Assembly (NCBI RefSeq): GCF_014199435.1
Contig: NZ_JACIJP010000001.1
Coordinates: 682,001 to 746,000, forward strand
Origin: Sphingobium subterraneum
GTDB lineage: Bacteria; Pseudomonadota; Alphaproteobacteria; Sphingomonadales; Sphingomonadaceae
DNA length: 64,000 nt
Reading direction: 5' to 3'
Shown here: positions 1 to 64,000 of the stretch, piece by piece
Numbering within the stretch: the stretch's first letter is position 1
Layout of the letters: the number at the start of each line of letters is the position of its first letter
The notes under the pieces: generated by a model
Databases searched by the model: none
What the model saw: the letters and a program-made list of their open reading frames with translations, nothing else
What the model was told of the DNA's origin: nothing
Position numbers and translations under genes: made by a program

Positions 1-423
1 GAGGATCGGGTGCTTGACAAGCCGGCGGTCACCAGTCGTGCCGTGGCAGGCTTTGCAACTTTGGCGGGTGCACGCGCCTGTGGTCTTGGAGATCGAGTGG
101 GGTCCGTCACCGTGGGAAAATCCGCTGACCTGATCATTCTCCGCACGGATACAGTGGGCATGATGCCGCTTAACTACCCCATCGGCGCGCTGATCGAGGC
201 TGGAAACCCTTCGCTCGTCGACATGGTGATGGTCGCTGGAAACGTCGTAAAACGCGATGGTCGCCTGATCGGGGTTGATCTTCCCACCTTACGCTCCCGT
301 GTCTCCCAAGCGCGGGACGATCTGTTTCGGCGCGCAAATGCCCCCTCAGACGGTTCCTGGCTCCCTACCCCGCACGTCGGCGGCACGCAGGCGATTATCG
401 ACGACGGCGTGCTCGTCCGCTAG
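1..423 (+). CDS. Amidohydrolase, C-terminal part (cut by window edge)
   Basis: This is the C-terminal end of a metal-dependent amidohydrolase of the chlorohydrolase/cytosine-deaminase type. The frame is open from base 1, so the N-terminus and the metal-binding His residues lie outside the window. What remains shows the usual composite-domain tail: a helix ending GARACGLGDRVGSVTVGK, then 'SADLIIL', then 'VDMVMVAGNVVKRDGRLI', the strand that closes the small beta-sandwich in this family. The substrate cannot be told from this part. It runs toward the minus-strand operon that ends at 810, so the two are convergent. Confidence 0.85.
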   Translation, partial: EDRVLDKPAVTSRAVAGFATLAGARACGLGDRVGSVTVGKSADLIILRTDTVGMMPLNYPIGALIEAGNPSLVDMVMVAGNVVKRDGRLIGVDLPTLRSRVSQARDDLFRRANAPSDGSWLPTPHVGGTQAIIDDGVLVR

Positions 424-809
424 CGCGCTTGTCGTTTCCTGCACGAGTGGGCACCGATGCGCACATGCGCGGGCAGGGATTCGAGGTAACCGGTGCCGTA
501 GGACACCTTGGCTTCATCGAGACGGAAAGGTCGCCCATCTCACGCGTCCGGTTCCGGCTGATCTGCATCGTTGATCCGTCGCAGTCGTGCCAACCGCGCC
601 GAATTCAGCAGAGCTAGCACAGCGGGAACTTCGCTGCCGCCATGGCGGCTGCTCGTCAAGAGAAAGACAATCTCTTCCACGGAAACATTCGACGACGCAC
701 CTGGACCGTCCGGTTGCGCTGCTGGGTTATCGACGCGCTCCATCATCCTAAGACGGGGCGCATAGGATGATGTCCGTTTTCACCGCCTGGATCGACGATG
801 GACATGCAT
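424..809. other. Intergenic region between convergent genes
   Basis: This 386-base stretch lies between the amidohydrolase tail and the end of the CobW gene. The short open frames in it have no recognisable motif, no good ribosome-binding site and no resemblance to a known family. The only clear structure is the inverted repeat at 741-772, listed separately. Confidence 0.6.
741..772. repeat. Perfect 10-bp inverted repeat
   Basis: The arms are CATCATCCTA (741-750) and TAGGATGATG (763-772), separated by 12 bases. They pair perfectly. The site lies between two convergent genes, where a terminator could sit, but the arms are AT-rich and no T-run follows. The arms also carry CCTA and TAGG half-sites like those of the LysR-type boxes elsewhere in the window, here pointing outward. 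Role unknown. Confidence 0.6.
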
Positions 810-1784
810 CTATGCGGCTTGAGCACGCGAAGCCGCCGAGCATTCCGGCAGCACACAATCGCGCAACTGCCGGAGGATCTCCTCTCCGTCATAATCTTCA
901 CCAAGAAAAAGGGCCTTCGTCACGCGGGGCTCGGAGCCCCAGAGGTCGCCCTGGTCGAGCACGTTACGCTGACCGACGCGATGGAAGGTAACACGTCGCG
1001 GCATGCCAGCGATCGCGACAGTACCCTTCGCCCGGTAAATTGCATCCGGCAGAGATTTGAGGAAATCGTGGAACCTGTCAAAATCGAGTTCGATCGAGTC
1101 CGATAACGACACCGACACTATGTTGTCGGCGTGACCATGTTCATGACGGTGCCCGTGATCATGCTCGTGCATCGGGCGTACCAACTCACCGTCATAGGCT
1201 TCGATATCGAGCAGAAGGTTAAGCGGCACGATGCCGTTGATCGACGGCAGCGCGTGGGCGTGGCTGTTGATCTCGTGCAAGGTAGCTTTGACGCGATAAA
1301 TGTCTTCTTCATTCAACAGATCGAGCTTGTTGACAACGAGAAGGTTGGCTGCGCGGATCTGTTCTACCGCCGTCTCGTTCTGGGATATCCACGTCTCGAC
1401 ATTCGCGCCGTCCGCGACGGTAACGATCGCATCAAGTCTGAAGTGGCGTTCCAGCTCGGGCGTGAGAAACGTCTGGGCTACGCCGGTCGGCTCAGCCAGT
1501 CCTGAGGTCTCCACCACAAGATAGTCAAACTCGCGCCCGCTCTCCACCAGTTTGCGGGCCGATACGAGCAGGCTCTCGCTGATCGTGCAGCAAACGCATC
1601 CCCCGGACAGTTCGACCACGTCTTCCGCTTCCTGGACGATCAAATCCTTGTCGATGTTCACATCGCCAAAATCGTTGATCATAACGGCAATCCGCAAACC
1701 GTTTGCCGATTTTAGCACATGGTTCAGCAGCGTCGTCTTGCCGCTACCCAGAAAGCCGCTCAGGATCGTCACGGGGTGCCTCAT
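810..1784 (-). CDS. CobW/COG0523 (G3E) GTPase, putative metal chaperone
   Basis: This is a 324-residue G3E-family P-loop GTPase of the CobW/YjiA/ZigA type. These proteins bind Zn or another metal and deliver it to client enzymes. Visible motifs are the Walker A GSGKT at residues 13-17, the family's GCVCC metal site at 62-66, 'ETSGLAEPT' near residue 95, the NKLD guanine-specificity motif near 153, and a His-rich stretch (HEHDHGHRHEHGH) near 205-217. The start ATG overlaps the stop of the CaiB gene by four bases (ATGA), making it the last gene of a five-gene operon. I infer that it may serve the metal-dependent amidohydrolase at the head of the operon. The exact metal cannot be read from sequence. 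Confidence 0.88.
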   Translation of the reverse strand: MRHPVTILSGFLGSGKTTLLNHVLKSANGLRIAVMINDFGDVNIDKDLIVQEAEDVVELSGGCVCCTISESLLVSARKLVESGREFDYLVVETSGLAEPTGVAQTFLTPELERHFRLDAIVTVADGANVETWISQNETAVEQIRAANLLVVNKLDLLNEEDIYRVKATLHEINSHAHALPSINGIVPLNLLLDIEAYDGELVRPMHEHDHGHRHEHGHADNIVSVSLSDSIELDFDRFHDFLKSLPDAIYRAKGTVAIAGMPRRVTFHRVGQRNVLDQGDLWGSEPRVTKALFLGEDYDGEEILRQLRDCVLPECSAASRAQAA

Positions 1785-3028
1785 GCCTCATCTCCTTGCA
1801 CATCAGCGTTTTCGAATTTCGGGATGCCATGGCTGCCGAACACCTGTTGGTCGGCAAGCTTCCTGATGGCGTCATCGTCTAGACCCAGTACTTCGCTCAG
1901 TATCTCTGCCGTGTGGGCGCCAAGCGTTGGCGGGGGCCGATAGGGTTCGGTATCATCCAAAGACAGGTGAAACGGGGCGCCAACCACTCGGATTTCCCCG
2001 GATGTCGGGTGGACCATGGTCTTCACCAAACCGAGCGCGTCAACCTGCGCATCCCCGAGAATGCGGTCGACCGTGTAAACCGGGCCGCACGGCACCCCTG
2101 CGGTTTCCATCACCTCGACCCATTCGTCGGTGGTGCGCTCACTCAGCCATTCCACCACAAGGGTCTCGACCTCCTCACGCAGGGCAACGCGGTCCTGGTT
2201 GATCGCGAACCGGGCGTCATCGGCCATCTCGGCATGGCCTGTGACCTTGCAGAGCCGCCGCCACTGCTCATCATTGCCGATCGCCAACGTCAGAAAGCTG
2301 TCCTTGGTGGGAAAGGTCTTGTAAGGGACCGTATTCGGATGGCCATTGCCCATTCGGGGGGGCAGGGCGCCGCCCATAAGGTATCCCGCCGTCATGTTGG
2401 GCATGATGGACAGGCAACTTTCGAGCAGCGAAAGATCGACCCTCTGGCCGTGCCCGTGCGTCGTTCTCGACTGCAAGGCACCGAGGATCCCAATCACCGA
2501 GTACAGCCCGGTCACCAGATCAACGATCGCGACACCAACCCGCATGGGTGTTCCATCGGCCTCGCCCGTCACGCTCATGAGTCCACCCATGCCTTGAGTG
2601 ATCACATCGTAGCCGGGTCGACCGGCCATCGGCCCTTTCGTTCCAAAGCCCGAGATGGAGCAGAATATGATCTGGGGATTTGCCGCGCGCAGTTCATCAT
2701 AACCTAGGCCAAGCGACTCCATCACGCCCGGTCGAAAATTCTCCAGTACGACATCGCTCTTCCGGACCAGATCCAAGACCAGCGCACGTCCCGCCTCGCT
2801 CTTCAGATCCAGGACGATGCTGCGCTTGTTCCGGTTGACCGATAAAAAATAGGTGCTCTCGCCATCCGGCATGAACGGCGGCCCCCAACCCCGAAGATCG
2901 TCGCCCAGACCATCGCGCTCGACCTTGATGACCTCAGCCCCCAGGTCCGAAAGGACCATACTGCAGAACGGGCCGGCAAGAACCCGTGATAGATCGAGAA
3001 CGCGGATACCATCGAGAGCACGGGTCAT
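1781..3028 (-). CDS. CaiB/BaiF (class III) CoA-transferase
   Basis: This 415-residue class III CoA-transferase moves CoA between carboxylic acids. The start is typical (GIRVLDLSRVLAGPFCSM), and the catalytic Asp is D141 in 'GYDVITQGMGGLMSVTG'. 'LENFRPGVMESLGLGYDEL' and the late 'GAHTAEILSEVLGL' are also family signatures. It lies 2 bases downstream of the class I CoA-transferase B subunit and overlaps the CobW gene by 4 bases. One operon thus encodes two unrelated kinds of CoA-transferase, which suggests activation of one acid and later handling of a second CoA ester. Substrates are unknown. Confidence 0.9.
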   Translation of the reverse strand: MTRALDGIRVLDLSRVLAGPFCSMVLSDLGAEVIKVERDGLGDDLRGWGPPFMPDGESTYFLSVNRNKRSIVLDLKSEAGRALVLDLVRKSDVVLENFRPGVMESLGLGYDELRAANPQIIFCSISGFGTKGPMAGRPGYDVITQGMGGLMSVTGEADGTPMRVGVAIVDLVTGLYSVIGILGALQSRTTHGHGQRVDLSLLESCLSIMPNMTAGYLMGGALPPRMGNGHPNTVPYKTFPTKDSFLTLAIGNDEQWRRLCKVTGHAEMADDARFAINQDRVALREEVETLVVEWLSERTTDEWVEVMETAGVPCGPVYTVDRILGDAQVDALGLVKTMVHPTSGEIRVVGAPFHLSLDDTEPYRPPPTLGAHTAEILSEVLGLDDDAIRKLADQQVFGSHGIPKFENADVQGDEA

Positions 3029-3030
3029 TG

Positions 3031-3822
3031 TCAGTCCTGTGGTAGGAGGTAAGCGCGCTCCCGGGCGTGCTCCAGCTCTTCGCGCACGATCGCAAGCTCG
3101 TCCGCGTTCGGCTCGGGCAAAACGTTCAATGTGTCAGGGACGGCAATGGGCCAACCGAAACAGGCGCGCACATCGTCGACGGTTACGCCTGGGTGAACGG
3201 CTGTCGGAAACAGTTCTCCGGCTTCGTTGAAGCCAAACAGCCCAAGCGGGTTGACAAGGCGCTGCGGCCCGGTGCCCGGCTTGTATCCGAGCGAAGAGCG
3301 CTGCGAACGGCCCCCGAGATAGCCGGGACTGGTGATATAATCGACGCAATCGGGATAGCTGCGCGAATTGGTACTCGCACTTACGAGGAGCAGCCCTCTA
3401 CCCATACTGCCGAGCTCGGTCCCGCCGCCGGAACCAGGCAGACGCACGAGTGGCTTTTTATAAGGTCCAACCGCCGTCGTGTTGATATTGCCATGACGAT
3501 CGACGATCGCGGCCTCCAGCATTGTCATGCCGACCCGGCCCGCGCCCAGCCACATGTAAAGCGCATCGACGCTGCCCGCGCACATCGTGGCGCCGTCCGC
3601 CGCCACCAGATCACAGGGCGAGGTTGGAAAGACGGGCGTAATACGATCCTCAACAATGCCGTTTTCATAGACGATCGTCATGGCGGGCGCATGCAGGCGG
3701 CGCGCCACACGCGCCATCACCATCGGCCAGTGGAATCCCACGAAAGTCACAACATCAGGATCCATGCAGGCCGCTCCTGTCAGGAGCATGCGTTCAAAGG
3801 GTGATGCACCAGAGGTCACCAT
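3031..3822 (-). CDS. Class I CoA-transferase, subunit B (glutaconate CoA-transferase/IpdB-like)
   Basis: The 263-residue protein belongs to the class I CoA-transferase fold, which includes glutaconate CoA-transferase B and the steroid ring-opening hydrolase IpdB. The likely catalytic Glu is E53 in 'VYENG', the position of the active-site Glu in this subunit type. I chose the ATG at 3822 because GGAGAGAG lies just upstream on the minus strand. This start overlaps the A-subunit gene by 7 bases, typical of translational coupling. A longer frame running upstream would overlap the A subunit far more. Whether it transfers CoA or hydrolyses a CoA ester, as IpdAB does, cannot be decided here. Confidence 0.82.
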   Translation of the reverse strand: MVTSGASPFERMLLTGAACMDPDVVTFVGFHWPMVMARVARRLHAPAMTIVYENGIVEDRITPVFPTSPCDLVAADGATMCAGSVDALYMWLGAGRVGMTMLEAAIVDRHGNINTTAVGPYKKPLVRLPGSGGGTELGSMGRGLLLVSASTNSRSYPDCVDYITSPGYLGGRSQRSSLGYKPGTGPQRLVNPLGLFGFNEAGELFPTAVHPGVTVDDVRACFGWPIAVPDTLNVLPEPNADELAIVREELEHARERAYLLPQD

Positions 3823-4724
3823 TGCTCTCTCCTGAGCCGAAGTCTGTCGAGTTCCGCTTCTCCGAGCTTTGCAAGAAATCCGCTGTGGTTGCCCGTCTGG
3901 GTGATCCATTCGTCCACATATTGCGCGAAGCCTTCCGGCGTGCGGCTGAGGCTACCATAAAGCTCGTTATGGGGGAGATCGCGCAGGTAGTAGCCATAGG
4001 AATCGGTCGGATGCGCAGCCCAAGGCTCAACGACGATCGCCTCGACCATAAAACTCGGGACTACGGTAGCTTCGGGCCGGGCACGGATCACTTCTGTGTC
4101 CACCAGCTCCTCTGCGATGACGATCAAACGCTTGCAGGCTGCCATCGCGTATCGCATTTCTCCGGTGGGGCCGAACATCTGCGCATTGCCCAGGGCGTCG
4201 ACACGATGGACATGAAAGACGCCAAGCTCAGGCTTGATGGGCGCCACAACCGACACAGGCTCGGACCCGAACGGGTTCATCACCTGACCAAGCTTGTCCG
4301 GCAGAAATGTTCGCGTTTCGAAATGCCCAGTGCCGAGCAGTGGCGTGGTAGGCGCAAAGGGCAGGTCACACGCACCCGCCAACAGGCCCATGGTGAAGGC
4401 ACCGTAGCTCAACTCCTCGATCTCGAACGGCGCCCCGCCCTTTCCTTCCAGGCTTCGGCGGAAACAATGGGCGGGAACAGGGCCCACCGAATTCCAGACG
4501 TGGCAGGAGAGCAAACGTCGGATAAGGCCAGCACCGACGAGCATGTCGACGAGAACTCCGCCGGACGTCTTCATGACATACAGCTCGCGACGGTTTTGCC
4601 GTATCAATTCGTGGGCCAGAGCGGTGGGATCGCTAAATGCGAACCCACCGATCATCAGTTCCTGCCCGTCCGGAACGAAACGTTCCACAAGTTCGCGCAT
4701 CGAAAGAACGGGCTTGTCGACCAT
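3816..4724 (-). CDS. Class I CoA-transferase, subunit A (glutaconate CoA-transferase/IpdA-like)
   Basis: This 302-residue A subunit pairs with the next gene. It has the early glycine motif 'LMIGGFAFSDPTALAHELIR' that binds the CoA ADP part in this family, and later 'APIKPELGVFHVHRVDALGNAQMFGPTG', matching the 'D..GN' turn common to glutaconate CoA-transferase A. Only one base separates it from the amidohydrolase stop, and it overlaps subunit B by 7 bases. Together the two should form a heteromeric CoA-transferase or a ring-opening CoA-ester hydrolase. Similar pairs occur in actinobacterial and proteobacterial steroid C/D-ring breakdown, but nothing else in this operon is steroid-specific. Confidence 0.82.
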   Translation of the reverse strand: MVDKPVLSMRELVERFVPDGQELMIGGFAFSDPTALAHELIRQNRRELYVMKTSGGVLVDMLVGAGLIRRLLSCHVWNSVGPVPAHCFRRSLEGKGGAPFEIEELSYGAFTMGLLAGACDLPFAPTTPLLGTGHFETRTFLPDKLGQVMNPFGSEPVSVVAPIKPELGVFHVHRVDALGNAQMFGPTGEMRYAMAACKRLIVIAEELVDTEVIRARPEATVVPSFMVEAIVVEPWAAHPTDSYGYYLRDLPHNELYGSLSRTPEGFAQYVDEWITQTGNHSGFLAKLGEAELDRLRLRREQW

Positions 4725-4725
4725 G

Positions 4726-5694
4726 TCAGTACTCGAGAATCTTGAACTCGGTTCTTGATGCGAGCTCTGGCCGCAACTTCTTCAGGTTCAGCGCCTCGAT
4801 GGCGTTGGTGCGGAAGAACTTTTCAAGATTTTCTTCTTTGAACTTCCGGACCTTTCCGCCCCATTCCAGACCGTTTTCCCAGAACTTGGAAAAGTCTTCG
4901 ATCCAGACCTTCGGACTGATCGCTGGATAATCGGATCCAAACACGAACTTCTCGGGAAACACGGAATTCATATATTGAAAGACGCCCGGTTCGTGCGCGA
5001 AGATATACGTCGGCATCCAGCCGGAAAGGTCCATGTAAACATGCTGATGGCGCCAGATCACCGCCAGGGCTTCCTGGGTCCATGGCCATCCATAGTGGCT
5101 CATGATGATACGAAGATCGGGAAAGTCGGTCGCCACGTCGTCCAGAAATTCGGGACGACAGGTCTTGATCGTGCAGCGGGTCATGCGGGTGGCGCCCGTG
5201 TGGAAGAGCACCGGGATGCCGTATTCTACGCACTTCTCGTAAAGCGGATAGGCGCGTTCGCGATCGTTGGGAAAGAAGTTCTGATAGGCGGGATGAAACT
5301 TCAGCCCGACAATTCCATAATCCTTTACACACCGGTCAACCTCGGCAAGCGCCCCTTTTCGGTCCGAGTTGGGATCAATGCCTGCAAAGCCGAGGTAAAG
5401 ATCGGGATTTTGCGCAGCATATTTGCCGATATATTCGTTAGGAAGGCATGAGTTCCACGTAACGCAGGCGTTCATGTTCACGACGACGGCCAAATCGACG
5501 TCGTCGGCCTTCAACTCGGCGACGCTTTTCTCGATGGGAGTCGTCGTCCGATCTTTATACCAGTGGTGCGAAGGAGACTTCGGACTTTGGCCAAAAAAGG
5601 CGTGCGCCTCGGTGTACGAAAGCCCCTGCCCCTTCACCGTTTCTTCGGTAAACGGGTGCGTGTGAATATCGATGACACCTTGCATTCTCAACAT
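4726..5694 (-). CDS. Amidohydrolase 2 (ACMSD-type decarboxylase/hydrolase)
   Basis: The 322-residue TIM-barrel metal enzyme belongs to the amidohydrolase-2 group, which includes aminocarboxymuconate-semialdehyde decarboxylase, gamma-resorcylate decarboxylase and oxalomesaconate hydratase. Motifs are the N-terminal 'VIDIHTHP' (HxH at residues 11-13), 'GLKFHPAYQNFFPND', 'PVLFHTGATR', 'IIMSHYGWPW' and the C-terminal metal-site 'FGSDYPAI'. I chose the ATG at 5694 because GAGAGG lies nine bases upstream; another ATG at 5685 is possible. It heads the five-gene operon ending at 810. The substrate is probably a carboxylated or ring-opened intermediate, by inference only. Confidence 0.85.
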   Translation of the reverse strand: MLRMQGVIDIHTHPFTEETVKGQGLSYTEAHAFFGQSPKSPSHHWYKDRTTTPIEKSVAELKADDVDLAVVVNMNACVTWNSCLPNEYIGKYAAQNPDLYLGFAGIDPNSDRKGALAEVDRCVKDYGIVGLKFHPAYQNFFPNDRERAYPLYEKCVEYGIPVLFHTGATRMTRCTIKTCRPEFLDDVATDFPDLRIIMSHYGWPWTQEALAVIWRHQHVYMDLSGWMPTYIFAHEPGVFQYMNSVFPEKFVFGSDYPAISPKVWIEDFSKFWENGLEWGGKVRKFKEENLEKFFRTNAIEALNLKKLRPELASRTEFKILEY

Positions 5695-5835
5695 CTTGAT
5701 AACCTCTCGAGCAACAGATCTCACGCGGTCAGAGATGTTCGCTCGATGGAGTTGGCTTTCACGCCGACTCCCACCGAATATTGGTCTCTTCCCGTTGAGA
5801 ACTGTCTAGAGCGGCTTTGGCAAACGCGTCTAAGA

Positions 5836-5860
5836 CCTAGTGGCGCTAGGACCTATGCCA
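5836..5860. promoter_or_regulatory. Palindrome cluster, possible LysR-type operator variant
   Basis: CCTAG-TGGCG-CTAGG (5836-5850) is a perfect 5-5-5 inverted repeat. It overlaps CTAGG-A-CCTAT (5846-5856). The half-sites resemble those of the ATAGG-N5-CCTAT boxes in the rest of the left half, but the outward order and the spacing differ. The site lies about 140 bases upstream of the operon start at 5694. The assignment is tentative. Confidence 0.35.
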
Positions 5861-6014
5861 CAGAAATATGGCTGGTTTTCACAAGCGTTTGTGGGCGCTT
5901 CGGATAGCATGACCGACGCTGCCACCCCGACGGACACGGCGCGCAATTCCAAGGCCCGCACGGTGCTTTCCCATGCAGCTGCAATGCCTCGCATCCTGCC
6001 ATGTTGTCAGACGA

Positions 6015-6040
6015 GTCTCTGCCTCCTGAAAGGCAGAGAC
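6015..6040 (-). terminator. Hairpin after aldehyde dehydrogenase gene
   Basis: GTCTCTGCCT (6015-6024) and AGGCAGAGAC (6031-6040) pair perfectly around a 6-base loop. The hairpin begins 26 bases past the stop of the minus-strand aldehyde dehydrogenase gene. No T-run follows on the minus strand, so it may be a weak terminator or an RNA 3'-end stabiliser. Confidence 0.5.
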
Positions 6041-6065
6041 GGGCATATTTGCACTTGGGGACGCG

Positions 6066-7472
6066 TCAGTAGACTTCGTTCACAACGCTCAGCTGGGTGA
6101 ATTCCGCAAGACCGTGCTCCGTCCATTCAACACCAATGCCAGACTGCTTGGCACCCGCAAACGGAATATGCGGGCCAAAGTTGAGGTGCTGGTTGATCCA
6201 GACAGTCCCAGACTGCATGCGGGATGCCAGATCACGCGCGCGGTCCAGATCCTTCGACCATACCGAACCGCCCAGTCCGTAAGGAGAACGGTTAGCCCGC
6301 GTAAGAGCCTCCTCGCCGTCCTTGATCCGCACGATCGGTAATATTGGCGAAAACTGTTCCTGATCCACCAGTTCGCTGCCGTCTTCGATGTCTCGCACAA
6401 CGGTGGGATGGACGAAATTCCCCGGACCATTGCCGATCGTGCCACCCGCAATCACCTTGCCATCGCGTTGGGCAACTTCCAGAAAATGCTGGGCCTTTTC
6501 GAACTGCATCTTGTTCTGAATCGGGCCTACCTGCGTGCCCTCGTCCATGCCGTTACCAATAACCGCCTGTCTGGCGCGCGCAGCGACCGCATCGCACAGA
6601 TCGTCATAGATTTGCTCTTCGACATAAACGCGTTTGATGGCGAGGCAGGCCTGACCAGCATTGTAAAAAGCCGCGTTGTAGACTTTCTCGGCCGTCTCGG
6701 CGACATCGACATCCTTGAGGATGATCGCCGCATCGTTCCCACCCAGTTCCAGCGTCAGCCTCTTAAGTGTCGCGGCACTGCTTGACATGATCTTGCGCCC
6801 CGTTGCTGTCGAGCCGGTAAACGTCACCTTGGCGATGTCGGGATGGCTGGTGAAAAATGACCCCAGATCGTTTTGGTCGGTAATGACATTGACGACGCCG
6901 GCCGGAAAAATGTCCTTGGCAATTTCGCCCAGCATCAGGGTGCAGATGGGCGTCGTGGGCGCGGGCTTGAGGACGATGGTGTTCCCCGCCAGAATGGCGG
7001 GCGCCATCTTTGCAGCCGGGACCAACAGCGGAAAATTCCACGGGCTGATCCCCACGACAACACCCAGGGCTTTACGGTGCACCCTGATGCTGCCTTTCTC
7101 GTCATCCTGAATGGTTTCGACCGGAAGGGTCATCCCGGCAAAATGGCGAATGAAGAACTCGGTATAGGAGGCTTCCCCCTGCGCTTCATGCAGCGGCTTG
7201 CCCTGCTCGCGGGTCATTGCTTCGGCGAATTCCGGCAGACGCGCCGCATAGGCGTCCGCAAAAGCCAGCAGCAGTTCCTTGCGCTTTCCCCAGCCAAGCG
7301 CTTCCCAAGCCGGTTGCGCGGCCTTCGCGGCCTGAATTGCCGCCTCTGCCTGGCCCTCAGACGCGCAAGCGACCGTCGCGAGCACCCCATTGGTCGCCGG
7401 ATCGACGACGTCTAGGCTGCGATCACCATCCACCAGTTCGCCATTAATGAGAAGTTTGGATGCGTAAGTCAT
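6066..7472 (-). CDS. NAD(P)-dependent aldehyde dehydrogenase
   Basis: This 468-residue aldehyde dehydrogenase oxidises an aldehyde to the carboxylic acid. Catalytic residues are visible: Glu242 in 'LTLELGGND' and Cys276 in 'NAGQACLAIKRVY'. Asn-containing 'PWNFPLL' and cofactor-binding 'FTGSTATG' are also present. The start ATG has GGAG six bases upstream. It is a close paralogue of the enzyme at 60565-61983, which shares 'LELGGNDA' and 'AIKRVY'. It is transcribed alone, away from the CaiB gene at 8075; a LysR-type box lies between them. In context it could oxidise the product of the PQQ alcohol dehydrogenase at 24114, which is an inference from shared neighbourhood. Confidence 0.92.
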   Translation of the reverse strand: MTYASKLLINGELVDGDRSLDVVDPATNGVLATVACASEGQAEAAIQAAKAAQPAWEALGWGKRKELLLAFADAYAARLPEFAEAMTREQGKPLHEAQGEASYTEFFIRHFAGMTLPVETIQDDEKGSIRVHRKALGVVVGISPWNFPLLVPAAKMAPAILAGNTIVLKPAPTTPICTLMLGEIAKDIFPAGVVNVITDQNDLGSFFTSHPDIAKVTFTGSTATGRKIMSSSAATLKRLTLELGGNDAAIILKDVDVAETAEKVYNAAFYNAGQACLAIKRVYVEEQIYDDLCDAVAARARQAVIGNGMDEGTQVGPIQNKMQFEKAQHFLEVAQRDGKVIAGGTIGNGPGNFVHPTVVRDIEDGSELVDQEQFSPILPIVRIKDGEEALTRANRSPYGLGGSVWSKDLDRARDLASRMQSGTVWINQHLNFGPHIPFAGAKQSGIGVEWTEHGLAEFTQLSVVNEVY

Positions 7473-8074
7473 AAAATCTCCGAAAAATATCCAATAATGA
7501 CGTCAGCCGATGGCAATACGCAGTCTCGTTGCCGGGCTTGCCGATCTCCCGTGCCACGCCGATCAAAAAGCAGCACATTGTTCACCGTGTCAGCCGATAA
7601 AATGCGACAGGGGCAACCTGGGTCAGAAGACGCGGCATGGCCGCGATGCGCGCGCTGGACCTCACTACACACTTCCTCTCTCGAAGATTTACCGTAGCAA
7701 TCGTCCGCGGGCCATCCCTGAACAGGGTCCCGGTTGTCATGCCTATCGCATTTGCGTCAACCGGGGAGCGGGATGCAATGCGCAGGGGAGCAAATCCTTT
7801 CCACGCCATAGGCATACCCTATGGATTGCCCCCTCGCTCCGTCCCGCTGACCCTTTAGAGTGCCGGGATAGCCTGCAGTGAGGCCGCCATGGTCACTCTA
7901 TGTCGGGCTACGTCTGACGGAAATGCAAAGCCTGTTTAACGGCGATTTTCGTCCTTGGGTTGCGGCGTCCCTACACGAAGCGCGTGCTCTTATCGGACGT
8001 GCGTGTTGGCTCCCGTAGCCGAAATCAGGCCAAGCCTGCATGACGGCAACATATTAAGGTCGGAGAACCAAGAA
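7473..8074. other. Divergent intergenic region (ALDH / CaiB)
   Basis: These 602 bases lie between two divergent genes. The one strong feature is the LysR-type box at 7806-7824. A frame in phase with the CaiB gene stays open from 7955, but it lacks family similarity upstream of 8075. I found no other gene. Confidence 0.6.
7806..7824. promoter_or_regulatory. LysR-type box, ATAGG-N5-CCTAT
   Basis: CCATAGG (7806-7812), CATAC, CCTATGG (7818-7824) is a perfect 7-bp inverted repeat with a 5-bp spacer. The core ATAGG-N5-CCTAT contains the T-N11-A pattern of LysR-family recognition sites. It lies 250 bases before the CaiB start at 8075 and 333 bases before the divergent aldehyde dehydrogenase start at 7472. 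Five further copies occur in the window. Confidence 0.75.
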
Positions 8075-9214
8075 GTGGCTGTAGGCGCCCTGCAAGGCAT
8101 CACCGTTGTGGCACTGGAGCAAGCCGTTGCCGCGCCGCTCGCCACCAGCCGCCTCGCGGACGCAGGGGCTCGCGTGATCAAACTGGAGCGCCCCGATGGC
8201 GACTCCGCCCGTCACTTTGACGCACATGCCAAGGGCAGCAGCAGCTATTTCGTCTGGCTCAATCGCAACAAGCAGTCATGCCGCGTCGACCTGCGTAACG
8301 ACGAGGATATCGAACTGGTTCGCGCGATGATCGCCAAGGCAGACGTTTTCATCCAGAATCTTGCACCAGGTGCAACCGGCAGGCTGGGGCTCGGAAGCAA
8401 GGCGTTGCGCGCCGCCTATCCCCGCCTCATCACGTGCGACATCAGCGGCTATGCGGCCAACACGCCCTTTGCGGATCGTAAAGCCTATGACCTGATGATC
8501 CAGGGGGAAAGCGGCCTCGCCTCCATCACCGGAACAGCGGACAGCGGACCCAGCCGTGTCGGCGTGTCAATCTGCGACATCGCGACCGGAATGGCTGCTC
8601 ATGCACAGTTACTGGAAGCGCTGATTGCACGCGGCACCACCGGTCAGGGCCGTTCGATTGCCGTCTCGCTTTTTGACGTTGCGACCGAGATAATGAACAT
8701 ACCCTATATCACACACCGTCACGGGAACGCGGCCCCAAAGCCGAGCGGCCTCTTGCACCCACTGATCGCACCCTACGGTGTTTACGAGACGCGCGACCGA
8801 CCGCTACTGATCGCGGTTCAGAGCGAACAGGAATGGATAAAGTTCTGCAATACGGTTTTGCGCCGACCGGACATGGCAGCGGACGCACGATTTGGGTCCA
8901 ACAGGCTGCGGATAGAGAACAGGCCCGCGATGGAGAGCGAAATAATCTATATATTTCAATATATTCCTTACACCGAGGCGATTACACGGCTGGAGGAAGG
9001 ACGGATCGCCTATGCGCAAATCTCGCAAATGGACGACATGGTTTCCCACCCGGCATTGGCGAAAATGATGGTCGCGGTGGCTGGCCAGTTCGTCGAATTG
9101 GTGGCTCCGCCGTCCATTGTAGACGGACGGAGGCCGGATCCAGGAACCGTTCCCGACCTTGGCGCGCACGATGGGATGTTGCGCAGAGAATTTGCGCATC
9201 CTGGTCCAGCATAG
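8075..9214 (+). CDS. CaiB/BaiF (class III) CoA-transferase
   Basis: This 379-residue class III CoA-transferase has the catalytic Asp at D139 in 'AYDLMIQGESGLASITG'. The start is the GTG at 8075, with GGAG ten bases upstream and the family N-terminus beginning right after it ('ALQGITVVALEQAVAAP'). Extending to the ATG at 7955 would add 40 residues with no family match. It is a clear paralogue of the CoA-transferase at 31296: both have 'EQAVAAP', 'TSRLADAGA' and 'ADRKAYDL'. That subgroup includes mesaconate- and itaconate-type enzymes. It probably forms an operon with the hydratase at 9264 and sits behind a LysR-type box. Confidence 0.9.
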   Translation: MAVGALQGITVVALEQAVAAPLATSRLADAGARVIKLERPDGDSARHFDAHAKGSSSYFVWLNRNKQSCRVDLRNDEDIELVRAMIAKADVFIQNLAPGATGRLGLGSKALRAAYPRLITCDISGYAANTPFADRKAYDLMIQGESGLASITGTADSGPSRVGVSICDIATGMAAHAQLLEALIARGTTGQGRSIAVSLFDVATEIMNIPYITHRHGNAAPKPSGLLHPLIAPYGVYETRDRPLLIAVQSEQEWIKFCNTVLRRPDMAADARFGSNRLRIENRPAMESEIIYIFQYIPYTEAITRLEEGRIAYAQISQMDDMVSHPALAKMMVAVAGQFVELVAPPSIVDGRRPDPGTVPDLGAHDGMLRREFAHPGPA

Positions 9215-9263
9215 CCGCCGTACCCCAAATCATTGCGATCCACTCCCCAGATAGAGGCAAAAC

Positions 9264-10121
9264 ATGCCGATCGACCCTGACAAATTACTGTCCTTCCAGA
9301 TCCCCGAAATAAGGCAGAGGCTGAGCGCTCGTGACGCAGCGTTCTATGCCTTGTCGATTGGCGTAGGATATGATCCGCTCGACAAGCGGCAGCTTCAATA
9401 TGTGTGCCCCGATGTGCCGGGCTTCCAGATTTTCCCCAGCTATGCGCTGGTCGTTGCCCATCCCGGTTTTTGGCTCGGCCATCCGGACAGCGGCGTTGAC
9501 CCGCGCGGCGTTCTGCACGCGAACCAGGCCCTGCGCATTATTGCCCCGCTCCCAATCGGCCAAACGGTCGTCAGCCGTTCGCGCGTGACCCGGTTGGTGG
9601 ACAAGGGCGCGGGCAAGGCGGCTTTGCTCGACACGCAAACGGTGATCGAGGATGAACGTGGCAATCCCCTTGCCCAGCTCGATCGGACAACCTTCCTGCG
9701 TGGGGGGGGCGGCTTCGGAGGCGAGAATCCTCCGTCCCCGGCGCCCGAGGCTCTTCCTGAAGGTCCGCCGGACCGCAGCATTTCGCTGCCGACACGCCCG
9801 GAACAGGCGCTCTATTATCGGATGAACGGCGACGACAACCCGCTGCACAGCGACCCGGAAATCGCCGCAAAAGCAGGGTTCGAGCGCCCTATTCTTCATG
9901 GGCTGTGTACTGCGGGAGTGGTCTGTCACGCTGTGTTGAAAGCGGGAGCGAATTATGAAGGGGCGCGCTTCTCTGCGCTGTCATTGCGCTTTGCAGGATA
10001 TGTGCTTCCCGGAGAGACCCTCGTCACCGAATTCTGGAACAACGGCCGGTTTCGCGCACGTGTGCAAGAGCGCGACACCCTTGTGGTCGACGACGGGCGT
10101 GCTGAGTTTGTTTCAGCCTGA
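9264..10121 (+). CDS. MaoC-type enoyl-CoA hydratase 2 (double hot-dog)
   Basis: The 285-residue protein resembles the hydratase-2 domain of peroxisomal multifunctional enzyme type 2. It should hydrate trans-2-enoyl-CoA to (R)-3-hydroxyacyl-CoA. The second hot-dog half carries the full catalytic signature 'YYRMNGDDNPLHSDPEIAAKAG', with the Asp/His pair D190 and H195, followed by 'PILHGLCTAG'. The N-terminal half is the substrate-binding, non-catalytic hot-dog. A Gly-rich linker sits near residues 147-153. It follows the CaiB gene by 49 bases. It pairs logically with the SDR at 12621, which resembles the dehydrogenase half of the same eukaryotic protein. Confidence 0.9.
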   Translation: MPIDPDKLLSFQIPEIRQRLSARDAAFYALSIGVGYDPLDKRQLQYVCPDVPGFQIFPSYALVVAHPGFWLGHPDSGVDPRGVLHANQALRIIAPLPIGQTVVSRSRVTRLVDKGAGKAALLDTQTVIEDERGNPLAQLDRTTFLRGGGGFGGENPPSPAPEALPEGPPDRSISLPTRPEQALYYRMNGDDNPLHSDPEIAAKAGFERPILHGLCTAGVVCHAVLKAGANYEGARFSALSLRFAGYVLPGETLVTEFWNNGRFRARVQERDTLVVDDGRAEFVSA

Positions 10122-10168
10122 TCGCTTGCCGCGAAGCTGCGCGGATCTTCCATCCTTCTCCACCAGAC

Positions 10169-10183
10169 ATAGGCTTTACCTAT
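10169..10183. promoter_or_regulatory. LysR-type box, ATAGG-N5-CCTAT
   Basis: ATAGG (10169-10173), CTTTA, CCTAT (10179-10183) is a perfect inverted repeat with the T-N11-A pattern. The flanking TTTACCTATATATTCG is nearly identical to the box at 17857, which has TTTACCTATATATGCG. It lies about 180 bases upstream of the six-gene operon starting at 10365. Confidence 0.78.
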
Positions 10184-10328
10184 ATATTCGTGAAGCCTTT
10201 GCCCGATAGCTCATCCCGCCCGAAACCGCCATCAGTGCCCCAGACGCAAATGCGTTCCAGTGCCGCTGGGTTGTGCGTCCAAATGTTAATCAGAGAAATG
10301 AGGGTGGTTTGAAGCCAGTGATATTCCC

Positions 10329-10342
10329 CGCCACGCGTGGCG
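10329..10342. repeat. Perfect 14-bp palindrome before acyl-CoA dehydrogenase gene
   Basis: CGCCACGCGTGGCG is self-complementary with no spacer. It lies 22 bases upstream of the ATG at 10365. It could be an operator for a dimeric repressor near the translation start. No matching copy was noticed elsewhere. Confidence 0.45.
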
Positions 10343-10364
10343 CAGCGGTCTGGAACGCCGACAC

Positions 10365-11429
10365 ATGAGCGCGCACGACATTTCCGAAGCAATCAGCATG
10401 ATCCGGGAAAGCGCTGCGGGGATTGCGGTCCGTCATGATCTCGGCCGCATCCGCAAACTGCGTTACTCCGTGCCAGGGTTCGACCGGACGACATGGCGGA
10501 ATATGTGCGAAATGGGCTGGCTCGCCCTGAGCCTGCCTGAGGAAAAGGGCGGTGTCGGGCTCGGCATGACCGCCAGTTGCGCATTGATGGAAGAGCTAGG
10601 CCGGGCACTTGTCCCGGAACCGGTGATCGGCGCGACGCTGGCGATCCAGACGTTGGGCGACGATCAGCTACCCGACGTCCTATCCGGTGAAAAGATGATC
10701 CTTCCGGCGTGGCAAACGACGCGGTCCGGCATGTCGACCAGCGACCCCATCCCGGTCGAGAACGGCACGGTCAACGGCGTCATGCGCTATGTGCCGATGG
10801 CGGCTGGAGCAGATGCGTTTGTCGTCGCAACCGCCAATGGGTGGGGCTTAGTCGACGCGCACAGCCCAACCCTGGCGCTCGATGTCGCGCAAACGCAGGA
10901 TGGCGGCCATTATGGCACCCTCACCTTTTCCGGCACCCCGGTCTCCATCGTTTCGGATACCGCGCTCGCCGGACCCGTCGCACAGGCCACATTGGCGACC
11001 GCGGCCTATCTGCTGGGCGTTATCGACGAAGCGATTGAGCGGACGCTCGATTATCTGCGCACGCGGGTCCAGTTCGGTAAGCCGATCGGAAGTTTCCAGT
11101 CGTTGCAGCATCGGATGGTCGACCTCAGTCTCGAGGCGGCTCTCACCCGGGCGAGCGTTGCCGACGCGGCGCGCATCTGGGACGGCAGCCCCGGTTCATC
11201 AAAAGCCTACGCTGCCGTTTCCCGCGCAAAGGCTCGCGCTTCGACTACCGCCATGCTGGTTACGCGACAGGCCATCCAGATGCACGGCGGTATCGGCTAC
11301 ACCGACGAACATGACATCGGACTTTATCTCCGCAAGGCAATGGTGATGGCCCCGGCCTATGGCGATGCTGCCCTACACCGGAAGCGCTTTGCCCAATATA
11401 TGCCGGATCATGCGGAGGCGGCGGCATGA
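10365..11429 (+). CDS. Acyl-CoA dehydrogenase, degenerate partner subunit
   Basis: This 354-residue protein has the acyl-CoA dehydrogenase fold. The C-terminal FAD-site and helix motifs are kept: 'LRTRVQFGKPIGSFQSLQHRMVDL' and 'QAIQMHGGIGYTDEHDIGLYLRKA'. The middle beta-domain lacks the usual 'TEPxxGSD' FAD/substrate motif and reads poorly against the family. The next gene has that motif and overlaps this one by 4 bases (ATGA). Heteromeric alpha2-beta2 acyl-CoA dehydrogenases with one incomplete subunit are known from sterol side-chain degradation (ChsE4-ChsE5 type), and I infer the same here. It is the first gene of the operon behind the box at 10169. Confidence 0.87.
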   Translation: MSAHDISEAISMIRESAAGIAVRHDLGRIRKLRYSVPGFDRTTWRNMCEMGWLALSLPEEKGGVGLGMTASCALMEELGRALVPEPVIGATLAIQTLGDDQLPDVLSGEKMILPAWQTTRSGMSTSDPIPVENGTVNGVMRYVPMAAGADAFVVATANGWGLVDAHSPTLALDVAQTQDGGHYGTLTFSGTPVSIVSDTALAGPVAQATLATAAYLLGVIDEAIERTLDYLRTRVQFGKPIGSFQSLQHRMVDLSLEAALTRASVADAARIWDGSPGSSKAYAAVSRAKARASTTAMLVTRQAIQMHGGIGYTDEHDIGLYLRKAMVMAPAYGDAALHRKRFAQYMPDHAEAAA

Positions 11430-12589
11430 GCATCGAACGCTATCAGCTTGATGATTTCAACGCGCTGGGCGATCCGGAATTCCGGCTTCTCGTCCGCTAT
11501 TTTCTGCGTGAACATCATCCGGTTGACATCATCAATCCGCCAAAACGTCTGCACTGGGACGAAGCCGAGCCATGGTACATGACTCTGGCGGAGGCGGGCT
11601 GGCTCGCTCCCGCGTGGCCGCGTGAACATGGAGGAATGGGCCTGTCCGCCGCCAAGCAGCTCATCTATATGGATGAGTTTGAACGCTTTGGCGCCGCACG
11701 AACGCCCGACCATGGGATCATGCTGCTCGGGCCGCTGCTTATCCGCTATGGTTCCGAGGCGCAGCGCGCGCATTTCCTCCCCCGCATCCTGTCAGGCGAG
11801 CATATCTGGTGCCAGGGCTACAGCGAGCCGAACGCGGGTTCGGACCTGGCGTCCTTGCGAACCGAAGCGGTACTGGACGGTGACGAATGGGTGGTCAACG
11901 GACAGAAGATATGGACGACGCTTGCCGGTGACGCCGACTGGATCTTCATGCTCGTTCGCACCGACAAGAGCGGCAAAAAGCAAGAAGGGATCAGCTTCCT
12001 TCTGGTGCCCATGGATGCGCCGGGTGTCACTGTCCGCCCGATTGACAATCTCGATCTGCAGGACGAGTTTTCCGAAGTCTTCTTCGACGATGTACGAGTG
12101 CCAAAGGACAATCTGGTCGGAGAAGTCAACAAGGGCTGGACAATGGCCAAGGCCCTGCTCGGCTTTGAGCGTATTTTCCTGGGTTCGCCCCGTCAGGCCG
12201 CGCACGCGCTCTCGCGATTGCGCTTGCTGGCGGGGCATGTCGGAATGCTCGACGATCCTTGCTTCTTCGACCGATATACTCAGCTTCGGCTGGATCTTGC
12301 GGATCACGAAGCGCTTTTCGAGGAAAGCGCCGACCGACTGCGGCGCGGCGAGACACTGGGCGCAGACGTTTCTTTCCTCAAGCTCAACCAGACATCGCTG
12401 TTCCAGCGCATCACGGAGTTGATGTTGGAGATCGCCGGCGAGGATGGCGGCCTGCTCGAGCCCATCGAAGGCAACCGCGACCTTAATCCCATGGGTCTTT
12501 TTCTGACCGCACGCGCGGCGACGATCTACGGCGGCGCCTCGGAGGTCCAGCGCAACATCATCGCCAAGGCCGTGCTCGAACTGCCGTGA
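11426..12589 (+). CDS. Acyl-CoA dehydrogenase, FAD-binding subunit
   Basis: This 387-residue acyl-CoA dehydrogenase carries the FAD/substrate motif 'YSEPNAGSDLASL' near residue 132, followed by 'NGQKIWTTLAGDADWIFMLVRT'. It ends with 'GGASEVQRNIIAKAVLELP', the C-terminal motif of the FadE group. The ATG overlaps the stop of the previous gene, so the two are translationally coupled. It likely forms a heterotetramer with the degenerate subunit and dehydrogenates a branched or bulky acyl-CoA. The electron acceptor would be electron-transfer flavoprotein, not encoded in this window. Confidence 0.92.
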   Translation: MSIERYQLDDFNALGDPEFRLLVRYFLREHHPVDIINPPKRLHWDEAEPWYMTLAEAGWLAPAWPREHGGMGLSAAKQLIYMDEFERFGAARTPDHGIMLLGPLLIRYGSEAQRAHFLPRILSGEHIWCQGYSEPNAGSDLASLRTEAVLDGDEWVVNGQKIWTTLAGDADWIFMLVRTDKSGKKQEGISFLLVPMDAPGVTVRPIDNLDLQDEFSEVFFDDVRVPKDNLVGEVNKGWTMAKALLGFERIFLGSPRQAAHALSRLRLLAGHVGMLDDPCFFDRYTQLRLDLADHEALFEESADRLRRGETLGADVSFLKLNQTSLFQRITELMLEIAGEDGGLLEPIEGNRDLNPMGLFLTARAATIYGGASEVQRNIIAKAVLELP

Positions 12590-12620
12590 CAACATCATTT
12601 TGAATCGAGGAGCTTTCGGC

Positions 12621-13529
12621 ATGACATTGGATGGCAAGGTCGCAATCGTGACCGGCGCAGGCGGCGGGATTGGGCGCGCGATCGCCATCGCTATGGCTCA
12701 GGCAGGCGCGGCGGTCGTCATCAACGATGTCGGCGTATCGCTGACCGGCGAAGGCGGCTCTGCCACACCCGCCGAAGAAACCAAGGCGACGATCGAGGCG
12801 TCCGGTGGCCGCGCAGTCATCAATATCGACAGCGTTGCGGACTGGGACTCGGCGCAGCGGATCGTACAATCCGCGGTCGACGCTTTCGGGCGCCTTGATG
12901 TGGTGGTCAACAATGCCGGCATCTTGCGCGACGCCTTTTTCCACAAGATGACGCCGCAGGATTGGGCGTCGGTCATCGACGTGCACCTTAATGGCAGCTT
13001 TTACGTCAGCCGCGCAGCGGCCGAAATCTTCCGCCAGCAGGAAAGCGGCGCCTTTGTCCACATGACCAGCACGTCCGGCCTGATCGGTAACAACGCGCAG
13101 GCGAATTATTCCGCGGCGAAGATGGGCATTCTGGGCCTGTCCAAGACCATCGCACTCGACATGCAGCGTTACAATGTCCGTTCCAACTGCGTCGCACCCT
13201 TTGCGTGGGGCCGTATGACCGCAAACATCAAGGCGGAAACGCCCGATCAGATCAAGCGGGTCGAAACACTCAAGCAAATGACGCCTGAAAAGAACGCCCC
13301 TCTCGTCGTCGCGCTTGCGTCCGACGCGGCAAGCGCAATCAACGGCCAAGTTTTCGCTGTGCGTCGCAATGAAATTTTTCTAATGAGCCAGAGCCGCCCG
13401 ATCCGTTCGGTACAACGCGACGATGGCTGGACGCCGGAGCTCGTGCAGCAGCACGCCCTGCCCACGCTCCTGCCATCGATGCTGCCGCTCGACCGGAGCC
13501 AGGATGTTTTCACCTGGGATCCAGCCTGA
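12621..13529 (+). CDS. SDR dehydrogenase, 17beta-HSD4/MFE-2-like (3-hydroxyacyl-CoA dehydrogenase)
   Basis: The 302-residue short-chain dehydrogenase resembles the dehydrogenase part of multifunctional enzyme type 2. It should oxidise a (3R)-hydroxyacyl-CoA with NAD. The N-terminus has 'VTGAGGGIGRAIA'. The catalytic Ser, Tyr and Lys are all present in 'HMTSTSGLIGNNAQANYSAAKMG'. The C-terminal extension ('FAVRRNEIFLMSQSRPIRSV...DGWTPE') is typical of this subgroup. The start is the ATG at 12621 with GAGGAG upstream; an in-frame TTG at 12600 is less likely. It acts after a hydratase-2 such as that at 9264 and before the thiolase at 13617. Confidence 0.9.
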   Translation: MTLDGKVAIVTGAGGGIGRAIAIAMAQAGAAVVINDVGVSLTGEGGSATPAEETKATIEASGGRAVINIDSVADWDSAQRIVQSAVDAFGRLDVVVNNAGILRDAFFHKMTPQDWASVIDVHLNGSFYVSRAAAEIFRQQESGAFVHMTSTSGLIGNNAQANYSAAKMGILGLSKTIALDMQRYNVRSNCVAPFAWGRMTANIKAETPDQIKRVETLKQMTPEKNAPLVVALASDAASAINGQVFAVRRNEIFLMSQSRPIRSVQRDDGWTPELVQQHALPTLLPSMLPLDRSQDVFTWDPA

Positions 13530-13557
13530 TCTCTCGTGCTTCAAGGGACACATAAAC

Positions 13558-13617
13558 ATGCCCATCTACCATGACGACCAATCCGCGAATATCCTCTGCC
13601 TGCCGGTGAACCACTGA
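13558..13617 (+). CDS. Possible 19-residue leader peptide coupled to thiolase
   Basis: A short frame starts at ATG 13558 behind a good AAGGGA site and encodes 19 residues beginning MPIYHDDQ. Its TGA stop (13615-13617) shares a base with the thiolase ATG, giving TGATG. The thiolase itself has no clear ribosome-binding site. The short frame may therefore deliver ribosomes to the thiolase start. It could also be the relic of a longer gene. No family was recognised. Confidence 0.4.
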   Translation: MPIYHDDQSANILCLPVNH

Positions 13618-14813
13618 TGCGCCGCGCCGCCATTGTCAGCCCACTGCGTACGCCTGTCGGGGCCTTTGGCGGCGCGCTGAAGGACGTCCCGGTCGAAATG
13701 CTCGGGAGCGTCGTCGTCAACGCCGTCCTCGAACAATCGGGTGTTGATCCGGCGCGGATTGAGGACGTGGTGTTCGCCCAGTCCTACGCCAACAGCGAAA
13801 CGCCCTGCGTCGGTCGCTGGATCGCGTTACAGGCCGGTCTGCCGCAGGAGGTTCCGGGCATCCAGATCGATCGCCGCTGCGGGGGCGGGCTGCAGGCCAT
13901 CGTAACGGCCGCGATGATGATCGAAAGCGGCGCCTGTAACATGGTTCTTGCAGGCGGCGTCGAGAGCATGAGCCGCATCGAATATTACACGACCGACATG
14001 CGCTGGGGCAAAAGGTCCGGTACCACGCAATTCTATGACCGGCTCGACCGGGGACGCGAGCGTTCGCAGCCCGTCGAGCGCTTCGGTTATATTTCCGGGA
14101 TGATCGAAACAGCGGAGACGCTGGCGCGCGAATATGGGATCAGCCGTGAGGACGCCGATGCGTTCGCGGCCGAAAGCCACCGCCGCGCAGCCGCCGCATG
14201 GAACGAGGGGCGTTTTGCCGACGAGGTGGTGCCGGTGCCGGTCCCCCAGCGTAAAGGCGATCCGGTCCTGTTTGCGCGTGATGAGGGCATCCGTGCGGAA
14301 ACGACGACAGACACGCTGGCCAAGCTCCGCGTTCTCCAGAAGGACGGAACTGTCACGGCGGGCAATGCGGCGCAGCAGAACGATGCCGCAGCCGCCTGCC
14401 TGATCGTTGCCGAGGACAAGCTCGCCGAGCTCGGTCTCGAACCCATCGCCTTTCTGCGCGGCTGGGCCGCGGTCGGCTGCGATCCGGCACGGATGGGTAT
14501 CGGTCCGGTCCCGGCCACCCAAAAGCTGTTAGCGAGAACGGGCCTGAGCCTTGACGACATGGATCTGGTTGAGATCAATGAAGCCTTCGCCGCGCAAGTG
14601 CTTTCCGTGCTCAAGGGGTGGAACTGGGACGACCGTTCGAAGCTCAACGTGAATGGATCGGGCATCTCGCTCGGTCACCCGATCGGCGCCACCGGTGTGC
14701 GGATGATGACCACTCTCACCCACGAAATGCGTAGGCGAGGCGCCCGCTACGGACTTGAGACCATGTGCATCGGCGGCGGCCAGGGCATGGCGGCCATCTT
14801 CGAGCGCGCCTGA
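13617..14813 (+). CDS. Thiolase (acetyl-CoA C-acyltransferase)
   Basis: The 398-residue thiolase cleaves a 3-ketoacyl-CoA with free CoA. The nucleophile is Cys88 in 'IDRRCGGGLQAI'. The catalytic His lies in 'NGSGISLGHPIGATGVRM', and the second Cys in 'METMCIGGGQGMA' is read as 'TMCIGGGQG'. 'GGVESMSRIEYYT' is also typical. It follows the SDR by 87 bases and a 19-codon frame that ends on its start codon. Its stop shares one base with the start of the next gene (TGATG). It is the thiolytic step of the operon 10365-16096. Confidence 0.93.
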   Translation: MRRAAIVSPLRTPVGAFGGALKDVPVEMLGSVVVNAVLEQSGVDPARIEDVVFAQSYANSETPCVGRWIALQAGLPQEVPGIQIDRRCGGGLQAIVTAAMMIESGACNMVLAGGVESMSRIEYYTTDMRWGKRSGTTQFYDRLDRGRERSQPVERFGYISGMIETAETLAREYGISREDADAFAAESHRRAAAAWNEGRFADEVVPVPVPQRKGDPVLFARDEGIRAETTTDTLAKLRVLQKDGTVTAGNAAQQNDAAAACLIVAEDKLAELGLEPIAFLRGWAAVGCDPARMGIGPVPATQKLLARTGLSLDDMDLVEINEAFAAQVLSVLKGWNWDDRSKLNVNGSGISLGHPIGATGVRMMTTLTHEMRRRGARYGLETMCIGGGQGMAAIFERA

Positions 14814-16096
14814 TGCGCGGAGGACGCGCCGGGCGGGAACTGACTCTTGGCAGTCTCCGCTGGACCGAGCTCGTTCCTCGAGGCGCCATGGTGGTGTGGG
14901 GGCAGGCCTCGGCCGAACCCGCATCGCTCACCGCTTCCCTGATGGCGCAACGCGCAGCGATAGGGCAATTCCGCGCTTTCGTGGGTATGAGTTGGGGGTC
15001 CAGTGTCTCACCCGATTTCACCGATCAGGTCGCTTACACATCCTATTGCGGCGCCGGGGCAAATCGCCGACTTGGCGCGGCCCTCGACATACTGCCCCTT
15101 CCTTATACGCAACTTGCTTCCACGCTGGCCGAGGAGCGCCCTGTTCTCCTGCTGGGTCTCGGCCTGGGCAGCAGCGCCGATAGTTTCAGTTTCGGTGCGG
15201 CGCGGGAATATCTGGCCGAGTTGATCGACGGCGCCAGCCTGGTCATAGCGGAAGTCAGTGAGGGTTTTCCGCGCAGCGCGGGCAGCGATGGCGAAATTCC
15301 CCGCGATTGTATCGACATCATCGTGCGCACGCAGGGCGTGCCGATATCGCTCCCGCCAGGGCCGCAGGGTGATACCGACGGGAAAATCGCCGCCCGTATC
15401 GCCGCCCTAATCGAGGATGGATCGACGCTTCAGATCGGCCTGGGCGGTATACCCGCTGCTGTTCTGAACGCTCTCAAGGGGCATCGAAATCTCGGCGTCC
15501 ACTCGGGCCTGATCGGCGATGAGATCGCCGAACTTGCCGCGATGGGCGTGATCACCAACGCGCTGAAGACCATCGATCGCAATCTGACCGTAACAGGATT
15601 GCTCGCCGGTGGTCCCACATTGATGAAGTGGGCAGACGGCAATGCCGGTCTCGCGCTACGGCCGACGCGCTATACCCATGATGCCTCGATACTTGCTTCA
15701 ATCGACAAGTTCGTCGCGATCAATTCCGCCATTGAAGTCGACCTGACCGGACAGGTCAACGCGGAGGTGGCCGGCGGCCATTATGTGGGGGCCGTGGGCG
15801 GCGCCGGGGCGTTTCTGCGCGGCGCACATGAGTCGCGCGGTGGACTGCCCATTATTGCCCTCCCCTCCACCGCCAAAGGACGATCCCGAATTGTCGCCAA
15901 CCTGTCGGGGCCGGTCAGCACCGCGCGAGCCGACGCAGGCATCGTCGTGACGGAGCACGGCGTGGCGGATCTGCGCGGCCTTTCGTTGCGTCGGCGGCGA
16001 GAGGCCATGCTCGCCATTGCCGAACCCGCTTGTGTTGCCGCGCTCGAGCAAGAGTCTGGCCGCTCGGCACAATATCGCGGGTCGGGCCAGATATAA
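14813..16096 (+). CDS. Acetyl-CoA hydrolase/transferase-family CoA-transferase
   Basis: This 427-residue protein belongs to the acetyl-CoA hydrolase/4-hydroxybutyrate CoA-transferase family (Cat1-like). Family motifs include 'STLQIGLGGIPAAVLNALKGH', 'LGVHSGLIGDEIAELAAMGVITNALK', 'GLPIIALPSTAKGRSRIV' and 'VVTEHGVADLRGLSL'. I start it at the ATG at 14813, which overlaps the thiolase TGA by one base; an in-frame ATG at 14765 would lie inside the thiolase. At residues 230-232 it reads HSG, where the 4-hydroxybutyrate enzymes have HTE with the catalytic Glu, so its mechanism may differ. It is the last gene of the operon. Confidence 0.85.
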   Translation: MRGGRAGRELTLGSLRWTELVPRGAMVVWGQASAEPASLTASLMAQRAAIGQFRAFVGMSWGSSVSPDFTDQVAYTSYCGAGANRRLGAALDILPLPYTQLASTLAEERPVLLLGLGLGSSADSFSFGAAREYLAELIDGASLVIAEVSEGFPRSAGSDGEIPRDCIDIIVRTQGVPISLPPGPQGDTDGKIAARIAALIEDGSTLQIGLGGIPAAVLNALKGHRNLGVHSGLIGDEIAELAAMGVITNALKTIDRNLTVTGLLAGGPTLMKWADGNAGLALRPTRYTHDASILASIDKFVAINSAIEVDLTGQVNAEVAGGHYVGAVGGAGAFLRGAHESRGGLPIIALPSTAKGRSRIVANLSGPVSTARADAGIVVTEHGVADLRGLSLRRRREAMLAIAEPACVAALEQESGRSAQYRGSGQI

Positions 16097-16158
16097 CGGA
16101 CTGCTCGCCCGCGATAAGATCCTTCCGGGATCAGGTGTCGTCAGTCATCGCCCGCAGT

Positions 16159-16509
16159 CTATAATGTGGAATAGTCGCCATACACGCGATAGTCGCGGAT
16201 CCCGTCCTCGTTTTCCTCGAAAATTACGGCCCCAGGCCCCTCGAGAGTCGTGTCGTCCTTGCGGACGAACGTCACCCTCAGTTCGACCAGGGTACTTCCG
16301 CCTTCGGTCACATCATGATTTTCGACGGAGTGTACCGTACCGGAGATTGTGTCGAAAAAGCCTTGCAGGAAGCTGGCTATATTCTCGCGGCCGACAATCG
16401 GCGACAAATTGCAGAAACGGAACGACGCATCCGGCGCAAAATATTGCGCAGCAAGGGCGGCACTGGAGTCAAGATCGGCGTAGAATCGGGTGACTTTTTC
16501 CTTGTTCAT
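16159..16509 (-). CDS. SnoaL/NTF2-like protein
   Basis: The 116-residue protein has the single-domain SnoaL/NTF2-like cone fold. The pattern includes 'VTRFYADLDSSAALAAQYFAPDASFRF', 'GRENIASFLQGFF' and 'HDVTEGGSTLVELRVTFVRKDD'. Such proteins are isomerases, dehydratases, cyclases or pure binding proteins, so no reaction is claimed. No signal peptide is seen, so it is probably cytoplasmic. It stands alone, convergent with the operon ending at 16096. A LysR-type box lies about 200 bases upstream at 16708, suggesting co-regulation with the acyl-CoA genes. A secreted tandem relative is at 22906. Confidence 0.8.
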   Translation of the reverse strand: MNKEKVTRFYADLDSSAALAAQYFAPDASFRFCNLSPIVGRENIASFLQGFFDTISGTVHSVENHDVTEGGSTLVELRVTFVRKDDTTLEGPGAVIFEENEDGIRDYRVYGDYSTL

Positions 16510-16707
16510 ACTCTCTCCATATCTGTGCCCCGCTCCGGATAATCCCGAATGCGGCTCTGAATCCAGCGACCGTACTTCTCGGTTGAACAGGACATGTCTC
16601 GCTCATATCCCAAGCGCCAATCGGCGCATTTTCATAGGCCCAAGGTGAACTGTTAAAACCCTCCGCAGCGTCCGAAAAGCGTCTCCGGTCGCCTGCCTAC
16701 ACTTGTC

Positions 16708-16722
16708 ATAGGCCCCACCTAT
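16708..16722. promoter_or_regulatory. LysR-type box, ATAGG-N5-CCTAT
   Basis: ATAGG (16708-16712), CCCCA, CCTAT (16718-16722) is a perfect core repeat. It lies 20 bases past the stop of the LysR gene and about 200 bases upstream of the SnoaL-like gene start at 16509, which is the only gene it could serve by position. Confidence 0.75.
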
Positions 16723-16741
16723 CGCAGGACGACGCAGATGT

Positions 16742-17719
16742 TTACTCCGCCTTGGGAAGGCGCGCTTCGAGATGGTGGCGATCGATCATTTCCCCGATGA
16801 TGGTGGTAAGCTCCTGCTCCACGACCTGGCTTGCGCGCGTCACGGATCGCGATCGTTTCCTGATCAGATAAGCGGTTCGACGGATCGTCGGCTTGACGAT
16901 TTCGACCAGCGCAAGGGTTCCGTTAGCAACCTCGTTGATCACGGCCGCGTGCGGCAAAATCGTATAAGCGCTTGCGCGGTCCGCCATCGCGATAATCTGG
17001 GGAAGAGAATCAATCTCTGTGACGACATCCAGACGGACGCCGTTGCTTTTAGCAAATCGTTCAATCACTTCGCGGGCACCATGCGGGCGGCTGGGCAGTA
17101 CGAGCGGCAGTGACTGCACGTCCGCCAGAGTGATGGGCTTTTCGGCCCTGCCATTCGGCAAGATTGCACCATCCCAATTGTCGGGCGCTGTCACCAGAAA
17201 AAGATCTTCGCTCAAAATCGGCTGGACAGAGACCTGCGAAGCATCCGGCACTTCATAAACGCAACCCAGCTCGATCCGCTCGTTAATGATCCATTCCATG
17301 ATATAACCGGACATCGCCTCGGCTATGTGCAGGCGAACCCGCGGAAATTCGGCCTGGATGGTTTCCGCCAACGGAACGCTGAGCAACAAACCCATCGACG
17401 GCGGGAAGCCAATCGAGACCGGCCCCCTCGCCTCGCCCCCGAGGTGGCGGACATCTTCGACCGCGACTTCGACACCATGCAGGATCTCACGCGCGTGTTG
17501 GGCCAAAGCGACGCCGGCCTCGGTAAGGTGGACACCGCGCGCCCCGCGTATAATGAGCTGGGTATCCAGCTTCCTTTCCAGGCGCGAGATATGTTCTGAC
17601 AGGGACGGTTGGGCCAGTCCCAGCACGGCGGCGGCGGACGAAATCGAGCCCTGCTCTGCTATCGCCACAAAATAGTGGAGCTGCCTTAGATCGACAGGCG
17701 GAACACGACCCTCATCCAT
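16742..17719 (-). CDS. LysR-family transcriptional regulator
   Basis: This 325-residue LysR regulator has the N-terminal winged helix ('LRQLHYFVAIAEQGSISSAAAVLGLAQPSLSEHISRLERKL') and the periplasmic-binding-like effector domain ('GPVSIGFPPSMGLLLSVPLAETIQAEFPRVRLHIAEAMSG'). It resembles the NAC/CbbR-like group that has a short pre-helix extension. It is divergent from the acyl-CoA operon at 17991, and ATAGG-N5-CCTAT boxes lie on both its sides (16708 and 17857). That makes it my first choice as regulator of the box-bearing genes. Its inducer is not predictable. Confidence 0.93.
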   Translation of the reverse strand: MDEGRVPPVDLRQLHYFVAIAEQGSISSAAAVLGLAQPSLSEHISRLERKLDTQLIIRGARGVHLTEAGVALAQHAREILHGVEVAVEDVRHLGGEARGPVSIGFPPSMGLLLSVPLAETIQAEFPRVRLHIAEAMSGYIMEWIINERIELGCVYEVPDASQVSVQPILSEDLFLVTAPDNWDGAILPNGRAEKPITLADVQSLPLVLPSRPHGAREVIERFAKSNGVRLDVVTEIDSLPQIIAMADRASAYTILPHAAVINEVANGTLALVEIVKPTIRRTAYLIRKRSRSVTRASQVVEQELTTIIGEMIDRHHLEARLPKAE

Positions 17720-17856
17720 CGGATAAGCCTATATCCTTAGCGTAAATGTTGCACCCACTTTTTTCTCGACAAAACGTCGGATGAAGGGATGATATGCCCT
17801 CTGATCCTTTGATCGTCAGCCATTTTGACGAAAAACCCGCCCTTTCAGATCAAGGT

Positions 17857-17871
17857 ATAGGTTTTACCTAT
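17857..17871. promoter_or_regulatory. LysR-type box, ATAGG-N5-CCTAT
   Basis: ATAGG (17857-17861), TTTTA, CCTAT (17867-17871) lies in the divergent intergenic region between the LysR gene and the acyl-CoA operon. It is 137 bases from the LysR start and about 120 bases from the CaiB start. That is the classic position for a LysR autoregulatory and activation site. The 3' flank matches the box at 10169. Confidence 0.8.
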
Positions 17872-17990
17872 ATATGCGTTAGGACATGGACATCCCCATT
17901 TGCGCGTCCGTCAGCGTTCCGGCATCGCTCAGTACGCAGGCGCCCTTCGGAAGAGCGCCTTTGGTTCGAACGACGGAAAGACAGGCGGCA

Positions 17991-19202
17991 ATGAAGGGCG
18001 TTCTGAGCGGATACAAGGTCCTCGACTTTGGACGTTACATCTCCGGCCCATTTTGCGCGGCGCTTTTAGCCGATATGGGGGCCAATGTGATCCGCGTGGA
18101 GCCCGTCGAGGGGAGCGACGATCGCTACGTCATGCCGATCGGAGAGGACGAAAGTGGCGGCGGCGCGGTTCATTATCATGTCAATCGCGGCAAACGCTCA
18201 ATCGCCATCGACACGTCGACCTCCGAAGGCCGACAGGTCGTGGAACGCCTGATTGCCAGCGCCGATGTCGTGGTCGCCAACTTACCTCCCAAGGCGCTGA
18301 CCAAGCTCGGTCTCGATTACGCCACGCTTTGCGCAATTCGCCCCGACATCATCCTGACGACCGTGAACGCCTATGGCCTGAACGGCCCGTATCGGGACGA
18401 GATCGGCTTTGACTGCACCGGGCAGGCATTGAGCGGAGCGATGGCGCTGACGGGAACACCGGAACAGCCTTACAGGGCGGCGGTCTCCTATGTCGATTAC
18501 TCTACCGCTATCTCTGCCGCGCTCGGTACGGTGTCCGCCTTGCTGAAGCGCGAACGCACGGGCCAGGGCGAGCATGTCCATTGCTCCCTTCTCAAGACAG
18601 CGCTGACGATTACAAATTCGATGCTGATCGAGGAAGCTTCGGGCGCAAGGAGCCGGGTCGCGACCGGTAATCGCAGCCCCATTTCTGGGCCATCGGACCT
18701 CTTCCGAACCCGCGATGGCTGGATCATGATCCAGGTTATCGGAAACATGATGTTCCGTCGTTGGGCGCAGATGGTCGATCAGCCGGAGCTGGTTGACGAC
18801 CCGCGTTTTTCGGATGACCAATCTCGCGGCGACAATGGTAAAGCGCTGAGTGCGATCACGGCAGCCTGGGCGGCGGACAAAACCCTCGAAGCCTGTATGG
18901 CGCGAGCGCAGGCCCACCGTCTGCCCGTCACGCCGATGCTGTCGCCCGGGCAAGCCTTTACAGCGCCTGCCATAGCGCAGGGGGAGATGCTGGAGTATGT
19001 CTCGACCCGAGACAATCAACAGATCCCCATCGTCACGACCCTGTGCGATTTCGCGGTGAATGGACATGATACCCCCGCGCCTGCCCCGACGCTTGGGGCG
19101 CATACGGCGGCGATCTTGAAGGAGGCGGGATTCGACGCCGGAACCATTGATCGCCTGGCCGCGACGGGTACGATTTCCGAAACTTTCATGACGAGTGATT
19201 AA
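17991..19202 (+). CDS. CaiB/BaiF (class III) CoA-transferase
   Basis: The 403-residue class III CoA-transferase has its catalytic Asp at D141 in 'GFDCTGQALSGAMALTG'. It also has 'YKVLDFGRYISGPFCAALLADMGANVIRVEP', 'HYHVNRGKRSIAID' and 'TLGAHTAAILKEAGF'. I chose the ATG at 17991, with AGGCGG seven bases upstream and the family start right after it. An upstream in-frame ATG at 17886 would add 35 unmatched residues. It is the first gene of a four-gene operon (CoA-transferase, AMP-forming ligase, SDR, crotonase). Its sequence group differs from the CaiB proteins at 8075 and 31296. Confidence 0.9.
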   Translation: MKGVLSGYKVLDFGRYISGPFCAALLADMGANVIRVEPVEGSDDRYVMPIGEDESGGGAVHYHVNRGKRSIAIDTSTSEGRQVVERLIASADVVVANLPPKALTKLGLDYATLCAIRPDIILTTVNAYGLNGPYRDEIGFDCTGQALSGAMALTGTPEQPYRAAVSYVDYSTAISAALGTVSALLKRERTGQGEHVHCSLLKTALTITNSMLIEEASGARSRVATGNRSPISGPSDLFRTRDGWIMIQVIGNMMFRRWAQMVDQPELVDDPRFSDDQSRGDNGKALSAITAAWAADKTLEACMARAQAHRLPVTPMLSPGQAFTAPAIAQGEMLEYVSTRDNQQIPIVTTLCDFAVNGHDTPAPAPTLGAHTAAILKEAGFDAGTIDRLAATGTISETFMTSD

Positions 19203-19214
19203 GGCCGTTAGCGC

Positions 19215-21158
19215 ATGACCGCATCCGAAAAGACCGATCTATGGACTCCTACCGCCGATGACGTCGCCCATGCGCACGTGACGGCGCTTGCACGCACCCT
19301 GCAACTGCCAGACTACGACGCTCTGCTCCAATATTCGGTCGAGAATCCTGCGGGCTATTGGCAAAAGACACTCGCATTTCTGGATCTTGAATGGTCGAAG
19401 AAGCCGGATTCTTACGGCGAGTTCGCCCGTGGCCGCGAATTTCCGTCATGGTTCCCGGGCGGAGAATTGAACTGGGTCGACAGTATCGTGAAGTTCGGTG
19501 ACGATCCGGCGTCGTCCGATCGCACTGCTATCATTGCCGAGCGTGAGGACGGGACGGTCACGAAAATCAGTTTTGCCGAATTGTCTCGTCAGGTTCGTTG
19601 CTTCGCCGCCGGGCTGGCCGAACAGGGCGTAAAACGCGGCGACCGCATTGGCCTGTTCACCGAAAACGGCATTGAAGCCACCGTCACATTGCTGGCGATC
19701 GCGTATCTGGGCGCGATCGTGGTCCCTCTCTTTAGCGGATTTGGAACCGACGCGATTGTTTCCCGCCTTGGCTCCTGCGGCGCCCGCGGACTTGTCGGGT
19801 CGACCGGGTTCGACCGGCGGGGGCAGCGCGTCAACGCGATGGCTGCGATTACGGATGCCCTACGACAGCTCCCCTTGATTGACTTGCTCATCCTGAAGGG
19901 CGGTGCGGGCGAGGCAATCCCAAAGCCGGGCATTGCATGGCAGGCGGTCCTCGATAACGACGCCCCCGCCCTCCCCTCCGCCCGCATGACGCCCGACGAT
20001 CCGTTCATGGTGATCTATACGTCCGGCACCACCGGCAAGCCAAAGGGAGCCGTCCACACCCACGGCGGTTTCCCGCTGAAAATCGCGCACGACGCCGCCG
20101 TCCATTTCGATGTCGGCGCAGGCGACGTTTTCTGCTGGCCTGCCGATATGGGATGGATCGCCGGGACGCTCGTGCTTTCCGTCGCGCTGCTGCGCGGAGC
20201 GACGCTCGTCTGCTATGACGGGGCGCCGGATTTCCCCGATTGGTCGCGCCTTTCCAGGATCGTGGAGCGACACAAGATTACCCATCTGGGGTCGGCGCCG
20301 ACGCTGATCCGTGGACTTGCGGCCAACATGCCATTGTCCGTGAGCGGCGACACATCGACCATCGAATTGCTCATCACAGCCGGGGAAGGCATTGATCCTG
20401 ATCACTTCCTCTGGTTCCATCGCCATTTCGGGCACGGCCGCGCGCCGGTCATCAATTATACCGGCGGCACCGAGGTGTCCGGGGCGTTGCTGTCCAGCGT
20501 CGTCGTGCGCCCCATTCCCCCGGCATCCTTCAACACGACGTCACCGGGCGTGGAAGTCGATGTGGTGGATGCAAACGGGCAACCCGTCCTCGACCAGATC
20601 GGTGAACTTGCCATCCGTGCACCGTTCGTCGGAATGACCCATTCCTTCTGGCAGGACGACGAGCGCTATCTCGACAGCTATTGGCGCACGATTCCTGGCC
20701 TGTGGATCCACGGCGACCTTGCCATGCGCACGAGCCGCGGCGAATTCTTCATGCTGGGCCGCTCCGACGACACGATCAAGGTTGCCGGTAAACGGCTCGG
20801 CCCGGCCGAAGTCGAGGAGGTTATCCTGGAGCTCCCCAGTGTGAGTGAAGCCGCCGCCATCGGGGTGGAAGACGCCGTCAAGGGTCAGAAGCTGGTGGTT
20901 TTCGTGATTACAGCATCCGCTTATGATGGCGACGCGGCGGCTCTCGCCACAGCGATCCGCAAGCAGGTGGACGACAATCTGGGCAAGCCGTTCCGCCCCA
21001 GCGCCGTGCATGTCGTGAGGCAGCTGCCCAAGACGCGCAGTTCCAAAGTGATGCGCCGCCTGATACGCAGCATCTATTGCGACCAGCCCCTGGGGGATCT
21101 TTCGGCCCTGGATAATCCGTCCGCGCTGGACGAAATCCGCCGCATGATTCCGGCCTGA
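19215..21158 (+). CDS. AMP-forming acyl-CoA synthetase, acetyl/acetoacetyl-CoA synthetase-like
   Basis: This 647-residue adenylate-forming enzyme makes an acyl-CoA from acid, ATP and CoA. It has the acetyl-CoA synthetase N-terminal cap ('YSVENPAGYWQKTLAFLDLEWSK'), the ATP loop 'VIYTSGTTGKPKGAVHTHGG', 'NYTGGTEVSG', 'WIHGDLAMRTSRGEFFMLGRSDD' and 'IKVAGKRLGPAEVEE'. The catalytic Lys sits near the C-terminus in 'LPKTRSSKVMRR', where most relatives have RSGK. Length and cap fit the acetyl/propionyl/acetoacetyl group rather than long-chain ligases. It lies 12 bases after the CaiB gene, so two activation enzymes are co-transcribed. Confidence 0.9.
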   Translation: MTASEKTDLWTPTADDVAHAHVTALARTLQLPDYDALLQYSVENPAGYWQKTLAFLDLEWSKKPDSYGEFARGREFPSWFPGGELNWVDSIVKFGDDPASSDRTAIIAEREDGTVTKISFAELSRQVRCFAAGLAEQGVKRGDRIGLFTENGIEATVTLLAIAYLGAIVVPLFSGFGTDAIVSRLGSCGARGLVGSTGFDRRGQRVNAMAAITDALRQLPLIDLLILKGGAGEAIPKPGIAWQAVLDNDAPALPSARMTPDDPFMVIYTSGTTGKPKGAVHTHGGFPLKIAHDAAVHFDVGAGDVFCWPADMGWIAGTLVLSVALLRGATLVCYDGAPDFPDWSRLSRIVERHKITHLGSAPTLIRGLAANMPLSVSGDTSTIELLITAGEGIDPDHFLWFHRHFGHGRAPVINYTGGTEVSGALLSSVVVRPIPPASFNTTSPGVEVDVVDANGQPVLDQIGELAIRAPFVGMTHSFWQDDERYLDSYWRTIPGLWIHGDLAMRTSRGEFFMLGRSDDTIKVAGKRLGPAEVEEVILELPSVSEAAAIGVEDAVKGQKLVVFVITASAYDGDAAALATAIRKQVDDNLGKPFRPSAVHVVRQLPKTRSSKVMRRLIRSIYCDQPLGDLSALDNPSALDEIRRMIPA

Positions 21159-21186
21159 GCCATCGAGACGACCGAAGGGATTAGAA

Positions 21187-21969
21187 ATGGATCTGGGAAT
21201 TGCCGGCCAGAAAGTCCTCATTACCGGCGCTTCACAGGGCATCGGAGCCGGTCTGGCGCAGGTTTTCGCGGAGGAAGGCTGTGCCGTCTATCTGGTCGCC
21301 CGCTCGGCGGATAAGCTGGACGCGGTCGCATCAGAACTGCGATCGGCCCTCGGCGCGCAGGTGGAAACGCTGGCGATCGACCTGACCGCTCCGGACGCCG
21401 TGGGCCGGGTCGTCGCGTTCGCAGGAACGCCGGACATCCTCGTCAACAATGCAGGCGCGATTCCGGGTGGAAATCTCTGGCATGTCGACGAAGCGCAATG
21501 GCGCGCAGGCTGGGAGCTGAAGGTCTTCGGCTATATCAACATGACCCGCGCTTTCTATCCTCTGATGCAGGAACGGGGATCCGGCGTTATCCTCAACAAC
21601 ATCGGCAACGGCGGTGAGAATTTCGATTTTGATTATGTGTGCGGCACCACCGGCAACGCCGCGCTGATGGCATTCACCCGCGCCATCGGCGGACGCAGCA
21701 TGGATCACGGCATTCGGGTTCTGGGCGTCAACCCCGGACCGGTGGCGACCGACCGCATCTTCAAGGTCCTGCGTACGCGTGCGATCGAACGGTTCGGCAC
21801 AGAGGATGCCGCAGACGAGCTGACCGCAGGCTATCCGGCGGGTAGAATCGCCAGCGTACGGGAAACGGCCGATATGTTCGCGTTTCTCGCCTCGCCTCGG
21901 TCGGCCTATACGTCCGGCACCATTATAACGATCGATGGCGGCATAACGTCGCGCCGCGCAATTGGTTGA
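21187..21969 (+). CDS. SDR-fold protein with altered catalytic residues
   Basis: The 260-residue protein has the short-chain dehydrogenase fold. The nucleotide motif 'LITGASQGIGAGLA' and 'DILVNNAG' are intact, and Tyr150 is kept. In the active site, however, it reads 'NNIGNGGENFDFDYVCGTTGNAAL'. The Lys expected four residues after Tyr is Thr154, and no Ser stands where the catalytic Ser should be. It may have a changed reaction or a binding role. AAGGGA lies upstream of the ATG at 21187. It sits between the acyl-CoA synthetase and the crotonase in one operon. Confidence 0.85.
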   Translation: MDLGIAGQKVLITGASQGIGAGLAQVFAEEGCAVYLVARSADKLDAVASELRSALGAQVETLAIDLTAPDAVGRVVAFAGTPDILVNNAGAIPGGNLWHVDEAQWRAGWELKVFGYINMTRAFYPLMQERGSGVILNNIGNGGENFDFDYVCGTTGNAALMAFTRAIGGRSMDHGIRVLGVNPGPVATDRIFKVLRTRAIERFGTEDAADELTAGYPAGRIASVRETADMFAFLASPRSAYTSGTIITIDGGITSRRAIG

Positions 21970-21979
21970 AGGACATCCC

Positions 21980-22789
21980 ATGTCACACGGTTATGACGGT
22001 TACAAATGGCTGAAGTTCGATCGCCCCGGCGACGGCGTGTTGCGCATCACGCTCGACCGGCCGGAGCGGCTCAACGCGCTTGATCATGACGGTCATCGCG
22101 AGCTGGCCTATATCTGGAACGTTGTCCACCAGGACGACGCGGTTCGCGCCGTGATCCTGCGCGGCGCTGGCAGAGCCTTTTCCGCAGGCGGTGATTTTTC
22201 CGTGGTTGAGGATCTTATTGCGGACCATGAGGCCCGCGTGCGCATGTTCAAGGAAGCGCGCGATCTCGTCTATAATATCATCAACTGTTCCAAGCCGATC
22301 GTTTCCGCCATCCATGGCGCGGCCGTGGGTGCGGGCCTTGTGGCCGCGCTGCTTGCGGACATACCGGTTGCGACCAAGGGCGCGAAAATCGTCGATGGTC
22401 ACACGAAACTCGGCGTAGCGGCAGGCGATCATGCAGCGATCATCTGGCCACTATTGTGCGGGATGGCGAAGGCCAAATATCATCTCATGCTGTGCGAACC
22501 GATGACTGGGGAAATGGCCGAGCAAATGGGCTTGGTCGCGTTGGCGGTCGAAGACGATGAACTCGAAACGAAGACGTTGGAAATCGCTGACAAGCTGGCG
22601 GGCGGAGCACAAAGCGCGATCCGGTTCACCAAATATGCGCTCAACAACTGGTTGCGTATGGCGGGGCCCTCGTTCGACGCGTCGCTTGCGCTCGAAATGT
22701 TGGGCTTTAGTGGTGCAGAGGCCAAGGAAGGTCTCGCCGCCTATCAGGAAAAGCGCCCGGCGGAATTTCCCCCTCATTCGGCTTTTTGA
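21980..22789 (+). CDS. Enoyl-CoA hydratase/isomerase (crotonase family)
   Basis: The 269-residue crotonase-fold protein acts on a CoA thioester. The oxyanion-hole segments are 'ILRGAGRAFSAGGDFSVVED' and 'SAIHGAAVGAGLVAALLADI', followed by 'HTKLGVAAGDHAAIIWPLLCGMAKAKYHLML'. I start it at the ATG at 21980 with AAGGA before it; a TTG at 21962 would overlap the SDR stop. The position of the usual second acidic residue is taken by 'GDHA', as in several non-hydratase crotonases, so hydration, isomerisation or C-C bond hydrolysis are all open. It is the last gene of the operon. Confidence 0.9.
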   Translation: MSHGYDGYKWLKFDRPGDGVLRITLDRPERLNALDHDGHRELAYIWNVVHQDDAVRAVILRGAGRAFSAGGDFSVVEDLIADHEARVRMFKEARDLVYNIINCSKPIVSAIHGAAVGAGLVAALLADIPVATKGAKIVDGHTKLGVAAGDHAAIIWPLLCGMAKAKYHLMLCEPMTGEMAEQMGLVALAVEDDELETKTLEIADKLAGGAQSAIRFTKYALNNWLRMAGPSFDASLALEMLGFSGAEAKEGLAAYQEKRPAEFPPHSAF

Positions 22790-22905
22790 GGGTCGGTGAA
22801 CGAAATCATACGGGCTTCCAGAGCTTATCCCGATCCGGCACTTCGTCCCACGAGCCCGGCGCGTCATGCCTGAGCATTATTTACGCGCCGAGCATCGCAG
22901 TCCCA

Positions 22906-23922
22906 TCACTTCTTCTTGGGTGTGGAGGTCATCGAGAGGCCAGACCCTTGCTCGCGAATGATCTTCCAGCCAGCAGGGGTTCGGTGCCAAACAACCATGC
23001 TGAGAATTCGGCCATTCATCATCCGGTCACCCATATCGAGCGTAATATTGTAGTAGACGGGTGCCGACGCGAGATTCCCAGAAATAACGATGTCTTCCAC
23101 AGGTTCGATTCGGTTGCTGAACACTATGCCCTTCAGGGCTTCATCCCAGATGGCGCCATATTCGGCCGGTGATCGGGCCACACGCTTCTTCTGATCGAAA
23201 TCATCGAAAAGATACACACCGCTGGCATCCCAATCGTAGAATTTGCCCAGACGCTCACGGAAATTAAACGCCGGATCGGTGGGAAGATGGCGCCAGCCAT
23301 ATTCCAGCCATTCGGTTGCAAGGCGCCGGATTTCCTGCTTGTCGGCTTCATCGCTAGCGCCAGGCACAGCACCTGGAGCGCCCCGATATTCGCCACCCGC
23401 AGTTTCGGCACTGGCTGGCACTTGCGCCTTCACTGCGTCAAAAGCGGGCAAATCATAATACATGGTAAGACGCGTGACCAAACCACCGCTCATCTGGAAA
23501 ATCCAGGCATAGCTATTCGAATAGGGCTGCTTGTCACGCCGGACAGCGTTGGCGTCAAAATGCACCACGACGGTATCGCCTTCAGCGAATATACCCCGAA
23601 CGATGGGCAATGGCGGCTCAGAAAACCGCGAAAGGAACGGCTTGGCTACCTGCGTGAGAAATTGCTCACGGCCGTTCCACGTTCCCGCCGACGGGCCCGT
23701 TCCCGGAATGACCAGCACAGCATTGGGCGCGAGCAGGTTGAAAACTTCACCATGGCCCTTTGTCCACTTGTCGAAGGCATCAGCGATGATTTTCCGGTTC
23801 GACATGGTTTCAGCCTTGGTAACTGCAGCGGTGGCGGATACGGGAGCCAGAGGCACCGAAACGGCAAAAGCGACGGCGAAAGCTATGGAGCGTGCGCATG
23901 TCCGCGTTGTTTTGAGCCTCAT
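22906..23922 (-). CDS. Exported tandem SnoaL/NTF2-like protein
   Basis: This 338-residue protein has a signal peptide ('MRLKTTRTCARS' then a hydrophobic core ending near APVSATA) and two SnoaL/NTF2-like domains. Domain 1 covers about residues 40-160, with 'IADAFDKWTKGHGEVFNLLAPNAVLVIPG' and 'VTRLTMYYDLPAFD'. Domain 2 covers about 195-330, with 'GKFYDWDASGVYLFDDFD' and 'SMVVWHRTPAGWKIIREQGS'. I prefer the ATG at 23922, since GAGGAGAG lies in the right place for it; the ATG at 23937 would sit before that site. It is divergent from the PQQ dehydrogenase with a LysR-type box between them. Periplasmic partner or ligand binder is a guess. Confidence 0.78.
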   Translation of the reverse strand: MRLKTTRTCARSIAFAVAFAVSVPLAPVSATAAVTKAETMSNRKIIADAFDKWTKGHGEVFNLLAPNAVLVIPGTGPSAGTWNGREQFLTQVAKPFLSRFSEPPLPIVRGIFAEGDTVVVHFDANAVRRDKQPYSNSYAWIFQMSGGLVTRLTMYYDLPAFDAVKAQVPASAETAGGEYRGAPGAVPGASDEADKQEIRRLATEWLEYGWRHLPTDPAFNFRERLGKFYDWDASGVYLFDDFDQKKRVARSPAEYGAIWDEALKGIVFSNRIEPVEDIVISGNLASAPVYYNITLDMGDRMMNGRILSMVVWHRTPAGWKIIREQGSGLSMTSTPKKK

Positions 23923-24000
23923 GAATTCTCTCCTCATTCAAGATTATGCCTTCGTCATGCCACCCGAGCCATTGGCAGAAAAGGGAAAAGGGCCCGGCGG

Positions 24001-24019
24001 CCATAGGACGAAACTATGG
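24001..24019. promoter_or_regulatory. LysR-type box in divergent promoter region
   Basis: CCATAGG (24001-24007), ACGAA, ACTATGG (24013-24019) keeps the 5-bp spacer and 6 of 7 arm pairs. It lies between the divergent starts at 23922 and 24114, about 80 and 95 bases away. It could control both the exported SnoaL-like protein and the PQQ dehydrogenase. Confidence 0.65.
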
Positions 24020-24113
24020 CAAGGCATTGGATGTCCTATGCTGCTTCGATCGCATGTAGTCAGCTTGGCGGGACGCATTAGGCTCGCGAGGAAACGGGCA
24101 GCCAGGAGAGGAT

Positions 24114-26237
24114 ATGCTGACAATGAATCGAGGTCTAAGACCAGAGCCGTGTGGCGTTCGTCTTGCGATAGCGAATGTACTGCCATTATTGGCCTTGGCG
24201 GCTTGTGGCGGTCCCCGTTCGGACGGAGGCGACTGGACAAGCTATGGCCGATCGGCGGACGAAAGTCGCTTTAGCCCCGGCAATCAGATCACGAGCGACA
24301 ATGTCGATCGCTTGGGTCTGTCATGGGCCTTTACCTTGGACGAGCCGGGCGGTCTGGAAGCGACACCCCTGGCCATCGACGGCATCCTCTATTTTACGGC
24401 GGCAAATGGTACCGTGTACGCCGCCGATGTCCTGAGTAGGAAAATCCTCTGGAAGTACGATCCTCAGTCGTGGAAGGTTTCTCCGCGTATGATACGCGGT
24501 TTTGAGCCGGTCAATCGCGGCTTGGCCTATTGGCAGGGAAAGCTGTTTCTCGGTGCGTTCGATGGCCGCTTGATCGCAATCGACGCGCGCAATGGCCGCG
24601 AAATCTGGCAAACTTCCACGCTGGATGGCGATGGCCCACATTCCCGCAAGACGATCACCGGAGCGCCGCGAGCCTTTAACGGCAAGGTGGTCATCGGTCA
24701 GGGCGGGGCCGACTGGGGCACGCGGGGCTATCTCACGGCTTATGACGCGAACAGCGGGAAAAAGTTGTGGCGTTTCTTTACCGTGCCTGGCCGCCCGGGG
24801 TCTGATGAAAACGACCCGGCCATGAAGATGGCCGCCAAGAGTTGGTCGGGCGAATGGTGGCGCTGGGGCGGGGGCGGCACGCCATGGAACGCAATTACTT
24901 ATGATCCGGAACTGAACCGACTGTATATTGGTACCGGCAACGCGTCGGTCTATGATCCGCGACTGCGCAGCCCGGCGGGCGGCGACAATCTATTTCTCGC
25001 CTCCATCGTTGCGGTCGATGTGGATACCGGCCGGTACATCTGGCATTACCAGGTCAATCCCCGTGAAGCATGGGACTATAAGGCTACGACTGACATGACG
25101 CTTGCCGAGGCTGAGATCGGCGGCAAGCGGCGCAAGATTTTGATGCAGGCGCCCACCAACGGCTTCTTTTATGTTCTTGATCGCGAGACCGGCCGTGTCA
25201 TTTCTGCAGAGAAACTCGGAAAAGTCACATGGGCGGACAAAATCGATTTGAAGACGGGGCGGCCTGTGGAGCGCCCGGGGATACGCTATGAATCCGGCCC
25301 CGTGACCATCTGGCCAGGCACCATCGGCGCCCATAACTGGCAGGCGATGGCATACAGCCCCCAGACCAAGCTAGTTTATATTCCCTATATGCAGCTGCCT
25401 ACGACATTCACATCCACCCCGGAGGACGCACAAGCCCTTGCCGATCTTACACTCGACAAGACGAAAATGCGGTTTGGTATAGGGGCAACCTTCCGGTCCG
25501 CCGTGATCGACAAGGAAGATGGCAAAGGCGCGTTGCTGGCCTGGGACCCAATCGGACAAAAGGCCGCGTGGCGCGTGCCGCGCAAATATTTGTGGAACGG
25601 CGGAATTCTGACCACGGGGGGTAACCTCGTGTTCCAGGGCACGGCGGACGGCAATTTTGAGGCGTTCTCGGCCGATCAGGGTAAGCTGCTCTGGTCATTC
25701 AAAGCCGGGAACGGAATAATTGCGCCGCCCATCAGTTTTGCAGCCCGGGGGAAGCAGTATATCGCGGTGCTGGCGGGATATGGCGGGGCTTCGGCGGCGG
25801 GCAGCAAATTGTTCGATACCGGGTGGCGCTACGGTATTCATCCCAGTCGGCTGCTCGTGTTTTCGCTGGATGGAAAAGAGAAACTGCCGCAAACCCAACC
25901 GCCGTCCGTTGCCGTGACCATCGCCGACGATCCTAAGATCGTCATCGATCAGGCTGCGGCCAAACGCGGGGCAAAAATCTACAGCCAAACCTGCCGCATT
26001 TGTCATGGTGCGGGAGCGGCCGCCACCGGCCCGACGGCTCCGGACCTCCGTGCCTCGGGAGCAACGCTGGACTATGCTGTATTCCGGGATGTCCTGAATG
26101 GTGCACTTGTGGAACGACAGATGCCCCGCTTCGATGATCTTTCCGACGACGAAATGCGATCTATTTTCATGTATATTCGCAGCGAGGCGCGGCATCCCGG
26201 GAGCACCGGTGAGGTAAAGCAGAGCAACGGCTCTTGA
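24114..26237 (+). CDS. PQQ-dependent dehydrogenase with C-terminal cytochrome c, lipoprotein
   Basis: The 707-residue quinohemoprotein should oxidise an alcohol (or aldehyde) in the periplasm. An eight-bladed PQQ propeller is seen in repeats such as 'GTVYAADVLSRKILWKYDP' and 'GRLIAIDARNGREIWQTS'. 'GGGGTPWNAITYDPELNRLYIGTGN' and the catalytic 'AWDYKATTDM' follow the quinohemoprotein alcohol dehydrogenase pattern. The heme c site CRICH is at residues 627-631. The N-terminus ends in a lipobox (LALAAC, C31), so it is probably membrane-anchored. The vicinal Cys-Cys of most relatives is missing: the equivalent place reads 'RMIRGFEPVNRG'. AGGAGAGG precedes the ATG. Confidence 0.92.
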   Translation: MLTMNRGLRPEPCGVRLAIANVLPLLALAACGGPRSDGGDWTSYGRSADESRFSPGNQITSDNVDRLGLSWAFTLDEPGGLEATPLAIDGILYFTAANGTVYAADVLSRKILWKYDPQSWKVSPRMIRGFEPVNRGLAYWQGKLFLGAFDGRLIAIDARNGREIWQTSTLDGDGPHSRKTITGAPRAFNGKVVIGQGGADWGTRGYLTAYDANSGKKLWRFFTVPGRPGSDENDPAMKMAAKSWSGEWWRWGGGGTPWNAITYDPELNRLYIGTGNASVYDPRLRSPAGGDNLFLASIVAVDVDTGRYIWHYQVNPREAWDYKATTDMTLAEAEIGGKRRKILMQAPTNGFFYVLDRETGRVISAEKLGKVTWADKIDLKTGRPVERPGIRYESGPVTIWPGTIGAHNWQAMAYSPQTKLVYIPYMQLPTTFTSTPEDAQALADLTLDKTKMRFGIGATFRSAVIDKEDGKGALLAWDPIGQKAAWRVPRKYLWNGGILTTGGNLVFQGTADGNFEAFSADQGKLLWSFKAGNGIIAPPISFAARGKQYIAVLAGYGGASAAGSKLFDTGWRYGIHPSRLLVFSLDGKEKLPQTQPPSVAVTIADDPKIVIDQAAAKRGAKIYSQTCRICHGAGAAATGPTAPDLRASGATLDYAVFRDVLNGALVERQMPRFDDLSDDEMRSIFMYIRSEARHPGSTGEVKQSNGS

Positions 26238-26265
26238 TAGGATGAATTTGTAATCCGGACGCAAA

Positions 26266-26304
26266 ATGGGGCGGAGCATGGAATGCTCCGCCCCATCGTT
26301 TTTT
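26266..26304. terminator. Bidirectional rho-independent terminator
   Basis: A perfect 14-bp stem, ATGGGGCGGAGCAT (26266-26279) and ATGCTCCGCCCCAT (26283-26296), has a 3-base loop and is followed by CGTTTTTT. AAAA precedes it, giving a short T-run on the other strand. It lies between the convergent PQQ dehydrogenase and TonB receptor genes and can serve both. Confidence 0.92.
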
Positions 26305-26319
26305 GGTACGACTGTCGGT

Positions 26320-28629
26320 TTAGAACCGGTAACCGACAGTGACGCCGTAACTGACAGGCTCACCCGCGTAGCGCCCGACGGTCTCGATCACCAACGTTGG
26401 TGCCGACCAGTAATAGGAGTTCGTCACATTGCGGCCAAAGACGCCGAAGTTCCATTTGTCCTCTTCGTCGTGGATCGACGCACGCAGATCAAGTGTCTGG
26501 TAAGAGTCGATCGCGGCAGCCGGCAGCTCGCCCAAAGCACCGTAGGAGAAGGACTGGTGGCGCAGCGACGCGCCGATCTTCATGCGCCAGTTGTCCGATA
26601 CGGCGAAGTCATAGTCAACTTGCGCGGTTCCTGTGAGCTTTGGCGAAAATGGCAGTACCTGCCCCTTCATCTGGACCCTGGCGCCAACGAAATTGAAGTT
26701 CACAAAGCTGTCCGTAATCTTCGTGTCGATATAAGTACCATCTACGCTGAGCGTAAGGCCCTCCACCGGCCGGACTGTCAATTGGGCCTCCGCACCGTAA
26801 ATGCGCGATTTGGGGACATTGACGAGGGCGCTGGCGGCAACGTTGGCCAAGCGCGGATCGAATGTGCGACCACGCACCTGCTTGTTGGTATAATCGTTAT
26901 AAAATGCCGCTGTGTTGAACTGGACCTTGCCACCCAAGAGTGTGAACTTGCCGCCCAGCTCGTAAGCCAGCACGTCTTCCTGAACGGCCGGAACGAGCGA
27001 CGCAAAAGTCGTTGAAAGGACAGCGCCGAACGCGCCGCTCTTGTAGCCGTGGCTGACGCTGGCATAGAGAAGGGTATTGCGATCGACCTTCCAGTTGGCA
27101 GCCGCCCGCCATGACAGGTTATCCTCCTTGAGTACGGGATTATAATAGCCAAGCGTCACATTATCAGGAAGAACGGTAACGCATCCACCGACCGCAACCG
27201 GTGCAGGAAGACGGGCCGTAAAATAATTTGCCGTGCTCTGATCTTCAGCCGTGGTGCACCCGCGCAATTCACGCCGGTAATTGGTATAGCGGGCTCCACC
27301 CTGCAGCGTCAGGCCATCACCGATCTTATATTCGAGATTCCCGTAAACGGACTCCGAGCTTCCGGTCTGGAAATTGCGGCCCGCTGCGTGCGTATATCCT
27401 GTTTTGCCCAGGATACCGTCAGTAAAAATTCCGTCCTGGCGCTCGTTGATCTTGTCGTCGGTGAGGTTGGCCCCCACGATCCAGCGGAGCGCGTCCATCT
27501 GTCCTGACAGCCGCAGTTCCTGGAAAAAGGAGCGCAGATATCCGTCAATAAGGATGGTATTAGCAGTGAAGGGCGTACCGTCGGTATCAACGGCCGATTT
27601 GGTTGTATATCGGTTGTAGGACGTAATGCTCTTCAGCTGGACGTCCGGCGTCAGATCGACATTTACGGTAAGGGCCGCCTGGAAATTGTGGTTGTCTTTC
27701 TTGAACGGGTAGTTGGCGTCCCAATCGGCCGAACGATTGTGGCGAGCGGCCTGGGGGTAATTATAGAGCGCGGGATTCAGGGTTCTCAGCGCGTTGTTTC
27801 CGCCCGCTGCCGGTGTCGCGCCCAGATATTGGACGGCCTGCGTATCGGACCGATCGATGCCCGCGTTGACATTGAGCCGCAGCGAAACCGTTTCGGCGGG
27901 TTTCCAGTCGATCAGCAGCCGACCGGACACGATGTCCTTGTCGCCCAATTTGTCGCCCCGGCTGTAGCTGCGCTGCCACGCTCCACCATGATCCGTCTGC
28001 ACCGAAAGTCGCGCGGACAAGGTGTCGCTCAACGGGCCTGAGACAAACGCCCTCGTGGTGACTTGATTGAAGCGGGCATACCCCAAATCTATGCCCGCCG
28101 AGAGCTGATCGGTCGGGGCGTTGGGAATGATGTTGATCGCGCCCGCCGTCGAGTTGATTCCGTATAAAATCCCTTGAGGCCCCTTGATCGTCTCAACCCG
28201 CTGCGGATCGAGCATGGAAAAGGACGTCAGCGATCCGTAGGGAAGCGGCACCTCGTCAACATAGACGGTCACTGCTGGCGATGCAGCCAAGCCGTAATCG
28301 TAAAAGCCGATACCGCGCATGGTATAAACCGGCACGCCATACGCGCTTTTTGCATAGGTGAAGCCTGGAACTGCCTTGATCAGATCATCGGGCGTGCTGA
28401 TACCCAGGGACTTGAGTTGCTCGCCCGAGGCCGCCGTTATGGTAAGCCCGACGTCGTTGATCCGTTCGCTCCGCTTCTGTGCGGTGACGACGATGTCGGC
28501 GATTTCCGTTGTGGCCTCGGGGGCCGCCGCAGAGCCAGCTCCCGCTGCCCCCTCTTGAGCATGCGCGGCACTTGCTGACCACGTCATCGCCGACGTCGCA
28601 AGCAGAACCAGCTTAAGTTGATTACGCAT
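26320..28629 (-). CDS. TonB-dependent outer-membrane receptor
   Basis: This 769-residue outer-membrane receptor imports a substrate using TonB energy. It has a signal peptide ('MRNQLKLVLLATSAM...AAHAQ'), a TonB-box/plug region 'IADIVVTAQKRSERINDVGLTITA', a plug with 'VPVYTMRGIGFYDYG' and 'INSTAGAINIIPNAPTD', and a beta-barrel ending in a terminal Phe ('GVTVGYRF'). GGGGAGG lies just upstream of the ATG at 28629; a longer in-frame extension to 28707 has no signal peptide. Receptors like this in sphingomonads often take up aromatic or terpenoid compounds. The LysR-type box at 28772 lies upstream, placing uptake in the same regulon as the catabolic genes. Confidence 0.93.
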   Translation of the reverse strand: MRNQLKLVLLATSAMTWSASAAHAQEGAAGAGSAAAPEATTEIADIVVTAQKRSERINDVGLTITAASGEQLKSLGISTPDDLIKAVPGFTYAKSAYGVPVYTMRGIGFYDYGLAASPAVTVYVDEVPLPYGSLTSFSMLDPQRVETIKGPQGILYGINSTAGAINIIPNAPTDQLSAGIDLGYARFNQVTTRAFVSGPLSDTLSARLSVQTDHGGAWQRSYSRGDKLGDKDIVSGRLLIDWKPAETVSLRLNVNAGIDRSDTQAVQYLGATPAAGGNNALRTLNPALYNYPQAARHNRSADWDANYPFKKDNHNFQAALTVNVDLTPDVQLKSITSYNRYTTKSAVDTDGTPFTANTILIDGYLRSFFQELRLSGQMDALRWIVGANLTDDKINERQDGIFTDGILGKTGYTHAAGRNFQTGSSESVYGNLEYKIGDGLTLQGGARYTNYRRELRGCTTAEDQSTANYFTARLPAPVAVGGCVTVLPDNVTLGYYNPVLKEDNLSWRAAANWKVDRNTLLYASVSHGYKSGAFGAVLSTTFASLVPAVQEDVLAYELGGKFTLLGGKVQFNTAAFYNDYTNKQVRGRTFDPRLANVAASALVNVPKSRIYGAEAQLTVRPVEGLTLSVDGTYIDTKITDSFVNFNFVGARVQMKGQVLPFSPKLTGTAQVDYDFAVSDNWRMKIGASLRHQSFSYGALGELPAAAIDSYQTLDLRASIHDEEDKWNFGVFGRNVTNSYYWSAPTLVIETVGRYAGEPVSYGVTVGYRF

Positions 28630-29031
28630 AAACCTCCCCTTATTATCCTGATAAATCGATGGATGGTTGCCGATCCGACCGTGATGGGTCTGTCGGTTGC
28701 GGCCCACCCGTTCCGTAAATCACCATCCTCGCGCCATTTGCAAATGCAGCTCTTGGCCTCCTAATCTGGGCATAGGATCGCCCTATGCCGCGGACGCGAC
28801 GGAGCCCTATGACAGCGGGCAGGCCCAATTTCTGTCTGAATTCCCGCTAACAGCGCAGCCCTGGGGTGATCGAAGTCATGAGCGTATCACCATGGATTCA
28901 GCTCGTCGGCTACCTTGGCGATGAATGCGTCCTGCTGCGAAAGTCATTTGTCCGGAAATGTTGAAATGCAGGCCTCGCATCTCCCCAGCCTTTCCGTATC
29001 CTGACGTTCCGGCCTCTGTTAGGAGATAGAC
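28630..29031. other. Divergent intergenic region (TonB receptor / LysR)
   Basis: This 402-base region between two divergent genes contains the LysR-type box at 28769-28789. The remaining sequence has no convincing gene. Confidence 0.6.
28769..28789. promoter_or_regulatory. LysR-type box, extended 8-bp arms
   Basis: GGCATAGG (28769-28776), ATCGC, CCTATGCC (28782-28789) is the longest perfect copy of the ATAGG-N5-CCTAT motif in the window. It lies 140 bases upstream of the TonB receptor start and about 240 bases upstream of the LysR start at 29032. Confidence 0.8.
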
Positions 29032-29979
29032 ATGGACATTGCCCAACTCAGAACGCTTATCCATGTGGCCGAACTGGGCAGCGCCAGCAAGGCCGCTGAC
29101 CGTCTTGGGATCGCGCAGCCCGCCCTTAGCCGACAGATCCGCATGATTGAGGCGGAACTCAAGGCGCCCCTGTTTATACGGCACGGGCGCGGAATGACGC
29201 TCACCGATCTGGGTCGAAAGATTTTAGCTTCGGCCAACGCCATATTGGAAGAAGTGGACGCGATTCGACGGCTTGCGGAAGAAGGGAGCACCTCCTTTTC
29301 CGGACGGGTGCGTCTGGGCATGACTCCCACTGTGGCTGAAATCATGACCGTGCCGCTGGCCCGACGGGTCAAGCAGGAGCATCCGCATATCTCGCTGTGC
29401 ATCAGTTCCGCCTTTTCCGGGCACATCCTCGACTGGCTCAAACGTGACCTGCTGGATTGCTGCGTGTCCTACGACGCCGATGGGAGAGGTGCGGTGCGCA
29501 CTCACCCGATCCTGACCGAAAATTTGCTGCTCGTTGGCAACGGTCAGCATGGATTGTCCATGAAGCGGCCAGTCGCCTTTTCGACGCTGACGCACGAACC
29601 TTTGGTGCTGCCGAGCCCCCTGCATGGGCTGCGGCAGATTGTCGATGCTTGCGCAGCGCGAGCGGGCATCGAACTCTCCCCTCAGCTGGAAGCGGATTCG
29701 CTCAGCAGCATGATCGATCTGGTTCGGGAAGGTTTTGGCTACGCTATCTTGCCGCTCGCGCCGATCTATAGCCGCGTTGCGTCCGGAGAACTGTCGGCTG
29801 CGCCGTTGAGCGACCCGGAGCCGACCCGACGTGTCGTCATGACCTATCCCGCTGACCGCCCGGTTTCGCCAGCGACGCGTTATGTTGGCGAGACATTCGC
29901 AACGATCGCGGCCGAACTGATCGAACAGGGGGTCTGGGCCGGTCATCTAATCCCTGGCAGCAAGCTGCGCGGGCGGTAA
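29032..29979 (+). CDS. LysR-family transcriptional regulator
   Basis: The 315-residue LysR protein has the winged-helix segment 'IAQLRTLIHVAELGSASKAADRLGIAQPALSRQIRMIEAEL' and an effector domain starting 'GRVRLGMTPTVAEIMTVPLARRVKQEHPHISLCISSAFSG'. GGAG lies before the ATG. It precedes the acyl-CoA dehydrogenase/CoA-transferase/hydratase/lyase operon, and in P. aeruginosa a LysR gene likewise adjoins the itaconate genes. It is also divergent from the TonB receptor with a LysR-type box between, so it could control either set. Its recognition helix differs clearly from that of the LysR at 16742. Confidence 0.92.
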   Translation: MDIAQLRTLIHVAELGSASKAADRLGIAQPALSRQIRMIEAELKAPLFIRHGRGMTLTDLGRKILASANAILEEVDAIRRLAEEGSTSFSGRVRLGMTPTVAEIMTVPLARRVKQEHPHISLCISSAFSGHILDWLKRDLLDCCVSYDADGRGAVRTHPILTENLLLVGNGQHGLSMKRPVAFSTLTHEPLVLPSPLHGLRQIVDACAARAGIELSPQLEADSLSSMIDLVREGFGYAILPLAPIYSRVASGELSAAPLSDPEPTRRVVMTYPADRPVSPATRYVGETFATIAAELIEQGVWAGHLIPGSKLRGR

Positions 29980-30123
29980 TTTAAATAGCCGACAGGACTG
30001 AGCTAAAACATTTCGGCATAGCTGATACTCTCCAGCTCCTCTGGCACGACTGACAGGGGCGTGTCATTTCCGATCAACGCCGTCTTTGACGGACATATCG
30101 TCTCATCGTTTACGGGAAAACAC

Positions 30124-31296
30124 ATGGCACTCAGTTCCCTCCAAGGCACCGACTATCCCGAAATCCGCGAGGAGATCGTCAAACTCTGCGAGCAGTTTCC
30201 GGATGAATATTGGCGCAAGCTCGACCGCGAAATGGCGTATCCGGCGGAATTCGTGAAGGCGCTGAGCGAGGCGGGCTATCTGGCCGCGCTCATCCCCGAG
30301 GAATTCGGAGGGTCCGGGCTGCCGCTCTCGGCGGCCGCCGCAATTCTGGAGGAAGTGCAGCGCGCCGGTTGCAATGGCTCCGCCTGCCACGCGCAGATGT
30401 ACATCATGGGGGCGCTGCTGCGCCACGGAAACCACGACCAAAAGGCCAAATATCTCCCCAAGATCGCCAGTGGCGAACTGCGCCTGCAGGCGTTCGGCGT
30501 CACCGAGCCGACCAGCGGCACCGACACCGGGGCGCTCAAGACCACTGCCGTGCGGCAGGGCGACAAATATATCGTCAACGGGCAAAAAATCTGGACCAGC
30601 CGAGCCGAATATTCGGACCTGATGCTGCTTCTCGCACGCACTACCCCGCGCGATCAGGTGCAGCGCGGGATCGACGGGCTGTCGATCTTCATCCTCGACA
30701 TGAACGCGGCGCAGGCCGCCGGGGGCCTGACCATCCGGCCGATCCGCACGATGATGAACCATTCGACGACCGAAGTTTTCTTCGACAATGTCGAGGTACC
30801 GGCGGAAAATCTGATCGGCGAGGAAGGCAAGGGTTTCCGCTATGTCCTCTCCGGCATGAACGCGGAACGGATACTCATCGCCGCCGAGTGCATTGGCGAT
30901 GCGAAATGGTTCATCGAGCGCTCGCGCAACTACGCCAATGAGCGTCAGCTTTTCGGTCGCGCGATCGGCCAGAACCAGGGCGTGCAGTTCCCTATCGCCA
31001 AGGCCTATGCGCAGATGCGCGCCGCGGAGCTGATGGTTCACAAGGCCGCGGAAATGTTCGAGGCGGGCGAAGCAATCGGGGAACAGGCGAACATCGCCAA
31101 GATGCTGGCGGCGGATTCATCCTGGGCGGCGGCGGAAGCGGCCGTGCAGACGCATGGCGGCTTTGGCTTCGCCGAGGAATATGATGTGGAACGCAAATTC
31201 CGCGAAACCCGCCTGTATCAGGTGGCGCCCATCTCCACCAACATGATCCTGAGCTATATTTCCGAACATGTGCTTGGCATGCCGAGATCATATTGA
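30124..31296 (+). CDS. Acyl-CoA dehydrogenase (itaconate-type operon)
   Basis: The 390-residue acyl-CoA dehydrogenase has 'FGVTEPTSGTDTGALKTTAV' and 'NGQKIWTSRAEYSDLMLLLART', then 'YANERQLFGRAIGQNQGVQFPIAKAYAQM' and 'AAVQTHGGFGFAEEYDVERKFRETRLYQVAPIS'. I chose the ATG at 30124, since the family match starts there; a GTG at 30061 has a poorly spaced ribosome site. Its stop overlaps the next ATG (TGATG). An acyl-CoA dehydrogenase of this kind also sits in the itaconate gene cluster of P. aeruginosa (PA0879), where its role is less clear than that of its neighbours. Confidence 0.92.
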   Translation: MALSSLQGTDYPEIREEIVKLCEQFPDEYWRKLDREMAYPAEFVKALSEAGYLAALIPEEFGGSGLPLSAAAAILEEVQRAGCNGSACHAQMYIMGALLRHGNHDQKAKYLPKIASGELRLQAFGVTEPTSGTDTGALKTTAVRQGDKYIVNGQKIWTSRAEYSDLMLLLARTTPRDQVQRGIDGLSIFILDMNAAQAAGGLTIRPIRTMMNHSTTEVFFDNVEVPAENLIGEEGKGFRYVLSGMNAERILIAAECIGDAKWFIERSRNYANERQLFGRAIGQNQGVQFPIAKAYAQMRAAELMVHKAAEMFEAGEAIGEQANIAKMLAADSSWAAAEAAVQTHGGFGFAEEYDVERKFRETRLYQVAPISTNMILSYISEHVLGMPRSY

Positions 31297-32399
31297 TGGC
31301 CGCCCGGCTTCCCCTCGAAGGTCTGACGGTCGTTGCGGTCGAGCAGGCCGTCGCGGCACCGTTTTGCACATCGCGGCTGGCGGATGCGGGAGCCCATGTC
31401 ATCAAGGTCGAACGCGCGGAAGGCGATCTCGCGCGCGGTTATGACGAGGTAGTGAATGGGCTGAGCAGTTATTTTGTCTGGCTCAATCGCGGCAAGGAAT
31501 CCGTTGTCGTCGACATTGCCTCGCCCGACGGAAGGGCGGAACTGTCCCGGTTGATCGCAAGCGCCGATATTGTCGTGCAAAACCTGAAGCCGGGGGCCTT
31601 TGACCGCTTGGGTTTCGCGCCTGAAGATCTGCGCAAGCAATATCCCGCACTCATCATCTGTTCGATCAGTGGCTATGGCGACACCGGCCCGATGGCGGAT
31701 CGGAAGGCCTATGATCTCCTCGTCCAGGCGGAATCGGGGCTTTCGTCTGTAACCGGGGGGCCTGAGGCGCCTGCCCGCGTTGGCATCTCCATTGTCGACA
31801 TCGCCACCGGCTCGACCGCTCATGCCGCCATCCTTGAGGCAGTGATCGGCCGCGGTGCCACCGGGCAGGGCGCGGATATCCGCATTTCGATGTTCGATGT
31901 TATGGCGGATTGGCTGGCCGTCCCGCTGCTCCACCACAAAGGGGGGAACTCTCCCAGGCGGATCGGTTTGTCGCATCCGTCCATCTCGCCTTACGGCGTA
32001 TTCGAGACGAAGGACGGCAGACAGATGCTCATTTCGATCCAGAGCGACCGCGAATGGCGGACATTCGCCGACATCTTCCTTGGTGACGCGACATATGGAG
32101 CAGACAGACGCTTTGCGACCAATGTCGATCGTGTTCGTAACCGCAGGGAGACCGACGGAATCGTCGCCACTGCTTTTGCGGATATGACAAAGGCGCAAGC
32201 CGAGGAGCGCCTGCGCGCCGCGGATGCTGCCTTTGCCGGGGTGAACGACATGGCGGCGCTGGCGCAGCATCCGCATCTGCGGCGTATCACGGTGGACACG
32301 CCCGTCGGCCCGGTCGCCATTCCCGCGCCCGCCCCCATCGTCAAGGGTGAGGCGCGTCGCTACGGCGCAGTGCCCGCGATAGGAGGAAGCAGAGCATGA
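31296..32399 (+). CDS. CaiB-type CoA-transferase, probable itaconate/mesaconate CoA-transferase
   Basis: The 367-residue class III CoA-transferase has its catalytic Asp at D140 in 'ADRKAYDLLVQAESGLSSVTG'. The start ATG at 31296 shares a base with the stop of the acyl-CoA dehydrogenase. Its neighbours, a mesaconyl/itaconyl-CoA hydratase-like hot-dog protein and a CitE-type lyase, are the exact partners of succinyl-CoA:itaconate (Ict) or mesaconate (Mct) CoA-transferase. I therefore infer a C5-dicarboxylate substrate with succinyl-CoA as donor. It is paralogous to the protein at 8075. It overlaps the next gene by 4 bases. Confidence 0.85.
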   Translation: MAARLPLEGLTVVAVEQAVAAPFCTSRLADAGAHVIKVERAEGDLARGYDEVVNGLSSYFVWLNRGKESVVVDIASPDGRAELSRLIASADIVVQNLKPGAFDRLGFAPEDLRKQYPALIICSISGYGDTGPMADRKAYDLLVQAESGLSSVTGGPEAPARVGISIVDIATGSTAHAAILEAVIGRGATGQGADIRISMFDVMADWLAVPLLHHKGGNSPRRIGLSHPSISPYGVFETKDGRQMLISIQSDREWRTFADIFLGDATYGADRRFATNVDRVRNRRETDGIVATAFADMTKAQAEERLRAADAAFAGVNDMAALAQHPHLRRITVDTPVGPVAIPAPAPIVKGEARRYGAVPAIGGSRA

Positions 32400-33244
32400 G
32401 TGAACTTCTGAACCTGGCTGAGTTGCAGGGCTGGATCGGTGCAGAGGAAACGGCGCAGGACGTCCTGACCGCGGCCCTTGCCGAACGCTTTCACGCTACA
32501 CTTTCGCTTGATGGCGAAGTCGCAAAACTGGGGGATGTGGTTCCCCGACTCATCCATTTCTGTTTGTGTCAGCCTGCCGCTCCCATGAACGCTCTGGGGG
32601 AAGACGGTCATCCGGCGCGTGGTGGTTTCCTCCCGCCCGTGCCACTACCCCGCCGCATGTGGGCAGGCAGCGATATCACTTTCCACGGCGATTTGCGGGT
32701 GGGGGACGCCGTACAGCGCCTGTCCCGCATTGCCGATGTGATCGTGAAGGAAGGAAAGTCCGGCACGTTGTGCTTTGTCACGGTGGATCATTCCTTCACC
32801 GTCAACGGTCAACTTCGCATCGAAGATCGTCAAAGCATTGTCTACAGGGCGCTGCAGAGCGCTCCTGCGGCAGTCTCACCGACGGCTGCACCCGTCGGTG
32901 AGACTGTTTCCGGCGTGGATCCGTCTCCCACGTTGCTGTTCCGCTATTCGGCGCTGACGTTCAATGGGCACCGCATTCATTATGACGCGCCCTATGCAAC
33001 CGGTGTGGAGGGCTATCCGGGCCTTGTGGTTCACGGGCCGTTGCAGGCAACGTTGTTGCTCCATCTGGCCGCGCGGGTCGGCAGGCGGCCGCCTGATGCA
33101 TTCCGGTTTCGCAGTCTCTCGACCTTGTATGATCACGAAGAGATGTTCCTCAATGCAGGTACTTTGCAGAACGGAACTTTACCCTTGTGGACGGCGCGAG
33201 CGGGTGGACCGGTCGCAATGCAGGCAGAAGCGTCTTGGCAATGA
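32396..33244 (+). CDS. Hot-dog hydratase, mesaconyl/itaconyl-CoA hydratase-like
   Basis: The 282-residue double hot-dog protein belongs to the FAS1-like dehydratase/mesaconyl-C4-CoA hydratase group. Seen are the N-terminal 'LQGWIGAEETAQDVLTAALAERFHATLSLDG', the aromatic 'PRRMWAGSDITFHGDLRVGD', and the C-terminal catalytic region 'FNGHRIHYDAPYATGVEGYPGLVVHGPLQATLLL'. It should hydrate itaconyl- or mesaconyl-CoA to (S)-citramalyl-CoA. GGAGG precedes the ATG, which overlaps the CoA-transferase stop by 4 bases. The linker between the two hot-dog halves is encoded by a perfect 15-bp hairpin (32871-32906). Confidence 0.83.
   Translation: MSELLNLAELQGWIGAEETAQDVLTAALAERFHATLSLDGEVAKLGDVVPRLIHFCLCQPAAPMNALGEDGHPARGGFLPPVPLPRRMWAGSDITFHGDLRVGDAVQRLSRIADVIVKEGKSGTLCFVTVDHSFTVNGQLRIEDRQSIVYRALQSAPAAVSPTAAPVGETVSGVDPSPTLLFRYSALTFNGHRIHYDAPYATGVEGYPGLVVHGPLQATLLLHLAARVGRRPPDAFRFRSLSTLYDHEEMFLNAGTLQNGTLPLWTARAGGPVAMQAEASWQ
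32871..32906. repeat. Perfect 15-bp inverted repeat inside the hydratase gene
   Basis: CAGTCTCACCGACGG (32871-32885) and CCGTCGGTGAGACTG (32892-32906) pair perfectly around a 6-base loop. The repeat lies within the coding frame and encodes the low-complexity linker between the two hot-dog halves. Confidence 0.85.
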
Positions 33245-34032
33245 ACGCGCTTGGTTCGCTAATCGCACCGCTGTTTGTTCCTGCCAATCGGCCTGAGCGC
33301 TTCGGCAAGGCGGCCGCCAGTGGCGCCGATGCGGTCATCCTTGATCTGGAAGACGCCGTTGCAGCCGATGCGAAGGATGTGGCGCGGGACAATCTGCGCG
33401 CTCTCGCCCTCGATGTGCCGGTGATCGTACGCATCAACGGTGTCGATACGCCATGGCATGCAGAAGATTGCGCCGCGCTGGAAGGGATGACCCTCGCGGC
33501 CGTCATACTGCCAAAGGCTGAACGCGTGGACGATCTCGCACGGATAAGCGTCGTAGCGCCGGTGCTGGCTCTTGTGGAAACCGCGCGCGGATTGGCCCAG
33601 GCGCGGGCTTTGGCGCAGTCGGGCTATGCCGCACGACTGGCCTTTGGGTCGGTCGATTATGCCGCTGATCTTGGCTGCGACCATGAGTGGGAAACATTGT
33701 ACGCAGCGCGCGCCGAACTGGTGCTCGCCTCGCGGTTGGGGAATCTGCCCGCGCCTCTGGATGGTGTGACGACGGACGTGACCGCGCCCGACAGCGCTGC
33801 TCGCGACGCACGGGCGGCGCGTTCGCTTGGCTTTGGCGGCAAGCTCCTGATCCACCCGGTGCAGGTGCAACCCGTCTTCGATGCATTCCTTCCAAGCGCC
33901 CAAGAAATGGAATGGGCGCGAACCGTGCTGAGCAGCGGCGACGGGGCCGTGAACGTCAACGGTGCGATGGTGGACGAGCCTGTTCGCATCCGTGCGCGTG
34001 CCATCCTCGCACGGGGCATAGCAAGACCATAA
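33241..34032 (+). CDS. HpcH/CitE-type lyase, probable citramalyl-CoA lyase
   Basis: The 263-residue protein has the CitE/malyl-CoA-lyase barrel. Metal- and substrate-binding motifs are 'ADAVILDLEDAVAADAK', 'VRINGVDTPW', 'LVETARGLAQARALA' and 'RLAFGSVDYAADLG', ending with 'GFGGKLLIHPVQVQPV'. It should cleave citramalyl-CoA to acetyl-CoA and pyruvate, closing the itaconate/mesaconate route. I start it at the ATG at 33241, which overlaps the hydratase stop by four bases (ATGA); an upstream in-frame ATG at 33187 is inside the hydratase. It is the last gene of the operon. No terminator was seen after it. Confidence 0.85.
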   Translation: MNALGSLIAPLFVPANRPERFGKAAASGADAVILDLEDAVAADAKDVARDNLRALALDVPVIVRINGVDTPWHAEDCAALEGMTLAAVILPKAERVDDLARISVVAPVLALVETARGLAQARALAQSGYAARLAFGSVDYAADLGCDHEWETLYAARAELVLASRLGNLPAPLDGVTTDVTAPDSAARDARAARSLGFGGKLLIHPVQVQPVFDAFLPSAQEMEWARTVLSSGDGAVNVNGAMVDEPVRIRARAILARGIARP

Positions 34033-34286
34033 GTCTAGGAACTGAGCGACCTATGATCACACCGCTATTCGGGATGAACGAAAGTAGCTGGCGGTGGACC
34101 CGGAAGGGTAGCCCCGCAAAGGGTGTTTTACCGTTCCTTCCGCTCGGGCAACGTCAAGTTTCGGGCAGTTCCACCGATGGGAAGCGGGTGGAGCGCCGCG
34201 TGGCTCAAGTACGACCCGCCGCAAGCAAACAGACACCCTCGCCCTTCTCCAGCCTCCTTGCCCGCCTTCGCTCCTTTTGACCCGCG

Positions 34287-35399
34287 CTAAAACACCACGA
34301 CCGAACGGATGCTTTTGCCTGCATGCATCAGGTCGAACGCGGTGTTGATCTCTTCCAGCCCCATGACGTGTGTGATCATCGGGTCGATCTCGATCTTGCC
34401 GGTCATATACATGTCGACGATCTTGGGCACGTCGGTGCGGCCTTTTGCCCCACCAAATGCCGTGCCGCGCCAGTTGCGTCCCGTTACGAGCTGGAACGGG
34501 CGAGTGCTGATCTCCTTGCCCGCTTCGGCCACGCCGATGATAATGCTGGTGCCCCAGCCGCGATGGCAGGCTTCGAGTGCAGTGCGCATCACTTCGGTAT
34601 TGCCGGTCGCGTCAAACGTATAGTCCGCCCCGCCGTCGGTCATCGCCACCACCTTTGCGACGACCTCTTCGCGGCTCAGGCCCTTGGAGTTGAGAAACTC
34701 CGTCATGCCGAACCTGCGGCCCCATTCCTCGCGATCAGGGTTGATGTCGACGCCGATAATCTTGCCCGCACCGGCCAGCCGCGCGCCCTGAATGACGTTG
34801 AGGCCAATGCCGCCCAGCCCGAACACCACGACATTGTCACCGACCTGCACCTTGGCTGTGTTGATGACCGCGCCCACACCGGTCGTCACGCCGCACCCGA
34901 TATAGCAGCTCGACTGGAACGGCGCGTCCTCTCGGATCTTCGCCACGGCAATCTCGGGCAACACGGTGAAGTTGCTGAATGTCGAGCAGCCCATATAGTG
35001 ATAGATAGTCTGCCCCTTATAGCTGAACCGGCTGGTGCCGTCGGGCATCAGCCCCTGGCCCTGCGTGGCGCGGATCGCGGTGCACAAATTGGTCTTGCCC
35101 GACAGGCAGCTTTTGCACTGGCGGCATTCCGGCGTGTAGAGCGGGATCACATGGTCACCCGGCTTCACGGACGTCACCCCTGCGCCGATTTCCCGCACCA
35201 CGCCCGCGCCCTCATGCCCCAGCACGCTCGGGAAAATGCCCTCGCTGTCGAACCCGTCCAGCGTGTAGGCGTCGGTATGGCAGATCCCGGTCGCCATGAT
35301 CTCGACCAGAACCTCGCCCGCCTTCGGGCCTTCCAGATCCAGTTCGACAATCTCCAGCGGCTTTTTGGCCTCAAACGCTACGGCGGCACGTGTTTTCAT
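34287..35399 (-). CDS. frmA: S-(hydroxymethyl)glutathione dehydrogenase (class III alcohol dehydrogenase)
   Basis: The 370-residue zinc enzyme oxidises S-hydroxymethylglutathione, the formaldehyde adduct, with NAD. Visible are the catalytic-zinc '[14 protein letters not shown]', '[14 protein letters not shown]', the structural-zinc Cys set '[15 protein letters not shown]', and the Rossmann '[21 protein letters not shown]'. It ends with '[11 protein letters not shown]', as class III enzymes do. I start it at the ATG at 35399 ([17 protein letters not shown]), the usual family start with GGAG six bases upstream; 35414 is an alternative. It is divergent from a LysR gene across a nested palindrome, and probably detoxifies formaldehyde or acts on a related thiol adduct. 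Confidence 0.95.
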
Positions 35400-35430
35400 C
35401 ATGGTCTCCGACATTCTATTCGTGAGTTTT

Positions 35431-35465
35431 ACGCTATCATTGCCCCCAAGGGGCGTTAATAGCGT
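35431..35465. promoter_or_regulatory. Nested palindrome between frmA-like and LysR genes
   Basis: Outer arms ACGCTAT (35431-35437) and ATAGCGT (35459-35465) and inner arms GCCCC (35442-35446) and GGGGC (35450-35454) share the same centre at 35448. The 35-bp site lies 31 bases upstream of the dehydrogenase start and 35 bases upstream of the LysR start. It is a likely operator for the LysR protein on the divergent promoters. Confidence 0.6.
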
Positions 35466-35500
35466 ATTTTGTAAATAGACAATGTCAGTAGAGGGATAAT

Positions 35501-36382
35501 ATGTCGGGCTGGGATGGGATCGACGAATTTATCGCCGTTGCCACGGCGAGTTCGTTCACGCGCGCCGCCAAGGCCATTGGCATGTCTCCGACCCATGTCA
35601 GCCGGTCGATCATCGCTCTGGAACAGCGCGTACAGGCCCAGCTGTTTCATCGCACGACCCGAACCGTCCGGCTCACCGACACGGGCCGGGTGTTTTTCGA
35701 ACGATGCGCCCGCATCGCACAGGAACGGGACGAGGCCATTGCCCTGATCGGAGAACAGGGAGAACCTCAGGGCGAACTGCGTGTCACCTGCCCGACGGCG
35801 ATGGGCGAGCGGTTCATCGCCCCGATCATCCGGCGGTTTGCCATGCCCTATCCCAAGCTGAACGTGACCATCGACCTGTCCAACCGGGTCGTGGACCTGG
35901 TGGGCGAAGGATATGACCTCGGCATTCGGACGGGCGCCGTCGGGGATGCACGGTTGATTGCCGCGCGCGTTGCCTCTCGCACACTCTACACCTGCGCTGC
36001 TCCCAGCTATCTGGAGCGCGCCGGGACACCCGGAGCGGTTGCAGACCTCGCCCACCATGAATGCATCGCCGGCACGAGCACCACATGGCGCTTTTCCAAC
36101 GGCTCCGATCATCAGCTGCACCGCCCGAAGGGCCGGTTCCGCAGCAACAGTGGGCAAGCGGTCATCGAAGCCTGTATAGCCGGGCTCGGCATATGCCAGC
36201 TGCCGGACTTCTACATCCTGCCCTATCTCAAACGCGGGATGGTCGTAAATGTGCTGGAAGATGTTCGCTCTGCCGACGAACCGATATGGGCCGTCTATCC
36301 TCAACGCCGCCACCTGCTCCCGAAAATCCAAAGGGTGGTCGAATGTTTGCAGCATGAACTTGCCGCCGCCATGCGGGAATGA
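35501..36382 (+). CDS. LysR-family transcriptional regulator
   Basis: The 293-residue LysR protein is of the common CrgA/DsdC-like type ('[39 protein letters not shown]'). Its effector domain begins '[43 protein letters not shown]' and includes '[21 protein letters not shown]'. AGGGAT precedes the ATG. It is divergent from the formaldehyde dehydrogenase gene, with a nested palindrome between, so regulation of that gene and of itself is likely. No link to the ATAGG boxes is apparent. Confidence 0.93.
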
Positions 36383-36415
36383 TCGGCACGATACCCGGCT
36401 TCACAATATCATCGT

Positions 36416-37567
36416 TCAACCGCTGGACCGGTCGAGTAAGGATGGGTCGGCGTCACGCAATGCCCGGCATCCGGTGAGCGTCATCGCGACCCGCAGTTCG
36501 GCTTTCAGGGCGCGCAGCATGGCGGCGACGTTTTGCTCGCCCCCGGCCGCCAGCGCGAAGGCCCAGGCGCGGCCCAGCAGGCATCCATCCGCACCAAGCG
36601 CAAGCGCCTTTAGAATATCAAGGCCCGATCGAATACCGCCATCGACCCAGATCGGCCCGCGCCCGCCGACCGCATCGACCACGCCGGGTAGCGCGGCGAT
36701 ACCCGACGACACGCCGTCAAGCTGCCGCCCGCCATGGTTCGACACGATGATGCCGTCCGCTCCAGCATCGAACGCGGCAATGGCGTCTTCGGGGCACAGC
36801 ACGCCCTTTATGATGATCTTGCCCGGCCAGAGCGAACGCACCCACGCCAGATCGGCCCAGTTGGTGCTGCAGTCGAAATTTTCGCGGATCCACGCCCAGT
36901 AGTCGCCCAGCCCCTTTTCGCCGGGTATGGCGGCCGTGAAGTTGCCGAAGCCGTGCGGACGGCCACGCAGATAAACATCCCACAGCCATGCGGGGCGACC
37001 GATCCCCTGCCACATCTGTCGCGCCAAGCCGCGCAGGCCGATATCGTACAGGCCCGACCGCGCATCGCGGTAACGCACGCCCGGCAATGGCATGTCGACG
37101 GTAAACACCAGCGTTTGCGCACCCGCCGCCACGACGCGCGCGATCAGGTCGCGCATATAGGCGCGATCGCGGATCATGTAGAGCTGGAACCACGGCGTCA
37201 TGCCGCTGTCACGGCACACCTCCTCATAATCGCAAACGGAGACGGCCGAGAGGCAGAACGGCACCCCTTCCGCAGCGGCCGCACGCGCCGCCTGCACCTC
37301 TCCCCGGCGCGCATACATGCCCGCAAAGCCCACCGGGCCAAGAGCAACAGGGATGCACGACGGCTGGCCCAGAAAATCGCCTGACATGTCCAGATCCGAC
37401 ATGTCGCGCATGACACGTTGCTTGAGCTGGAACCGGTCGAAATCGGCGTGGTTGGCCCGGAGCGACCGTTCGTCGACCGCCCCGCTGTCGATATATTCGA
37501 ACAGCATATGCGGCAGCCGACGACGCGCGGCGGCGCGCTGCTCCTTATAGGTCGGCAATGCAGCCAA
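36416..37567 (-). CDS. FMN-dependent alpha-hydroxyacid dehydrogenase (L-lactate/mandelate type)
   Basis: The 383-residue FMN barrel oxidises an L-2-hydroxyacid. Seen are the N-terminal 'RRRLPHMLFEYIDSGAVDE', 'LGPVGFAGMYARRGEVQAARAAAAEGVPFCLSAVSV', 'TPWFQLYMIRDR', and the active-site/phosphate region 'GIIVSNHGGRQLDGVSSG' with 'PIWVDGGIRSGLDILKALALGADGCLLGRAW'. The start is a TTG at 37567 with AAGGAAGG before it. It stands alone between the LysR gene and the BKACE operon. A hairpin separates it from the latter, so it probably has its own promoter. Lactate, mandelate or a related hydroxyacid would fit. Confidence 0.92.
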   Translation of the reverse strand: MAALPTYKEQRAAARRRLPHMLFEYIDSGAVDERSLRANHADFDRFQLKQRVMRDMSDLDMSGDFLGQPSCIPVALGPVGFAGMYARRGEVQAARAAAAEGVPFCLSAVSVCDYEEVCRDSGMTPWFQLYMIRDRAYMRDLIARVVAAGAQTLVFTVDMPLPGVRYRDARSGLYDIGLRGLARQMWQGIGRPAWLWDVYLRGRPHGFGNFTAAIPGEKGLGDYWAWIRENFDCSTNWADLAWVRSLWPGKIIIKGVLCPEDAIAAFDAGADGIIVSNHGGRQLDGVSSGIAALPGVVDAVGGRGPIWVDGGIRSGLDILKALALGADGCLLGRAWAFALAAGGEQNVAAMLRALKAELRVAMTLTGCRALRDADPSLLDRSSG

Positions 37568-37605
37568 GAACCTTCCTTTCTCTTTTCCCGGGCTCCATCA
37601 CAACG

Positions 37606-37650
37606 GCAAAAGGACGCCCCGGCCGTGTAGCGTACCGGGCGCCCTTTTGC
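37606..37650 (-). terminator. Hairpin terminator after BKACE gene
   Basis: GCAAAAGGACGCCCCGG (37606-37622) pairs with CCGGGCGCCCTTTTGC (37635-37650), with one mismatch and one bulged base, around a 12-base loop. It lies 28 bases past the stop of the minus-strand BKACE gene and carries TTTT in its 3' arm. Confidence 0.72.
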
Positions 37651-37677
37651 ATTGGAAACAACGGTGCCTAGACGTCC

Positions 37678-38616
37678 CTACCCGAAGGACACCGCGTCGC
37701 GTCCCTTGAGGCCGAGCATGGCGCGGGTCTCGTCGGGCGTTGCGGGCTTCAGGCCCAGTTCGTCCAGAATGGTGACAATCTTGCGCACCTGATCGGCATT
37801 GCTTTCAGCGAGCTTGCCCGCACCGATCCAGAGCGAATCCTCAAGCCCCACCCGGACGTTGCCGCCCATCGTTGCCGCCATCGTCGCAATCGGCATCTGG
37901 CTGCGCCCGGCACCCAGCACCGACCAGTAATAATTGTCGCCGAACAGCCGGTCGGCCGTACGCTTCATGTGATGCACGTCCTCGGGATGCGGGCCAATAC
38001 CGCCGAGCAGTCCGAACACCGACTGGATGAGCAGCGGCCCCTTCAGGATACCACGATCCATGAAGTGCGCGGCGGTGTAGAGATGGCCGATGTCATAGCA
38101 TTCGATTTCGAACTTGGTGTTGTTGTCGCTGCACGATTCCAGGATGTACTGGATATCCTTCAAGGTGTTGCGGAACACCCGGTCGTCCGATCCGGCGAGA
38201 TAGGGTTCTTCCCAGTCGTACTTGAACTCCTTGAACCGGGCCAGCATCGGATAGAGACCGAAATTCATCGATCCCATGTTGAGCGAGGCGATTTCGGGCT
38301 TCAATTGCAACGCTGGCTGCAGGCGCTCTTCCGCCAGCATCGTCGGCGCACCACCGGTCGTGATGTTCACCACCACATCGGATTCGGCATGGATACGCGG
38401 CAGAAATTTCCGGAACAGGTCGACATCCTGCGTCGGCCGTCCGGTTTCCGGATCACGCGCATGAAGGTGCACCACGGAAGCGCCCGCGGCCGCAGCGGCC
38501 AGCGCTTCATTGGCGATCTCGTCCGGCGTCACCGGCAGATACGGCGACATCGAGGGAGTGTGGATCGAACCCGTGATCGCACAGGTGACAATGACGTTCT
38601 TTTGCTTGGCAGCCAT
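37678..38616 (-). CDS. BKACE-family beta-keto acid cleavage enzyme (DUF849)
   Basis: The 312-residue zinc TIM-barrel belongs to the family that condenses a beta-keto acid with acetyl-CoA to give acetoacetate and a new acyl-CoA. Zinc ligands appear in 'ASVVHLHARDPETGRPTQDVDLF'. Also seen are 'NITTGGAPTM', 'FEIECYDIGHLY', 'QSVFGLLGGIGPHPEDVHHM' and 'GGNVRVGLEDSLWIGAG'. I chose the ATG at 38616, with GGGAAC before it and the family start right behind (KNVIVTCAITGSIHTPSMSPYLPVTP). It follows the cyclase-family gene by 13 bases, so the two are an operon. The natural keto acid cannot be predicted. Confidence 0.9.
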   Translation of the reverse strand: MAAKQKNVIVTCAITGSIHTPSMSPYLPVTPDEIANEALAAAAAGASVVHLHARDPETGRPTQDVDLFRKFLPRIHAESDVVVNITTGGAPTMLAEERLQPALQLKPEIASLNMGSMNFGLYPMLARFKEFKYDWEEPYLAGSDDRVFRNTLKDIQYILESCSDNNTKFEIECYDIGHLYTAAHFMDRGILKGPLLIQSVFGLLGGIGPHPEDVHHMKRTADRLFGDNYYWSVLGAGRSQMPIATMAATMGGNVRVGLEDSLWIGAGKLAESNADQVRKIVTILDELGLKPATPDETRAMLGLKGRDAVSFG

Positions 38617-38629
38617 TTTTCTGTTCCCG

Positions 38630-39637
38630 TTACTTGATGGCGAGGGGGTTGATCGGCGATCCGACCGCGCCGGTGATCGGCAGTGCGGGCGCGCAGAACA
38701 TGAACTCGTAGACGCCATCCTCCGCGCAATCGGCCGACAGCTCGCGCAGGTTGAAGATCTCGCCCATGCTGATGCCGATCATCGGAATGACGATCCAGTG
38801 CCACGGCTGGTTGATTTCCTGCGGATTGGCGCTCTCGTTCGGCCGCACTTCACAGCCCCAGGTGTCGAGACAGATCGCCGCGATCTCCTTGCCATGGACC
38901 CACTCGGCGGTTTCGAAGCGCAGGCCCGGCGCGGTGCCACCGGCGTAACCACCCCAGTCGTTCTGATCGATGCAGCGTTCCATATGGCCGGTGCGGACGA
39001 TGACATAGTCGCCCCGGCGGATTTCCACGCCCTGCGCTGCCGCGCATTCGTCCAGTTCCGCGGAGGTGATGCCATAGCCGTCATCCAGATACCCGCCGCG
39101 CAGGCGCGCAACGTCCAGCAGCACACCACGACCGATCATCCGGTCTTTGGTCTTGTCGATGCTGTTCTTCTTCGCGCCGGTGGAATCGACCAGGCGGGCG
39201 TCATAGCCGTTCCACATCTTCTCATCGAAGAAGACATGACCCAGCGCGTCCCACTGAGTTCCACATTGGAGCGGCATCGTCACCATATCATCGGCGTAAC
39301 GGATGCCGTTCCAGTCCTGATTGCCCGCTACAGCATCGGTGCCGGTCTGCAACATGGTGTGGATGGGATTGAAGCGGTTGCCCCAGCCCTTCTGCGGGCC
39401 CTGAAAATTGAAATCCATGCCCATGGAAATCACCCGACCCTTGCGAACCAGCGTGGCCGCGTTGCGGATCTCGTCATCGCCGACGAAGTTCAGGGTGCCG
39501 ACTTCATCATCGGGACCCCAGCGGCCCCAGTTGCTGACCTTTTCCGCCATCGCGTCCAGATCGGCGCGGGTCAGATTGCGGTCCAGCGCGGGCGCGGGGA
39601 TAATCGGCATCTTGGGGGGCGTGGTCGCCATGTCCAT
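38630..39637 (-). CDS. Cyclase-family (kynurenine formamidase-like) hydrolase
   Basis: The 335-residue protein is of the putative-cyclase/kynurenine formamidase family, metal-dependent hydrolases of amide, ester or C-C bonds. The metal motif, usually HxGTHxDxPxH, here reads 'QCGTQWDALGHVFFD'. The first and second His are Gln, as in a longer subgroup of the family. 'GRGVLLDVARLRGG', 'GDYVIVRTGHME' and 'AAICLDTWGCEVRPNE' also fit. The start is the ATG at 39637 with GAGG upstream; another ATG lies two codons on. It is the first gene of a two-gene operon with BKACE. It might open a ring or hydrolyse an ester to supply the beta-keto acid. Confidence 0.85.
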   Translation of the reverse strand: MDMATTPPKMPIIPAPALDRNLTRADLDAMAEKVSNWGRWGPDDEVGTLNFVGDDEIRNAATLVRKGRVISMGMDFNFQGPQKGWGNRFNPIHTMLQTGTDAVAGNQDWNGIRYADDMVTMPLQCGTQWDALGHVFFDEKMWNGYDARLVDSTGAKKNSIDKTKDRMIGRGVLLDVARLRGGYLDDGYGITSAELDECAAAQGVEIRRGDYVIVRTGHMERCIDQNDWGGYAGGTAPGLRFETAEWVHGKEIAAICLDTWGCEVRPNESANPQEINQPWHWIVIPMIGISMGEIFNLRELSADCAEDGVYEFMFCAPALPITGAVGSPINPLAIK

Positions 39638-40024
39638 CACATTTCCTCTTCTCAATTCACTCACGATGCCGCCAGAGCGCAAAACCGTGCCCGCCACCGG
39701 CGGCCCGCTTTCGCGGCGGCCAAAGCCTATTTTCAGCAAAATCCGGAAGTTAACGGCACGAACGCTGACAAATTTGATCCCCAAATTCCGCTTCGTGCGC
39801 CCCGACCTGCATCCCAATATCTTCTGAAGGCTTATCGCGTGCCCCTGAGCGGACCGCCAATCTCAATCCGAGATCGGGAAAATCGCGAGATCGGAACCCG
39901 TTACGGGAGGAACCCAAGGCCGGATGGAAGCCGTCCTGACGCGGCGCGGGCGCGGCCCCGCCACGATACACCGTGACCCGACCACGCCCGGAACGAAGAG
40001 CTGTTTATCGCGAACGGACCGTGC
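39638..40024. other. Intergenic region
   Basis: These 387 bases lie upstream of the cyclase-family gene and presumably hold its promoter. I saw no gene, repeat or clear operator in them. Confidence 0.5.
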
Positions 40025-40225
40025 TTACGCGTTCATCAGATACCATTGTCCACCCGCTGTGTGGAAAAGCTTCGCGCAGTCGTTCCCATCTTGCTTGATG
40101 AGATATTCGTCCGCCGAAGCCTTGCTCTTGGCCCAGTCCATCGCCCACACCTGTGCCGCGATCTTTTCCTCGCAGGGGATTTCCACCACCGCATTCCCAT
40201 TCTGTTCAACAATCTGAAACGTCAT
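40025..40225 (-). CDS. Small hypothetical protein, 66 residues
   Basis: This short frame is preceded by AAAGGG. The second ATG (40225) has the better spacing; an ATG two codons earlier (40231) touches the site. The protein is polar and starts MTFQIVEQNG. It has one likely beta-strand pair, a helix around 'KIAAQVWAMDWAKSK', two cysteines and no membrane segment. The reading fits a real small protein of unknown role, perhaps one of the short conserved sphingomonad proteins. I do not recognise a family. Confidence 0.5.
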   Translation of the reverse strand: MTFQIVEQNGNAVVEIPCEEKIAAQVWAMDWAKSKASADEYLIKQDGNDCAKLFHTAGGQWYLMNA

Positions 40226-40580
40226 CGTCATCCCTTTATCCGGTTCGTTGCCTGGGTCAGGAACGCGCACGAATTCCGGCAGCCAGAACGCCGGTCGCGG
40301 TGCAACATCGTGACTGCCGCATCCGTCCCTGACACGCGGACGAGGATCGCCCGCGCGCCGGAAATCTTGAAATATTTGGGCAGGGATTCAAGAGGGTCGG
40401 CCCGCAGCGGCCATCCCTATTAGGGCAGGCAATGTGCCAAAACCCCCGGATTTCCGACGGTTTACGAGCGGCTATCTCGATTGCGGATTACAAAAATCAC
40501 CAGATGAGACCAGACGGCTTCCGCCCTTCGGTGCCATGGGTCGGCGCGATGTTCCGGTCAGGACTGGCGGGAAGAACCGA
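40226..40580. other. Intergenic region
   Basis: These 355 bases lie between the small protein gene and the end of the TetR gene. The only palindrome noticed is CCCTA-T-TAGGG at 40415-40425. No gene is supported. Confidence 0.5.
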
Positions 40581-41162
40581 TCAGTCTTTCTTCAGGCCTT
40601 CCATCACCAGGTTCAGCAAATGCTTGCGCCGTTCCGGTGTAAGTTCTTCCCGATCAGAAAGCCAGGCGATGGCGGACACGAGCGACATGAGATCAGCGCC
40701 TTCCATATCCGGACGGACCAGCTTGGCTTCCTGCGCCCTGCGCAGAAGCTTGTCGCCCGATTGCCGCAGCGAGGCACAGGCATCATGAAGGGACGAGGTG
40801 GGATCGCGCAGCTTCTCGACCATCGACGCGGCGAGACCCTGGTGGGTGGACGTACTCGCCACGAGTTCGTCCACCCAACTTTCCAGTGCCTCAAGTGGTC
40901 CGTTGGTGGAGGCCAGCGCTTCCGAGCGCTGCGTCAGCTCATCGAAGCTGCTTTGCAGGATTTCCTGAAGCAGCGCGTCGCGCGTCGGGAAATGGCGATA
41001 CAGCGTGCCCAGTCCCACGCCAGCGTCACGCGCGATGCTGCGCAGCGAGGCCTCGGTTCCATCCCTCGCGATCGTCGCACGCGCGACATGGAGGATCGTC
41101 TCGCGGTTCCGTCGGGCGTCCGCCCGGATCGCGGGCTGCTGCGCAAGAGCTCTCGATGCCAT
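40581..41162 (-). CDS. TetR-family transcriptional regulator
   Basis: The 193-residue repressor has the TetR helix-turn-helix: 'RNRETILHVARATIARDGTEASLRSIARDAGVGLGTLYRHFPTRDALLQEIL' (residues about 19-70). The rest is a helical ligand domain with 'ALESWVDELVASTSTHQGLAASM', as in the common SbtR-type C-terminal group. It is divergent from the D-lactate dehydrogenase gene with 254 bases between. It is the only TetR in the window and so a candidate for the GGAGCA-N-TGCTCC operators at 47155 and 58407, but distance makes that only a suggestion. Confidence 0.93.
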   Translation of the reverse strand: MASRALAQQPAIRADARRNRETILHVARATIARDGTEASLRSIARDAGVGLGTLYRHFPTRDALLQEILQSSFDELTQRSEALASTNGPLEALESWVDELVASTSTHQGLAASMVEKLRDPTSSLHDACASLRQSGDKLLRRAQEAKLVRPDMEGADLMSLVSAIAWLSDREELTPERRKHLLNLVMEGLKKD

Positions 41163-41416
41163 ACCCGCCTCTTCTCCTTCGCGGTGACTGAACAGGATGC
41201 CCCGTCGAAACGGAGCGCCGCTCGATATAAGTCGGCGGCAAACAGTACAGCGCGTATACGAATGTGGCGACCCGAAAACAACTCGACAAGTCCGAAAAGA
41301 AAAAGCGCGAAATTCTGGGCTGTTCAGAGAGCAGAAACGGGCCGAAACGAGCGGACCGGCTCACGTACGAATGAAGGAGCCTCGCATATACGCCGACGAT
41401 CGAAGGAGGAGAATTC

Positions 41417-43141
41417 ATGACCGCAGATGCCGTGCCCGCCCCTTCCGCGCGCGCCAGCAGCTCCGCGGTGATCGACGCGCTCCGCGCGATCGTCGGGTCC
41501 CGTCACGTCCTTGTCGCCGATGCGGACACACGGCGGTTCGCGACCGGCTATCGCTTCGGGAGCGGGGCGGTCCGGGCCGTTGTCCGTCCCGCAACGCTGG
41601 TGGAATTATGGCGGACGCTGCAGACCTGTGTCGAAGCGAGTGTCATCATCATCATGCAGGCGGCGAACACCGGGCTGACCGGCGGATCGACCCCCCACGG
41701 CGATTATGACCGGGACGTGGTGTTGATCAATACGCTACGCATCAAGGGCATCCATCCGATCGACGAGGGACGACAGGTGATCTGTCTGCCCGGCGCGACG
41801 CTTTATGAACTGGAGGCGGTGCTCAAGCCCTATGGGCGCGAACCGCACTCGGTCATCGGTTCGTCCTGCATCGGCGCGTCGGTGTTTGGCGGGATCTGCA
41901 ACAACTCGGGCGGATCGCTGGTTCAGCGCGGCCCCGCCTATACCGAGCTGGCTCTCTACGCACGGATGGACGAACAGGGGAAGCTCCACTTGGTCAATCA
42001 TCTCGGCGTGGCGCTGGGGGACGATTTGGAAGACATCCTCCGCCGGGTCGAGAGCGGCGCATTTGATCCAGAGACGATCACGCATGACTGCGCCCGGCAG
42101 GCATCCGACCACCATTATTGCGACCATGTGCGCAAGGTCGACGACCCCACCCCTGCCCGCTTCAACGCCGACCCGACCCGCCTTTACGAGGCATCGGGAA
42201 GCGCGGGCAAGGTCGCGTTGCTGGCCGCCCGGCTCGACACTTTCCCCCGCGAGAACGACACGGCGACCTTCTACATCGGCACGAACAGCGTGGCGGACCT
42301 CGCGCAGATCCGCCAGGATATCCTGCGGAATTTCACGGCCCTGCCCGTGGCGGGCGAATATATCCACCGCGACGCGTTCGATCTCGCCGCACAGTATGGC
42401 AAGGACACCGTCATCGCGATCGAGCGGCTCGGCACCGATCGCCTGCCGTCGCTGTTTGCCCTGAAGGCGAAGGTGGATGCATGGGCGCGCAAACTCCCGT
42501 TCCTGCCTGATGCGTTCAGCGACCATCTGATGCAGGCGGGCAGCCGCCTGTTCGGCGATCATTTGCCGGAACGCATGTGGACCTATCGCGATCGCTACGA
42601 GCATCACCTCATCCTCAAGATGAGCGGCGACGGCATTGCGGAAGCACGCGCCTATCTGCAGGCCCGCTACCCCAATTCCGACGGCGACGTCTTCGAATGC
42701 ACCGGAACAGAAGCAACCAAGGCGTTTCTTCACCGTTTCGCCGTTGCCGGGGCGGCGGTCCGCTATCGCGCGGTTCACAACCGCGAGGTGGAGGACATCG
42801 TCGCGATCGACGTCGCGTTACGACGCAATGACCGCGACTGGTTCGAGACCCTGCCCGAGGAGATCGACCGGCACATCATCCGCAAGCTCTATTACGGCCA
42901 TTTCTTCTGCCACGTGTTCCATCAGGATTATATCGTGGCGAAGGGTGTCGACCCGGTCGCGCTGGAGCACGCGATGCTCGGCATTCTGGACGAGCGGGGC
43001 GCGGAATATCCCGCAGAGCATAATGTCGGGCACCTCTACACCGCGAAGGAGCCGCTGGTGCAGCATTACCGCGCGCTCGACCCGTGCAACAGCTTCAACC
43101 CCGGCATCGGCAACACGCCGCGCGGGGCGCACTGGCGCTGA
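41417..43141 (+). CDS. dld: Quinone-dependent D-lactate dehydrogenase
   Basis: The 574-residue FAD enzyme matches the length and domain order of E. coli Dld: an FAD-binding PCMH domain with 'IIMQAANTGLTGGSTPHGDYDRDVVLINTLRI' and 'VIGSSCIGASVFGGICNNSGGSLVQRGPAYTELALYA', then the Dld membrane-binding C-terminal domain with 'HLILKMSGDGIAEARAYL' and 'YPAEHNVGHLYTAKEPLVQHYRALDPCNSFNPGIG'. It should oxidise D-lactate and pass electrons to quinone at the inner membrane. GGAGGAG precedes the ATG. With the FMN hydroxyacid dehydrogenase at 36416, both 2-hydroxyacid stereoisomers could be used. It is convergent with the GlcG-like gene. Confidence 0.93.
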   Translation: MTADAVPAPSARASSSAVIDALRAIVGSRHVLVADADTRRFATGYRFGSGAVRAVVRPATLVELWRTLQTCVEASVIIIMQAANTGLTGGSTPHGDYDRDVVLINTLRIKGIHPIDEGRQVICLPGATLYELEAVLKPYGREPHSVIGSSCIGASVFGGICNNSGGSLVQRGPAYTELALYARMDEQGKLHLVNHLGVALGDDLEDILRRVESGAFDPETITHDCARQASDHHYCDHVRKVDDPTPARFNADPTRLYEASGSAGKVALLAARLDTFPRENDTATFYIGTNSVADLAQIRQDILRNFTALPVAGEYIHRDAFDLAAQYGKDTVIAIERLGTDRLPSLFALKAKVDAWARKLPFLPDAFSDHLMQAGSRLFGDHLPERMWTYRDRYEHHLILKMSGDGIAEARAYLQARYPNSDGDVFECTGTEATKAFLHRFAVAGAAVRYRAVHNREVEDIVAIDVALRRNDRDWFETLPEEIDRHIIRKLYYGHFFCHVFHQDYIVAKGVDPVALEHAMLGILDERGAEYPAEHNVGHLYTAKEPLVQHYRALDPCNSFNPGIGNTPRGAHWR

Positions 43142-43160
43142 AACAGCCGACGCGGCAGAG

Positions 43161-43589
43161 TTACGCGAGCGCTCGAAGCCCCGCCGCCTGCGCGCCCGCA
43201 AGCGCGCACAATTCGTCATTGTCGGACAGGTCGCCTGTCACGCCGATTGCACCGAGGATGTCGCCATTCTCCGCCGCCACGATCACGCCGCCCGCCGCTG
43301 GCACCACACCGGCCGAAGCGATGGCCGAAAGCGCGTTGACGAACGTCGGGCGCTCGAGCGCCATTTCCCCGATCTTGCGGCTGGACACGCCCAGATCGAG
43401 CGCACCCGACGCCTTGGCGATCGCGATCCCGGGACGCAGGTTCGAACTTCCGTCCTGCCGTGCAAGCGCAACGATATGCCCACCGGCGTCCAGCACTGCG
43501 ATGGTCAGCGGCTTGAGCTGCAATTCCCGAGCGCGGCCAAACGCGGCTTCGATCACCGTGGTGCCCTGCGCGAGCGATATCGTCGACAT
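43161..43589 (-). CDS. GlcG/HbpS family protein
   Basis: The 142-residue protein has the GlcG/HbpS (DUF336) fold. Signature parts are 'LQLKPLTIAVLDAGGHIVALARQDGS', 'GIAIAKASGALDLGVSSRKIGEMA' and 'AAGGVIVAAENGDILGAIGVTGDLSDNDELCALAG'. Family members bind heme or cob(II)alamin or accompany glycolate-oxidation and diol-dehydratase genes; the function is often unknown. No signal peptide is present. It is convergent with the D-lactate dehydrogenase gene, with only 19 bases between stops. Confidence 0.88.
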   Translation of the reverse strand: MSTISLAQGTTVIEAAFGRARELQLKPLTIAVLDAGGHIVALARQDGSSNLRPGIAIAKASGALDLGVSSRKIGEMALERPTFVNALSAIASAGVVPAAGGVIVAAENGDILGAIGVTGDLSDNDELCALAGAQAAGLRALA

Positions 43590-43637
43590 GAGAACTCCTG
43601 AAATTAGGTCATGGTCTGATTGGGCCGGAGTACGGCG

Positions 43638-44579
43638 TCAGATGCGCTTGGCTACGGCGCTCATGAAGCGGGTGGCCGCCGCCATCCACGGCTTGTCCGT
43701 CTGGGTGGCCATCAGTAGGGCGTTGACATGATCGGCGCCGTCGATCTCCAGCGTATCGACCGAAGCCCCCTTTGCCCGCGCCACCATGGCGAACTTCTCG
43801 CCCTGCACTTTCAGATGGGCAAAGTCATCCGATCCATAAGCGACGAGGAAGGGGGGCACCCGTTCGCCGATCTGGAAAAGCGGGCTGGCCTTCACTTCGC
43901 TGAACACCCCCTCGGGACCCAGGAAACGCGGGCGGACCGACGATCCCGATCCGGGCGTGAAATCGAACGTCGCGGAAATCGGCAGGCACCCCTTCACCGC
44001 GTTGGCGGGGAGGCCGCGTTGCCCCTGCCAGTCGGTTCGCGTCGCGAGAAGCGCCGCCAGATGGCCGCCAGCCGAGTGCCCCCCGGTGAAGATCGCATCC
44101 CGACGATATCCATGCGTTTCCGCCAGGCCCCACGTCTTCGCAAAGGCGTCGGCCACGTCATCGAAATTCGCCGGGAACACATATTTGGGGGCGAGGCGAT
44201 AACTCGCGCTGACCAGGGTAAAGCCCGCTGCGTTGAGCGGCGGAGCCAGAAACGCCATCTGCTCCTTATACCCGTTGGTCCACGCGCCGCCGTGCATGAA
44301 CATCAGAACGGGGCTCCCCGGCTTCTCGCAGGGGAAGACCATCAACGACTGGCTGGGATCGGCGCCATAGGAATATTCATGACCCTCGATCCCTTCGGCA
44401 CGGGCCATCAGCGTCTCGTGAAAGATCCGCGCCACCTCTGGCAACGGCTCCTGCGGCGGATAGGCGTCTATTCGCATAGCTTTGGGTTCCTTTCCGGCCA
44501 GTCTGGACCCGGTACACAGCATGACGGCAAGAGCGCCGCACACATATCTCCGGCTGAAGGAGTGCGCCACCAGGGACAT
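43638..44579 (-). CDS. Alpha/beta hydrolase (esterase/lipase, possibly exported)
   Basis: The 313-residue hydrolase has the hormone-sensitive-lipase-like oxyanion motif 'MFMHGGAWTNGYKEQMAF', the nucleophile Ser in 'FTGGHSAGGHLAAL', and probable acid/base residues in 'LVAYGSDDFAHLKVQGE' and 'IDGADHVNALLM'. The ATG at 44579 has GGAG seven bases upstream and gives an N-terminus with a twin-Arg-like signal ('SFSRRYVCGALAVMLCTGSRLA'). A later ATG at 44477 (MRIDAYPP) would give a 279-residue cytoplasmic form. It follows a 140-residue unknown protein and the Baeyer-Villiger monooxygenase, and could hydrolyse the ester which that enzyme makes. Confidence 0.82.
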   Translation of the reverse strand: MSLVAHSFSRRYVCGALAVMLCTGSRLAGKEPKAMRIDAYPPQEPLPEVARIFHETLMARAEGIEGHEYSYGADPSQSLMVFPCEKPGSPVLMFMHGGAWTNGYKEQMAFLAPPLNAAGFTLVSASYRLAPKYVFPANFDDVADAFAKTWGLAETHGYRRDAIFTGGHSAGGHLAALLATRTDWQGQRGLPANAVKGCLPISATFDFTPGSGSSVRPRFLGPEGVFSEVKASPLFQIGERVPPFLVAYGSDDFAHLKVQGEKFAMVARAKGASVDTLEIDGADHVNALLMATQTDKPWMAAATRFMSAVAKRI

Positions 44580-44616
44580 CAAACTGCTCCAGCCGGATAG
44601 ATCATGACCGTGCCGA

Positions 44617-45039
44617 TCAGCAGGTGCGGTCGACGATGGGATCGTGGATGCCGTGGATCCATTCGCCGACATCCGCGATATCGCCATGGAACGTGGCTTC
44701 GCCGGTGCTGATATAATGGTCGAACAGTTCGCGAAACTGGGGATTCGTAGTGTACAGCAAGTTGAGTTCGCGCGCGGCCTTGACCGTCAGGTCGATCGTC
44801 ACGTCTCCCATCTCATCACGGCCCGCGCCAGCGCGGTAGGAGGGAACGCCGTCGTTCAGCTCAAAGCGGAAACCCTTGATCAGGCCGGGCGACAGTTCCT
44901 CGCTGTCCACATAGCGCTCAACGAACGAGACCGTGTGGTTGGGCGGAAGGTCGGCCTTGCGCGCCGCGTCGCAAATCAGCTCGCCCAGCATGTCGAACCA
45001 CTCGGCACTGCCCTGCGGCAATTTGGTAAGCGTATTCAT
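44617..45039 (-). CDS. Hypothetical protein between monooxygenase and esterase genes
   Basis: This 140-residue protein is not recognised. The start at 45039 (MNTLTKLPQG) has AAGGA six bases upstream; an ATG two codons earlier is too near. The sequence is acidic and mixed alpha/beta, with 'GFRFELNDGVPSYRAGAGRDEMGDVTIDLTVKAARELN' and 'FHGDIADVGEWIHGIHDPIVDRTC'. The layout of alternating strands with a terminal helix resembles SCP2-like small-molecule carriers, but I cannot confirm that. There is no signal or membrane segment. It lies 104 bases after the Baeyer-Villiger gene and before the hydrolase, all on one strand, which suggests a shared role. Confidence 0.75.
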   Translation of the reverse strand: MNTLTKLPQGSAEWFDMLGELICDAARKADLPPNHTVSFVERYVDSEELSPGLIKGFRFELNDGVPSYRAGAGRDEMGDVTIDLTVKAARELNLLYTTNPQFRELFDHYISTGEATFHGDIADVGEWIHGIHDPIVDRTC

Positions 45040-45143
45040 GTTCATTCCTTTCTTACACGGATGACAACAGCATCCCCCCTTGGCGTGCGAGACCCGACCG
45101 GAAATCCGGCCTTGCACGCCCATTCAGGAAAGCACCGGCGCGT

Positions 45144-46967
45144 CTATTTGGTGATGGACATGCCTTCCATCTTGCCGGTCGACCACCAGTCGCCCAGCAC
45201 GACCTGGAATGCCTTCAGGCCGGGCGCATATTGGTCGTAGGGGAAGGTCGCGACCGTCTCGCGGAACTTGCCCTCGTTGTTGTAGTAGCCCGGCGTGCAG
45301 CTTTCGAGGAACTCGTCATTAAATCCGGCGGAGGACCGGATGATATCGACCCACTCCTGTTCGCCTTCACCGGTCGCCTCGATCACGGCCTCTGGCCCGG
45401 CCTTGCGGGTCTCGGCGACGATCTGCGCGACATGCTCGGTGATGGCGGCCGCCACATTGCAGAAATTCCACGACGCACCGACCTGCGTCCAGCCCGCGAT
45501 GAAGAAGTTCGGGAAATTGTGGATCGAATGGCCGTGGAACGTCCGCATCCCCGTTCCCCAATAATCGAACAGATCGAGGCCATCCTTGCCGTAAATCTCG
45601 AACCCGTATTTGCGGCGGAACGTGCCGCTCACTTCGAAGCCGGTGGCGTAGATGATACAGTCGACTTCATATTCCTTGCCGTTGGCCACGATGCCATTCT
45701 TCGTCATCCGCTCGACGCCGCGCGACGCGCTGACATCGACGAGGGTGACGTTCGGCTTGGCGAAAGTCGGCAGATAATCATCGTTGAAGCAGGGGCGCTT
45801 GCAGAACTGCGCGTACCACGGCTTCAGCGCCTCGGCTGTTTCGGGGTCCTTGACGAACTGGTCGACCCGCGCGCGGATCTGGCTCATCTTTTCGAAGTCG
45901 GCATATTCCAGCCGCGCCTTGCGCTCCGCAACGGCATCCTTGTCCGCCTGCTCCACTGCGCCAATGACGTGCACGATCGGAACCTTGCGGAAGATCTCGG
46001 TCCAGCCGTCGCTGACCAGATCGACGTCAAAGGGCTCGCCGCGGACCACCGTATCGAAATTGTCGCTACGTTCCTTCTTCCAGCCGGGCTTCAGCGACTT
46101 CACCCATTCCGGATCGGTCGGCTTGTTGCCACGAACGTCGATCGACGACGGCGTGCGCTGGAAAACGTAGAGATGCTTCGCCCAGTTGCCGACATGCGGG
46201 ATCGCCTGAACCGCCGTCGCACCGGTACCGATAATCGCGACCTTCTTGTCCGCCAACTTGGTCAGGTTGCCGCCATGATCGCCACCGGTATAGCCATAAT
46301 CCCAGCGGCCTGTGTGGAAACTGTGCCCCTGAAAATCGTCGAACCCCGGAATATCGGGCAGACGAAGGCGGGAGAACGGGCCAATGCAGCAAATAAAGAA
46401 CCGCGCCTTGATTTTGTCACCCCGGTTGGTGCTGACAATCCAGCGCTTGGCTTCCGCATCCCAGTCGATCCGCTCGACCCGCGTCTGGAACACCGTCTTT
46501 TCGTACAGGCCATATTGGGTTGCGATACGCCGGGCATGCTCCTGCATTTCGGGGGCGTAGGAATATTTTTCCTTCGGAACATAGCCCGTTTCCTCCAGCA
46601 GGGGGATGTAGACATAGCTCTCGATATCGCACTGCGCGCCGGGATAGCGGTTCCAGTACCAGGTGCCGCCGAAATCCGACCCGTCGTCGATAATGCGAAT
46701 GTCGTCTATGCCCTGCCCTGCAAGCCGCACGGAGGCGAGCAGGCCAGTCCAGCCGCCGCCGAGCACCAGAACTTCGACCTCGTCGTTCAGCGGCGCACGC
46801 TCCTTGATGGAGTCGGCGAACGGATCATGCGTGATATAGCGATCATGGCTGCCGACCGGCGCCATATACTGGGCTTCGCCATCGGGGCGGATGCGCTTGT
46901 CGCGCTCCTGATTGTATTTTTCGCGAAGGGCCTTCACGTCCAGGGTCTTCACCTGATTGTCAGACAT
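45144..46967 (-). CDS. Baeyer-Villiger/flavin-containing monooxygenase
   Basis: The 607-residue FAD/NADPH enzyme should turn a ketone into an ester or lactone. It shows both Rossmann motifs ('VLVLGGGWTGLLASVRL' near residue 70 and 'VAIIGTGATAVQAIPHVG'). The Baeyer-Villiger fingerprint FxGxxxHxxxW is complete in 'FQGHSFHTGRWDYG'. 'GGTWYWNRYPGAQCDIESYVY' is also diagnostic. The N-terminal extension of about 60 residues is like that of 4-hydroxyacetophenone and steroid monooxygenases. A TTGACA promoter with a palindromic operator lies about 180 bases upstream. The hydrolase at 43638 could act on its product, and the TonB receptor at 47348 may supply substrate. Confidence 0.94.
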   Translation of the reverse strand: MSDNQVKTLDVKALREKYNQERDKRIRPDGEAQYMAPVGSHDRYITHDPFADSIKERAPLNDEVEVLVLGGGWTGLLASVRLAGQGIDDIRIIDDGSDFGGTWYWNRYPGAQCDIESYVYIPLLEETGYVPKEKYSYAPEMQEHARRIATQYGLYEKTVFQTRVERIDWDAEAKRWIVSTNRGDKIKARFFICCIGPFSRLRLPDIPGFDDFQGHSFHTGRWDYGYTGGDHGGNLTKLADKKVAIIGTGATAVQAIPHVGNWAKHLYVFQRTPSSIDVRGNKPTDPEWVKSLKPGWKKERSDNFDTVVRGEPFDVDLVSDGWTEIFRKVPIVHVIGAVEQADKDAVAERKARLEYADFEKMSQIRARVDQFVKDPETAEALKPWYAQFCKRPCFNDDYLPTFAKPNVTLVDVSASRGVERMTKNGIVANGKEYEVDCIIYATGFEVSGTFRRKYGFEIYGKDGLDLFDYWGTGMRTFHGHSIHNFPNFFIAGWTQVGASWNFCNVAAAITEHVAQIVAETRKAGPEAVIEATGEGEQEWVDIIRSSAGFNDEFLESCTPGYYNNEGKFRETVATFPYDQYAPGLKAFQVVLGDWWSTGKMEGMSITK

Positions 46968-47347
46968 ATCCTAATCTCCATCACTAAACCTGGGCGACCC
47001 AACCGCTCCGTCTGCACATAAACGATCGGCGCGTCATCGCCGCAAAAAGACCGTCCCTGCCCCCCGACTGAACTGCCTCGCCCCCTGCTCTCGGACGCTT
47101 TTTTTCCGTTCCAAGGCAAGGCGAAGCGCCTCGTCTGAATCTGAAATGACGATACGGAGCAGTGCTCCGATTGTCAACCCGTCACTCCATGAGCGGGGCT
47201 TAAACTTTCCCCCGCAGCATATCTTTTTATCCGCTTCGGCGCTGGTCTTCGTGCCAGCTTCGCGCCATCGGTTTCTCGTCTCTTCCGGGAAGAGCGATGC
47301 CGCGGCAGGTGGGGATCTGCCGGGCACCGCTCATTCCTGATCTTGCC
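46968..47347. other. Intergenic region with promoter and long leader
   Basis: These 380 bases lie between the monooxygenase start and the TonB receptor stop. The promoter-operator at 47149-47177 is listed separately. From there to the start codon is a leader of about 175 bases that can form a small hairpin near 47119-47131. No gene is supported. Confidence 0.6.
47149..47177 (-). promoter_or_regulatory. Promoter with palindromic operator in spacer (monooxygenase gene)
   Basis: On the minus strand the order is TTGACA (47177-47172), a 17-base spacer, then TATCGT (47154-47149). The spacer holds the perfect palindrome CGGAGCA-C-TGCTCCG (47155-47169 on the plus strand, central G). The same design occurs at 58400-58428. 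A repressor bound here would block polymerase. The start codon is about 180 bases downstream. Confidence 0.72.
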
Positions 47348-49720
47348 CTAGAACTTGTACCCCACGGTGAAGTCGATCGTGCGGGGCGCTTCCAGATATC
47401 CGGAGATGAGCCCGCCCACGAACGGAGTTCCCGCAAAGCCGTTGGTCAACAGTACCTTGTTGCCCAGGTTCTTGGCATTGATGCTCGCCGTCAGATGCCC
47501 GTCCTTATGCTCGTAATTGAGCGATGCGTTGAAGCGCGTGTGCGCCTTGACCGCACCGACGGGATCGGTGTTGAACTGGGTGATATACATCTTGCTCTTG
47601 TAGGCCGCCTCGCCCCGCAGGGTGAAATCCCCCAGATCCGAAGCGAACGTATACGCAGCTCCAAGACGACCCGAGATCCGCGGCGCCTGAGGCAGGCGAT
47701 TGCCCTTGAGATCGAAACCGTTCAGGAAGCCCGTGCTACCCAGATTGGGGACCAGCGTAACGCCGTCGCCGCCCGGACGCAGCTGATCATACGCCTTGTA
47801 ATTGTCATAGGTCGCATGGAGCCATGATCCGCTCAGGTCGATCTGGAACTGGGTGACCGGCCGGGCCACCAGTTCAGTCTCGATACCATAGATCTTCGCG
47901 GTGGCCGCGTTCTCCAGATAGGTCTGGGTGGGCAAGCCGTTATAGGCCTGAACATCCTTGTAGTTGTAATAGAAGCCAGCAACGTTTGCGCGCAGACGGC
48001 CATCCATCAGCGTGCTCTTGATACCCAGTTCGAAGTCATCCAGCTTCTCGGGACGCACCGCGTCCTGGACGACACCCAGATTGAACGTACCGCTCTTGAA
48101 ACCACGGGTGTACGACGCATAAAGCAGCGTCTGCGGGGTCACCTGATAGTCGATACCGACCTTCGGCGTGAATGCCTTGAACGTCTTCTTCGGCCGGCAG
48201 GTCACGCCCGTGCCTGCATAACCCAGGGTCGGCAAGCCCTTGCCGCACTGGATGGCGAAGGTCGCAGGCTTGTCGAACAACTTCGACCGATCGAACGGCG
48301 TACCCAGATCAAAATTATTCTGGTTAATGAGGCCTTTGGTCTCGATGCTGTAACGACCGCCAACAGTCACGCTGAGCTGATCGGTAAACTTGCGCGTGTA
48401 CTGGCCGAAAATAGCATAGGCATCGGTCGTGACGCGCGAACCGGAATAAAGGCCCCGCGCGTTGGTCGCCGGATTGGCCCCCGCGAACACCGTGCTGAAA
48501 GCGCTGACCTCGCGGCCTTCGTCCTTCTCATGGAAATAATAGCCGCCCAAAATCCAGTTGGAATGGTCATCCTGCCCAACCACCTGCAGTTCCTGGCTGA
48601 ACTGGTTGGCGTCATCGGAAATACCGAACGGCGACACCAGCGGAGCACTGGTAAGGTCGATATCACCGACCGACAGCGACTGCGACTTGCGATAGCTGGT
48701 GATCGACCGGAGCGTGATCGATCCGAGTTCCAGACTGATCGTGGAACCGAAGCCCCAAAACTTCGTCCGAAGGGTGGGATCTTCGTCCTGCGACACGTTG
48801 CGCAACTTGCTCGAGGCCTTGCCGGGCACGAACGGCGTTCCGAAGATGGACGACTGCGTACCGAAGATCGGGCCACCCGCGACGGCACCTTGAAGATGGA
48901 TCGCCGCGTTGGAATGCGCCTTCGAATAATCGCCTTCCAGCAGGATGGTCAGGGTGTCGGTGGGCAGGATCTTGATCTTGCCACGGATCGCGCGTTCGTT
49001 GTTATCGTCGATGTCCCGGCCCGTCGCCTCGTTGATGCCATAGCCATCCCGGTGGTCCCAGCGCCCGGCCACGCGGACCTGCACCTTGTCGGACAGCGGA
49101 CCACTCACGGCCGCTTCGACATTCATATGGTTGTAATTGCCGTAGGTAACCTGTGCGAAACCGGAGAGATCCGGCGTCGGATCGGCGGTGATGATGTTGA
49201 TCGAGCCGCCACTCGCATTCCGCCCATAGAGCGTACCTTGCGCGCCGCGCAGGACTTCGACGCGCTGGACGTCAAAGAAACTGCTCAGGACCGCAGCAGG
49301 ACGACCATAATAGACGCCATCGACATGGAACGCGACCGGGCTTTCCGTACCCGCATTGATGGCGCTCAACGTGACGCCACGCAAGGTCACGTTCGCAACG
49401 CCGTAGAACTGACCCAGCTGAAGGCTCGGCACGCTCTGAACTACGGCTGAAATCGTCGACGTACCCGAGGTGCGCAGAGCCTCACCACCGATTGCGGTAA
49501 TGGCGAGCGGCGTCTTTTGCACCGACTCGGACCGCTTCTGCGCAGTCACGATGATGTCGCCAATCGCCTGATCGTTTTCGGCGGCGGGTTGACCGGCCGC
49601 GGCCGCCTGCGCATAGGCCTGCGGCACCAGCACAGCGCCCATGGCAATGCCGCACATCCACGCGGCCGCGTTTTTCGCGGCCCGACGGGACGATGGCAAG
49701 CGTTCCAGAACATTCGTCAT
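47348..49720 (-). CDS. TonB-dependent outer-membrane receptor
   Basis: The 790-residue receptor has a signal peptide ending near 'LVPQAYAQA', the TonB-box/plug segment 'IGDIIVTAQKRSESVQKTPLAITAIGG', 'NVTLRGVTLSAINAGTESPVAFHVDGVYYGRPAAVLSSFFDVQRVEVLRGAQGTLYGRNASGGSINIITADP', and a barrel ending in Phe ('IDFTVGYKF'). GGAGG lies six bases before the ATG. It belongs to the large sphingomonad group that imports hydrophobic or aromatic compounds. It is upstream of the monooxygenase gene on the same strand but separated from it by that gene's own promoter. Confidence 0.95.
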   Translation of the reverse strand: MTNVLERLPSSRRAAKNAAAWMCGIAMGAVLVPQAYAQAAAAGQPAAENDQAIGDIIVTAQKRSESVQKTPLAITAIGGEALRTSGTSTISAVVQSVPSLQLGQFYGVANVTLRGVTLSAINAGTESPVAFHVDGVYYGRPAAVLSSFFDVQRVEVLRGAQGTLYGRNASGGSINIITADPTPDLSGFAQVTYGNYNHMNVEAAVSGPLSDKVQVRVAGRWDHRDGYGINEATGRDIDDNNERAIRGKIKILPTDTLTILLEGDYSKAHSNAAIHLQGAVAGGPIFGTQSSIFGTPFVPGKASSKLRNVSQDEDPTLRTKFWGFGSTISLELGSITLRSITSYRKSQSLSVGDIDLTSAPLVSPFGISDDANQFSQELQVVGQDDHSNWILGGYYFHEKDEGREVSAFSTVFAGANPATNARGLYSGSRVTTDAYAIFGQYTRKFTDQLSVTVGGRYSIETKGLINQNNFDLGTPFDRSKLFDKPATFAIQCGKGLPTLGYAGTGVTCRPKKTFKAFTPKVGIDYQVTPQTLLYASYTRGFKSGTFNLGVVQDAVRPEKLDDFELGIKSTLMDGRLRANVAGFYYNYKDVQAYNGLPTQTYLENAATAKIYGIETELVARPVTQFQIDLSGSWLHATYDNYKAYDQLRPGGDGVTLVPNLGSTGFLNGFDLKGNRLPQAPRISGRLGAAYTFASDLGDFTLRGEAAYKSKMYITQFNTDPVGAVKAHTRFNASLNYEHKDGHLTASINAKNLGNKVLLTNGFAGTPFVGGLISGYLEAPRTIDFTVGYKF

Positions 49721-50034
49721 ATTATTCCTCCCCTATGTTTCCCAAAGCTCTGATGGGTTTGTCGCCGACTACGCTTATGCTGGATGGCTTTCGGACTCTA
49801 ATCTCACGTTAGCATGACCCCCATCTTGGGAGAGCGGTGGGAAGAACGGTCGCGTCCACCGGAAAGCGAACGATGCGTGGGAAATACCCGCCCCACAACG
49901 GTCGGGTCATGAACGGCCGACGCCGCAACACGCGCGTCCGCGCAGACCAGAAGCGCCCTTCCCGCCTGGAGACGAGCCGCTCCCTGATCGAGCCCGCTAC
50001 GCACACCGCGTCGCAGGCCCTCGCTCTGCCGTCT
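49721..50034. other. Intergenic region upstream of TonB receptor gene
   Basis: These 314 bases separate the TonB receptor start from the end of the LysR gene. They presumably hold the receptor's promoter. I saw no ATAGG box, no GGAGCA palindrome and no gene. Confidence 0.5.
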
Positions 50035-50961
50035 TTAATCGGTAAGTGGGTCGTCCAGCGCGTGTACGCGTTCCCGCTTGTCGGCCATGTCCAGCACCAT
50101 CGCGCGGAACCGGCGCCCTGCGGCTGACAGCGGCCGCTCGCGTGAGTTGCTGACGGTCCAGCTGTAGGACATATGCTTGATGGGCGAGCAGACGAACCGC
50201 CCGCTCTTCGCCAGTCCCCCGATCGCGCTTGACGGCAACGCCGTATAGCCAAGGCCGTCCCCGACAAGATCGACGAGCAGCGGGATCGAATTGACGTTCA
50301 TGATCACGTCGAGCGAAAGGTTGAGCCGCTGTGCCGCATGATCGACAAGCAGCCGCATGCTGTTGGGCGGGCTGGTCAAAATGAGCGGCAGGGTAGACAA
50401 TGTCTTCATATCGATCTGCTGCCCGGTCAGCTGCGATCCCGCCGCCCCCATGGCATAGACCTGATCCCGCTGAAACGGGTAGGATTCCAGAACCGTTTCG
50501 GGCTCCAGAATGCCGAATACGGCCACATCGACATGGCCGCTCAACAACCATTCGCGCAGTTCGATGCTGGTACTCACCCGGATGGTCAGTTCGACATCCG
50601 GATGGGCTTTACGATATTCGGCCAACAGGCGCGTCCCTATCACCTGCATCGACGGCGGAAGGCCGATGGCAAGTTCGCCGCGGGGAATATCGGCCTTGGC
50701 GACAAGTTCGTCGCGCGTCTGGCGAAATTGGCGCAGCAACGAGTCCACGCGCTGCGAGAGGATTTCCCCAGCGGGTGTCAGCTGAACGCCACGGCCGCTC
50801 CGTTCGAACAGGGTCACGCCAAGGTCGGACTCCAGTTGCTGAACATGGCGGCTAAGCGCCGACTGGGCAATGTGGAGATGTGCTGCGGCACGGTTGAAGC
50901 CGCCGTGATGCGTGACTTGCTGGAAGATCTCCAGATGTCGCATGCTCAAGCCGACTCTCAT
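50035..50961 (-). CDS. LysR-family transcriptional regulator
   Basis: The 308-residue LysR protein has 'MRHLEIFQQVTHHGGFNRAAAHLHIAQSALSRHVQQLESDLGVTLFERSGRGVQLTPAGEIL' and an effector domain beginning 'GELAIGLPPSMQVIGTRLLAEYRKAHPDVELTIRVSTSIELREWLLSGHVDVAVFG', close to the NAC/Cbl-like group. AGGA precedes the ATG. It is divergent from the MFS transporter at 51162, with 200 bases between, so control of that gene is likely. Confidence 0.93.
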   Translation of the reverse strand: MRVGLSMRHLEIFQQVTHHGGFNRAAAHLHIAQSALSRHVQQLESDLGVTLFERSGRGVQLTPAGEILSQRVDSLLRQFRQTRDELVAKADIPRGELAIGLPPSMQVIGTRLLAEYRKAHPDVELTIRVSTSIELREWLLSGHVDVAVFGILEPETVLESYPFQRDQVYAMGAAGSQLTGQQIDMKTLSTLPLILTSPPNSMRLLVDHAAQRLNLSLDVIMNVNSIPLLVDLVGDGLGYTALPSSAIGGLAKSGRFVCSPIKHMSYSWTVSNSRERPLSAAGRRFRAMVLDMADKRERVHALDDPLTD

Positions 50962-51161
50962 CTCAAATCCTACTCATTTTCGGAAACTGATCCAGATCTA
51001 GCATGGTCGAACCGGCTTGTCATGCCGCATCACGATCGCTTCAATCCTGCTTTTTCCATTGTATCACCGCGTGATGCTGGCACAGTTGCCGGAGCGACAG
51101 CGTGCGTTTCCGGATCGGCGCGAACGACTGATCGGACATAAAACAAACAGAGGGGATGAAC

Positions 51162-52427
51162 ATGACGGCTCAGAGCAGCAGTTCCGCATATCCGGCGTTC
51201 GGGAAGGATCCGCGCTGGGTTACACTGGCGGGCTGCTTCCTGTGCTACGGGTTCGACGCCGTGGATTTCATGGTACTCGCGCTCGCCCTTCCCGCCATCG
51301 TCAGCGACTTCGGCCTGACCCTTGGCGAGGCGGGGTTGATTGGCACGGCGGGCATGATCGGCGTTGGGCTGAGCAGCATGCTGTTGGGCTGGTATGCGGA
51401 CAATCATGGCCGTCGCCCCGCACTGATCGCCAGTGTGCTCATCTTTGCGCTGTTCACCGTGGCGATCGCGTTCGCGCGTGGCTGGTGGGACATGATGATC
51501 CTGCGCCTGCTGGCGGGCCTCGGCCTGGGCGGCGTGTGGGGCGTCGTCTCCGCGTTTATCAACGAGACCTGGCCCCGCCAGTCCCGCGGGCGCGCCAGCG
51601 CGTTTGTGCTCAGCGCATGGCCTGTCGGTTTCATTCTCGCGGCGCTCCTCGCCCATCTGCTGCTTCCCGCCCATGGCTGGCGAGGGCTGTTCCTGTCGGG
51701 TGGGCTCGCACTGGTCGCGGCCATTTTCGTCCTGGTTTTCGTGCCGGAATCGGCGGTCTGGCGGGAGGAAAAGGCCAGACGCCAGAGTGCGCTGGGCAAT
51801 CGTCCGGTGCCCCTGCAGGAGATCTTCACGGACGGCCGCTGGCGGCGCACCCTGCTCGCCACAGCGATCGCGGCGTGCGCGTTGACCGGCTATTGGGGAA
51901 CGAACACCTGGCTGCCGACCTACCTCGTCAAGGAGCGCGGGCTGGATCCGTCCGCGATGACGACATTCCTCATCGTCATGAATATCGGCATGTTCGTGGG
52001 TTACCAGATCTTCGGGTTTGTCGCCGATCGGATCGGTGCGAAGGCGACCATCCTGCTCTGCTTCGCCGCGACGACGGTGCTTCTGCCAATCTACGCCATG
52101 ATCCGCGATTTAACGCTGCTGCTGTGGTTCGGCCCAGTCGTCGCGCTGTTCTTCGCCTATTTCGGGATCTTCGGGACCTATTTTTCGGCGCTGTTTCCCG
52201 CGCATATCCGTTCCACCGGGGCGGGGTTCTGCTTCAATATCGGCAGGGGCGTTTCGGCCTTTGCGCCCTATGCCCTGGGCGAAATCGCGACATCGTTCAG
52301 CCTGTCGGTCAGTATCGCCCTGTGCGGCGTGTTCTTCCTGCTCGCCGGACTTCTGATGACGCTGATGCCGAACATGGCGACGGAAGATGGGCACGTCCAG
52401 CCAACCGGCGTCCCCGCGACCAGCTGA
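51162..52427 (+). CDS. MFS transporter, aromatic-acid:H+ symporter type
   Basis: The 421-residue protein has about 12 membrane segments and belongs to the major facilitator superfamily, AAHS-like group. 'CYGFDAVDFMVLALALPAIVSDFGLT' carries the TM1 Asp motif of aromatic-acid carriers, and 'LGWYADNHGRRPALIASVLIFALF' is the loop 2-3 signature. The second ATG at 51162 has AGGGG at good spacing; the first at 51156 touches it. It is divergent from a LysR gene and convergent with an aldehyde dehydrogenase gene, with a strong terminator between. Likely an inner-membrane importer of an organic acid. Confidence 0.92.
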   Translation: MTAQSSSSAYPAFGKDPRWVTLAGCFLCYGFDAVDFMVLALALPAIVSDFGLTLGEAGLIGTAGMIGVGLSSMLLGWYADNHGRRPALIASVLIFALFTVAIAFARGWWDMMILRLLAGLGLGGVWGVVSAFINETWPRQSRGRASAFVLSAWPVGFILAALLAHLLLPAHGWRGLFLSGGLALVAAIFVLVFVPESAVWREEKARRQSALGNRPVPLQEIFTDGRWRRTLLATAIAACALTGYWGTNTWLPTYLVKERGLDPSAMTTFLIVMNIGMFVGYQIFGFVADRIGAKATILLCFAATTVLLPIYAMIRDLTLLLWFGPVVALFFAYFGIFGTYFSALFPAHIRSTGAGFCFNIGRGVSAFAPYALGEIATSFSLSVSIALCGVFFLLAGLLMTLMPNMATEDGHVQPTGVPATS

Positions 52428-52437
52428 CCGGCGGGCA

Positions 52438-52474
52438 AAAAAAGAGGGAGGCGTTACCGCACTCCCTCTTTTTT
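52438..52474. terminator. Bidirectional rho-independent terminator
   Basis: AAAAAAGAGGGAG (52438-52450) and CTCCCTCTTTTTT (52462-52474) pair perfectly around an 11-base loop. The A-run and T-run make it usable on both strands. It lies between the convergent MFS and aldehyde dehydrogenase genes. Confidence 0.93.
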
Positions 52475-52493
52475 GTTCCGACCGCGCGGTGGA

Positions 52494-53978
52494 TCAGTCG
52501 TTGTTGATGGTGACGGCCTTCTCGTAAAGGAAGCCCTCGACATGGTCGGCGCCGCCCTTCCACCCATAGCCGCTCAGCTTGCAGCCGCCGAACCCAACAG
52601 CGGGATCGACCATGCCATAGCAGTTTACCCACAGCTGGCCCGCCCGGATGCCGTGCATCATCCGCGTCGCGGTGCCGACGTCGCGTGTCCAGACCGCGCC
52701 GCCCAGACCATAATCGATGGTGTTGGCAAGCCGCAGCGCTTCTTCCCCGTCATCGAACGGGATGACTGACACGACCGGGCCGAAAATTTCCTCCTGCGCG
52801 ACCCGCATGTCGTTTGAGACATTGTCGAACACGGTCGGCTCGACGAAAAAGCCGTTGCTGAGTTCTCCCGACAGGCGCTTGCCGCCCGTCGCAATGGTGG
52901 CCCCCTCGAACGAACCGATGTCGACATATTCGAGAACGCGGCACATCTGCCGCTCGGAAATCAACGGGCCAAGCTTGGTTTCCGCATTGAGCGGATCGCC
53001 AACCTTCAGCCCCTTTGCAAACGCCGCCATGCGCGCCACGAATTCTTCGTGGATCGACCGCTGCACGAAAATGCGCGTGCCCGCGTAGCAGATCTGGCCG
53101 CTGTTGTTGAACACGCCCATCGATGCGCCAGGCACCGCTTTATCAAGATCCGCGTCCGCGAAAATGATGTCGGGCGACTTGCCGCCCAGCTCCAGGCTCA
53201 GCCGCTTGATGTTCCCAGTTGACGCCTTGATGATTTCCCGGCCCGTGATCGTCGATCCGGTAAAGGCGATGCGATCGACATCGAGATGCGCCGCCAGCGC
53301 CGCCCCCGCTTCCGCGCCGCGTCCCGTAACGACATTGACGACGCCCTTGGGCAGGCCCGCCTCCATCAGCAATTCGGCGACCCGCAGCACGGACAGGGAC
53401 GCTTCCTCGGCGGGTTTGAGCACGACCGTGCATCCGGTCGCGAGCGCGCCGCCGATCGTCCAGAACGCGCCGACCATCGGGCTATTCCACGGGATGATGC
53501 CGCCGATGACGCCCAATGGTGCCTTGAGCGTCATCGTCGTGAAGCTGCCGGGCAGGGAATTGGGGATCGTCTGGCCGCTCCAGCTCATCGCCTGGGACGC
53601 GAAATATTCGATCATCTTGAGTACGAAATTCTTGACGCCGGTCGAACGGGACACGGGCGCGCCCATGTCATATGTTTCGAGCAGGGTCAGCTCGTCACCA
53701 TGGCGCTCCATCACCTCATAGATCCGCATGATGAGCCTGTGCCGCTCGCTCGGCGTGAAGCGGCTCCACGGCCCCTCGAACGCGCGCCGGGCGGCCGCAA
53801 CGGCGAGATTGATCTCCGCCTGACCGCCCCGGTCGAGCGTCGCGATGACCTCGCCCGTCGCAGGGTTGAGCGTTTCGATCCCGTCCCCGGCGACCGATGC
53901 CACCCACGCGCCATCGATGAAATGCGTCTTGCGGCTGTCAGCAAGAAAAGGAAGGGACACTACCAAGCTCGTGCTCAC
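52494..53978 (-). CDS. NAD(P)-dependent aldehyde dehydrogenase
   Basis: The 494-residue aldehyde dehydrogenase has the catalytic Glu in 'LSLELGGKSPDIIFADADLD' and the catalytic Cys in 'FNNSGQICYAGTRIFV'. 'GGIIPWNSPMVGAFW' and 'FTGSTITGREII' complete the active site. The start is a GTG at 53978 with AGGAA upstream. It is of the betaine-aldehyde/phenylacetaldehyde-like group ('GGKSP'), distinct from the two 'GGND' enzymes at 6066 and 60565. It is followed upstream by the DapA-like aldolase, which would release an aldehyde it could oxidise. Confidence 0.93.
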   Translation of the reverse strand: MSTSLVVSLPFLADSRKTHFIDGAWVASVAGDGIETLNPATGEVIATLDRGGQAEINLAVAAARRAFEGPWSRFTPSERHRLIMRIYEVMERHGDELTLLETYDMGAPVSRSTGVKNFVLKMIEYFASQAMSWSGQTIPNSLPGSFTTMTLKAPLGVIGGIIPWNSPMVGAFWTIGGALATGCTVVLKPAEEASLSVLRVAELLMEAGLPKGVVNVVTGRGAEAGAALAAHLDVDRIAFTGSTITGREIIKASTGNIKRLSLELGGKSPDIIFADADLDKAVPGASMGVFNNSGQICYAGTRIFVQRSIHEEFVARMAAFAKGLKVGDPLNAETKLGPLISERQMCRVLEYVDIGSFEGATIATGGKRLSGELSNGFFVEPTVFDNVSNDMRVAQEEIFGPVVSVIPFDDGEEALRLANTIDYGLGGAVWTRDVGTATRMMHGIRAGQLWVNCYGMVDPAVGFGGCKLSGYGWKGGADHVEGFLYEKAVTINND

Positions 53979-54057
53979 GATCGAAATTCCTGTTGTTTGT
54001 CAGCTACCGGGACTGGCCAGTCCCACCCCGCCCACGGCTCACGCCATAGCCCTTAAG

Positions 54058-55083
54058 TCAGGCCGCGATGTCCTGCCCGCCCGTCATCGTCGCGATGCCG
54101 CATTCGTCGAACCGCGCCTTCACATAGGCCTTGTCCTCGTCGGTTAGCTCGCCCTGCGGATAGACGACGTGGCCGCCGACTAGCCCCTGCAACTCGAACC
54201 AGTATTTGGAGATCGACGCGAACTTGTAGCCGGTCAGGTGATGCACACAGTCGTGAAACGCCGCGCGGACGGGAGCCATCGAGTCATTGACCCGCTTCGC
54301 TTCCTCCAGCCGCCCTTCATCGACCAGGCGCACATAATCGTTCATCGGCTGCCACGCACGCGTCTGCATCAGCATCGGCACACCCGAAGAGATAAACGCG
54401 CGCTGGCCGAATTGCGTATAGTTGCGGAAAAACACGTCCTCGTTGGGGTCCGACACCACGATCCGGTCCGCGCACAGCTTCACGGTCTCGCCATAATGGC
54501 CCTTGTCGTTGCTGCCATACATGCCGTCGACGACATTCTTGAGCCCCACCACATTGGGCAGATCGGCGATGCGCGAGAGCGTCGCCGGGGTCATCGAATA
54601 GCCCTGCATCGCCATCTGGTTGAGGACGATGACGGGGATGTCGACCCGCTCGCAAATATATTCGAAGAACCGCACGACCGTGTCCTCGGACGGGGCCGAG
54701 CCCAGCATACCCGTGAACAGCCGGGGTGCCGACAGGCCGATGCAGTCCGCGCCCATCTCATCGGCGAACACCGCCAGCTCCAGCGCGTCCTCGATCACAT
54801 CATCCATGATCGCGCAGATCGCGATATGGCTGGCGGTGCTTTCCGCCTGCGTGATTTCATAAAGCTGCTTGCGCTGCGCGGTCGAAATGCCGAGCTGTTC
54901 GCTCTGGAACCCGGCGACCCACTGGCCCTTGATGCCCAGCACGTCGCGCCAGTAGCGCAGGTTGGACACGAAACCCGCCTTATCGACCTGGCCATCCGCC
55001 GTGTAGGGCACCGGCGCCGCGCCGAAAATGCCGCGCAGGCGTTCCTGTCCCCAAGCTTTTGCATCATGCTTCGAGCGTTTCAT
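54058..55083 (-). CDS. DapA-family aldolase/lyase with altered active site
   Basis: The 341-residue TIM-barrel belongs to the dihydrodipicolinate synthase/N-acetylneuraminate lyase family. The Schiff-base Lys is in 'PNVVGLKNVVDGMYG'. Two usual motifs differ: the GTTGE loop reads 'GFQSEQL', and the strand that normally ends in a catalytic Tyr (as 'YNxP') reads 'VIVLNQMAMQGYSMTP'. Its natural reaction is therefore unclear; hydratase-aldolases of aromatic side-chain breakdown belong to the same family. GGAGG lies six bases before the ATG at 55083; a longer frame begins at 55107. It is next to the aldehyde dehydrogenase at 52494. Confidence 0.85.
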   Translation of the reverse strand: MKRSKHDAKAWGQERLRGIFGAAPVPYTADGQVDKAGFVSNLRYWRDVLGIKGQWVAGFQSEQLGISTAQRKQLYEITQAESTASHIAICAIMDDVIEDALELAVFADEMGADCIGLSAPRLFTGMLGSAPSEDTVVRFFEYICERVDIPVIVLNQMAMQGYSMTPATLSRIADLPNVVGLKNVVDGMYGSNDKGHYGETVKLCADRIVVSDPNEDVFFRNYTQFGQRAFISSGVPMLMQTRAWQPMNDYVRLVDEGRLEEAKRVNDSMAPVRAAFHDCVHHLTGYKFASISKYWFELQGLVGGHVVYPQGELTDEDKAYVKARFDECGIATMTGGQDIAA

Positions 55084-55164
55084 ATATTCCTCCTTCGCCT
55101 CGGGCACCGGATTTTCTGCCGCGCCCTCCCCTTTGGGGTCAAAAAGATCGCTTCGTGCTGCCGG

Positions 55165-56370
55165 TCAGAGCGGCATGAGCGGCGAGACCGACCGCTTGAA
55201 GCCAAGCGCGCTTTCCGCGATCCGCAGGCGGTTCGTCGTTGGGAACGAGACGTGGAACTGCACGAAGGAATCGCGCGCATATTTCTCGATCGGCATGCCG
55301 GAGATCACGCCCGCCCCGCCGAACAATTCCATGCCCCGCACGATCACCTTCTGCACCGCCTCGCCGACATTCATGGCCGCCTGAAGCTCGATCAGGCGGG
55401 GATCAATGCCGTTTTCCTCAGCCTCCGGATGGTCCTTCGCCCACGCCGCCTTCCAGATCAGCAGGCGCGCCGCCTCGATGGCGGTCGACATATCCGCAAG
55501 CGCCATGCCGGTTGCCTGATGCTTGACGAGCAGCTTGCCGCCGGTTGACCGCTCCTGCACGAACTTGAGCGTTTCGTCATAGGCCGCACGCGCCAGCCCC
55601 AGCGACATAGCCGCAATCGTGCCGACCGTCCCGACGTCATGGCGCCCCGGCTGACCGGGCGGCAGGATGCGCCCCTTGGGCACACGCACATTGTCGAAAA
55701 AGATCTCCGCATTGTCGCCGACGCGCCGCCCCATTTTCGACATCGGATGGCGCACCAGCCCCTCGGAATCTCCTTCGACCAGAAACGCCTGCGGGCCGGT
55801 TTCGGTATGCGCGAGCACCATCAGCAGCTTGGCCGTGTAGCCGATCGTCTGATAGTTCTTTGCCCCGTTGATGATCCATGTGCCGTCGGGCTGCTCGACC
55901 GCCGTAGTGCGAAACTTGGCATTGGACGGGGTATCCACCAGATAGTCGTACGACAGGTCCGTGTCCGGCTCATGCGCGGCAACCGTCATATGATAGAGAT
56001 CGTCTTCCAGAAACTTGGGAAGGAAATAATCCTTCTGTTCCTGCGTCATGCGCAGGTCGATCCAGTCGCGCGCACGCCGCGCCGTCAGCATGAAATAATA
56101 GGCCGTGCCGATGTCACCCGCACCCAGCTCCTCCGCGATCAGGCAGGACGTCAGGTGATCGGAAATACCCGCGCCGCCATTCTCCTCCGACAGCACAAAG
56201 GTGCGGAAACCCAGCTGCGAACCCTGACGCAGGAGGTCGGTCGGAACGCGCTCTTCCCAGGTTGCCTTCTGATCGAGGATCAGCGCCGCAGGGGCGATCT
56301 CGTTCTGGGCGAAATCGCGTGCCATCTGCTGGAACGCCTTTTGTTCATCCGTCAGTCGAAAATCGAGCAT
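55165..56370 (-). CDS. Acyl-CoA dehydrogenase
   Basis: The 401-residue acyl-CoA dehydrogenase begins 'MLDFRLTDEQKAFQQMARDFAQNEIAP'. It has 'MTVAAHEPDTDLSYDYLVDTPSNAKFRTTAVEQPDGTWIINGAKNYQTIG' and the C-terminal 'GMELFGGAGVISGMPIEKYARDSFVQFHVSFPTTNRLRIAESALG'. The usual 'TEP..GSD' is changed to 'AHEPDTDLS', so substrate or FAD contacts may differ. I chose the ATG at 56370 with GGAG eight bases upstream. It lies between the DapA-like and SDR genes, all on the minus strand. Confidence 0.9.
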   Translation of the reverse strand: MLDFRLTDEQKAFQQMARDFAQNEIAPAALILDQKATWEERVPTDLLRQGSQLGFRTFVLSEENGGAGISDHLTSCLIAEELGAGDIGTAYYFMLTARRARDWIDLRMTQEQKDYFLPKFLEDDLYHMTVAAHEPDTDLSYDYLVDTPSNAKFRTTAVEQPDGTWIINGAKNYQTIGYTAKLLMVLAHTETGPQAFLVEGDSEGLVRHPMSKMGRRVGDNAEIFFDNVRVPKGRILPPGQPGRHDVGTVGTIAAMSLGLARAAYDETLKFVQERSTGGKLLVKHQATGMALADMSTAIEAARLLIWKAAWAKDHPEAEENGIDPRLIELQAAMNVGEAVQKVIVRGMELFGGAGVISGMPIEKYARDSFVQFHVSFPTTNRLRIAESALGFKRSVSPLMPL

Positions 56371-56418
56371 GCAAAAACTCCAACACAATCTCTAAAAAAG
56401 CCGTCAGGCCCGCAGCGC

Positions 56419-57198
56419 TCAGAGGGCGCTGTAGCCGCCATCAACATTGATCGACGCACCCGTGACGAACGAGGACGCGTCGGACAGCAGCCAAGCCGCC
56501 GCCTCCGCCATTTCGGACGGCTTGGCGACCCGGCCGATGGGGTGCTTGGCCGCGACAAAATTGCGCACATCATCATTGCCGTCGATCAGCTTGAGGAACA
56601 TCGGCGTTTCCGTGGCACCGGGCACCAGCACGTTGACGCGGATACCCTTGCCGCTCACCTCGGCGGCTGCGGCGCGCGTGATGCCGACCACACCATGCTT
56701 GGACGCGACATATTCGACCATATCGGGAAAGCCGGTGACCCCGGACACCGACGACGTATTGACGATCGATCCGCCGCCATTGTTCAGCATATGGCGAAGC
56801 TGGTGCTTAACGCACAGGAACACGCCGGTCAGGTTGACCGCAACCCCCTTTTCCCACTTATCCAAGGGGTACTCGTGCAGGGGCGCTATGCCCGTTTCCA
56901 GACCAGCGTTGTTGAACGCACCATGCAGGCCACCGAAGGTGGAAATCGCGAAGTCGACCATCGCGACAACCTCGTCCTCGCTGGTCACATCCGTGCGGAT
57001 GAAGGCCGCCTTGCCGCCGGATGCCTGGATCTCTGCCGCGATCTCCGCACCGGCCTTTTCGTTGAGATCGGCGATCACGACCTTCGCGCCGCGCTGCGCG
57101 CACAGCAACGCCGTCGCCTTGCCCATGCCGCCCGTACCACCGGTGACGATGATCACCCGATCCGTCATTCCAACCTTGTCAAAGCCTGCAGTGCCCAT
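56419..57198 (-). CDS. SDR-family oxidoreductase
   Basis: The 259-residue classical short-chain dehydrogenase has 'IIVTGGTGGMGKATALLCAQRGAKVVIADL', 'AFNNAGLETG' and an intact active site in 'IVNTSSVSGVTGFPDMVEYVASKHGVVG' (Ser, Tyr, Lys). The Asp after the second strand points to NAD rather than NADP. It ends 'FVTGASINVDGGYSAL'. I chose the ATG at 57198 with GGAGAGGA upstream; longer in-frame starts run into the next gene's tail. It is a probable alcohol or hydroxyacyl dehydrogenase. A hairpin separates it from the quinone oxidoreductase gene. Confidence 0.93.
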   Translation of the reverse strand: MGTAGFDKVGMTDRVIIVTGGTGGMGKATALLCAQRGAKVVIADLNEKAGAEIAAEIQASGGKAAFIRTDVTSEDEVVAMVDFAISTFGGLHGAFNNAGLETGIAPLHEYPLDKWEKGVAVNLTGVFLCVKHQLRHMLNNGGGSIVNTSSVSGVTGFPDMVEYVASKHGVVGITRAAAAEVSGKGIRVNVLVPGATETPMFLKLIDGNDDVRNFVAAKHPIGRVAKPSEMAEAAAWLLSDASSFVTGASINVDGGYSAL

Positions 57199-57277
57199 CG
57201 TCGTGTCCTCTCCATGTTCTTGTTCATTGCCGGCTGACCGCCGGTCTGGTCGTGTTCTTGGATGTGCAGGCTGGCTG

Positions 57278-57313
57278 GCCCTGCCCCCGCCTCGAAAACC
57301 GCGGGGACAGGGC
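57278..57313 (-). terminator. GC-rich hairpin after quinone oxidoreductase gene
   Basis: GCCCTGCCCCCGC (57278-57290) pairs with GCGGGGACAGGGC (57301-57313) with one mismatch, around a 10-base loop. It begins 17 bases past the minus-strand stop at 57330. TTTT lies in the loop on the minus strand, but no T-run follows, so termination strength is uncertain. Confidence 0.6.
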
Positions 57314-57329
57314 TCCAGGCCCGCCAGTA

Positions 57330-58349
57330 TCAGTCGACCGTCAGCACGATCTTGCCTTGGATATGCCCGCCAGCGGCGCGTTCGTGCGCCTTGGCCGCTT
57401 CCGAGAGTGGATAGGTGCTGTCGATGACAACACGGATCTTGCCTTCGCTCAGCAGCGGAGCGAGTTCGGCAAGCTGCGCGCCGCTCGAACGGACCTGAGC
57501 CGCCGACACCGCAATATTGCGCTTCTCTGCCTCCTCGGCGTCGGCAAAGCCCATCGGGTAGACCGGGAACAACGCCCCGCCATCCTTGATCGTCTTGAGG
57601 AAGCGACCGGTCTTCTCGCCGCCGACACAATCGACAACCAGATCCACATCGCGCACGACATCTTCCGGCGGCGTCTTCGTGTAGTCGTAGAACTCGTCCA
57701 CACCCAATTCCCGCAGCAGCGTCTCGTTTTTGCCGGACGCGGCAGCGAGGACGCGCGCGCCCTTCAGCTTGGCGACCTGGACCACGAAATGGCCCACACC
57801 ACCGGCTGCGCCATTGACAAGCACCGTCTTGCCCGCGAGCGGAACCGGCTCGTGCGTGTGCGGCTGCAGCGGGTTGGGCTCATTATGGCCCAGCGCCACC
57901 AGGAACTGCCATGCAGTGAGCAGCGACATCGGCGCGCCGGCGGCATGCACATGGTCGATGCCGGACGGCTTGCGGGCGAGATGCGCGACGGGCACGTTCA
58001 CATATTGGGCGGAAGCGCGGCTGTCGCCGAATACGCCCTCGGGAAAGCGGACCATCGAATAGACTTCGTCACCCACCGCGAAATCCGTGACGTCATCCGC
58101 AACCGCTTCGATCACGCCGGACACGTCCGTGCCAAGAATGAGCGGAAAATTGCCTTCCGGACGCCATTCGGGGGGAAGCGACTTGAACCCGTCGCGCAGA
58201 TACCAATCGGGCGGATTGATACCCACAGCGTGGACGCGCACAAGCACCTCACCCGCGCCCAGCTCGGGCACCGGAACGTCGCCATAGCCAATGACTTCAG
58301 GGCCACCAAACGCGTTCTGCAACGCTGCCTTCATCAATTTTGCGGGCAT
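57330..58349 (-). CDS. Zinc-less quinone oxidoreductase (MDR superfamily)
   Basis: The 339-residue NADPH-dependent medium-chain reductase has 'MKAALQNAFGGPEVIGYGDVPVPELGAGEVLVRVHAVGINPPDW', 'LILGTDVSGVIEAVADDVTDFAVGDEVY' and the cofactor loop 'VLVNGAAGGVGHFVVQVAKLKGARVLAAASG'. No zinc ligands are seen, which fits quinone/enone reductases. I prefer the ATG at 58349 (GGAG eight bases upstream) over 58355. It is transcribed from a TTGACA promoter with the same palindromic operator as the Baeyer-Villiger monooxygenase. It may reduce an enone to feed the monooxygenase, by inference. Confidence 0.9.
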   Translation of the reverse strand: MPAKLMKAALQNAFGGPEVIGYGDVPVPELGAGEVLVRVHAVGINPPDWYLRDGFKSLPPEWRPEGNFPLILGTDVSGVIEAVADDVTDFAVGDEVYSMVRFPEGVFGDSRASAQYVNVPVAHLARKPSGIDHVHAAGAPMSLLTAWQFLVALGHNEPNPLQPHTHEPVPLAGKTVLVNGAAGGVGHFVVQVAKLKGARVLAAASGKNETLLRELGVDEFYDYTKTPPEDVVRDVDLVVDCVGGEKTGRFLKTIKDGGALFPVYPMGFADAEEAEKRNIAVSAAQVRSSGAQLAELAPLLSEGKIRVVIDSTYPLSEAAKAHERAAGGHIQGKIVLTVD

Positions 58350-58399
58350 AATCATTTCTCCATAACTCGTGAGACTGCTCTCGATCAGAACGTAGGCGC

Positions 58400-58428
58400 G
58401 ATATATGGAGCACTGCTCCGTTTGTCAA
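58400..58428 (-). promoter_or_regulatory. Promoter with palindromic operator in spacer (quinone oxidoreductase gene)
   Basis: On the minus strand: TTGACA (58428-58423), a 17-base spacer, then TATATC (58405-58400). The spacer contains GGAGCA-G-TGCTCC (58407-58419 on the plus strand, central C). The predicted start of transcription is about 45 bases before the ATG at 58349. This matches the design at 47149-47177. Confidence 0.78.
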
Positions 58429-58769
58429 ACCAGAGCAGGCCGATAGGGCGCCTGCCCCTATAATCTCGCATGCCCACATACTGGTTCCCGTGACCGAACC
58501 GTCTCTTTTGCATCCACGCGCCGCTGTTTAGCACCGCGCCCGGACCGCCGTGCCAACATCTGTTTCGAACCAGACACTTAGGCCGGTCGCCACAAACCGC
58601 GACCCTGGCCAGCGCGCAGAAATATTTCTCAGACCCGGATAGTTATCGGCCAATCTCCAATATGGTCAATTGCAGAGCCAAGATGGGACCTATGCCAAGG
58701 TGAGATCGGTCGAGTGCATTCCGGCCGCCGTAAGAACGGAACGCGCCGGCTCGGCCAAAACGACCCGCC
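58429..58769. other. Intergenic region
   Basis: These 341 bases lie between the quinone oxidoreductase promoter and the end of the acyl-CoA ligase gene. No gene or strong hairpin was seen. Confidence 0.5.
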
Positions 58770-60392
58770 CTAGGCGAACCGGAGCGAGGAATACCGCTCC
58801 CGCAACACTTTCTTGTCGATCTTCCCGGTCGCGCCCAGCGGAATATCGTCGATGAAGCGGACTTCATCGGGAGTCCACCACTTGGCGATTTTCCCGTCGA
58901 GATAGGCAAGGATCTCGTCGGGCGTGGCGTCATGCCCCTCGCGCAGCTTGATGAGCAGCAGCGGTCGCTCATCCCATTTGGGATGGGGAATACCGATAAC
59001 CGCGCACAGTGCGGCCTTGGGATGTCCCAGCGCGATATTCTCCAGTTCGGCGGAACTGATCCACTCGCCGCCGGACTTGATCACGTCCTTCGCGCGGTCG
59101 GTGACCTGCATATAGCCACGCTCATCGATGGTCGCGATGTCGCCCGTGTCAAAATAGCCCTCGTCGTCGAGGATATTGATGTCCTCCCGCCCGAAATAGC
59201 GGCCGACGATCGTCTCGCCCTTGATGTGCAGGCGACCCGGCGACGTTCCGTCATGGGGGACGCGGCCACCGTCTTCGTCGGTCAGCTTGATGTCGATGCC
59301 CGGCAGGGTCCGCCCCTGCTTCAGCGTGTAGCGAATGCGCTCGTCGAGCGGCAGCGCGGCGACAACCGTATCGGGCGCGGAAATCGTCGCGAGCGGCGAA
59401 GCCTCCGTCATGCCCCATGCATGCAGCACCTCGACCCCATGCTCCAGGAACTGGCGGATGATGATTTCAGGGCACACCGAACCCGCGACCATCGCGCGTT
59501 TGAGCGTCGTGATCTTTTTGCCGGTCTCGCGGCAGTAATTGAGCAGCCCCTGCCACACAGTCGGCACGCCCGCCGCAAAGGTGACCCCTTCACTTTCGAT
59601 CAGGTCATAAAGCGTCGCGCCATCGACGCGCTGGCCCGGCAATACGAGCTTTGCCCCGACCATCGGCGCGGAATAGACCAGACCCCAGGCGTTGGCGTGA
59701 TACATCGGCACCAGCAGCAGCACCGTGTCGCGCGCCGACAGGTCGAGCCCATCAGCCTGACAGGTGATCAGCGAGTGCAGATAGTTCGACCGGTGCGAAT
59801 AGAGCACCCCCTTGGGATCGCCCGTGGTGCCGGAGGTATAGCAGAGGCCCGCCGCCGTCTGTTCATCGAAATCGCCCCAGAGGCATTCGGTATCGAACGG
59901 CGCGATCCACGACGCGAACCCGTGTACCGGGACGGATGAACCGGGGATCGCGACGACATCCTCGGCGTCGAAAATCACCACATGCTCGACCGACGGGCAT
60001 CGGGGCAGGATCGCCTCCAAAATCGGCAGGCACGCACGATCGGCAAAGATCACCCGGTTGCCGGCATGGCCGACGAGATAGGCAAGCTGATCGGCCAGAA
60101 GGCGCGGATTGAGCGTGTGGCACACGGCCCCAATGCCGACGATGCCGTACCATGCCTCGAAATGCTGCGCGCTGTTCCAGCCCAGCGTGCCGATCCGGTC
60201 GCCCAACCCGACGCCGACGCTGAGCAGCGCATTGGAGACCTGCTTGGCGCGTGCCAGACTTTCCGCATATGTGGTGCGATGGCGGACTGCATCGCTGTCG
60301 TTCCAGACAACGTCCGTATGCGCGTACCAGCGCGCCGCGTGGCACAACAGCCCGTCAACGGTGAGCTGCCCCTTCTGCATCAAACCGAGCAT
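58770..60392 (-). CDS. AMP-forming fatty-acyl/aryl-CoA ligase
   Basis: The 540-residue adenylate-forming ligase activates a carboxylic acid to its CoA ester. Motifs are the ATP loop 'LCYTSGTTGDPKGVLYSHRS', 'HAWGMTEASPLATI', 'GYFDTGDIATIDERGYMQVTDRAKDVIKSGGEWISS' and the C-terminal catalytic Lys in 'PLGATGKIDKKVLRERY'. It belongs to the medium/long-chain FadD3-like group. I chose the ATG at 60392 with GGGAGG eight bases before. It sits between a hairpin (60513) and a long intergenic region, so it may be a single-gene unit. It could activate the acid produced by the neighbouring aldehyde dehydrogenase. Confidence 0.93.
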   Translation of the reverse strand: MLGLMQKGQLTVDGLLCHAARWYAHTDVVWNDSDAVRHRTTYAESLARAKQVSNALLSVGVGLGDRIGTLGWNSAQHFEAWYGIVGIGAVCHTLNPRLLADQLAYLVGHAGNRVIFADRACLPILEAILPRCPSVEHVVIFDAEDVVAIPGSSVPVHGFASWIAPFDTECLWGDFDEQTAAGLCYTSGTTGDPKGVLYSHRSNYLHSLITCQADGLDLSARDTVLLLVPMYHANAWGLVYSAPMVGAKLVLPGQRVDGATLYDLIESEGVTFAAGVPTVWQGLLNYCRETGKKITTLKRAMVAGSVCPEIIIRQFLEHGVEVLHAWGMTEASPLATISAPDTVVAALPLDERIRYTLKQGRTLPGIDIKLTDEDGGRVPHDGTSPGRLHIKGETIVGRYFGREDINILDDEGYFDTGDIATIDERGYMQVTDRAKDVIKSGGEWISSAELENIALGHPKAALCAVIGIPHPKWDERPLLLIKLREGHDATPDEILAYLDGKIAKWWTPDEVRFIDDIPLGATGKIDKKVLRERYSSLRFA

Positions 60393-60512
60393 CGTAATCC
60401 TCCCTTTCGAACCGCGCCCGCGCACGACCCGGCGGGGCGCCACGCCCTATGCTTCTAACAGATGCAGGGCGCTGCTGCATCCCGGCCGCCGCATGGAGCT
60501 GACTGGCCGTCG

Positions 60513-60546
60513 AGGGTTTCGGCGGACACCGTGCCGCCGAAACCCT
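60513..60546 (-). terminator. Hairpin after aldehyde dehydrogenase gene
   Basis: AGGGTTTCGGCGG (60513-60525) and CCGCCGAAACCCT (60534-60546) pair perfectly around an 8-base loop, 19 bases past the minus-strand stop at 60565. No T-run follows. A second small repeat, ATGCAG and CTGCAT, lies close by near 60462-60480. Confidence 0.65.
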
Positions 60547-60564
60547 TCTGCGACCCGAAGCCTG

Positions 60565-61983
60565 TCAGGCGACAGGTTCCTTCGAGATATTAATGACGGC
60601 CGTCTGCGAAAATTCAAGCATGCCGTCATGCCCGAGTTCCATCCCGATGCCCGACTGCTTGGCCCCGCCAAAGGGAATATGCGGCCCGAAATCGAGGTGC
60701 TGGTTGATCCACACCATGCCGCTGTCGATCTGGCGCGCAACATCATAGGCACGATCGACATCGCTCGACCAGACCGATCCGCCCAGGCCATATTCCGAGC
60801 TGTTGGTGCGCGCGAGCGCCTCGTTCACATCGTCGAACTTGATGATCGGCAGGATCGGCGCGAACTGTTCCTGATCGACCAGCATCGCCCCATCATCGAT
60901 ATCGCGGACGATCGTCGGCCGGATGAAATAGCCATCGCCCTCCACTGGCTCGCCCCCGGCGATGACACGGCCCTCGCGATGGGCGGCGGCAAGGAAGCTC
61001 TTGGCCTTTTCATATTGGGCGGCGTTCTGGACCGGGCCGATCTGCGTGCCCTGCTGCAAGCCGTCGCCGACGATGGCGGCATTGGCCAGCTTCGCCAGCT
61101 CCTCGCACAGCGCGTCGTAGATTGAGCTGTGAGCATAGACGCGCTTGATCGCGATGCACACCTGACCGGCGTTGAGAAACGCGCCCGAAAAGATGCGCGG
61201 AGCCGCGACCGATACATCAACATCGTCCAGCACGATGCTGGCATCGTTGCCGCCCAGCTCCAGAGAGATGCGCTTGAGCGTCGAGGCGGCCGCCGCCATC
61301 ACCTTCTTGCCGGTTGCGCCGGATCCCGTGAACGAGACCTTGGCGACATCGGCATGGTCAGTCAGCGTGGGGCCCAGATCGTTGAGGTCCGTCACCACGT
61401 TGAACACGCCCGCCGGGAAGATATCCTTTGCCAGATGGCCCAGCATCAGGGACGTCACCGGCGTCGTCGGCGCGGGTTTCAGAACGAACGTGTTGCCCAT
61501 CAACAGCGCGGCGGGAAATTTGAACGCGGCGAGCAAGACCGGGAAGTTCCACGGCATGATCGCAACGACGACGCCGACCGCCTTGCGATGCAGCTCCACC
61601 CGCTTTGTCTCGTCATCCTGCAGGATTTCGACGGGCACGTCGATCGTGTTGAAATGGCGGATGAACACCTCGGTAAAGGCGATTTCGGCCGCTGCCTCGG
61701 TCAGCGGCTTGCCCTGTTCGCGCACCAGCATCCGGGTAAGCGCATCGGCATTGGCGTGGATCGCGTCGGCGAAGGCCGTCATATACGCACGGCGCTCGTT
61801 CAGCGACAGCGCCGCCCAGCCCCGTTGCGCTGCCTTTGCCGCCGCGACTGCATCGTTCGCCTGCCGCACGGACCCGCGCGGAACGGTCATGAACGGCGCA
61901 CCCGCCGCCGGATCGATCACGTCCATGGTGGCATCGCCGTCGACGAGTTCGCCGCCGATTAAAAGTTTCAGATCCTCAAACAT
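60565..61983 (-). CDS. NAD(P)-dependent aldehyde dehydrogenase
   Basis: The 472-residue aldehyde dehydrogenase has the catalytic Glu in 'ISLELGGNDASIVLDDVDVS' and the catalytic Cys in 'FLNAGQVCIAIKRVYAHSS'. 'MPWNFPVLLAAFKF' and 'FTGSGATGKKVM' are also seen. GGAGAG precedes the ATG. It is the paralogue of the enzyme at 6066; both share the unusual 'GGND' and 'AIKRVY' patterns and an IQDDE/LQDDE segment near residue 122. It follows the small membrane protein and the acetoacetate-decarboxylase-like gene on the same strand. Confidence 0.94.
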   Translation of the reverse strand: MFEDLKLLIGGELVDGDATMDVIDPAAGAPFMTVPRGSVRQANDAVAAAKAAQRGWAALSLNERRAYMTAFADAIHANADALTRMLVREQGKPLTEAAAEIAFTEVFIRHFNTIDVPVEILQDDETKRVELHRKAVGVVVAIMPWNFPVLLAAFKFPAALLMGNTFVLKPAPTTPVTSLMLGHLAKDIFPAGVFNVVTDLNDLGPTLTDHADVAKVSFTGSGATGKKVMAAAASTLKRISLELGGNDASIVLDDVDVSVAAPRIFSGAFLNAGQVCIAIKRVYAHSSIYDALCEELAKLANAAIVGDGLQQGTQIGPVQNAAQYEKAKSFLAAAHREGRVIAGGEPVEGDGYFIRPTIVRDIDDGAMLVDQEQFAPILPIIKFDDVNEALARTNSSEYGLGGSVWSSDVDRAYDVARQIDSGMVWINQHLDFGPHIPFGGAKQSGIGMELGHDGMLEFSQTAVINISKEPVA

Positions 61984-62031
61984 CTGTGCTCTCCTTTCAG
62001 GGCGCCGTCACAGCGCATATGCGTAGGGATA

Positions 62032-62364
62032 TCAAAGCTGGGTCGCCGCGCCAATCATCGCCGCCGCACCCACGAGCAGGCCGATTTTCGTCATCGAGGC
62101 TGTCTCGTGGTACACGGTGATGCCAATGACGAGCACGACCAGCTGGAGCGTGATCGTAACGATGGGCGTGAGCATGCTTAGCTCAACGCCATTGTTGATC
62201 AGCCGGGCGAATACCGCGAAGCTCAACACAAAGCTCACAATGCAGATCACCGTCGGCCACAGCGCCGTAAACCCGCGCGTGGCGGGCAGCAGCGACAGGC
62301 CCAGTGCCTGACCAACGATGACGAACGCGAACGACGCAAGGGTCGGAAGTGTGAGTGCAGGCAC
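62032..62364 (-). CDS. SMR/EmrE-fold small membrane protein lacking the proton-coupling Glu
   Basis: The 110-residue protein has four predicted membrane helices and aligns with EmrE-type small multidrug resistance proteins, including the 'GFTALWPTV' stretch after helix 1 (EmrE has 'GFTRLWPS'). The essential helix-1 Glu14 of EmrE falls on Gln19 here ('VIVGQALGL'). It starts at GTG 62364 with GGAG eight bases upstream; no in-frame ATG fits. It lies between the acetoacetate-decarboxylase-like gene and an aldehyde dehydrogenase gene, spaced 26 and 48 bases. Proton-coupled drug export is unlikely. A carrier for a pathway compound is possible. Confidence 0.75.
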   Translation of the reverse strand: MPALTLPTLASFAFVIVGQALGLSLLPATRGFTALWPTVICIVSFVLSFAVFARLINNGVELSMLTPIVTITLQLVVLVIGITVYHETASMTKIGLLVGAAAMIGAATQL

Positions 62365-62390
62365 GGCATGATCTCCTAGTATGTCTGGTT

Positions 62391-63245
62391 TCAGGTCAGT
62401 ATTTTCTGTTCGGTGAAGTCGAGATAGGTTGTCCCTTCCATCGCCAGGGCGTCGAGCGTGGAAAGCTGTTCCAGCGCGGCGAGCTTCTGGACGATGTGAT
62501 ACTGGGTGGGCATGTCCTGCCACTGCGGGATATTGAACCGGATGCTGCCGGTGCCCTGCTTGACCGTCGGGGCGGGCTGCGGGTCACGGGTGTTCGACAG
62601 GCCGGGGACGGGCGACAGCGTCAGATAATCGGCGTCTGCGACGTCCCACTGCCCGCTGCGCGGAATATATTTGTGGGCGATGATCCCCGCCGCCACGCTC
62701 GAAGAGAAATCGGCGACCACGTCCGCCGCGGCGGTCTCGTTGCAGGCCAGATCCATCTCCGCGAAGGTGAAATGTTCCCAGCTTGCGCGGATATGCGTCT
62801 CGTCTTTCCAGCGGCGCGGGTCGGGCAGTTGCGCGGCGAGCTTGGGATGGCCCAATTGCTCGCGCCCGGTGATGATCGGGTCGCCCATATTCTCCCACAT
62901 CACCGCGCAGAACACGCCATCGGTCTCTGCGCCCGAACCGGCGTGCGTAACCGGGATCATCAGAGAAAGAATATTATACCCGCGCCCCGCCAGCCAGGGG
63001 ATGTCGCGCAGGCAGAAGAAGTGGAACTGCGCCATAGGTTCCCCGCGCAGGGTGACATCCTTGGGCAGCAGAGCGCCCAGCTGGTCGGCGCGGGTCAGGA
63101 ACCGCACGATATGACGGCTGAACCGGATGGGACCGGAACGGAAATCGGGATGCTCCGGCGCCTGGCGTGGCCCGCCCGCAACCCCGAAGGTCGTCGGCAT
63201 GATACCGATGGTCGTGCTGGAAGGTGAAGTCATATCATGTCCCAT
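62391..63245 (-). CDS. Acetoacetate decarboxylase-like protein
   Basis: The 284-residue protein belongs to the acetoacetate decarboxylase fold. The segment 'GDPIITGREQLGHPKLAAQLPDP' holds the Lys and the Arg-Glu pair placed like the active site of the classic enzyme. 'AQFHFFCLRDIPWLAGRGYNILSLMIPVTHAG' and 'DGVFCAVMWENMGD' are also family-like. Family members decarboxylate beta-keto acids or act as Schiff-base aldolases/dehydratases. The start is 63245 or the ATG at 63233; neither has a strong ribosome site. It is 58 bases after the dehydratase gene and 26 before the SMR-like gene, so one operon is likely. Confidence 0.82.
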   Translation of the reverse strand: MGHDMTSPSSTTIGIMPTTFGVAGGPRQAPEHPDFRSGPIRFSRHIVRFLTRADQLGALLPKDVTLRGEPMAQFHFFCLRDIPWLAGRGYNILSLMIPVTHAGSGAETDGVFCAVMWENMGDPIITGREQLGHPKLAAQLPDPRRWKDETHIRASWEHFTFAEMDLACNETAAADVVADFSSSVAAGIIAHKYIPRSGQWDVADADYLTLSPVPGLSNTRDPQPAPTVKQGTGSIRFNIPQWQDMPTQYHIVQKLAALEQLSTLDALAMEGTTYLDFTEQKILT

Positions 63246-63303
63246 CAGGTTGATGGACCGGCTGTCGTCGCGCCGGTCCGCAATTCGCAAAAAATTCAGA
63301 CCG

Positions 63304-64000
63304 TCATCGGTACGAGTGGGTCGGCGCACCCAAATGGGTCGGGCCGACAACGCGCGCGTATTTCTCGCCCACACCGCCGCCGCTCCAGAACTGCGGGGGT
63401 GGGAGATTGGCACGGCGACGCGCGATTTCCTCGTCCAACACCTTGAAATCGATGGTGCCCTGCTGCGCGTCGATCCGCACGATGTCGCCATTCTCGACCA
63501 GCGCCAGCGGTCCGCCCGCATGCGCCTCGGGCGAGACGTGAGCGACGCACAGCCCTCCGGTCCCCGCCGGCCAGCGTCCGTCGGTGACGAGCGCCACATC
63601 CCGGCCCATACCACGCTGGCGGATCGGGATCGGCGCATCGAGCATCTCGCGCATGCCCGGGCTGCCACGCGGCCCTTCACCCCGCACGATGATGACCTCG
63701 CCCGCGCTGAATTCGCCCGCCGCAATACCCTTGCGGGCCGCCGCGTCGCCATCAAACACCCGCGCGGGGCCTTCGAAGACCAGCACCGGAATATCGGCAG
63801 TCTTCACGATGCAACCATCGGGCGCGAGATTGCCCTGAAGAACGACGAGGCCACTGTCCGGCTGAAACGGATCATCGCAGGAGCGAACGATCTTTCCGTC
63901 CGGTGCCGGAGCATCGGCCAGCGCTTCGGCGAGCGTCCGTCCGTCATTGGTGGGCGTGTGCGGATGGAGCAGGCCACCGTCGAGCAGCGCCTTGAACACC
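63304..64000 (-). CDS. IlvD/Edd-family dehydratase, C-terminal part (cut by window edge)
   Basis: About 232 residues of the C-terminal half of a dihydroxyacid/sugar-acid dehydratase are present, open at the right edge. Motifs include 'DDPFQPDSGLVVLQGNLAPDGCIVKTA', 'ARVFDGDAAARKGIAAGEFSAGEVIIVRGEGPRGSPGMREML' and 'LVTDGRWPAGTGGLCVAHVSPEAHAGGPLALVENGDIV', ending 'HLGAPTHSYR'. The [Fe-S] cysteines lie mostly in the missing part. It dehydrates a 2,3-dihydroxy acid to a 2-keto acid. With the acetoacetate-decarboxylase-like protein next door, a sugar-acid or dihydroxyacid route is plausible. Confidence 0.9.
   Translation of the reverse strand, partial: VFKALLDGGLLHPHTPTNDGRTLAEALADAPAPDGKIVRSCDDPFQPDSGLVVLQGNLAPDGCIVKTADIPVLVFEGPARVFDGDAAARKGIAAGEFSAGEVIIVRGEGPRGSPGMREMLDAPIPIRQRGMGRDVALVTDGRWPAGTGGLCVAHVSPEAHAGGPLALVENGDIVRIDAQQGTIDFKVLDEEIARRRANLPPPQFWSGGGVGEKYARVVGPTHLGAPTHSYR

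Follow-up and report, generated by a model that had tools for sequence, protein, structure and literature searches.

The window, a 64,000-nucleotide stretch of the Sphingobium subterraneum genome, contains two divergently transcribed ORFs, 22906-23937 on the minus strand and 24114-26237 on the plus strand. The first encodes a predicted exported protein with two NTF2-like domains and the second a PQQ-dependent alcohol dehydrogenase, and the 176-bp gap between the tandem ORF (which extends to 23937) and the dehydrogenase gene contains a palindrome. Identities below refer to G825, a genome of the same genus. The features of the gene pair are:

22906..23922, minus strand: predicted exported tandem NTF2-like protein, 338 amino acids from the likely ATG at 23922 (Pfam matches; G825 ortholog 63-64% identical)
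23824..23922, minus strand: predicted signal peptide MRLKTTRTCARSIAFAVAFAVSVPLAPVSATAA, assigned by eye from the sequence, cleavage site uncertain
23383..23817, minus strand: N half, SnoaL_2-type NTF2-like domain (residues 41-185 of the 343-residue ORF; Pfam)
22909..23382, minus strand: C half, DUF4440/SnoaL_3-type NTF2-like domain (residues 186-343; DUF4440 above cut-off)
24002..24018: LysR-type palindrome CATAG-N7-CTATG, sequence CATAGGACGAAACTATG, in the control region shared by the two genes
24114..26237, plus strand: PQQ and cytochrome c alcohol dehydrogenase (type II quinohemoprotein alcohol dehydrogenase by profile matches), probable lipoprotein (G825 ortholog 76% identical)

Counted from the upstream ATG at 23937, the tandem ORF spans 343 amino acids. 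Because a Shine-Dalgarno-like motif (GAGGAGAG) sits within its first five codons, translation probably begins at the second ATG (23922). The N-terminus of the protein is hydrophobic as judged by eye, as is that of the G825 ortholog, and the protein thus probably carries a signal peptide and would be exported. The MRREF-type start of the longer ORF resembles a Tat motif. We rejected Tat export, since the position of the Shine-Dalgarno-like motif and the G825 ortholog point to initiation at the second ATG and to a Sec signal.

The tandem chain consists of two distinct NTF2-like halves, SnoaL_2 first and DUF4440 second, each of which exceeds the cut-off of a curated profile of the NTF2-like superfamily. 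In the N half SnoaL_2 scores 36.8 bits (cut-off 27) over residues 66-156, and in the C half DUF4440 scores 29.8 bits (cut-off 25.2) with its best stretch at residues 275-326 (both Pfam). An alignment of six sequences identified N-half invariants that include D121, Y139, N141, Y143, and D162; these polar residues are candidates from the alignment. The predicted model of the N half is weak and of low confidence (pLDDT 51-86 in ten-residue blocks across model residues 1-130). With it, Foldseek retrieved NTF2/KSI folds, the best at E 1.3e-5, although most of the superpositions had an rmsd of 3-8 Å. The model of the C half is likewise of low confidence (mean pLDDT 47.6). An origin of the tandem by internal duplication was rejected, as the halves are dissimilar (blastp best E 3.7; profile-comparison probability 0.25%).

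The dehydrogenase has a PQQ propeller followed by a C-terminal cytochrome c domain with a CxxCH motif (CRICH at residue 627), which is the architecture of type II quinohemoprotein alcohol dehydrogenases, and it matches structures of this type (1kv9, 1yiq, and 1kb0) over nearly its full length (best E 7.2e-203). Unlike these structures, it has a lipobox (LAAC, C31, read from the sequence; LSSC in the G825 ortholog), which suggests that it is probably a lipoprotein, and has no vicinal Cys-Cys. A vicinal Cys-Cys near PQQ is a mark of type II quinohemoprotein alcohol dehydrogenases, and the protein has RGFEPVNR where 1kv9 has SCCDAVNR. This absence is not a peculiarity of the enzyme, as most of the compared group likewise lacks the pair, which occurs in two of 33 distinct dehydrogenase places (L040 and L069), the place under study being counted in the 33.

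The gene pair lies in an island whose scanned proteins, which represent part of the window's genes, are of CoA-ester and beta-oxidation types. The other relevant genes and boxes of the island are:

7807..7823: box of the palindrome pattern between aldehyde dehydrogenase (6066-7472) and CaiB (7955-9214) genes; no counterpart found in G825, where the region differs and starts near a contig end
10168..10184: box upstream of an acyl-CoA dehydrogenase pair (G825 counterpart L096:3304)
16159..16509, minus strand: stand-alone SnoaL_2 protein, no signal peptide seen (44% identical relative in G825)
16707..16723: box upstream of the stand-alone SnoaL gene, one mismatch
16742..17719, minus strand: LysR-type regulator (90% identical over 195 aligned residues in G825)
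17856..17872: box TATAGG-N5-CCTATA in the gap between the LysR and CoA-transferase genes, outside the six-site set described below (G825 counterpart L081:908)
17886..22789, plus strand: CaiB-type CoA-transferase, acyl-CoA ligase, SDR, and enoyl-CoA hydratase genes (77, 85, 91, and 91% identical in G825)
26320..28707, minus strand: TonB-dependent receptor (76% identical in G825)
28771..28787: box of the palindrome pattern upstream of the TonB-dependent receptor gene; none at the corresponding place in G825 with the pattern used

CATAG-N7-CTATG sites with at most one mismatch occur six times in the window, compared to 0.74 expected, and none of 100 shuffles reached six. Five of these boxes are intergenic and one (28077), which is probably a chance occurrence, falls in coding sequence. 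Across the whole genome (3.75 Mb), we manually counted 15 listed sites that differ from CATAGG-N5-CCTATG at no more than one position, five of which fall inside a 21-kb span of this island. LysR sites follow a T-N11-A rule, and palindromes of this type recur in the promoter regions of the island and are kept in G825, which has boxes at four of the six corresponding places (including L081:11139, in the same tandem/dehydrogenase gap) and no match at two. The LysR-type protein encoded at 16742 is the best candidate reader of the boxes, and the assignment of the tandem, the dehydrogenase, and the stand-alone SnoaL to one predicted regulon is well supported. The original prediction had described a signal peptide-bearing double NTF2-like chain that shares a control region with the PQQ dehydrogenase, and a stand-alone SnoaL gene behind the same kind of box. 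All three points hold: both Pfam families exceed their cut-offs behind a probable signal peptide assigned by eye, the divergent gap contains a palindrome in both genomes, and a near-perfect box precedes the stand-alone gene. SnoaL_2 genes are common in the source genome (nine matches, seven above cut-off), so that two in one island are not very surprising.

A comparison with G825 revealed that it retains this layout: the tandem and dehydrogenase genes diverge, a box lies between them, and the catabolic island surrounds them. There, the relative of the stand-alone SnoaL protein (44% identity from a one-way match) directly follows the tandem gene, 27 bp downstream. In G825, each half additionally has a relative encoded by a single gene of its own; these two genes are adjacent, and both products have a hydrophobic N-terminus. 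For this reason, the tandem seems to have arisen by the joining of two different NTF2 families rather than by internal duplication. Purifying constraint is similar on the N half (dN 0.28) and the C half (dN 0.26), with dS about 2 and near saturation, and the tandem is less constrained than the dehydrogenase (dN 0.31 versus 0.18). Because the pair and its control site recur in G825, alongside the split domain genes, the tandem and the dehydrogenase probably work together in the breakdown of some compound.

Beyond these two genomes, no genome with the full tandem was found in any sequence collection searched. No plasmid record covers 80% of the tandem and only relatives of single halves are present in this collection; viral_contigs yielded no relative of either half, and the phage collection no match to the G825 C half, which was the only query. 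Relatives of the C half were found in Paracoccus pKON1 as well as in G825. Those of the N half in other genomes are mostly single-domain proteins with a hydrophobic N-terminus and are predicted to be exported; by our own heuristic, this feature is present in 18 of 20 distinct relatives with E < 1e-20, compared to three of 20 weaker ones. Such SnoaL_2 proteins (from Stutzerimonas RM2, G824, and others) share 36-45% identity with the N half in tblastn alignments but, in contrast to the tandem, those of the Stutzerimonas RM2 and G824 type have one domain and no PQQ dehydrogenase inside the fetched flanks.

The same pattern extends to the larger comparisons. Across 47 fetched loci of N-half relatives, the flanks retrieved encode no PQQ dehydrogenase. 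In a converse tblastn search (E up to 0.01) of 30 PQQ loci (L041-L070) with both halves and the stand-alone SnoaL protein, including about 1.5 kb of flank where the contig allows, the queries matched only at the locus itself, in G825, and weakly at L055 (E 1e-4), and three plasmid loci had no match to any of them. This search is insensitive, having overlooked a SnoaL_2-like ORF (22.5 bits, under the cut-off of 27) that immediately follows the dehydrogenase gene in G847. In G829, a SnoaL_2 gene (59.3 bits, above cut-off) lies one gene from a PQQ dehydrogenase. No export signal was seen in either of these two proteins. A general NTF2-PQQ partnership is thus unsupported by the 47 N-half and 30 PQQ loci. 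The co-occurrence that the original prediction proposed to test survives in part: the association is conserved in G825, the sole other tandem genome found, and accordingly rests on two genomes, while no general link emerged.

Searches with an N-half profile place the tandem near known SnoaL_2/NTF2-like structures (3fgy, 1tuh, and IdmH 6hnl; E 1.6e-8, 3.9e-5, and 4.2e-4). Those chains have 135-156 residues and one domain, whereas the tandem joins two unlike NTF2 families behind a predicted signal peptide. TerC of terfestatin biosynthesis (6d34, 6wf4) is a weak profile match (E 0.0074) and a fold match (6wf4, E 4.5e-4), though its pathway is biosynthetic and the island of the tandem catabolic. 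TerC works with a second NTF2-like protein, TerB. Nothing on this pairing was found in the open-access literature searched.

Sphingomonad members of the superfamily include LdpA, PcfL, and Hsh2, which function in the breakdown of bulky compounds (PMC12997858, PMC11323797, PMC12175502); Hsh2 is a catabolic enzyme described in bile-acid papers (PMC12175502, PMC8399759). They resemble the tandem in superfamily and predicted role, and excerpts of these papers mention neither a tandem nor export. Excerpts of another paper describe a putative SnoaL-like tautomerase and, separately, PQQ dehydrogenases (PMC12314914). Judged by titles and abstract openings, none of the open-access papers retrieved deals with such a tandem protein.

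The best explanation, which we advance tentatively, is that the tandem is a predicted exported NTF2 pair in a LysR-controlled catabolic regulon and performs a cofactor-free step after the PQQ dehydrogenase. The TonB-dependent receptor would import a bulky hydrophobic alcohol into the periplasm, where the lipoprotein quinohemoprotein dehydrogenase would oxidize it. The tandem protein, as an internal heterodimer of NTF2 domains that may contact the dehydrogenase, would then catalyze a cofactor-free acid-base step on the carbonyl product (double-bond isomerization or water elimination), and its product would be imported, CoA-activated, and beta-oxidized. We infer this enzymatic role, the substrate class, the step order, and the heterodimer, and favor a cofactor-free isomerase or dehydratase; a pure binding role would fit equally well as catalysis.

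A non-enzymatic periplasmic binder or shuttle, linking the TonB receptor with the lipoprotein dehydrogenase through NTF2 pockets that hold hydrophobic substrate or product and pass it on, is a serious, if doubtful, alternative. Probable export, a pocket fold, and neighbors that are a receptor and a lipoprotein enzyme are consistent with such a shuttle, as are the lack of an assigned catalytic set in the tandem and the presence of engineered digoxigenin binders (4j9a, 5bvb) among the N-half fold matches. The invariant polar residues of the N half argue for catalysis instead, and LdpA, PcfL, and Hsh2 are described as enzymes in excerpts of the relevant papers (PMC12997858, PMC11323797, PMC12175502, PMC8399759).

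A deformylase or lyase of the LdpA/PcfL type with an aromatic dimer as its periplasmic substrate is very improbable. Although LdpA and PcfL are sphingomonad deformylases of this superfamily, according to excerpts of PMC12997858, the CoA-ester and beta-oxidation proteins scanned in the island point elsewhere, and the word "periplasm" occurs zero times in the main text of PMC12997858 and PMC11323797. We also consider it quite unlikely that the tandem is a general stress or detoxification protein of the LysR-aldo/keto reductase-NTF2 cassette type whose position next to the PQQ gene reflects no shared function. N-half relatives do occur in cassettes with LysR and aldo/keto reductase genes on Skermanella and Shinella plasmids, and C-half relatives adjoin LysR genes on Paracoccus and Devosia plasmids, but the pairing and its box are kept within a syntenic catabolic island in two species, with the tandem and dehydrogenase 63-76% identical.

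A bolder form of the favored cofactor-free step is that the fused heterodimer is a periplasmic catalyst that relays with the PQQ dehydrogenase, such that oxidation and isomerization or dehydration would be completed outside the cytoplasm and the split pair in G825 would represent a two-chain form. We regard this relay as somewhat unlikely. If true, the range of NTF2 chemistry would widen to include the periplasm, next to a quinoprotein. Such bacteria have many NTF2-superfamily proteins, most of them uncharacterized, and excerpts of PMC12997858 count 62 homologs in strain SYK-6. Fused and split versions of one pair, linked to a syntenic pathway and a PQQ dehydrogenase through a conserved predicted operator, provide a concrete candidate partner and a testable regulon.

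Both open reading frames named in the original prediction, one encoding a tandem NTF2-like protein and the other a PQQ dehydrogenase, are present in the window, with a LysR-type palindrome in the gap between them and a further box in the window:

22906-23937, minus strand: tandem gene, probable signal peptide and two NTF2-like halves
24002-24018: box CATAG-N7-CTATG, in the gap between the tandem gene and the PQQ dehydrogenase
24114-26237, plus strand: PQQ dehydrogenase, divergent from the tandem gene
17856: further box, fits ATAGG-N5-CCTAT

The tandem protein is a variant of a very large known superfamily, fused, probably exported and built of two unlike halves. SnoaL_2 (N half) and DUF4440 (C half) both exceed their Pfam cut-offs and are preceded by a hydrophobic N-terminus, and an NCBIfam profile search returned no model at E up to 1. 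The two halves show no resemblance to each other. Because GAGGAGAG, read from the sequence, stands immediately ahead of the second ATG, we place the gene start at 23922. The AlphaFold model, made from 2 sequences, is poor overall (mean pLDDT 50.5) and does not resolve the C half; its low-confidence N half gave 92 structure matches at E up to 0.001, with large rmsd, to proteins of the NTF2, ketosteroid-isomerase-like and limonene epoxide hydrolase types.

The plus-strand protein belongs to the methanol/ethanol family of PQQ dehydrogenases (537 bits versus an NCBIfam cut-off of 480) and also has a cytochrome c domain; among proteins of solved structure, those closest to it in sequence are type II quinohemoprotein alcohol dehydrogenases. 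The vicinal Cys-Cys motif of those enzymes occurs in only 2 of 33 distinct places compared (window 24471-24533; loci L038-L070 and L081).

The full tandem is rare in the genome sets searched, which overlap and are each a sample of a larger group. It was found in the source genome only among 397 family genomes (64 gave a match with E no higher than 0.001, all but the source genome over just part of the protein) and among 385 class genomes (four gave a match with E no higher than 1e-8), in the same-genus relative G825 alone among 20 chosen genomes (some match in eight), and in the source genome and G825 among 392 relatives (matches at E up to 1e-15 in 13). The C half was detected in one of the 397 family genomes; in 94 genus genomes it was strong in two and partial in two more (E 3.4e-4 and 9.6e-4). 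On plasmids, 88 records match the tandem, none over 80% of its length. A pattern-based scan of genome_contigs, which requires near-exact short peptides, gave a single N-half relative, from Stutzerimonas.

The predicted association with the PQQ gene holds in G825, where a 64% identical tandem (63% by blastp) lies divergent from a 76% identical PQQ dehydrogenase and a box (L081:11139) again separates the two genes. It was not seen around the N-half relatives: the 47 loci fetched for them, from 41 distinct places and mostly with 1.5 kb flanks, contain no PQQ dehydrogenase, a count that includes the G825 pair of single-half genes, whose island has the PQQ gene about 4 kb further on. Among 150 relatives, 91 genomes match the PQQ dehydrogenase at E up to 1e-100, the closest outside the source genome being that of G825 and the second 58% identical. 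Its putative lipobox reads LAAC in the source protein and LSSC in G825. Between the two genomes dN is 0.28 and 0.26 for the tandem halves, indicating similar constraint, and 0.18 for the dehydrogenase, indicating stronger constraint; dS is near saturation, so the tandem dN/dS ratios are rough. The surrounding island is also kept, with CaiB, MaoC, acyl-CoA dehydrogenases, SDR, thiolase, CoA-transferase and LysR (truncated by the locus end) at 70-93%, a second stretch in which CaiB, ligase, SDR, hydratase and the receptor are 76-91% identical, and an HTD-like dehydratase at a lower 44%. A 44% relative of the stand-alone SnoaL gene at 16159 sits 27 bp downstream of the G825 tandem gene. For the second LysR gene of the window, at 29032, the stretch compared contains no near equivalent.

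Relatives of the single halves occur separately. In the same G825 island, 3 kb from the complete tandem, a C-half relative (36%) is followed by an N-half relative (36-41%) as adjacent single-domain NTF2-like genes (L081:5836-6976), both with a hydrophobic N-terminus. The two genes overlap when each is read from its first start codon, an overlap that would vanish with a later start; the N-like protein exceeds the SnoaL_2 cut-off and the C-like one falls just under that of SnoaL_3 (21.9 versus 22). N-half relatives outside G825 are single-domain. By our own hydrophobicity heuristic, an export-like N-terminus is found in 18 of 20 distinct N-half relatives with E below 1e-20, the exceptions being a source-genome paralog (C1:4552) and L008, and in 3 of 20 distinct weaker ones. 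On two plasmids the N-half relative is part of a LysR, aldo/keto reductase and NTF2 cassette, and C-half relatives adjoin LysR genes. The source genome has nine SnoaL_2 matches, seven over the cut-off.

The window contains six sites that differ from the box by no more than one mismatch, versus 0.74 expected, a number reached in 0 of 100 shuffles; the one at 28077 lies inside coding sequence and is probably due to chance. Across the source genome, CATAGG-N5-CCTATG gives 130 matches per strand at up to two mismatches, versus 51 for a backward control. By our own tally, 15 of the listed places have at most one mismatch, and five of them fall within 21 kb (window positions 7807 to 28787). With the pattern used, G825 has boxes at the places matching 10168, 16707, 17856 and 24002 and none at those matching 28771 and 7807, the latter having a different gene order near a contig end; additional sites are L081:19834 and L096:3223, which is inside coding sequence. 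We regard the tandem/PQQ feature as firm and its predicted regulon as well supported.

The G825 counterpart of the 16707 box, at L096:10454, is retained between CoA-transferase and LysR genes without an adjoining SnoaL gene. Two boxes, at 455 and 6476, also occur in a second source-genome cluster (G000:C1:1-7000, L083). This cluster contains a SnoaL_2 gene 42% identical to the N half, a LysR gene, genes for an FAD oxidoreductase and a protein of metallo-beta-lactamase fold and, where the contig ends, part of a TonB receptor gene.

The scanned pathway genes indicate, as judged from sequence, a putative CoA-dependent beta-oxidation of an acid. Consecutive CaiB, FAS1-like dehydratase and CitE-like lyase genes at 31293-34032 form a row that we take to resemble itaconate-type CoA pathways. 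The acyl-CoA dehydrogenase pair at 10365-12589, adjacent but unlike, is reminiscent of the heteromeric enzymes that PMC8399759 describes for steroid side chains.

The biochemical role of the tandem protein is a proposal, and its main rival is that the protein is a binder rather than an enzyme. Reactions of the LdpA, PcfL and Hsh2 type are not known to require a cofactor. Published work describes LdpA and PcfL as sphingomonad NTF2-superfamily enzymes that remove formaldehyde (PMC12997858, PMC11323797) and Hsh2 as one that removes water (PMC8399759, PMC12175502); Hsh3 carries out a reaction like that of Hsh2, yet is not NTF2-like, according to PMC12175502. Given these reactions, we propose as the enzymatic reading that the tandem protein may act as an isomerase or dehydratase alongside the PQQ dehydrogenase.
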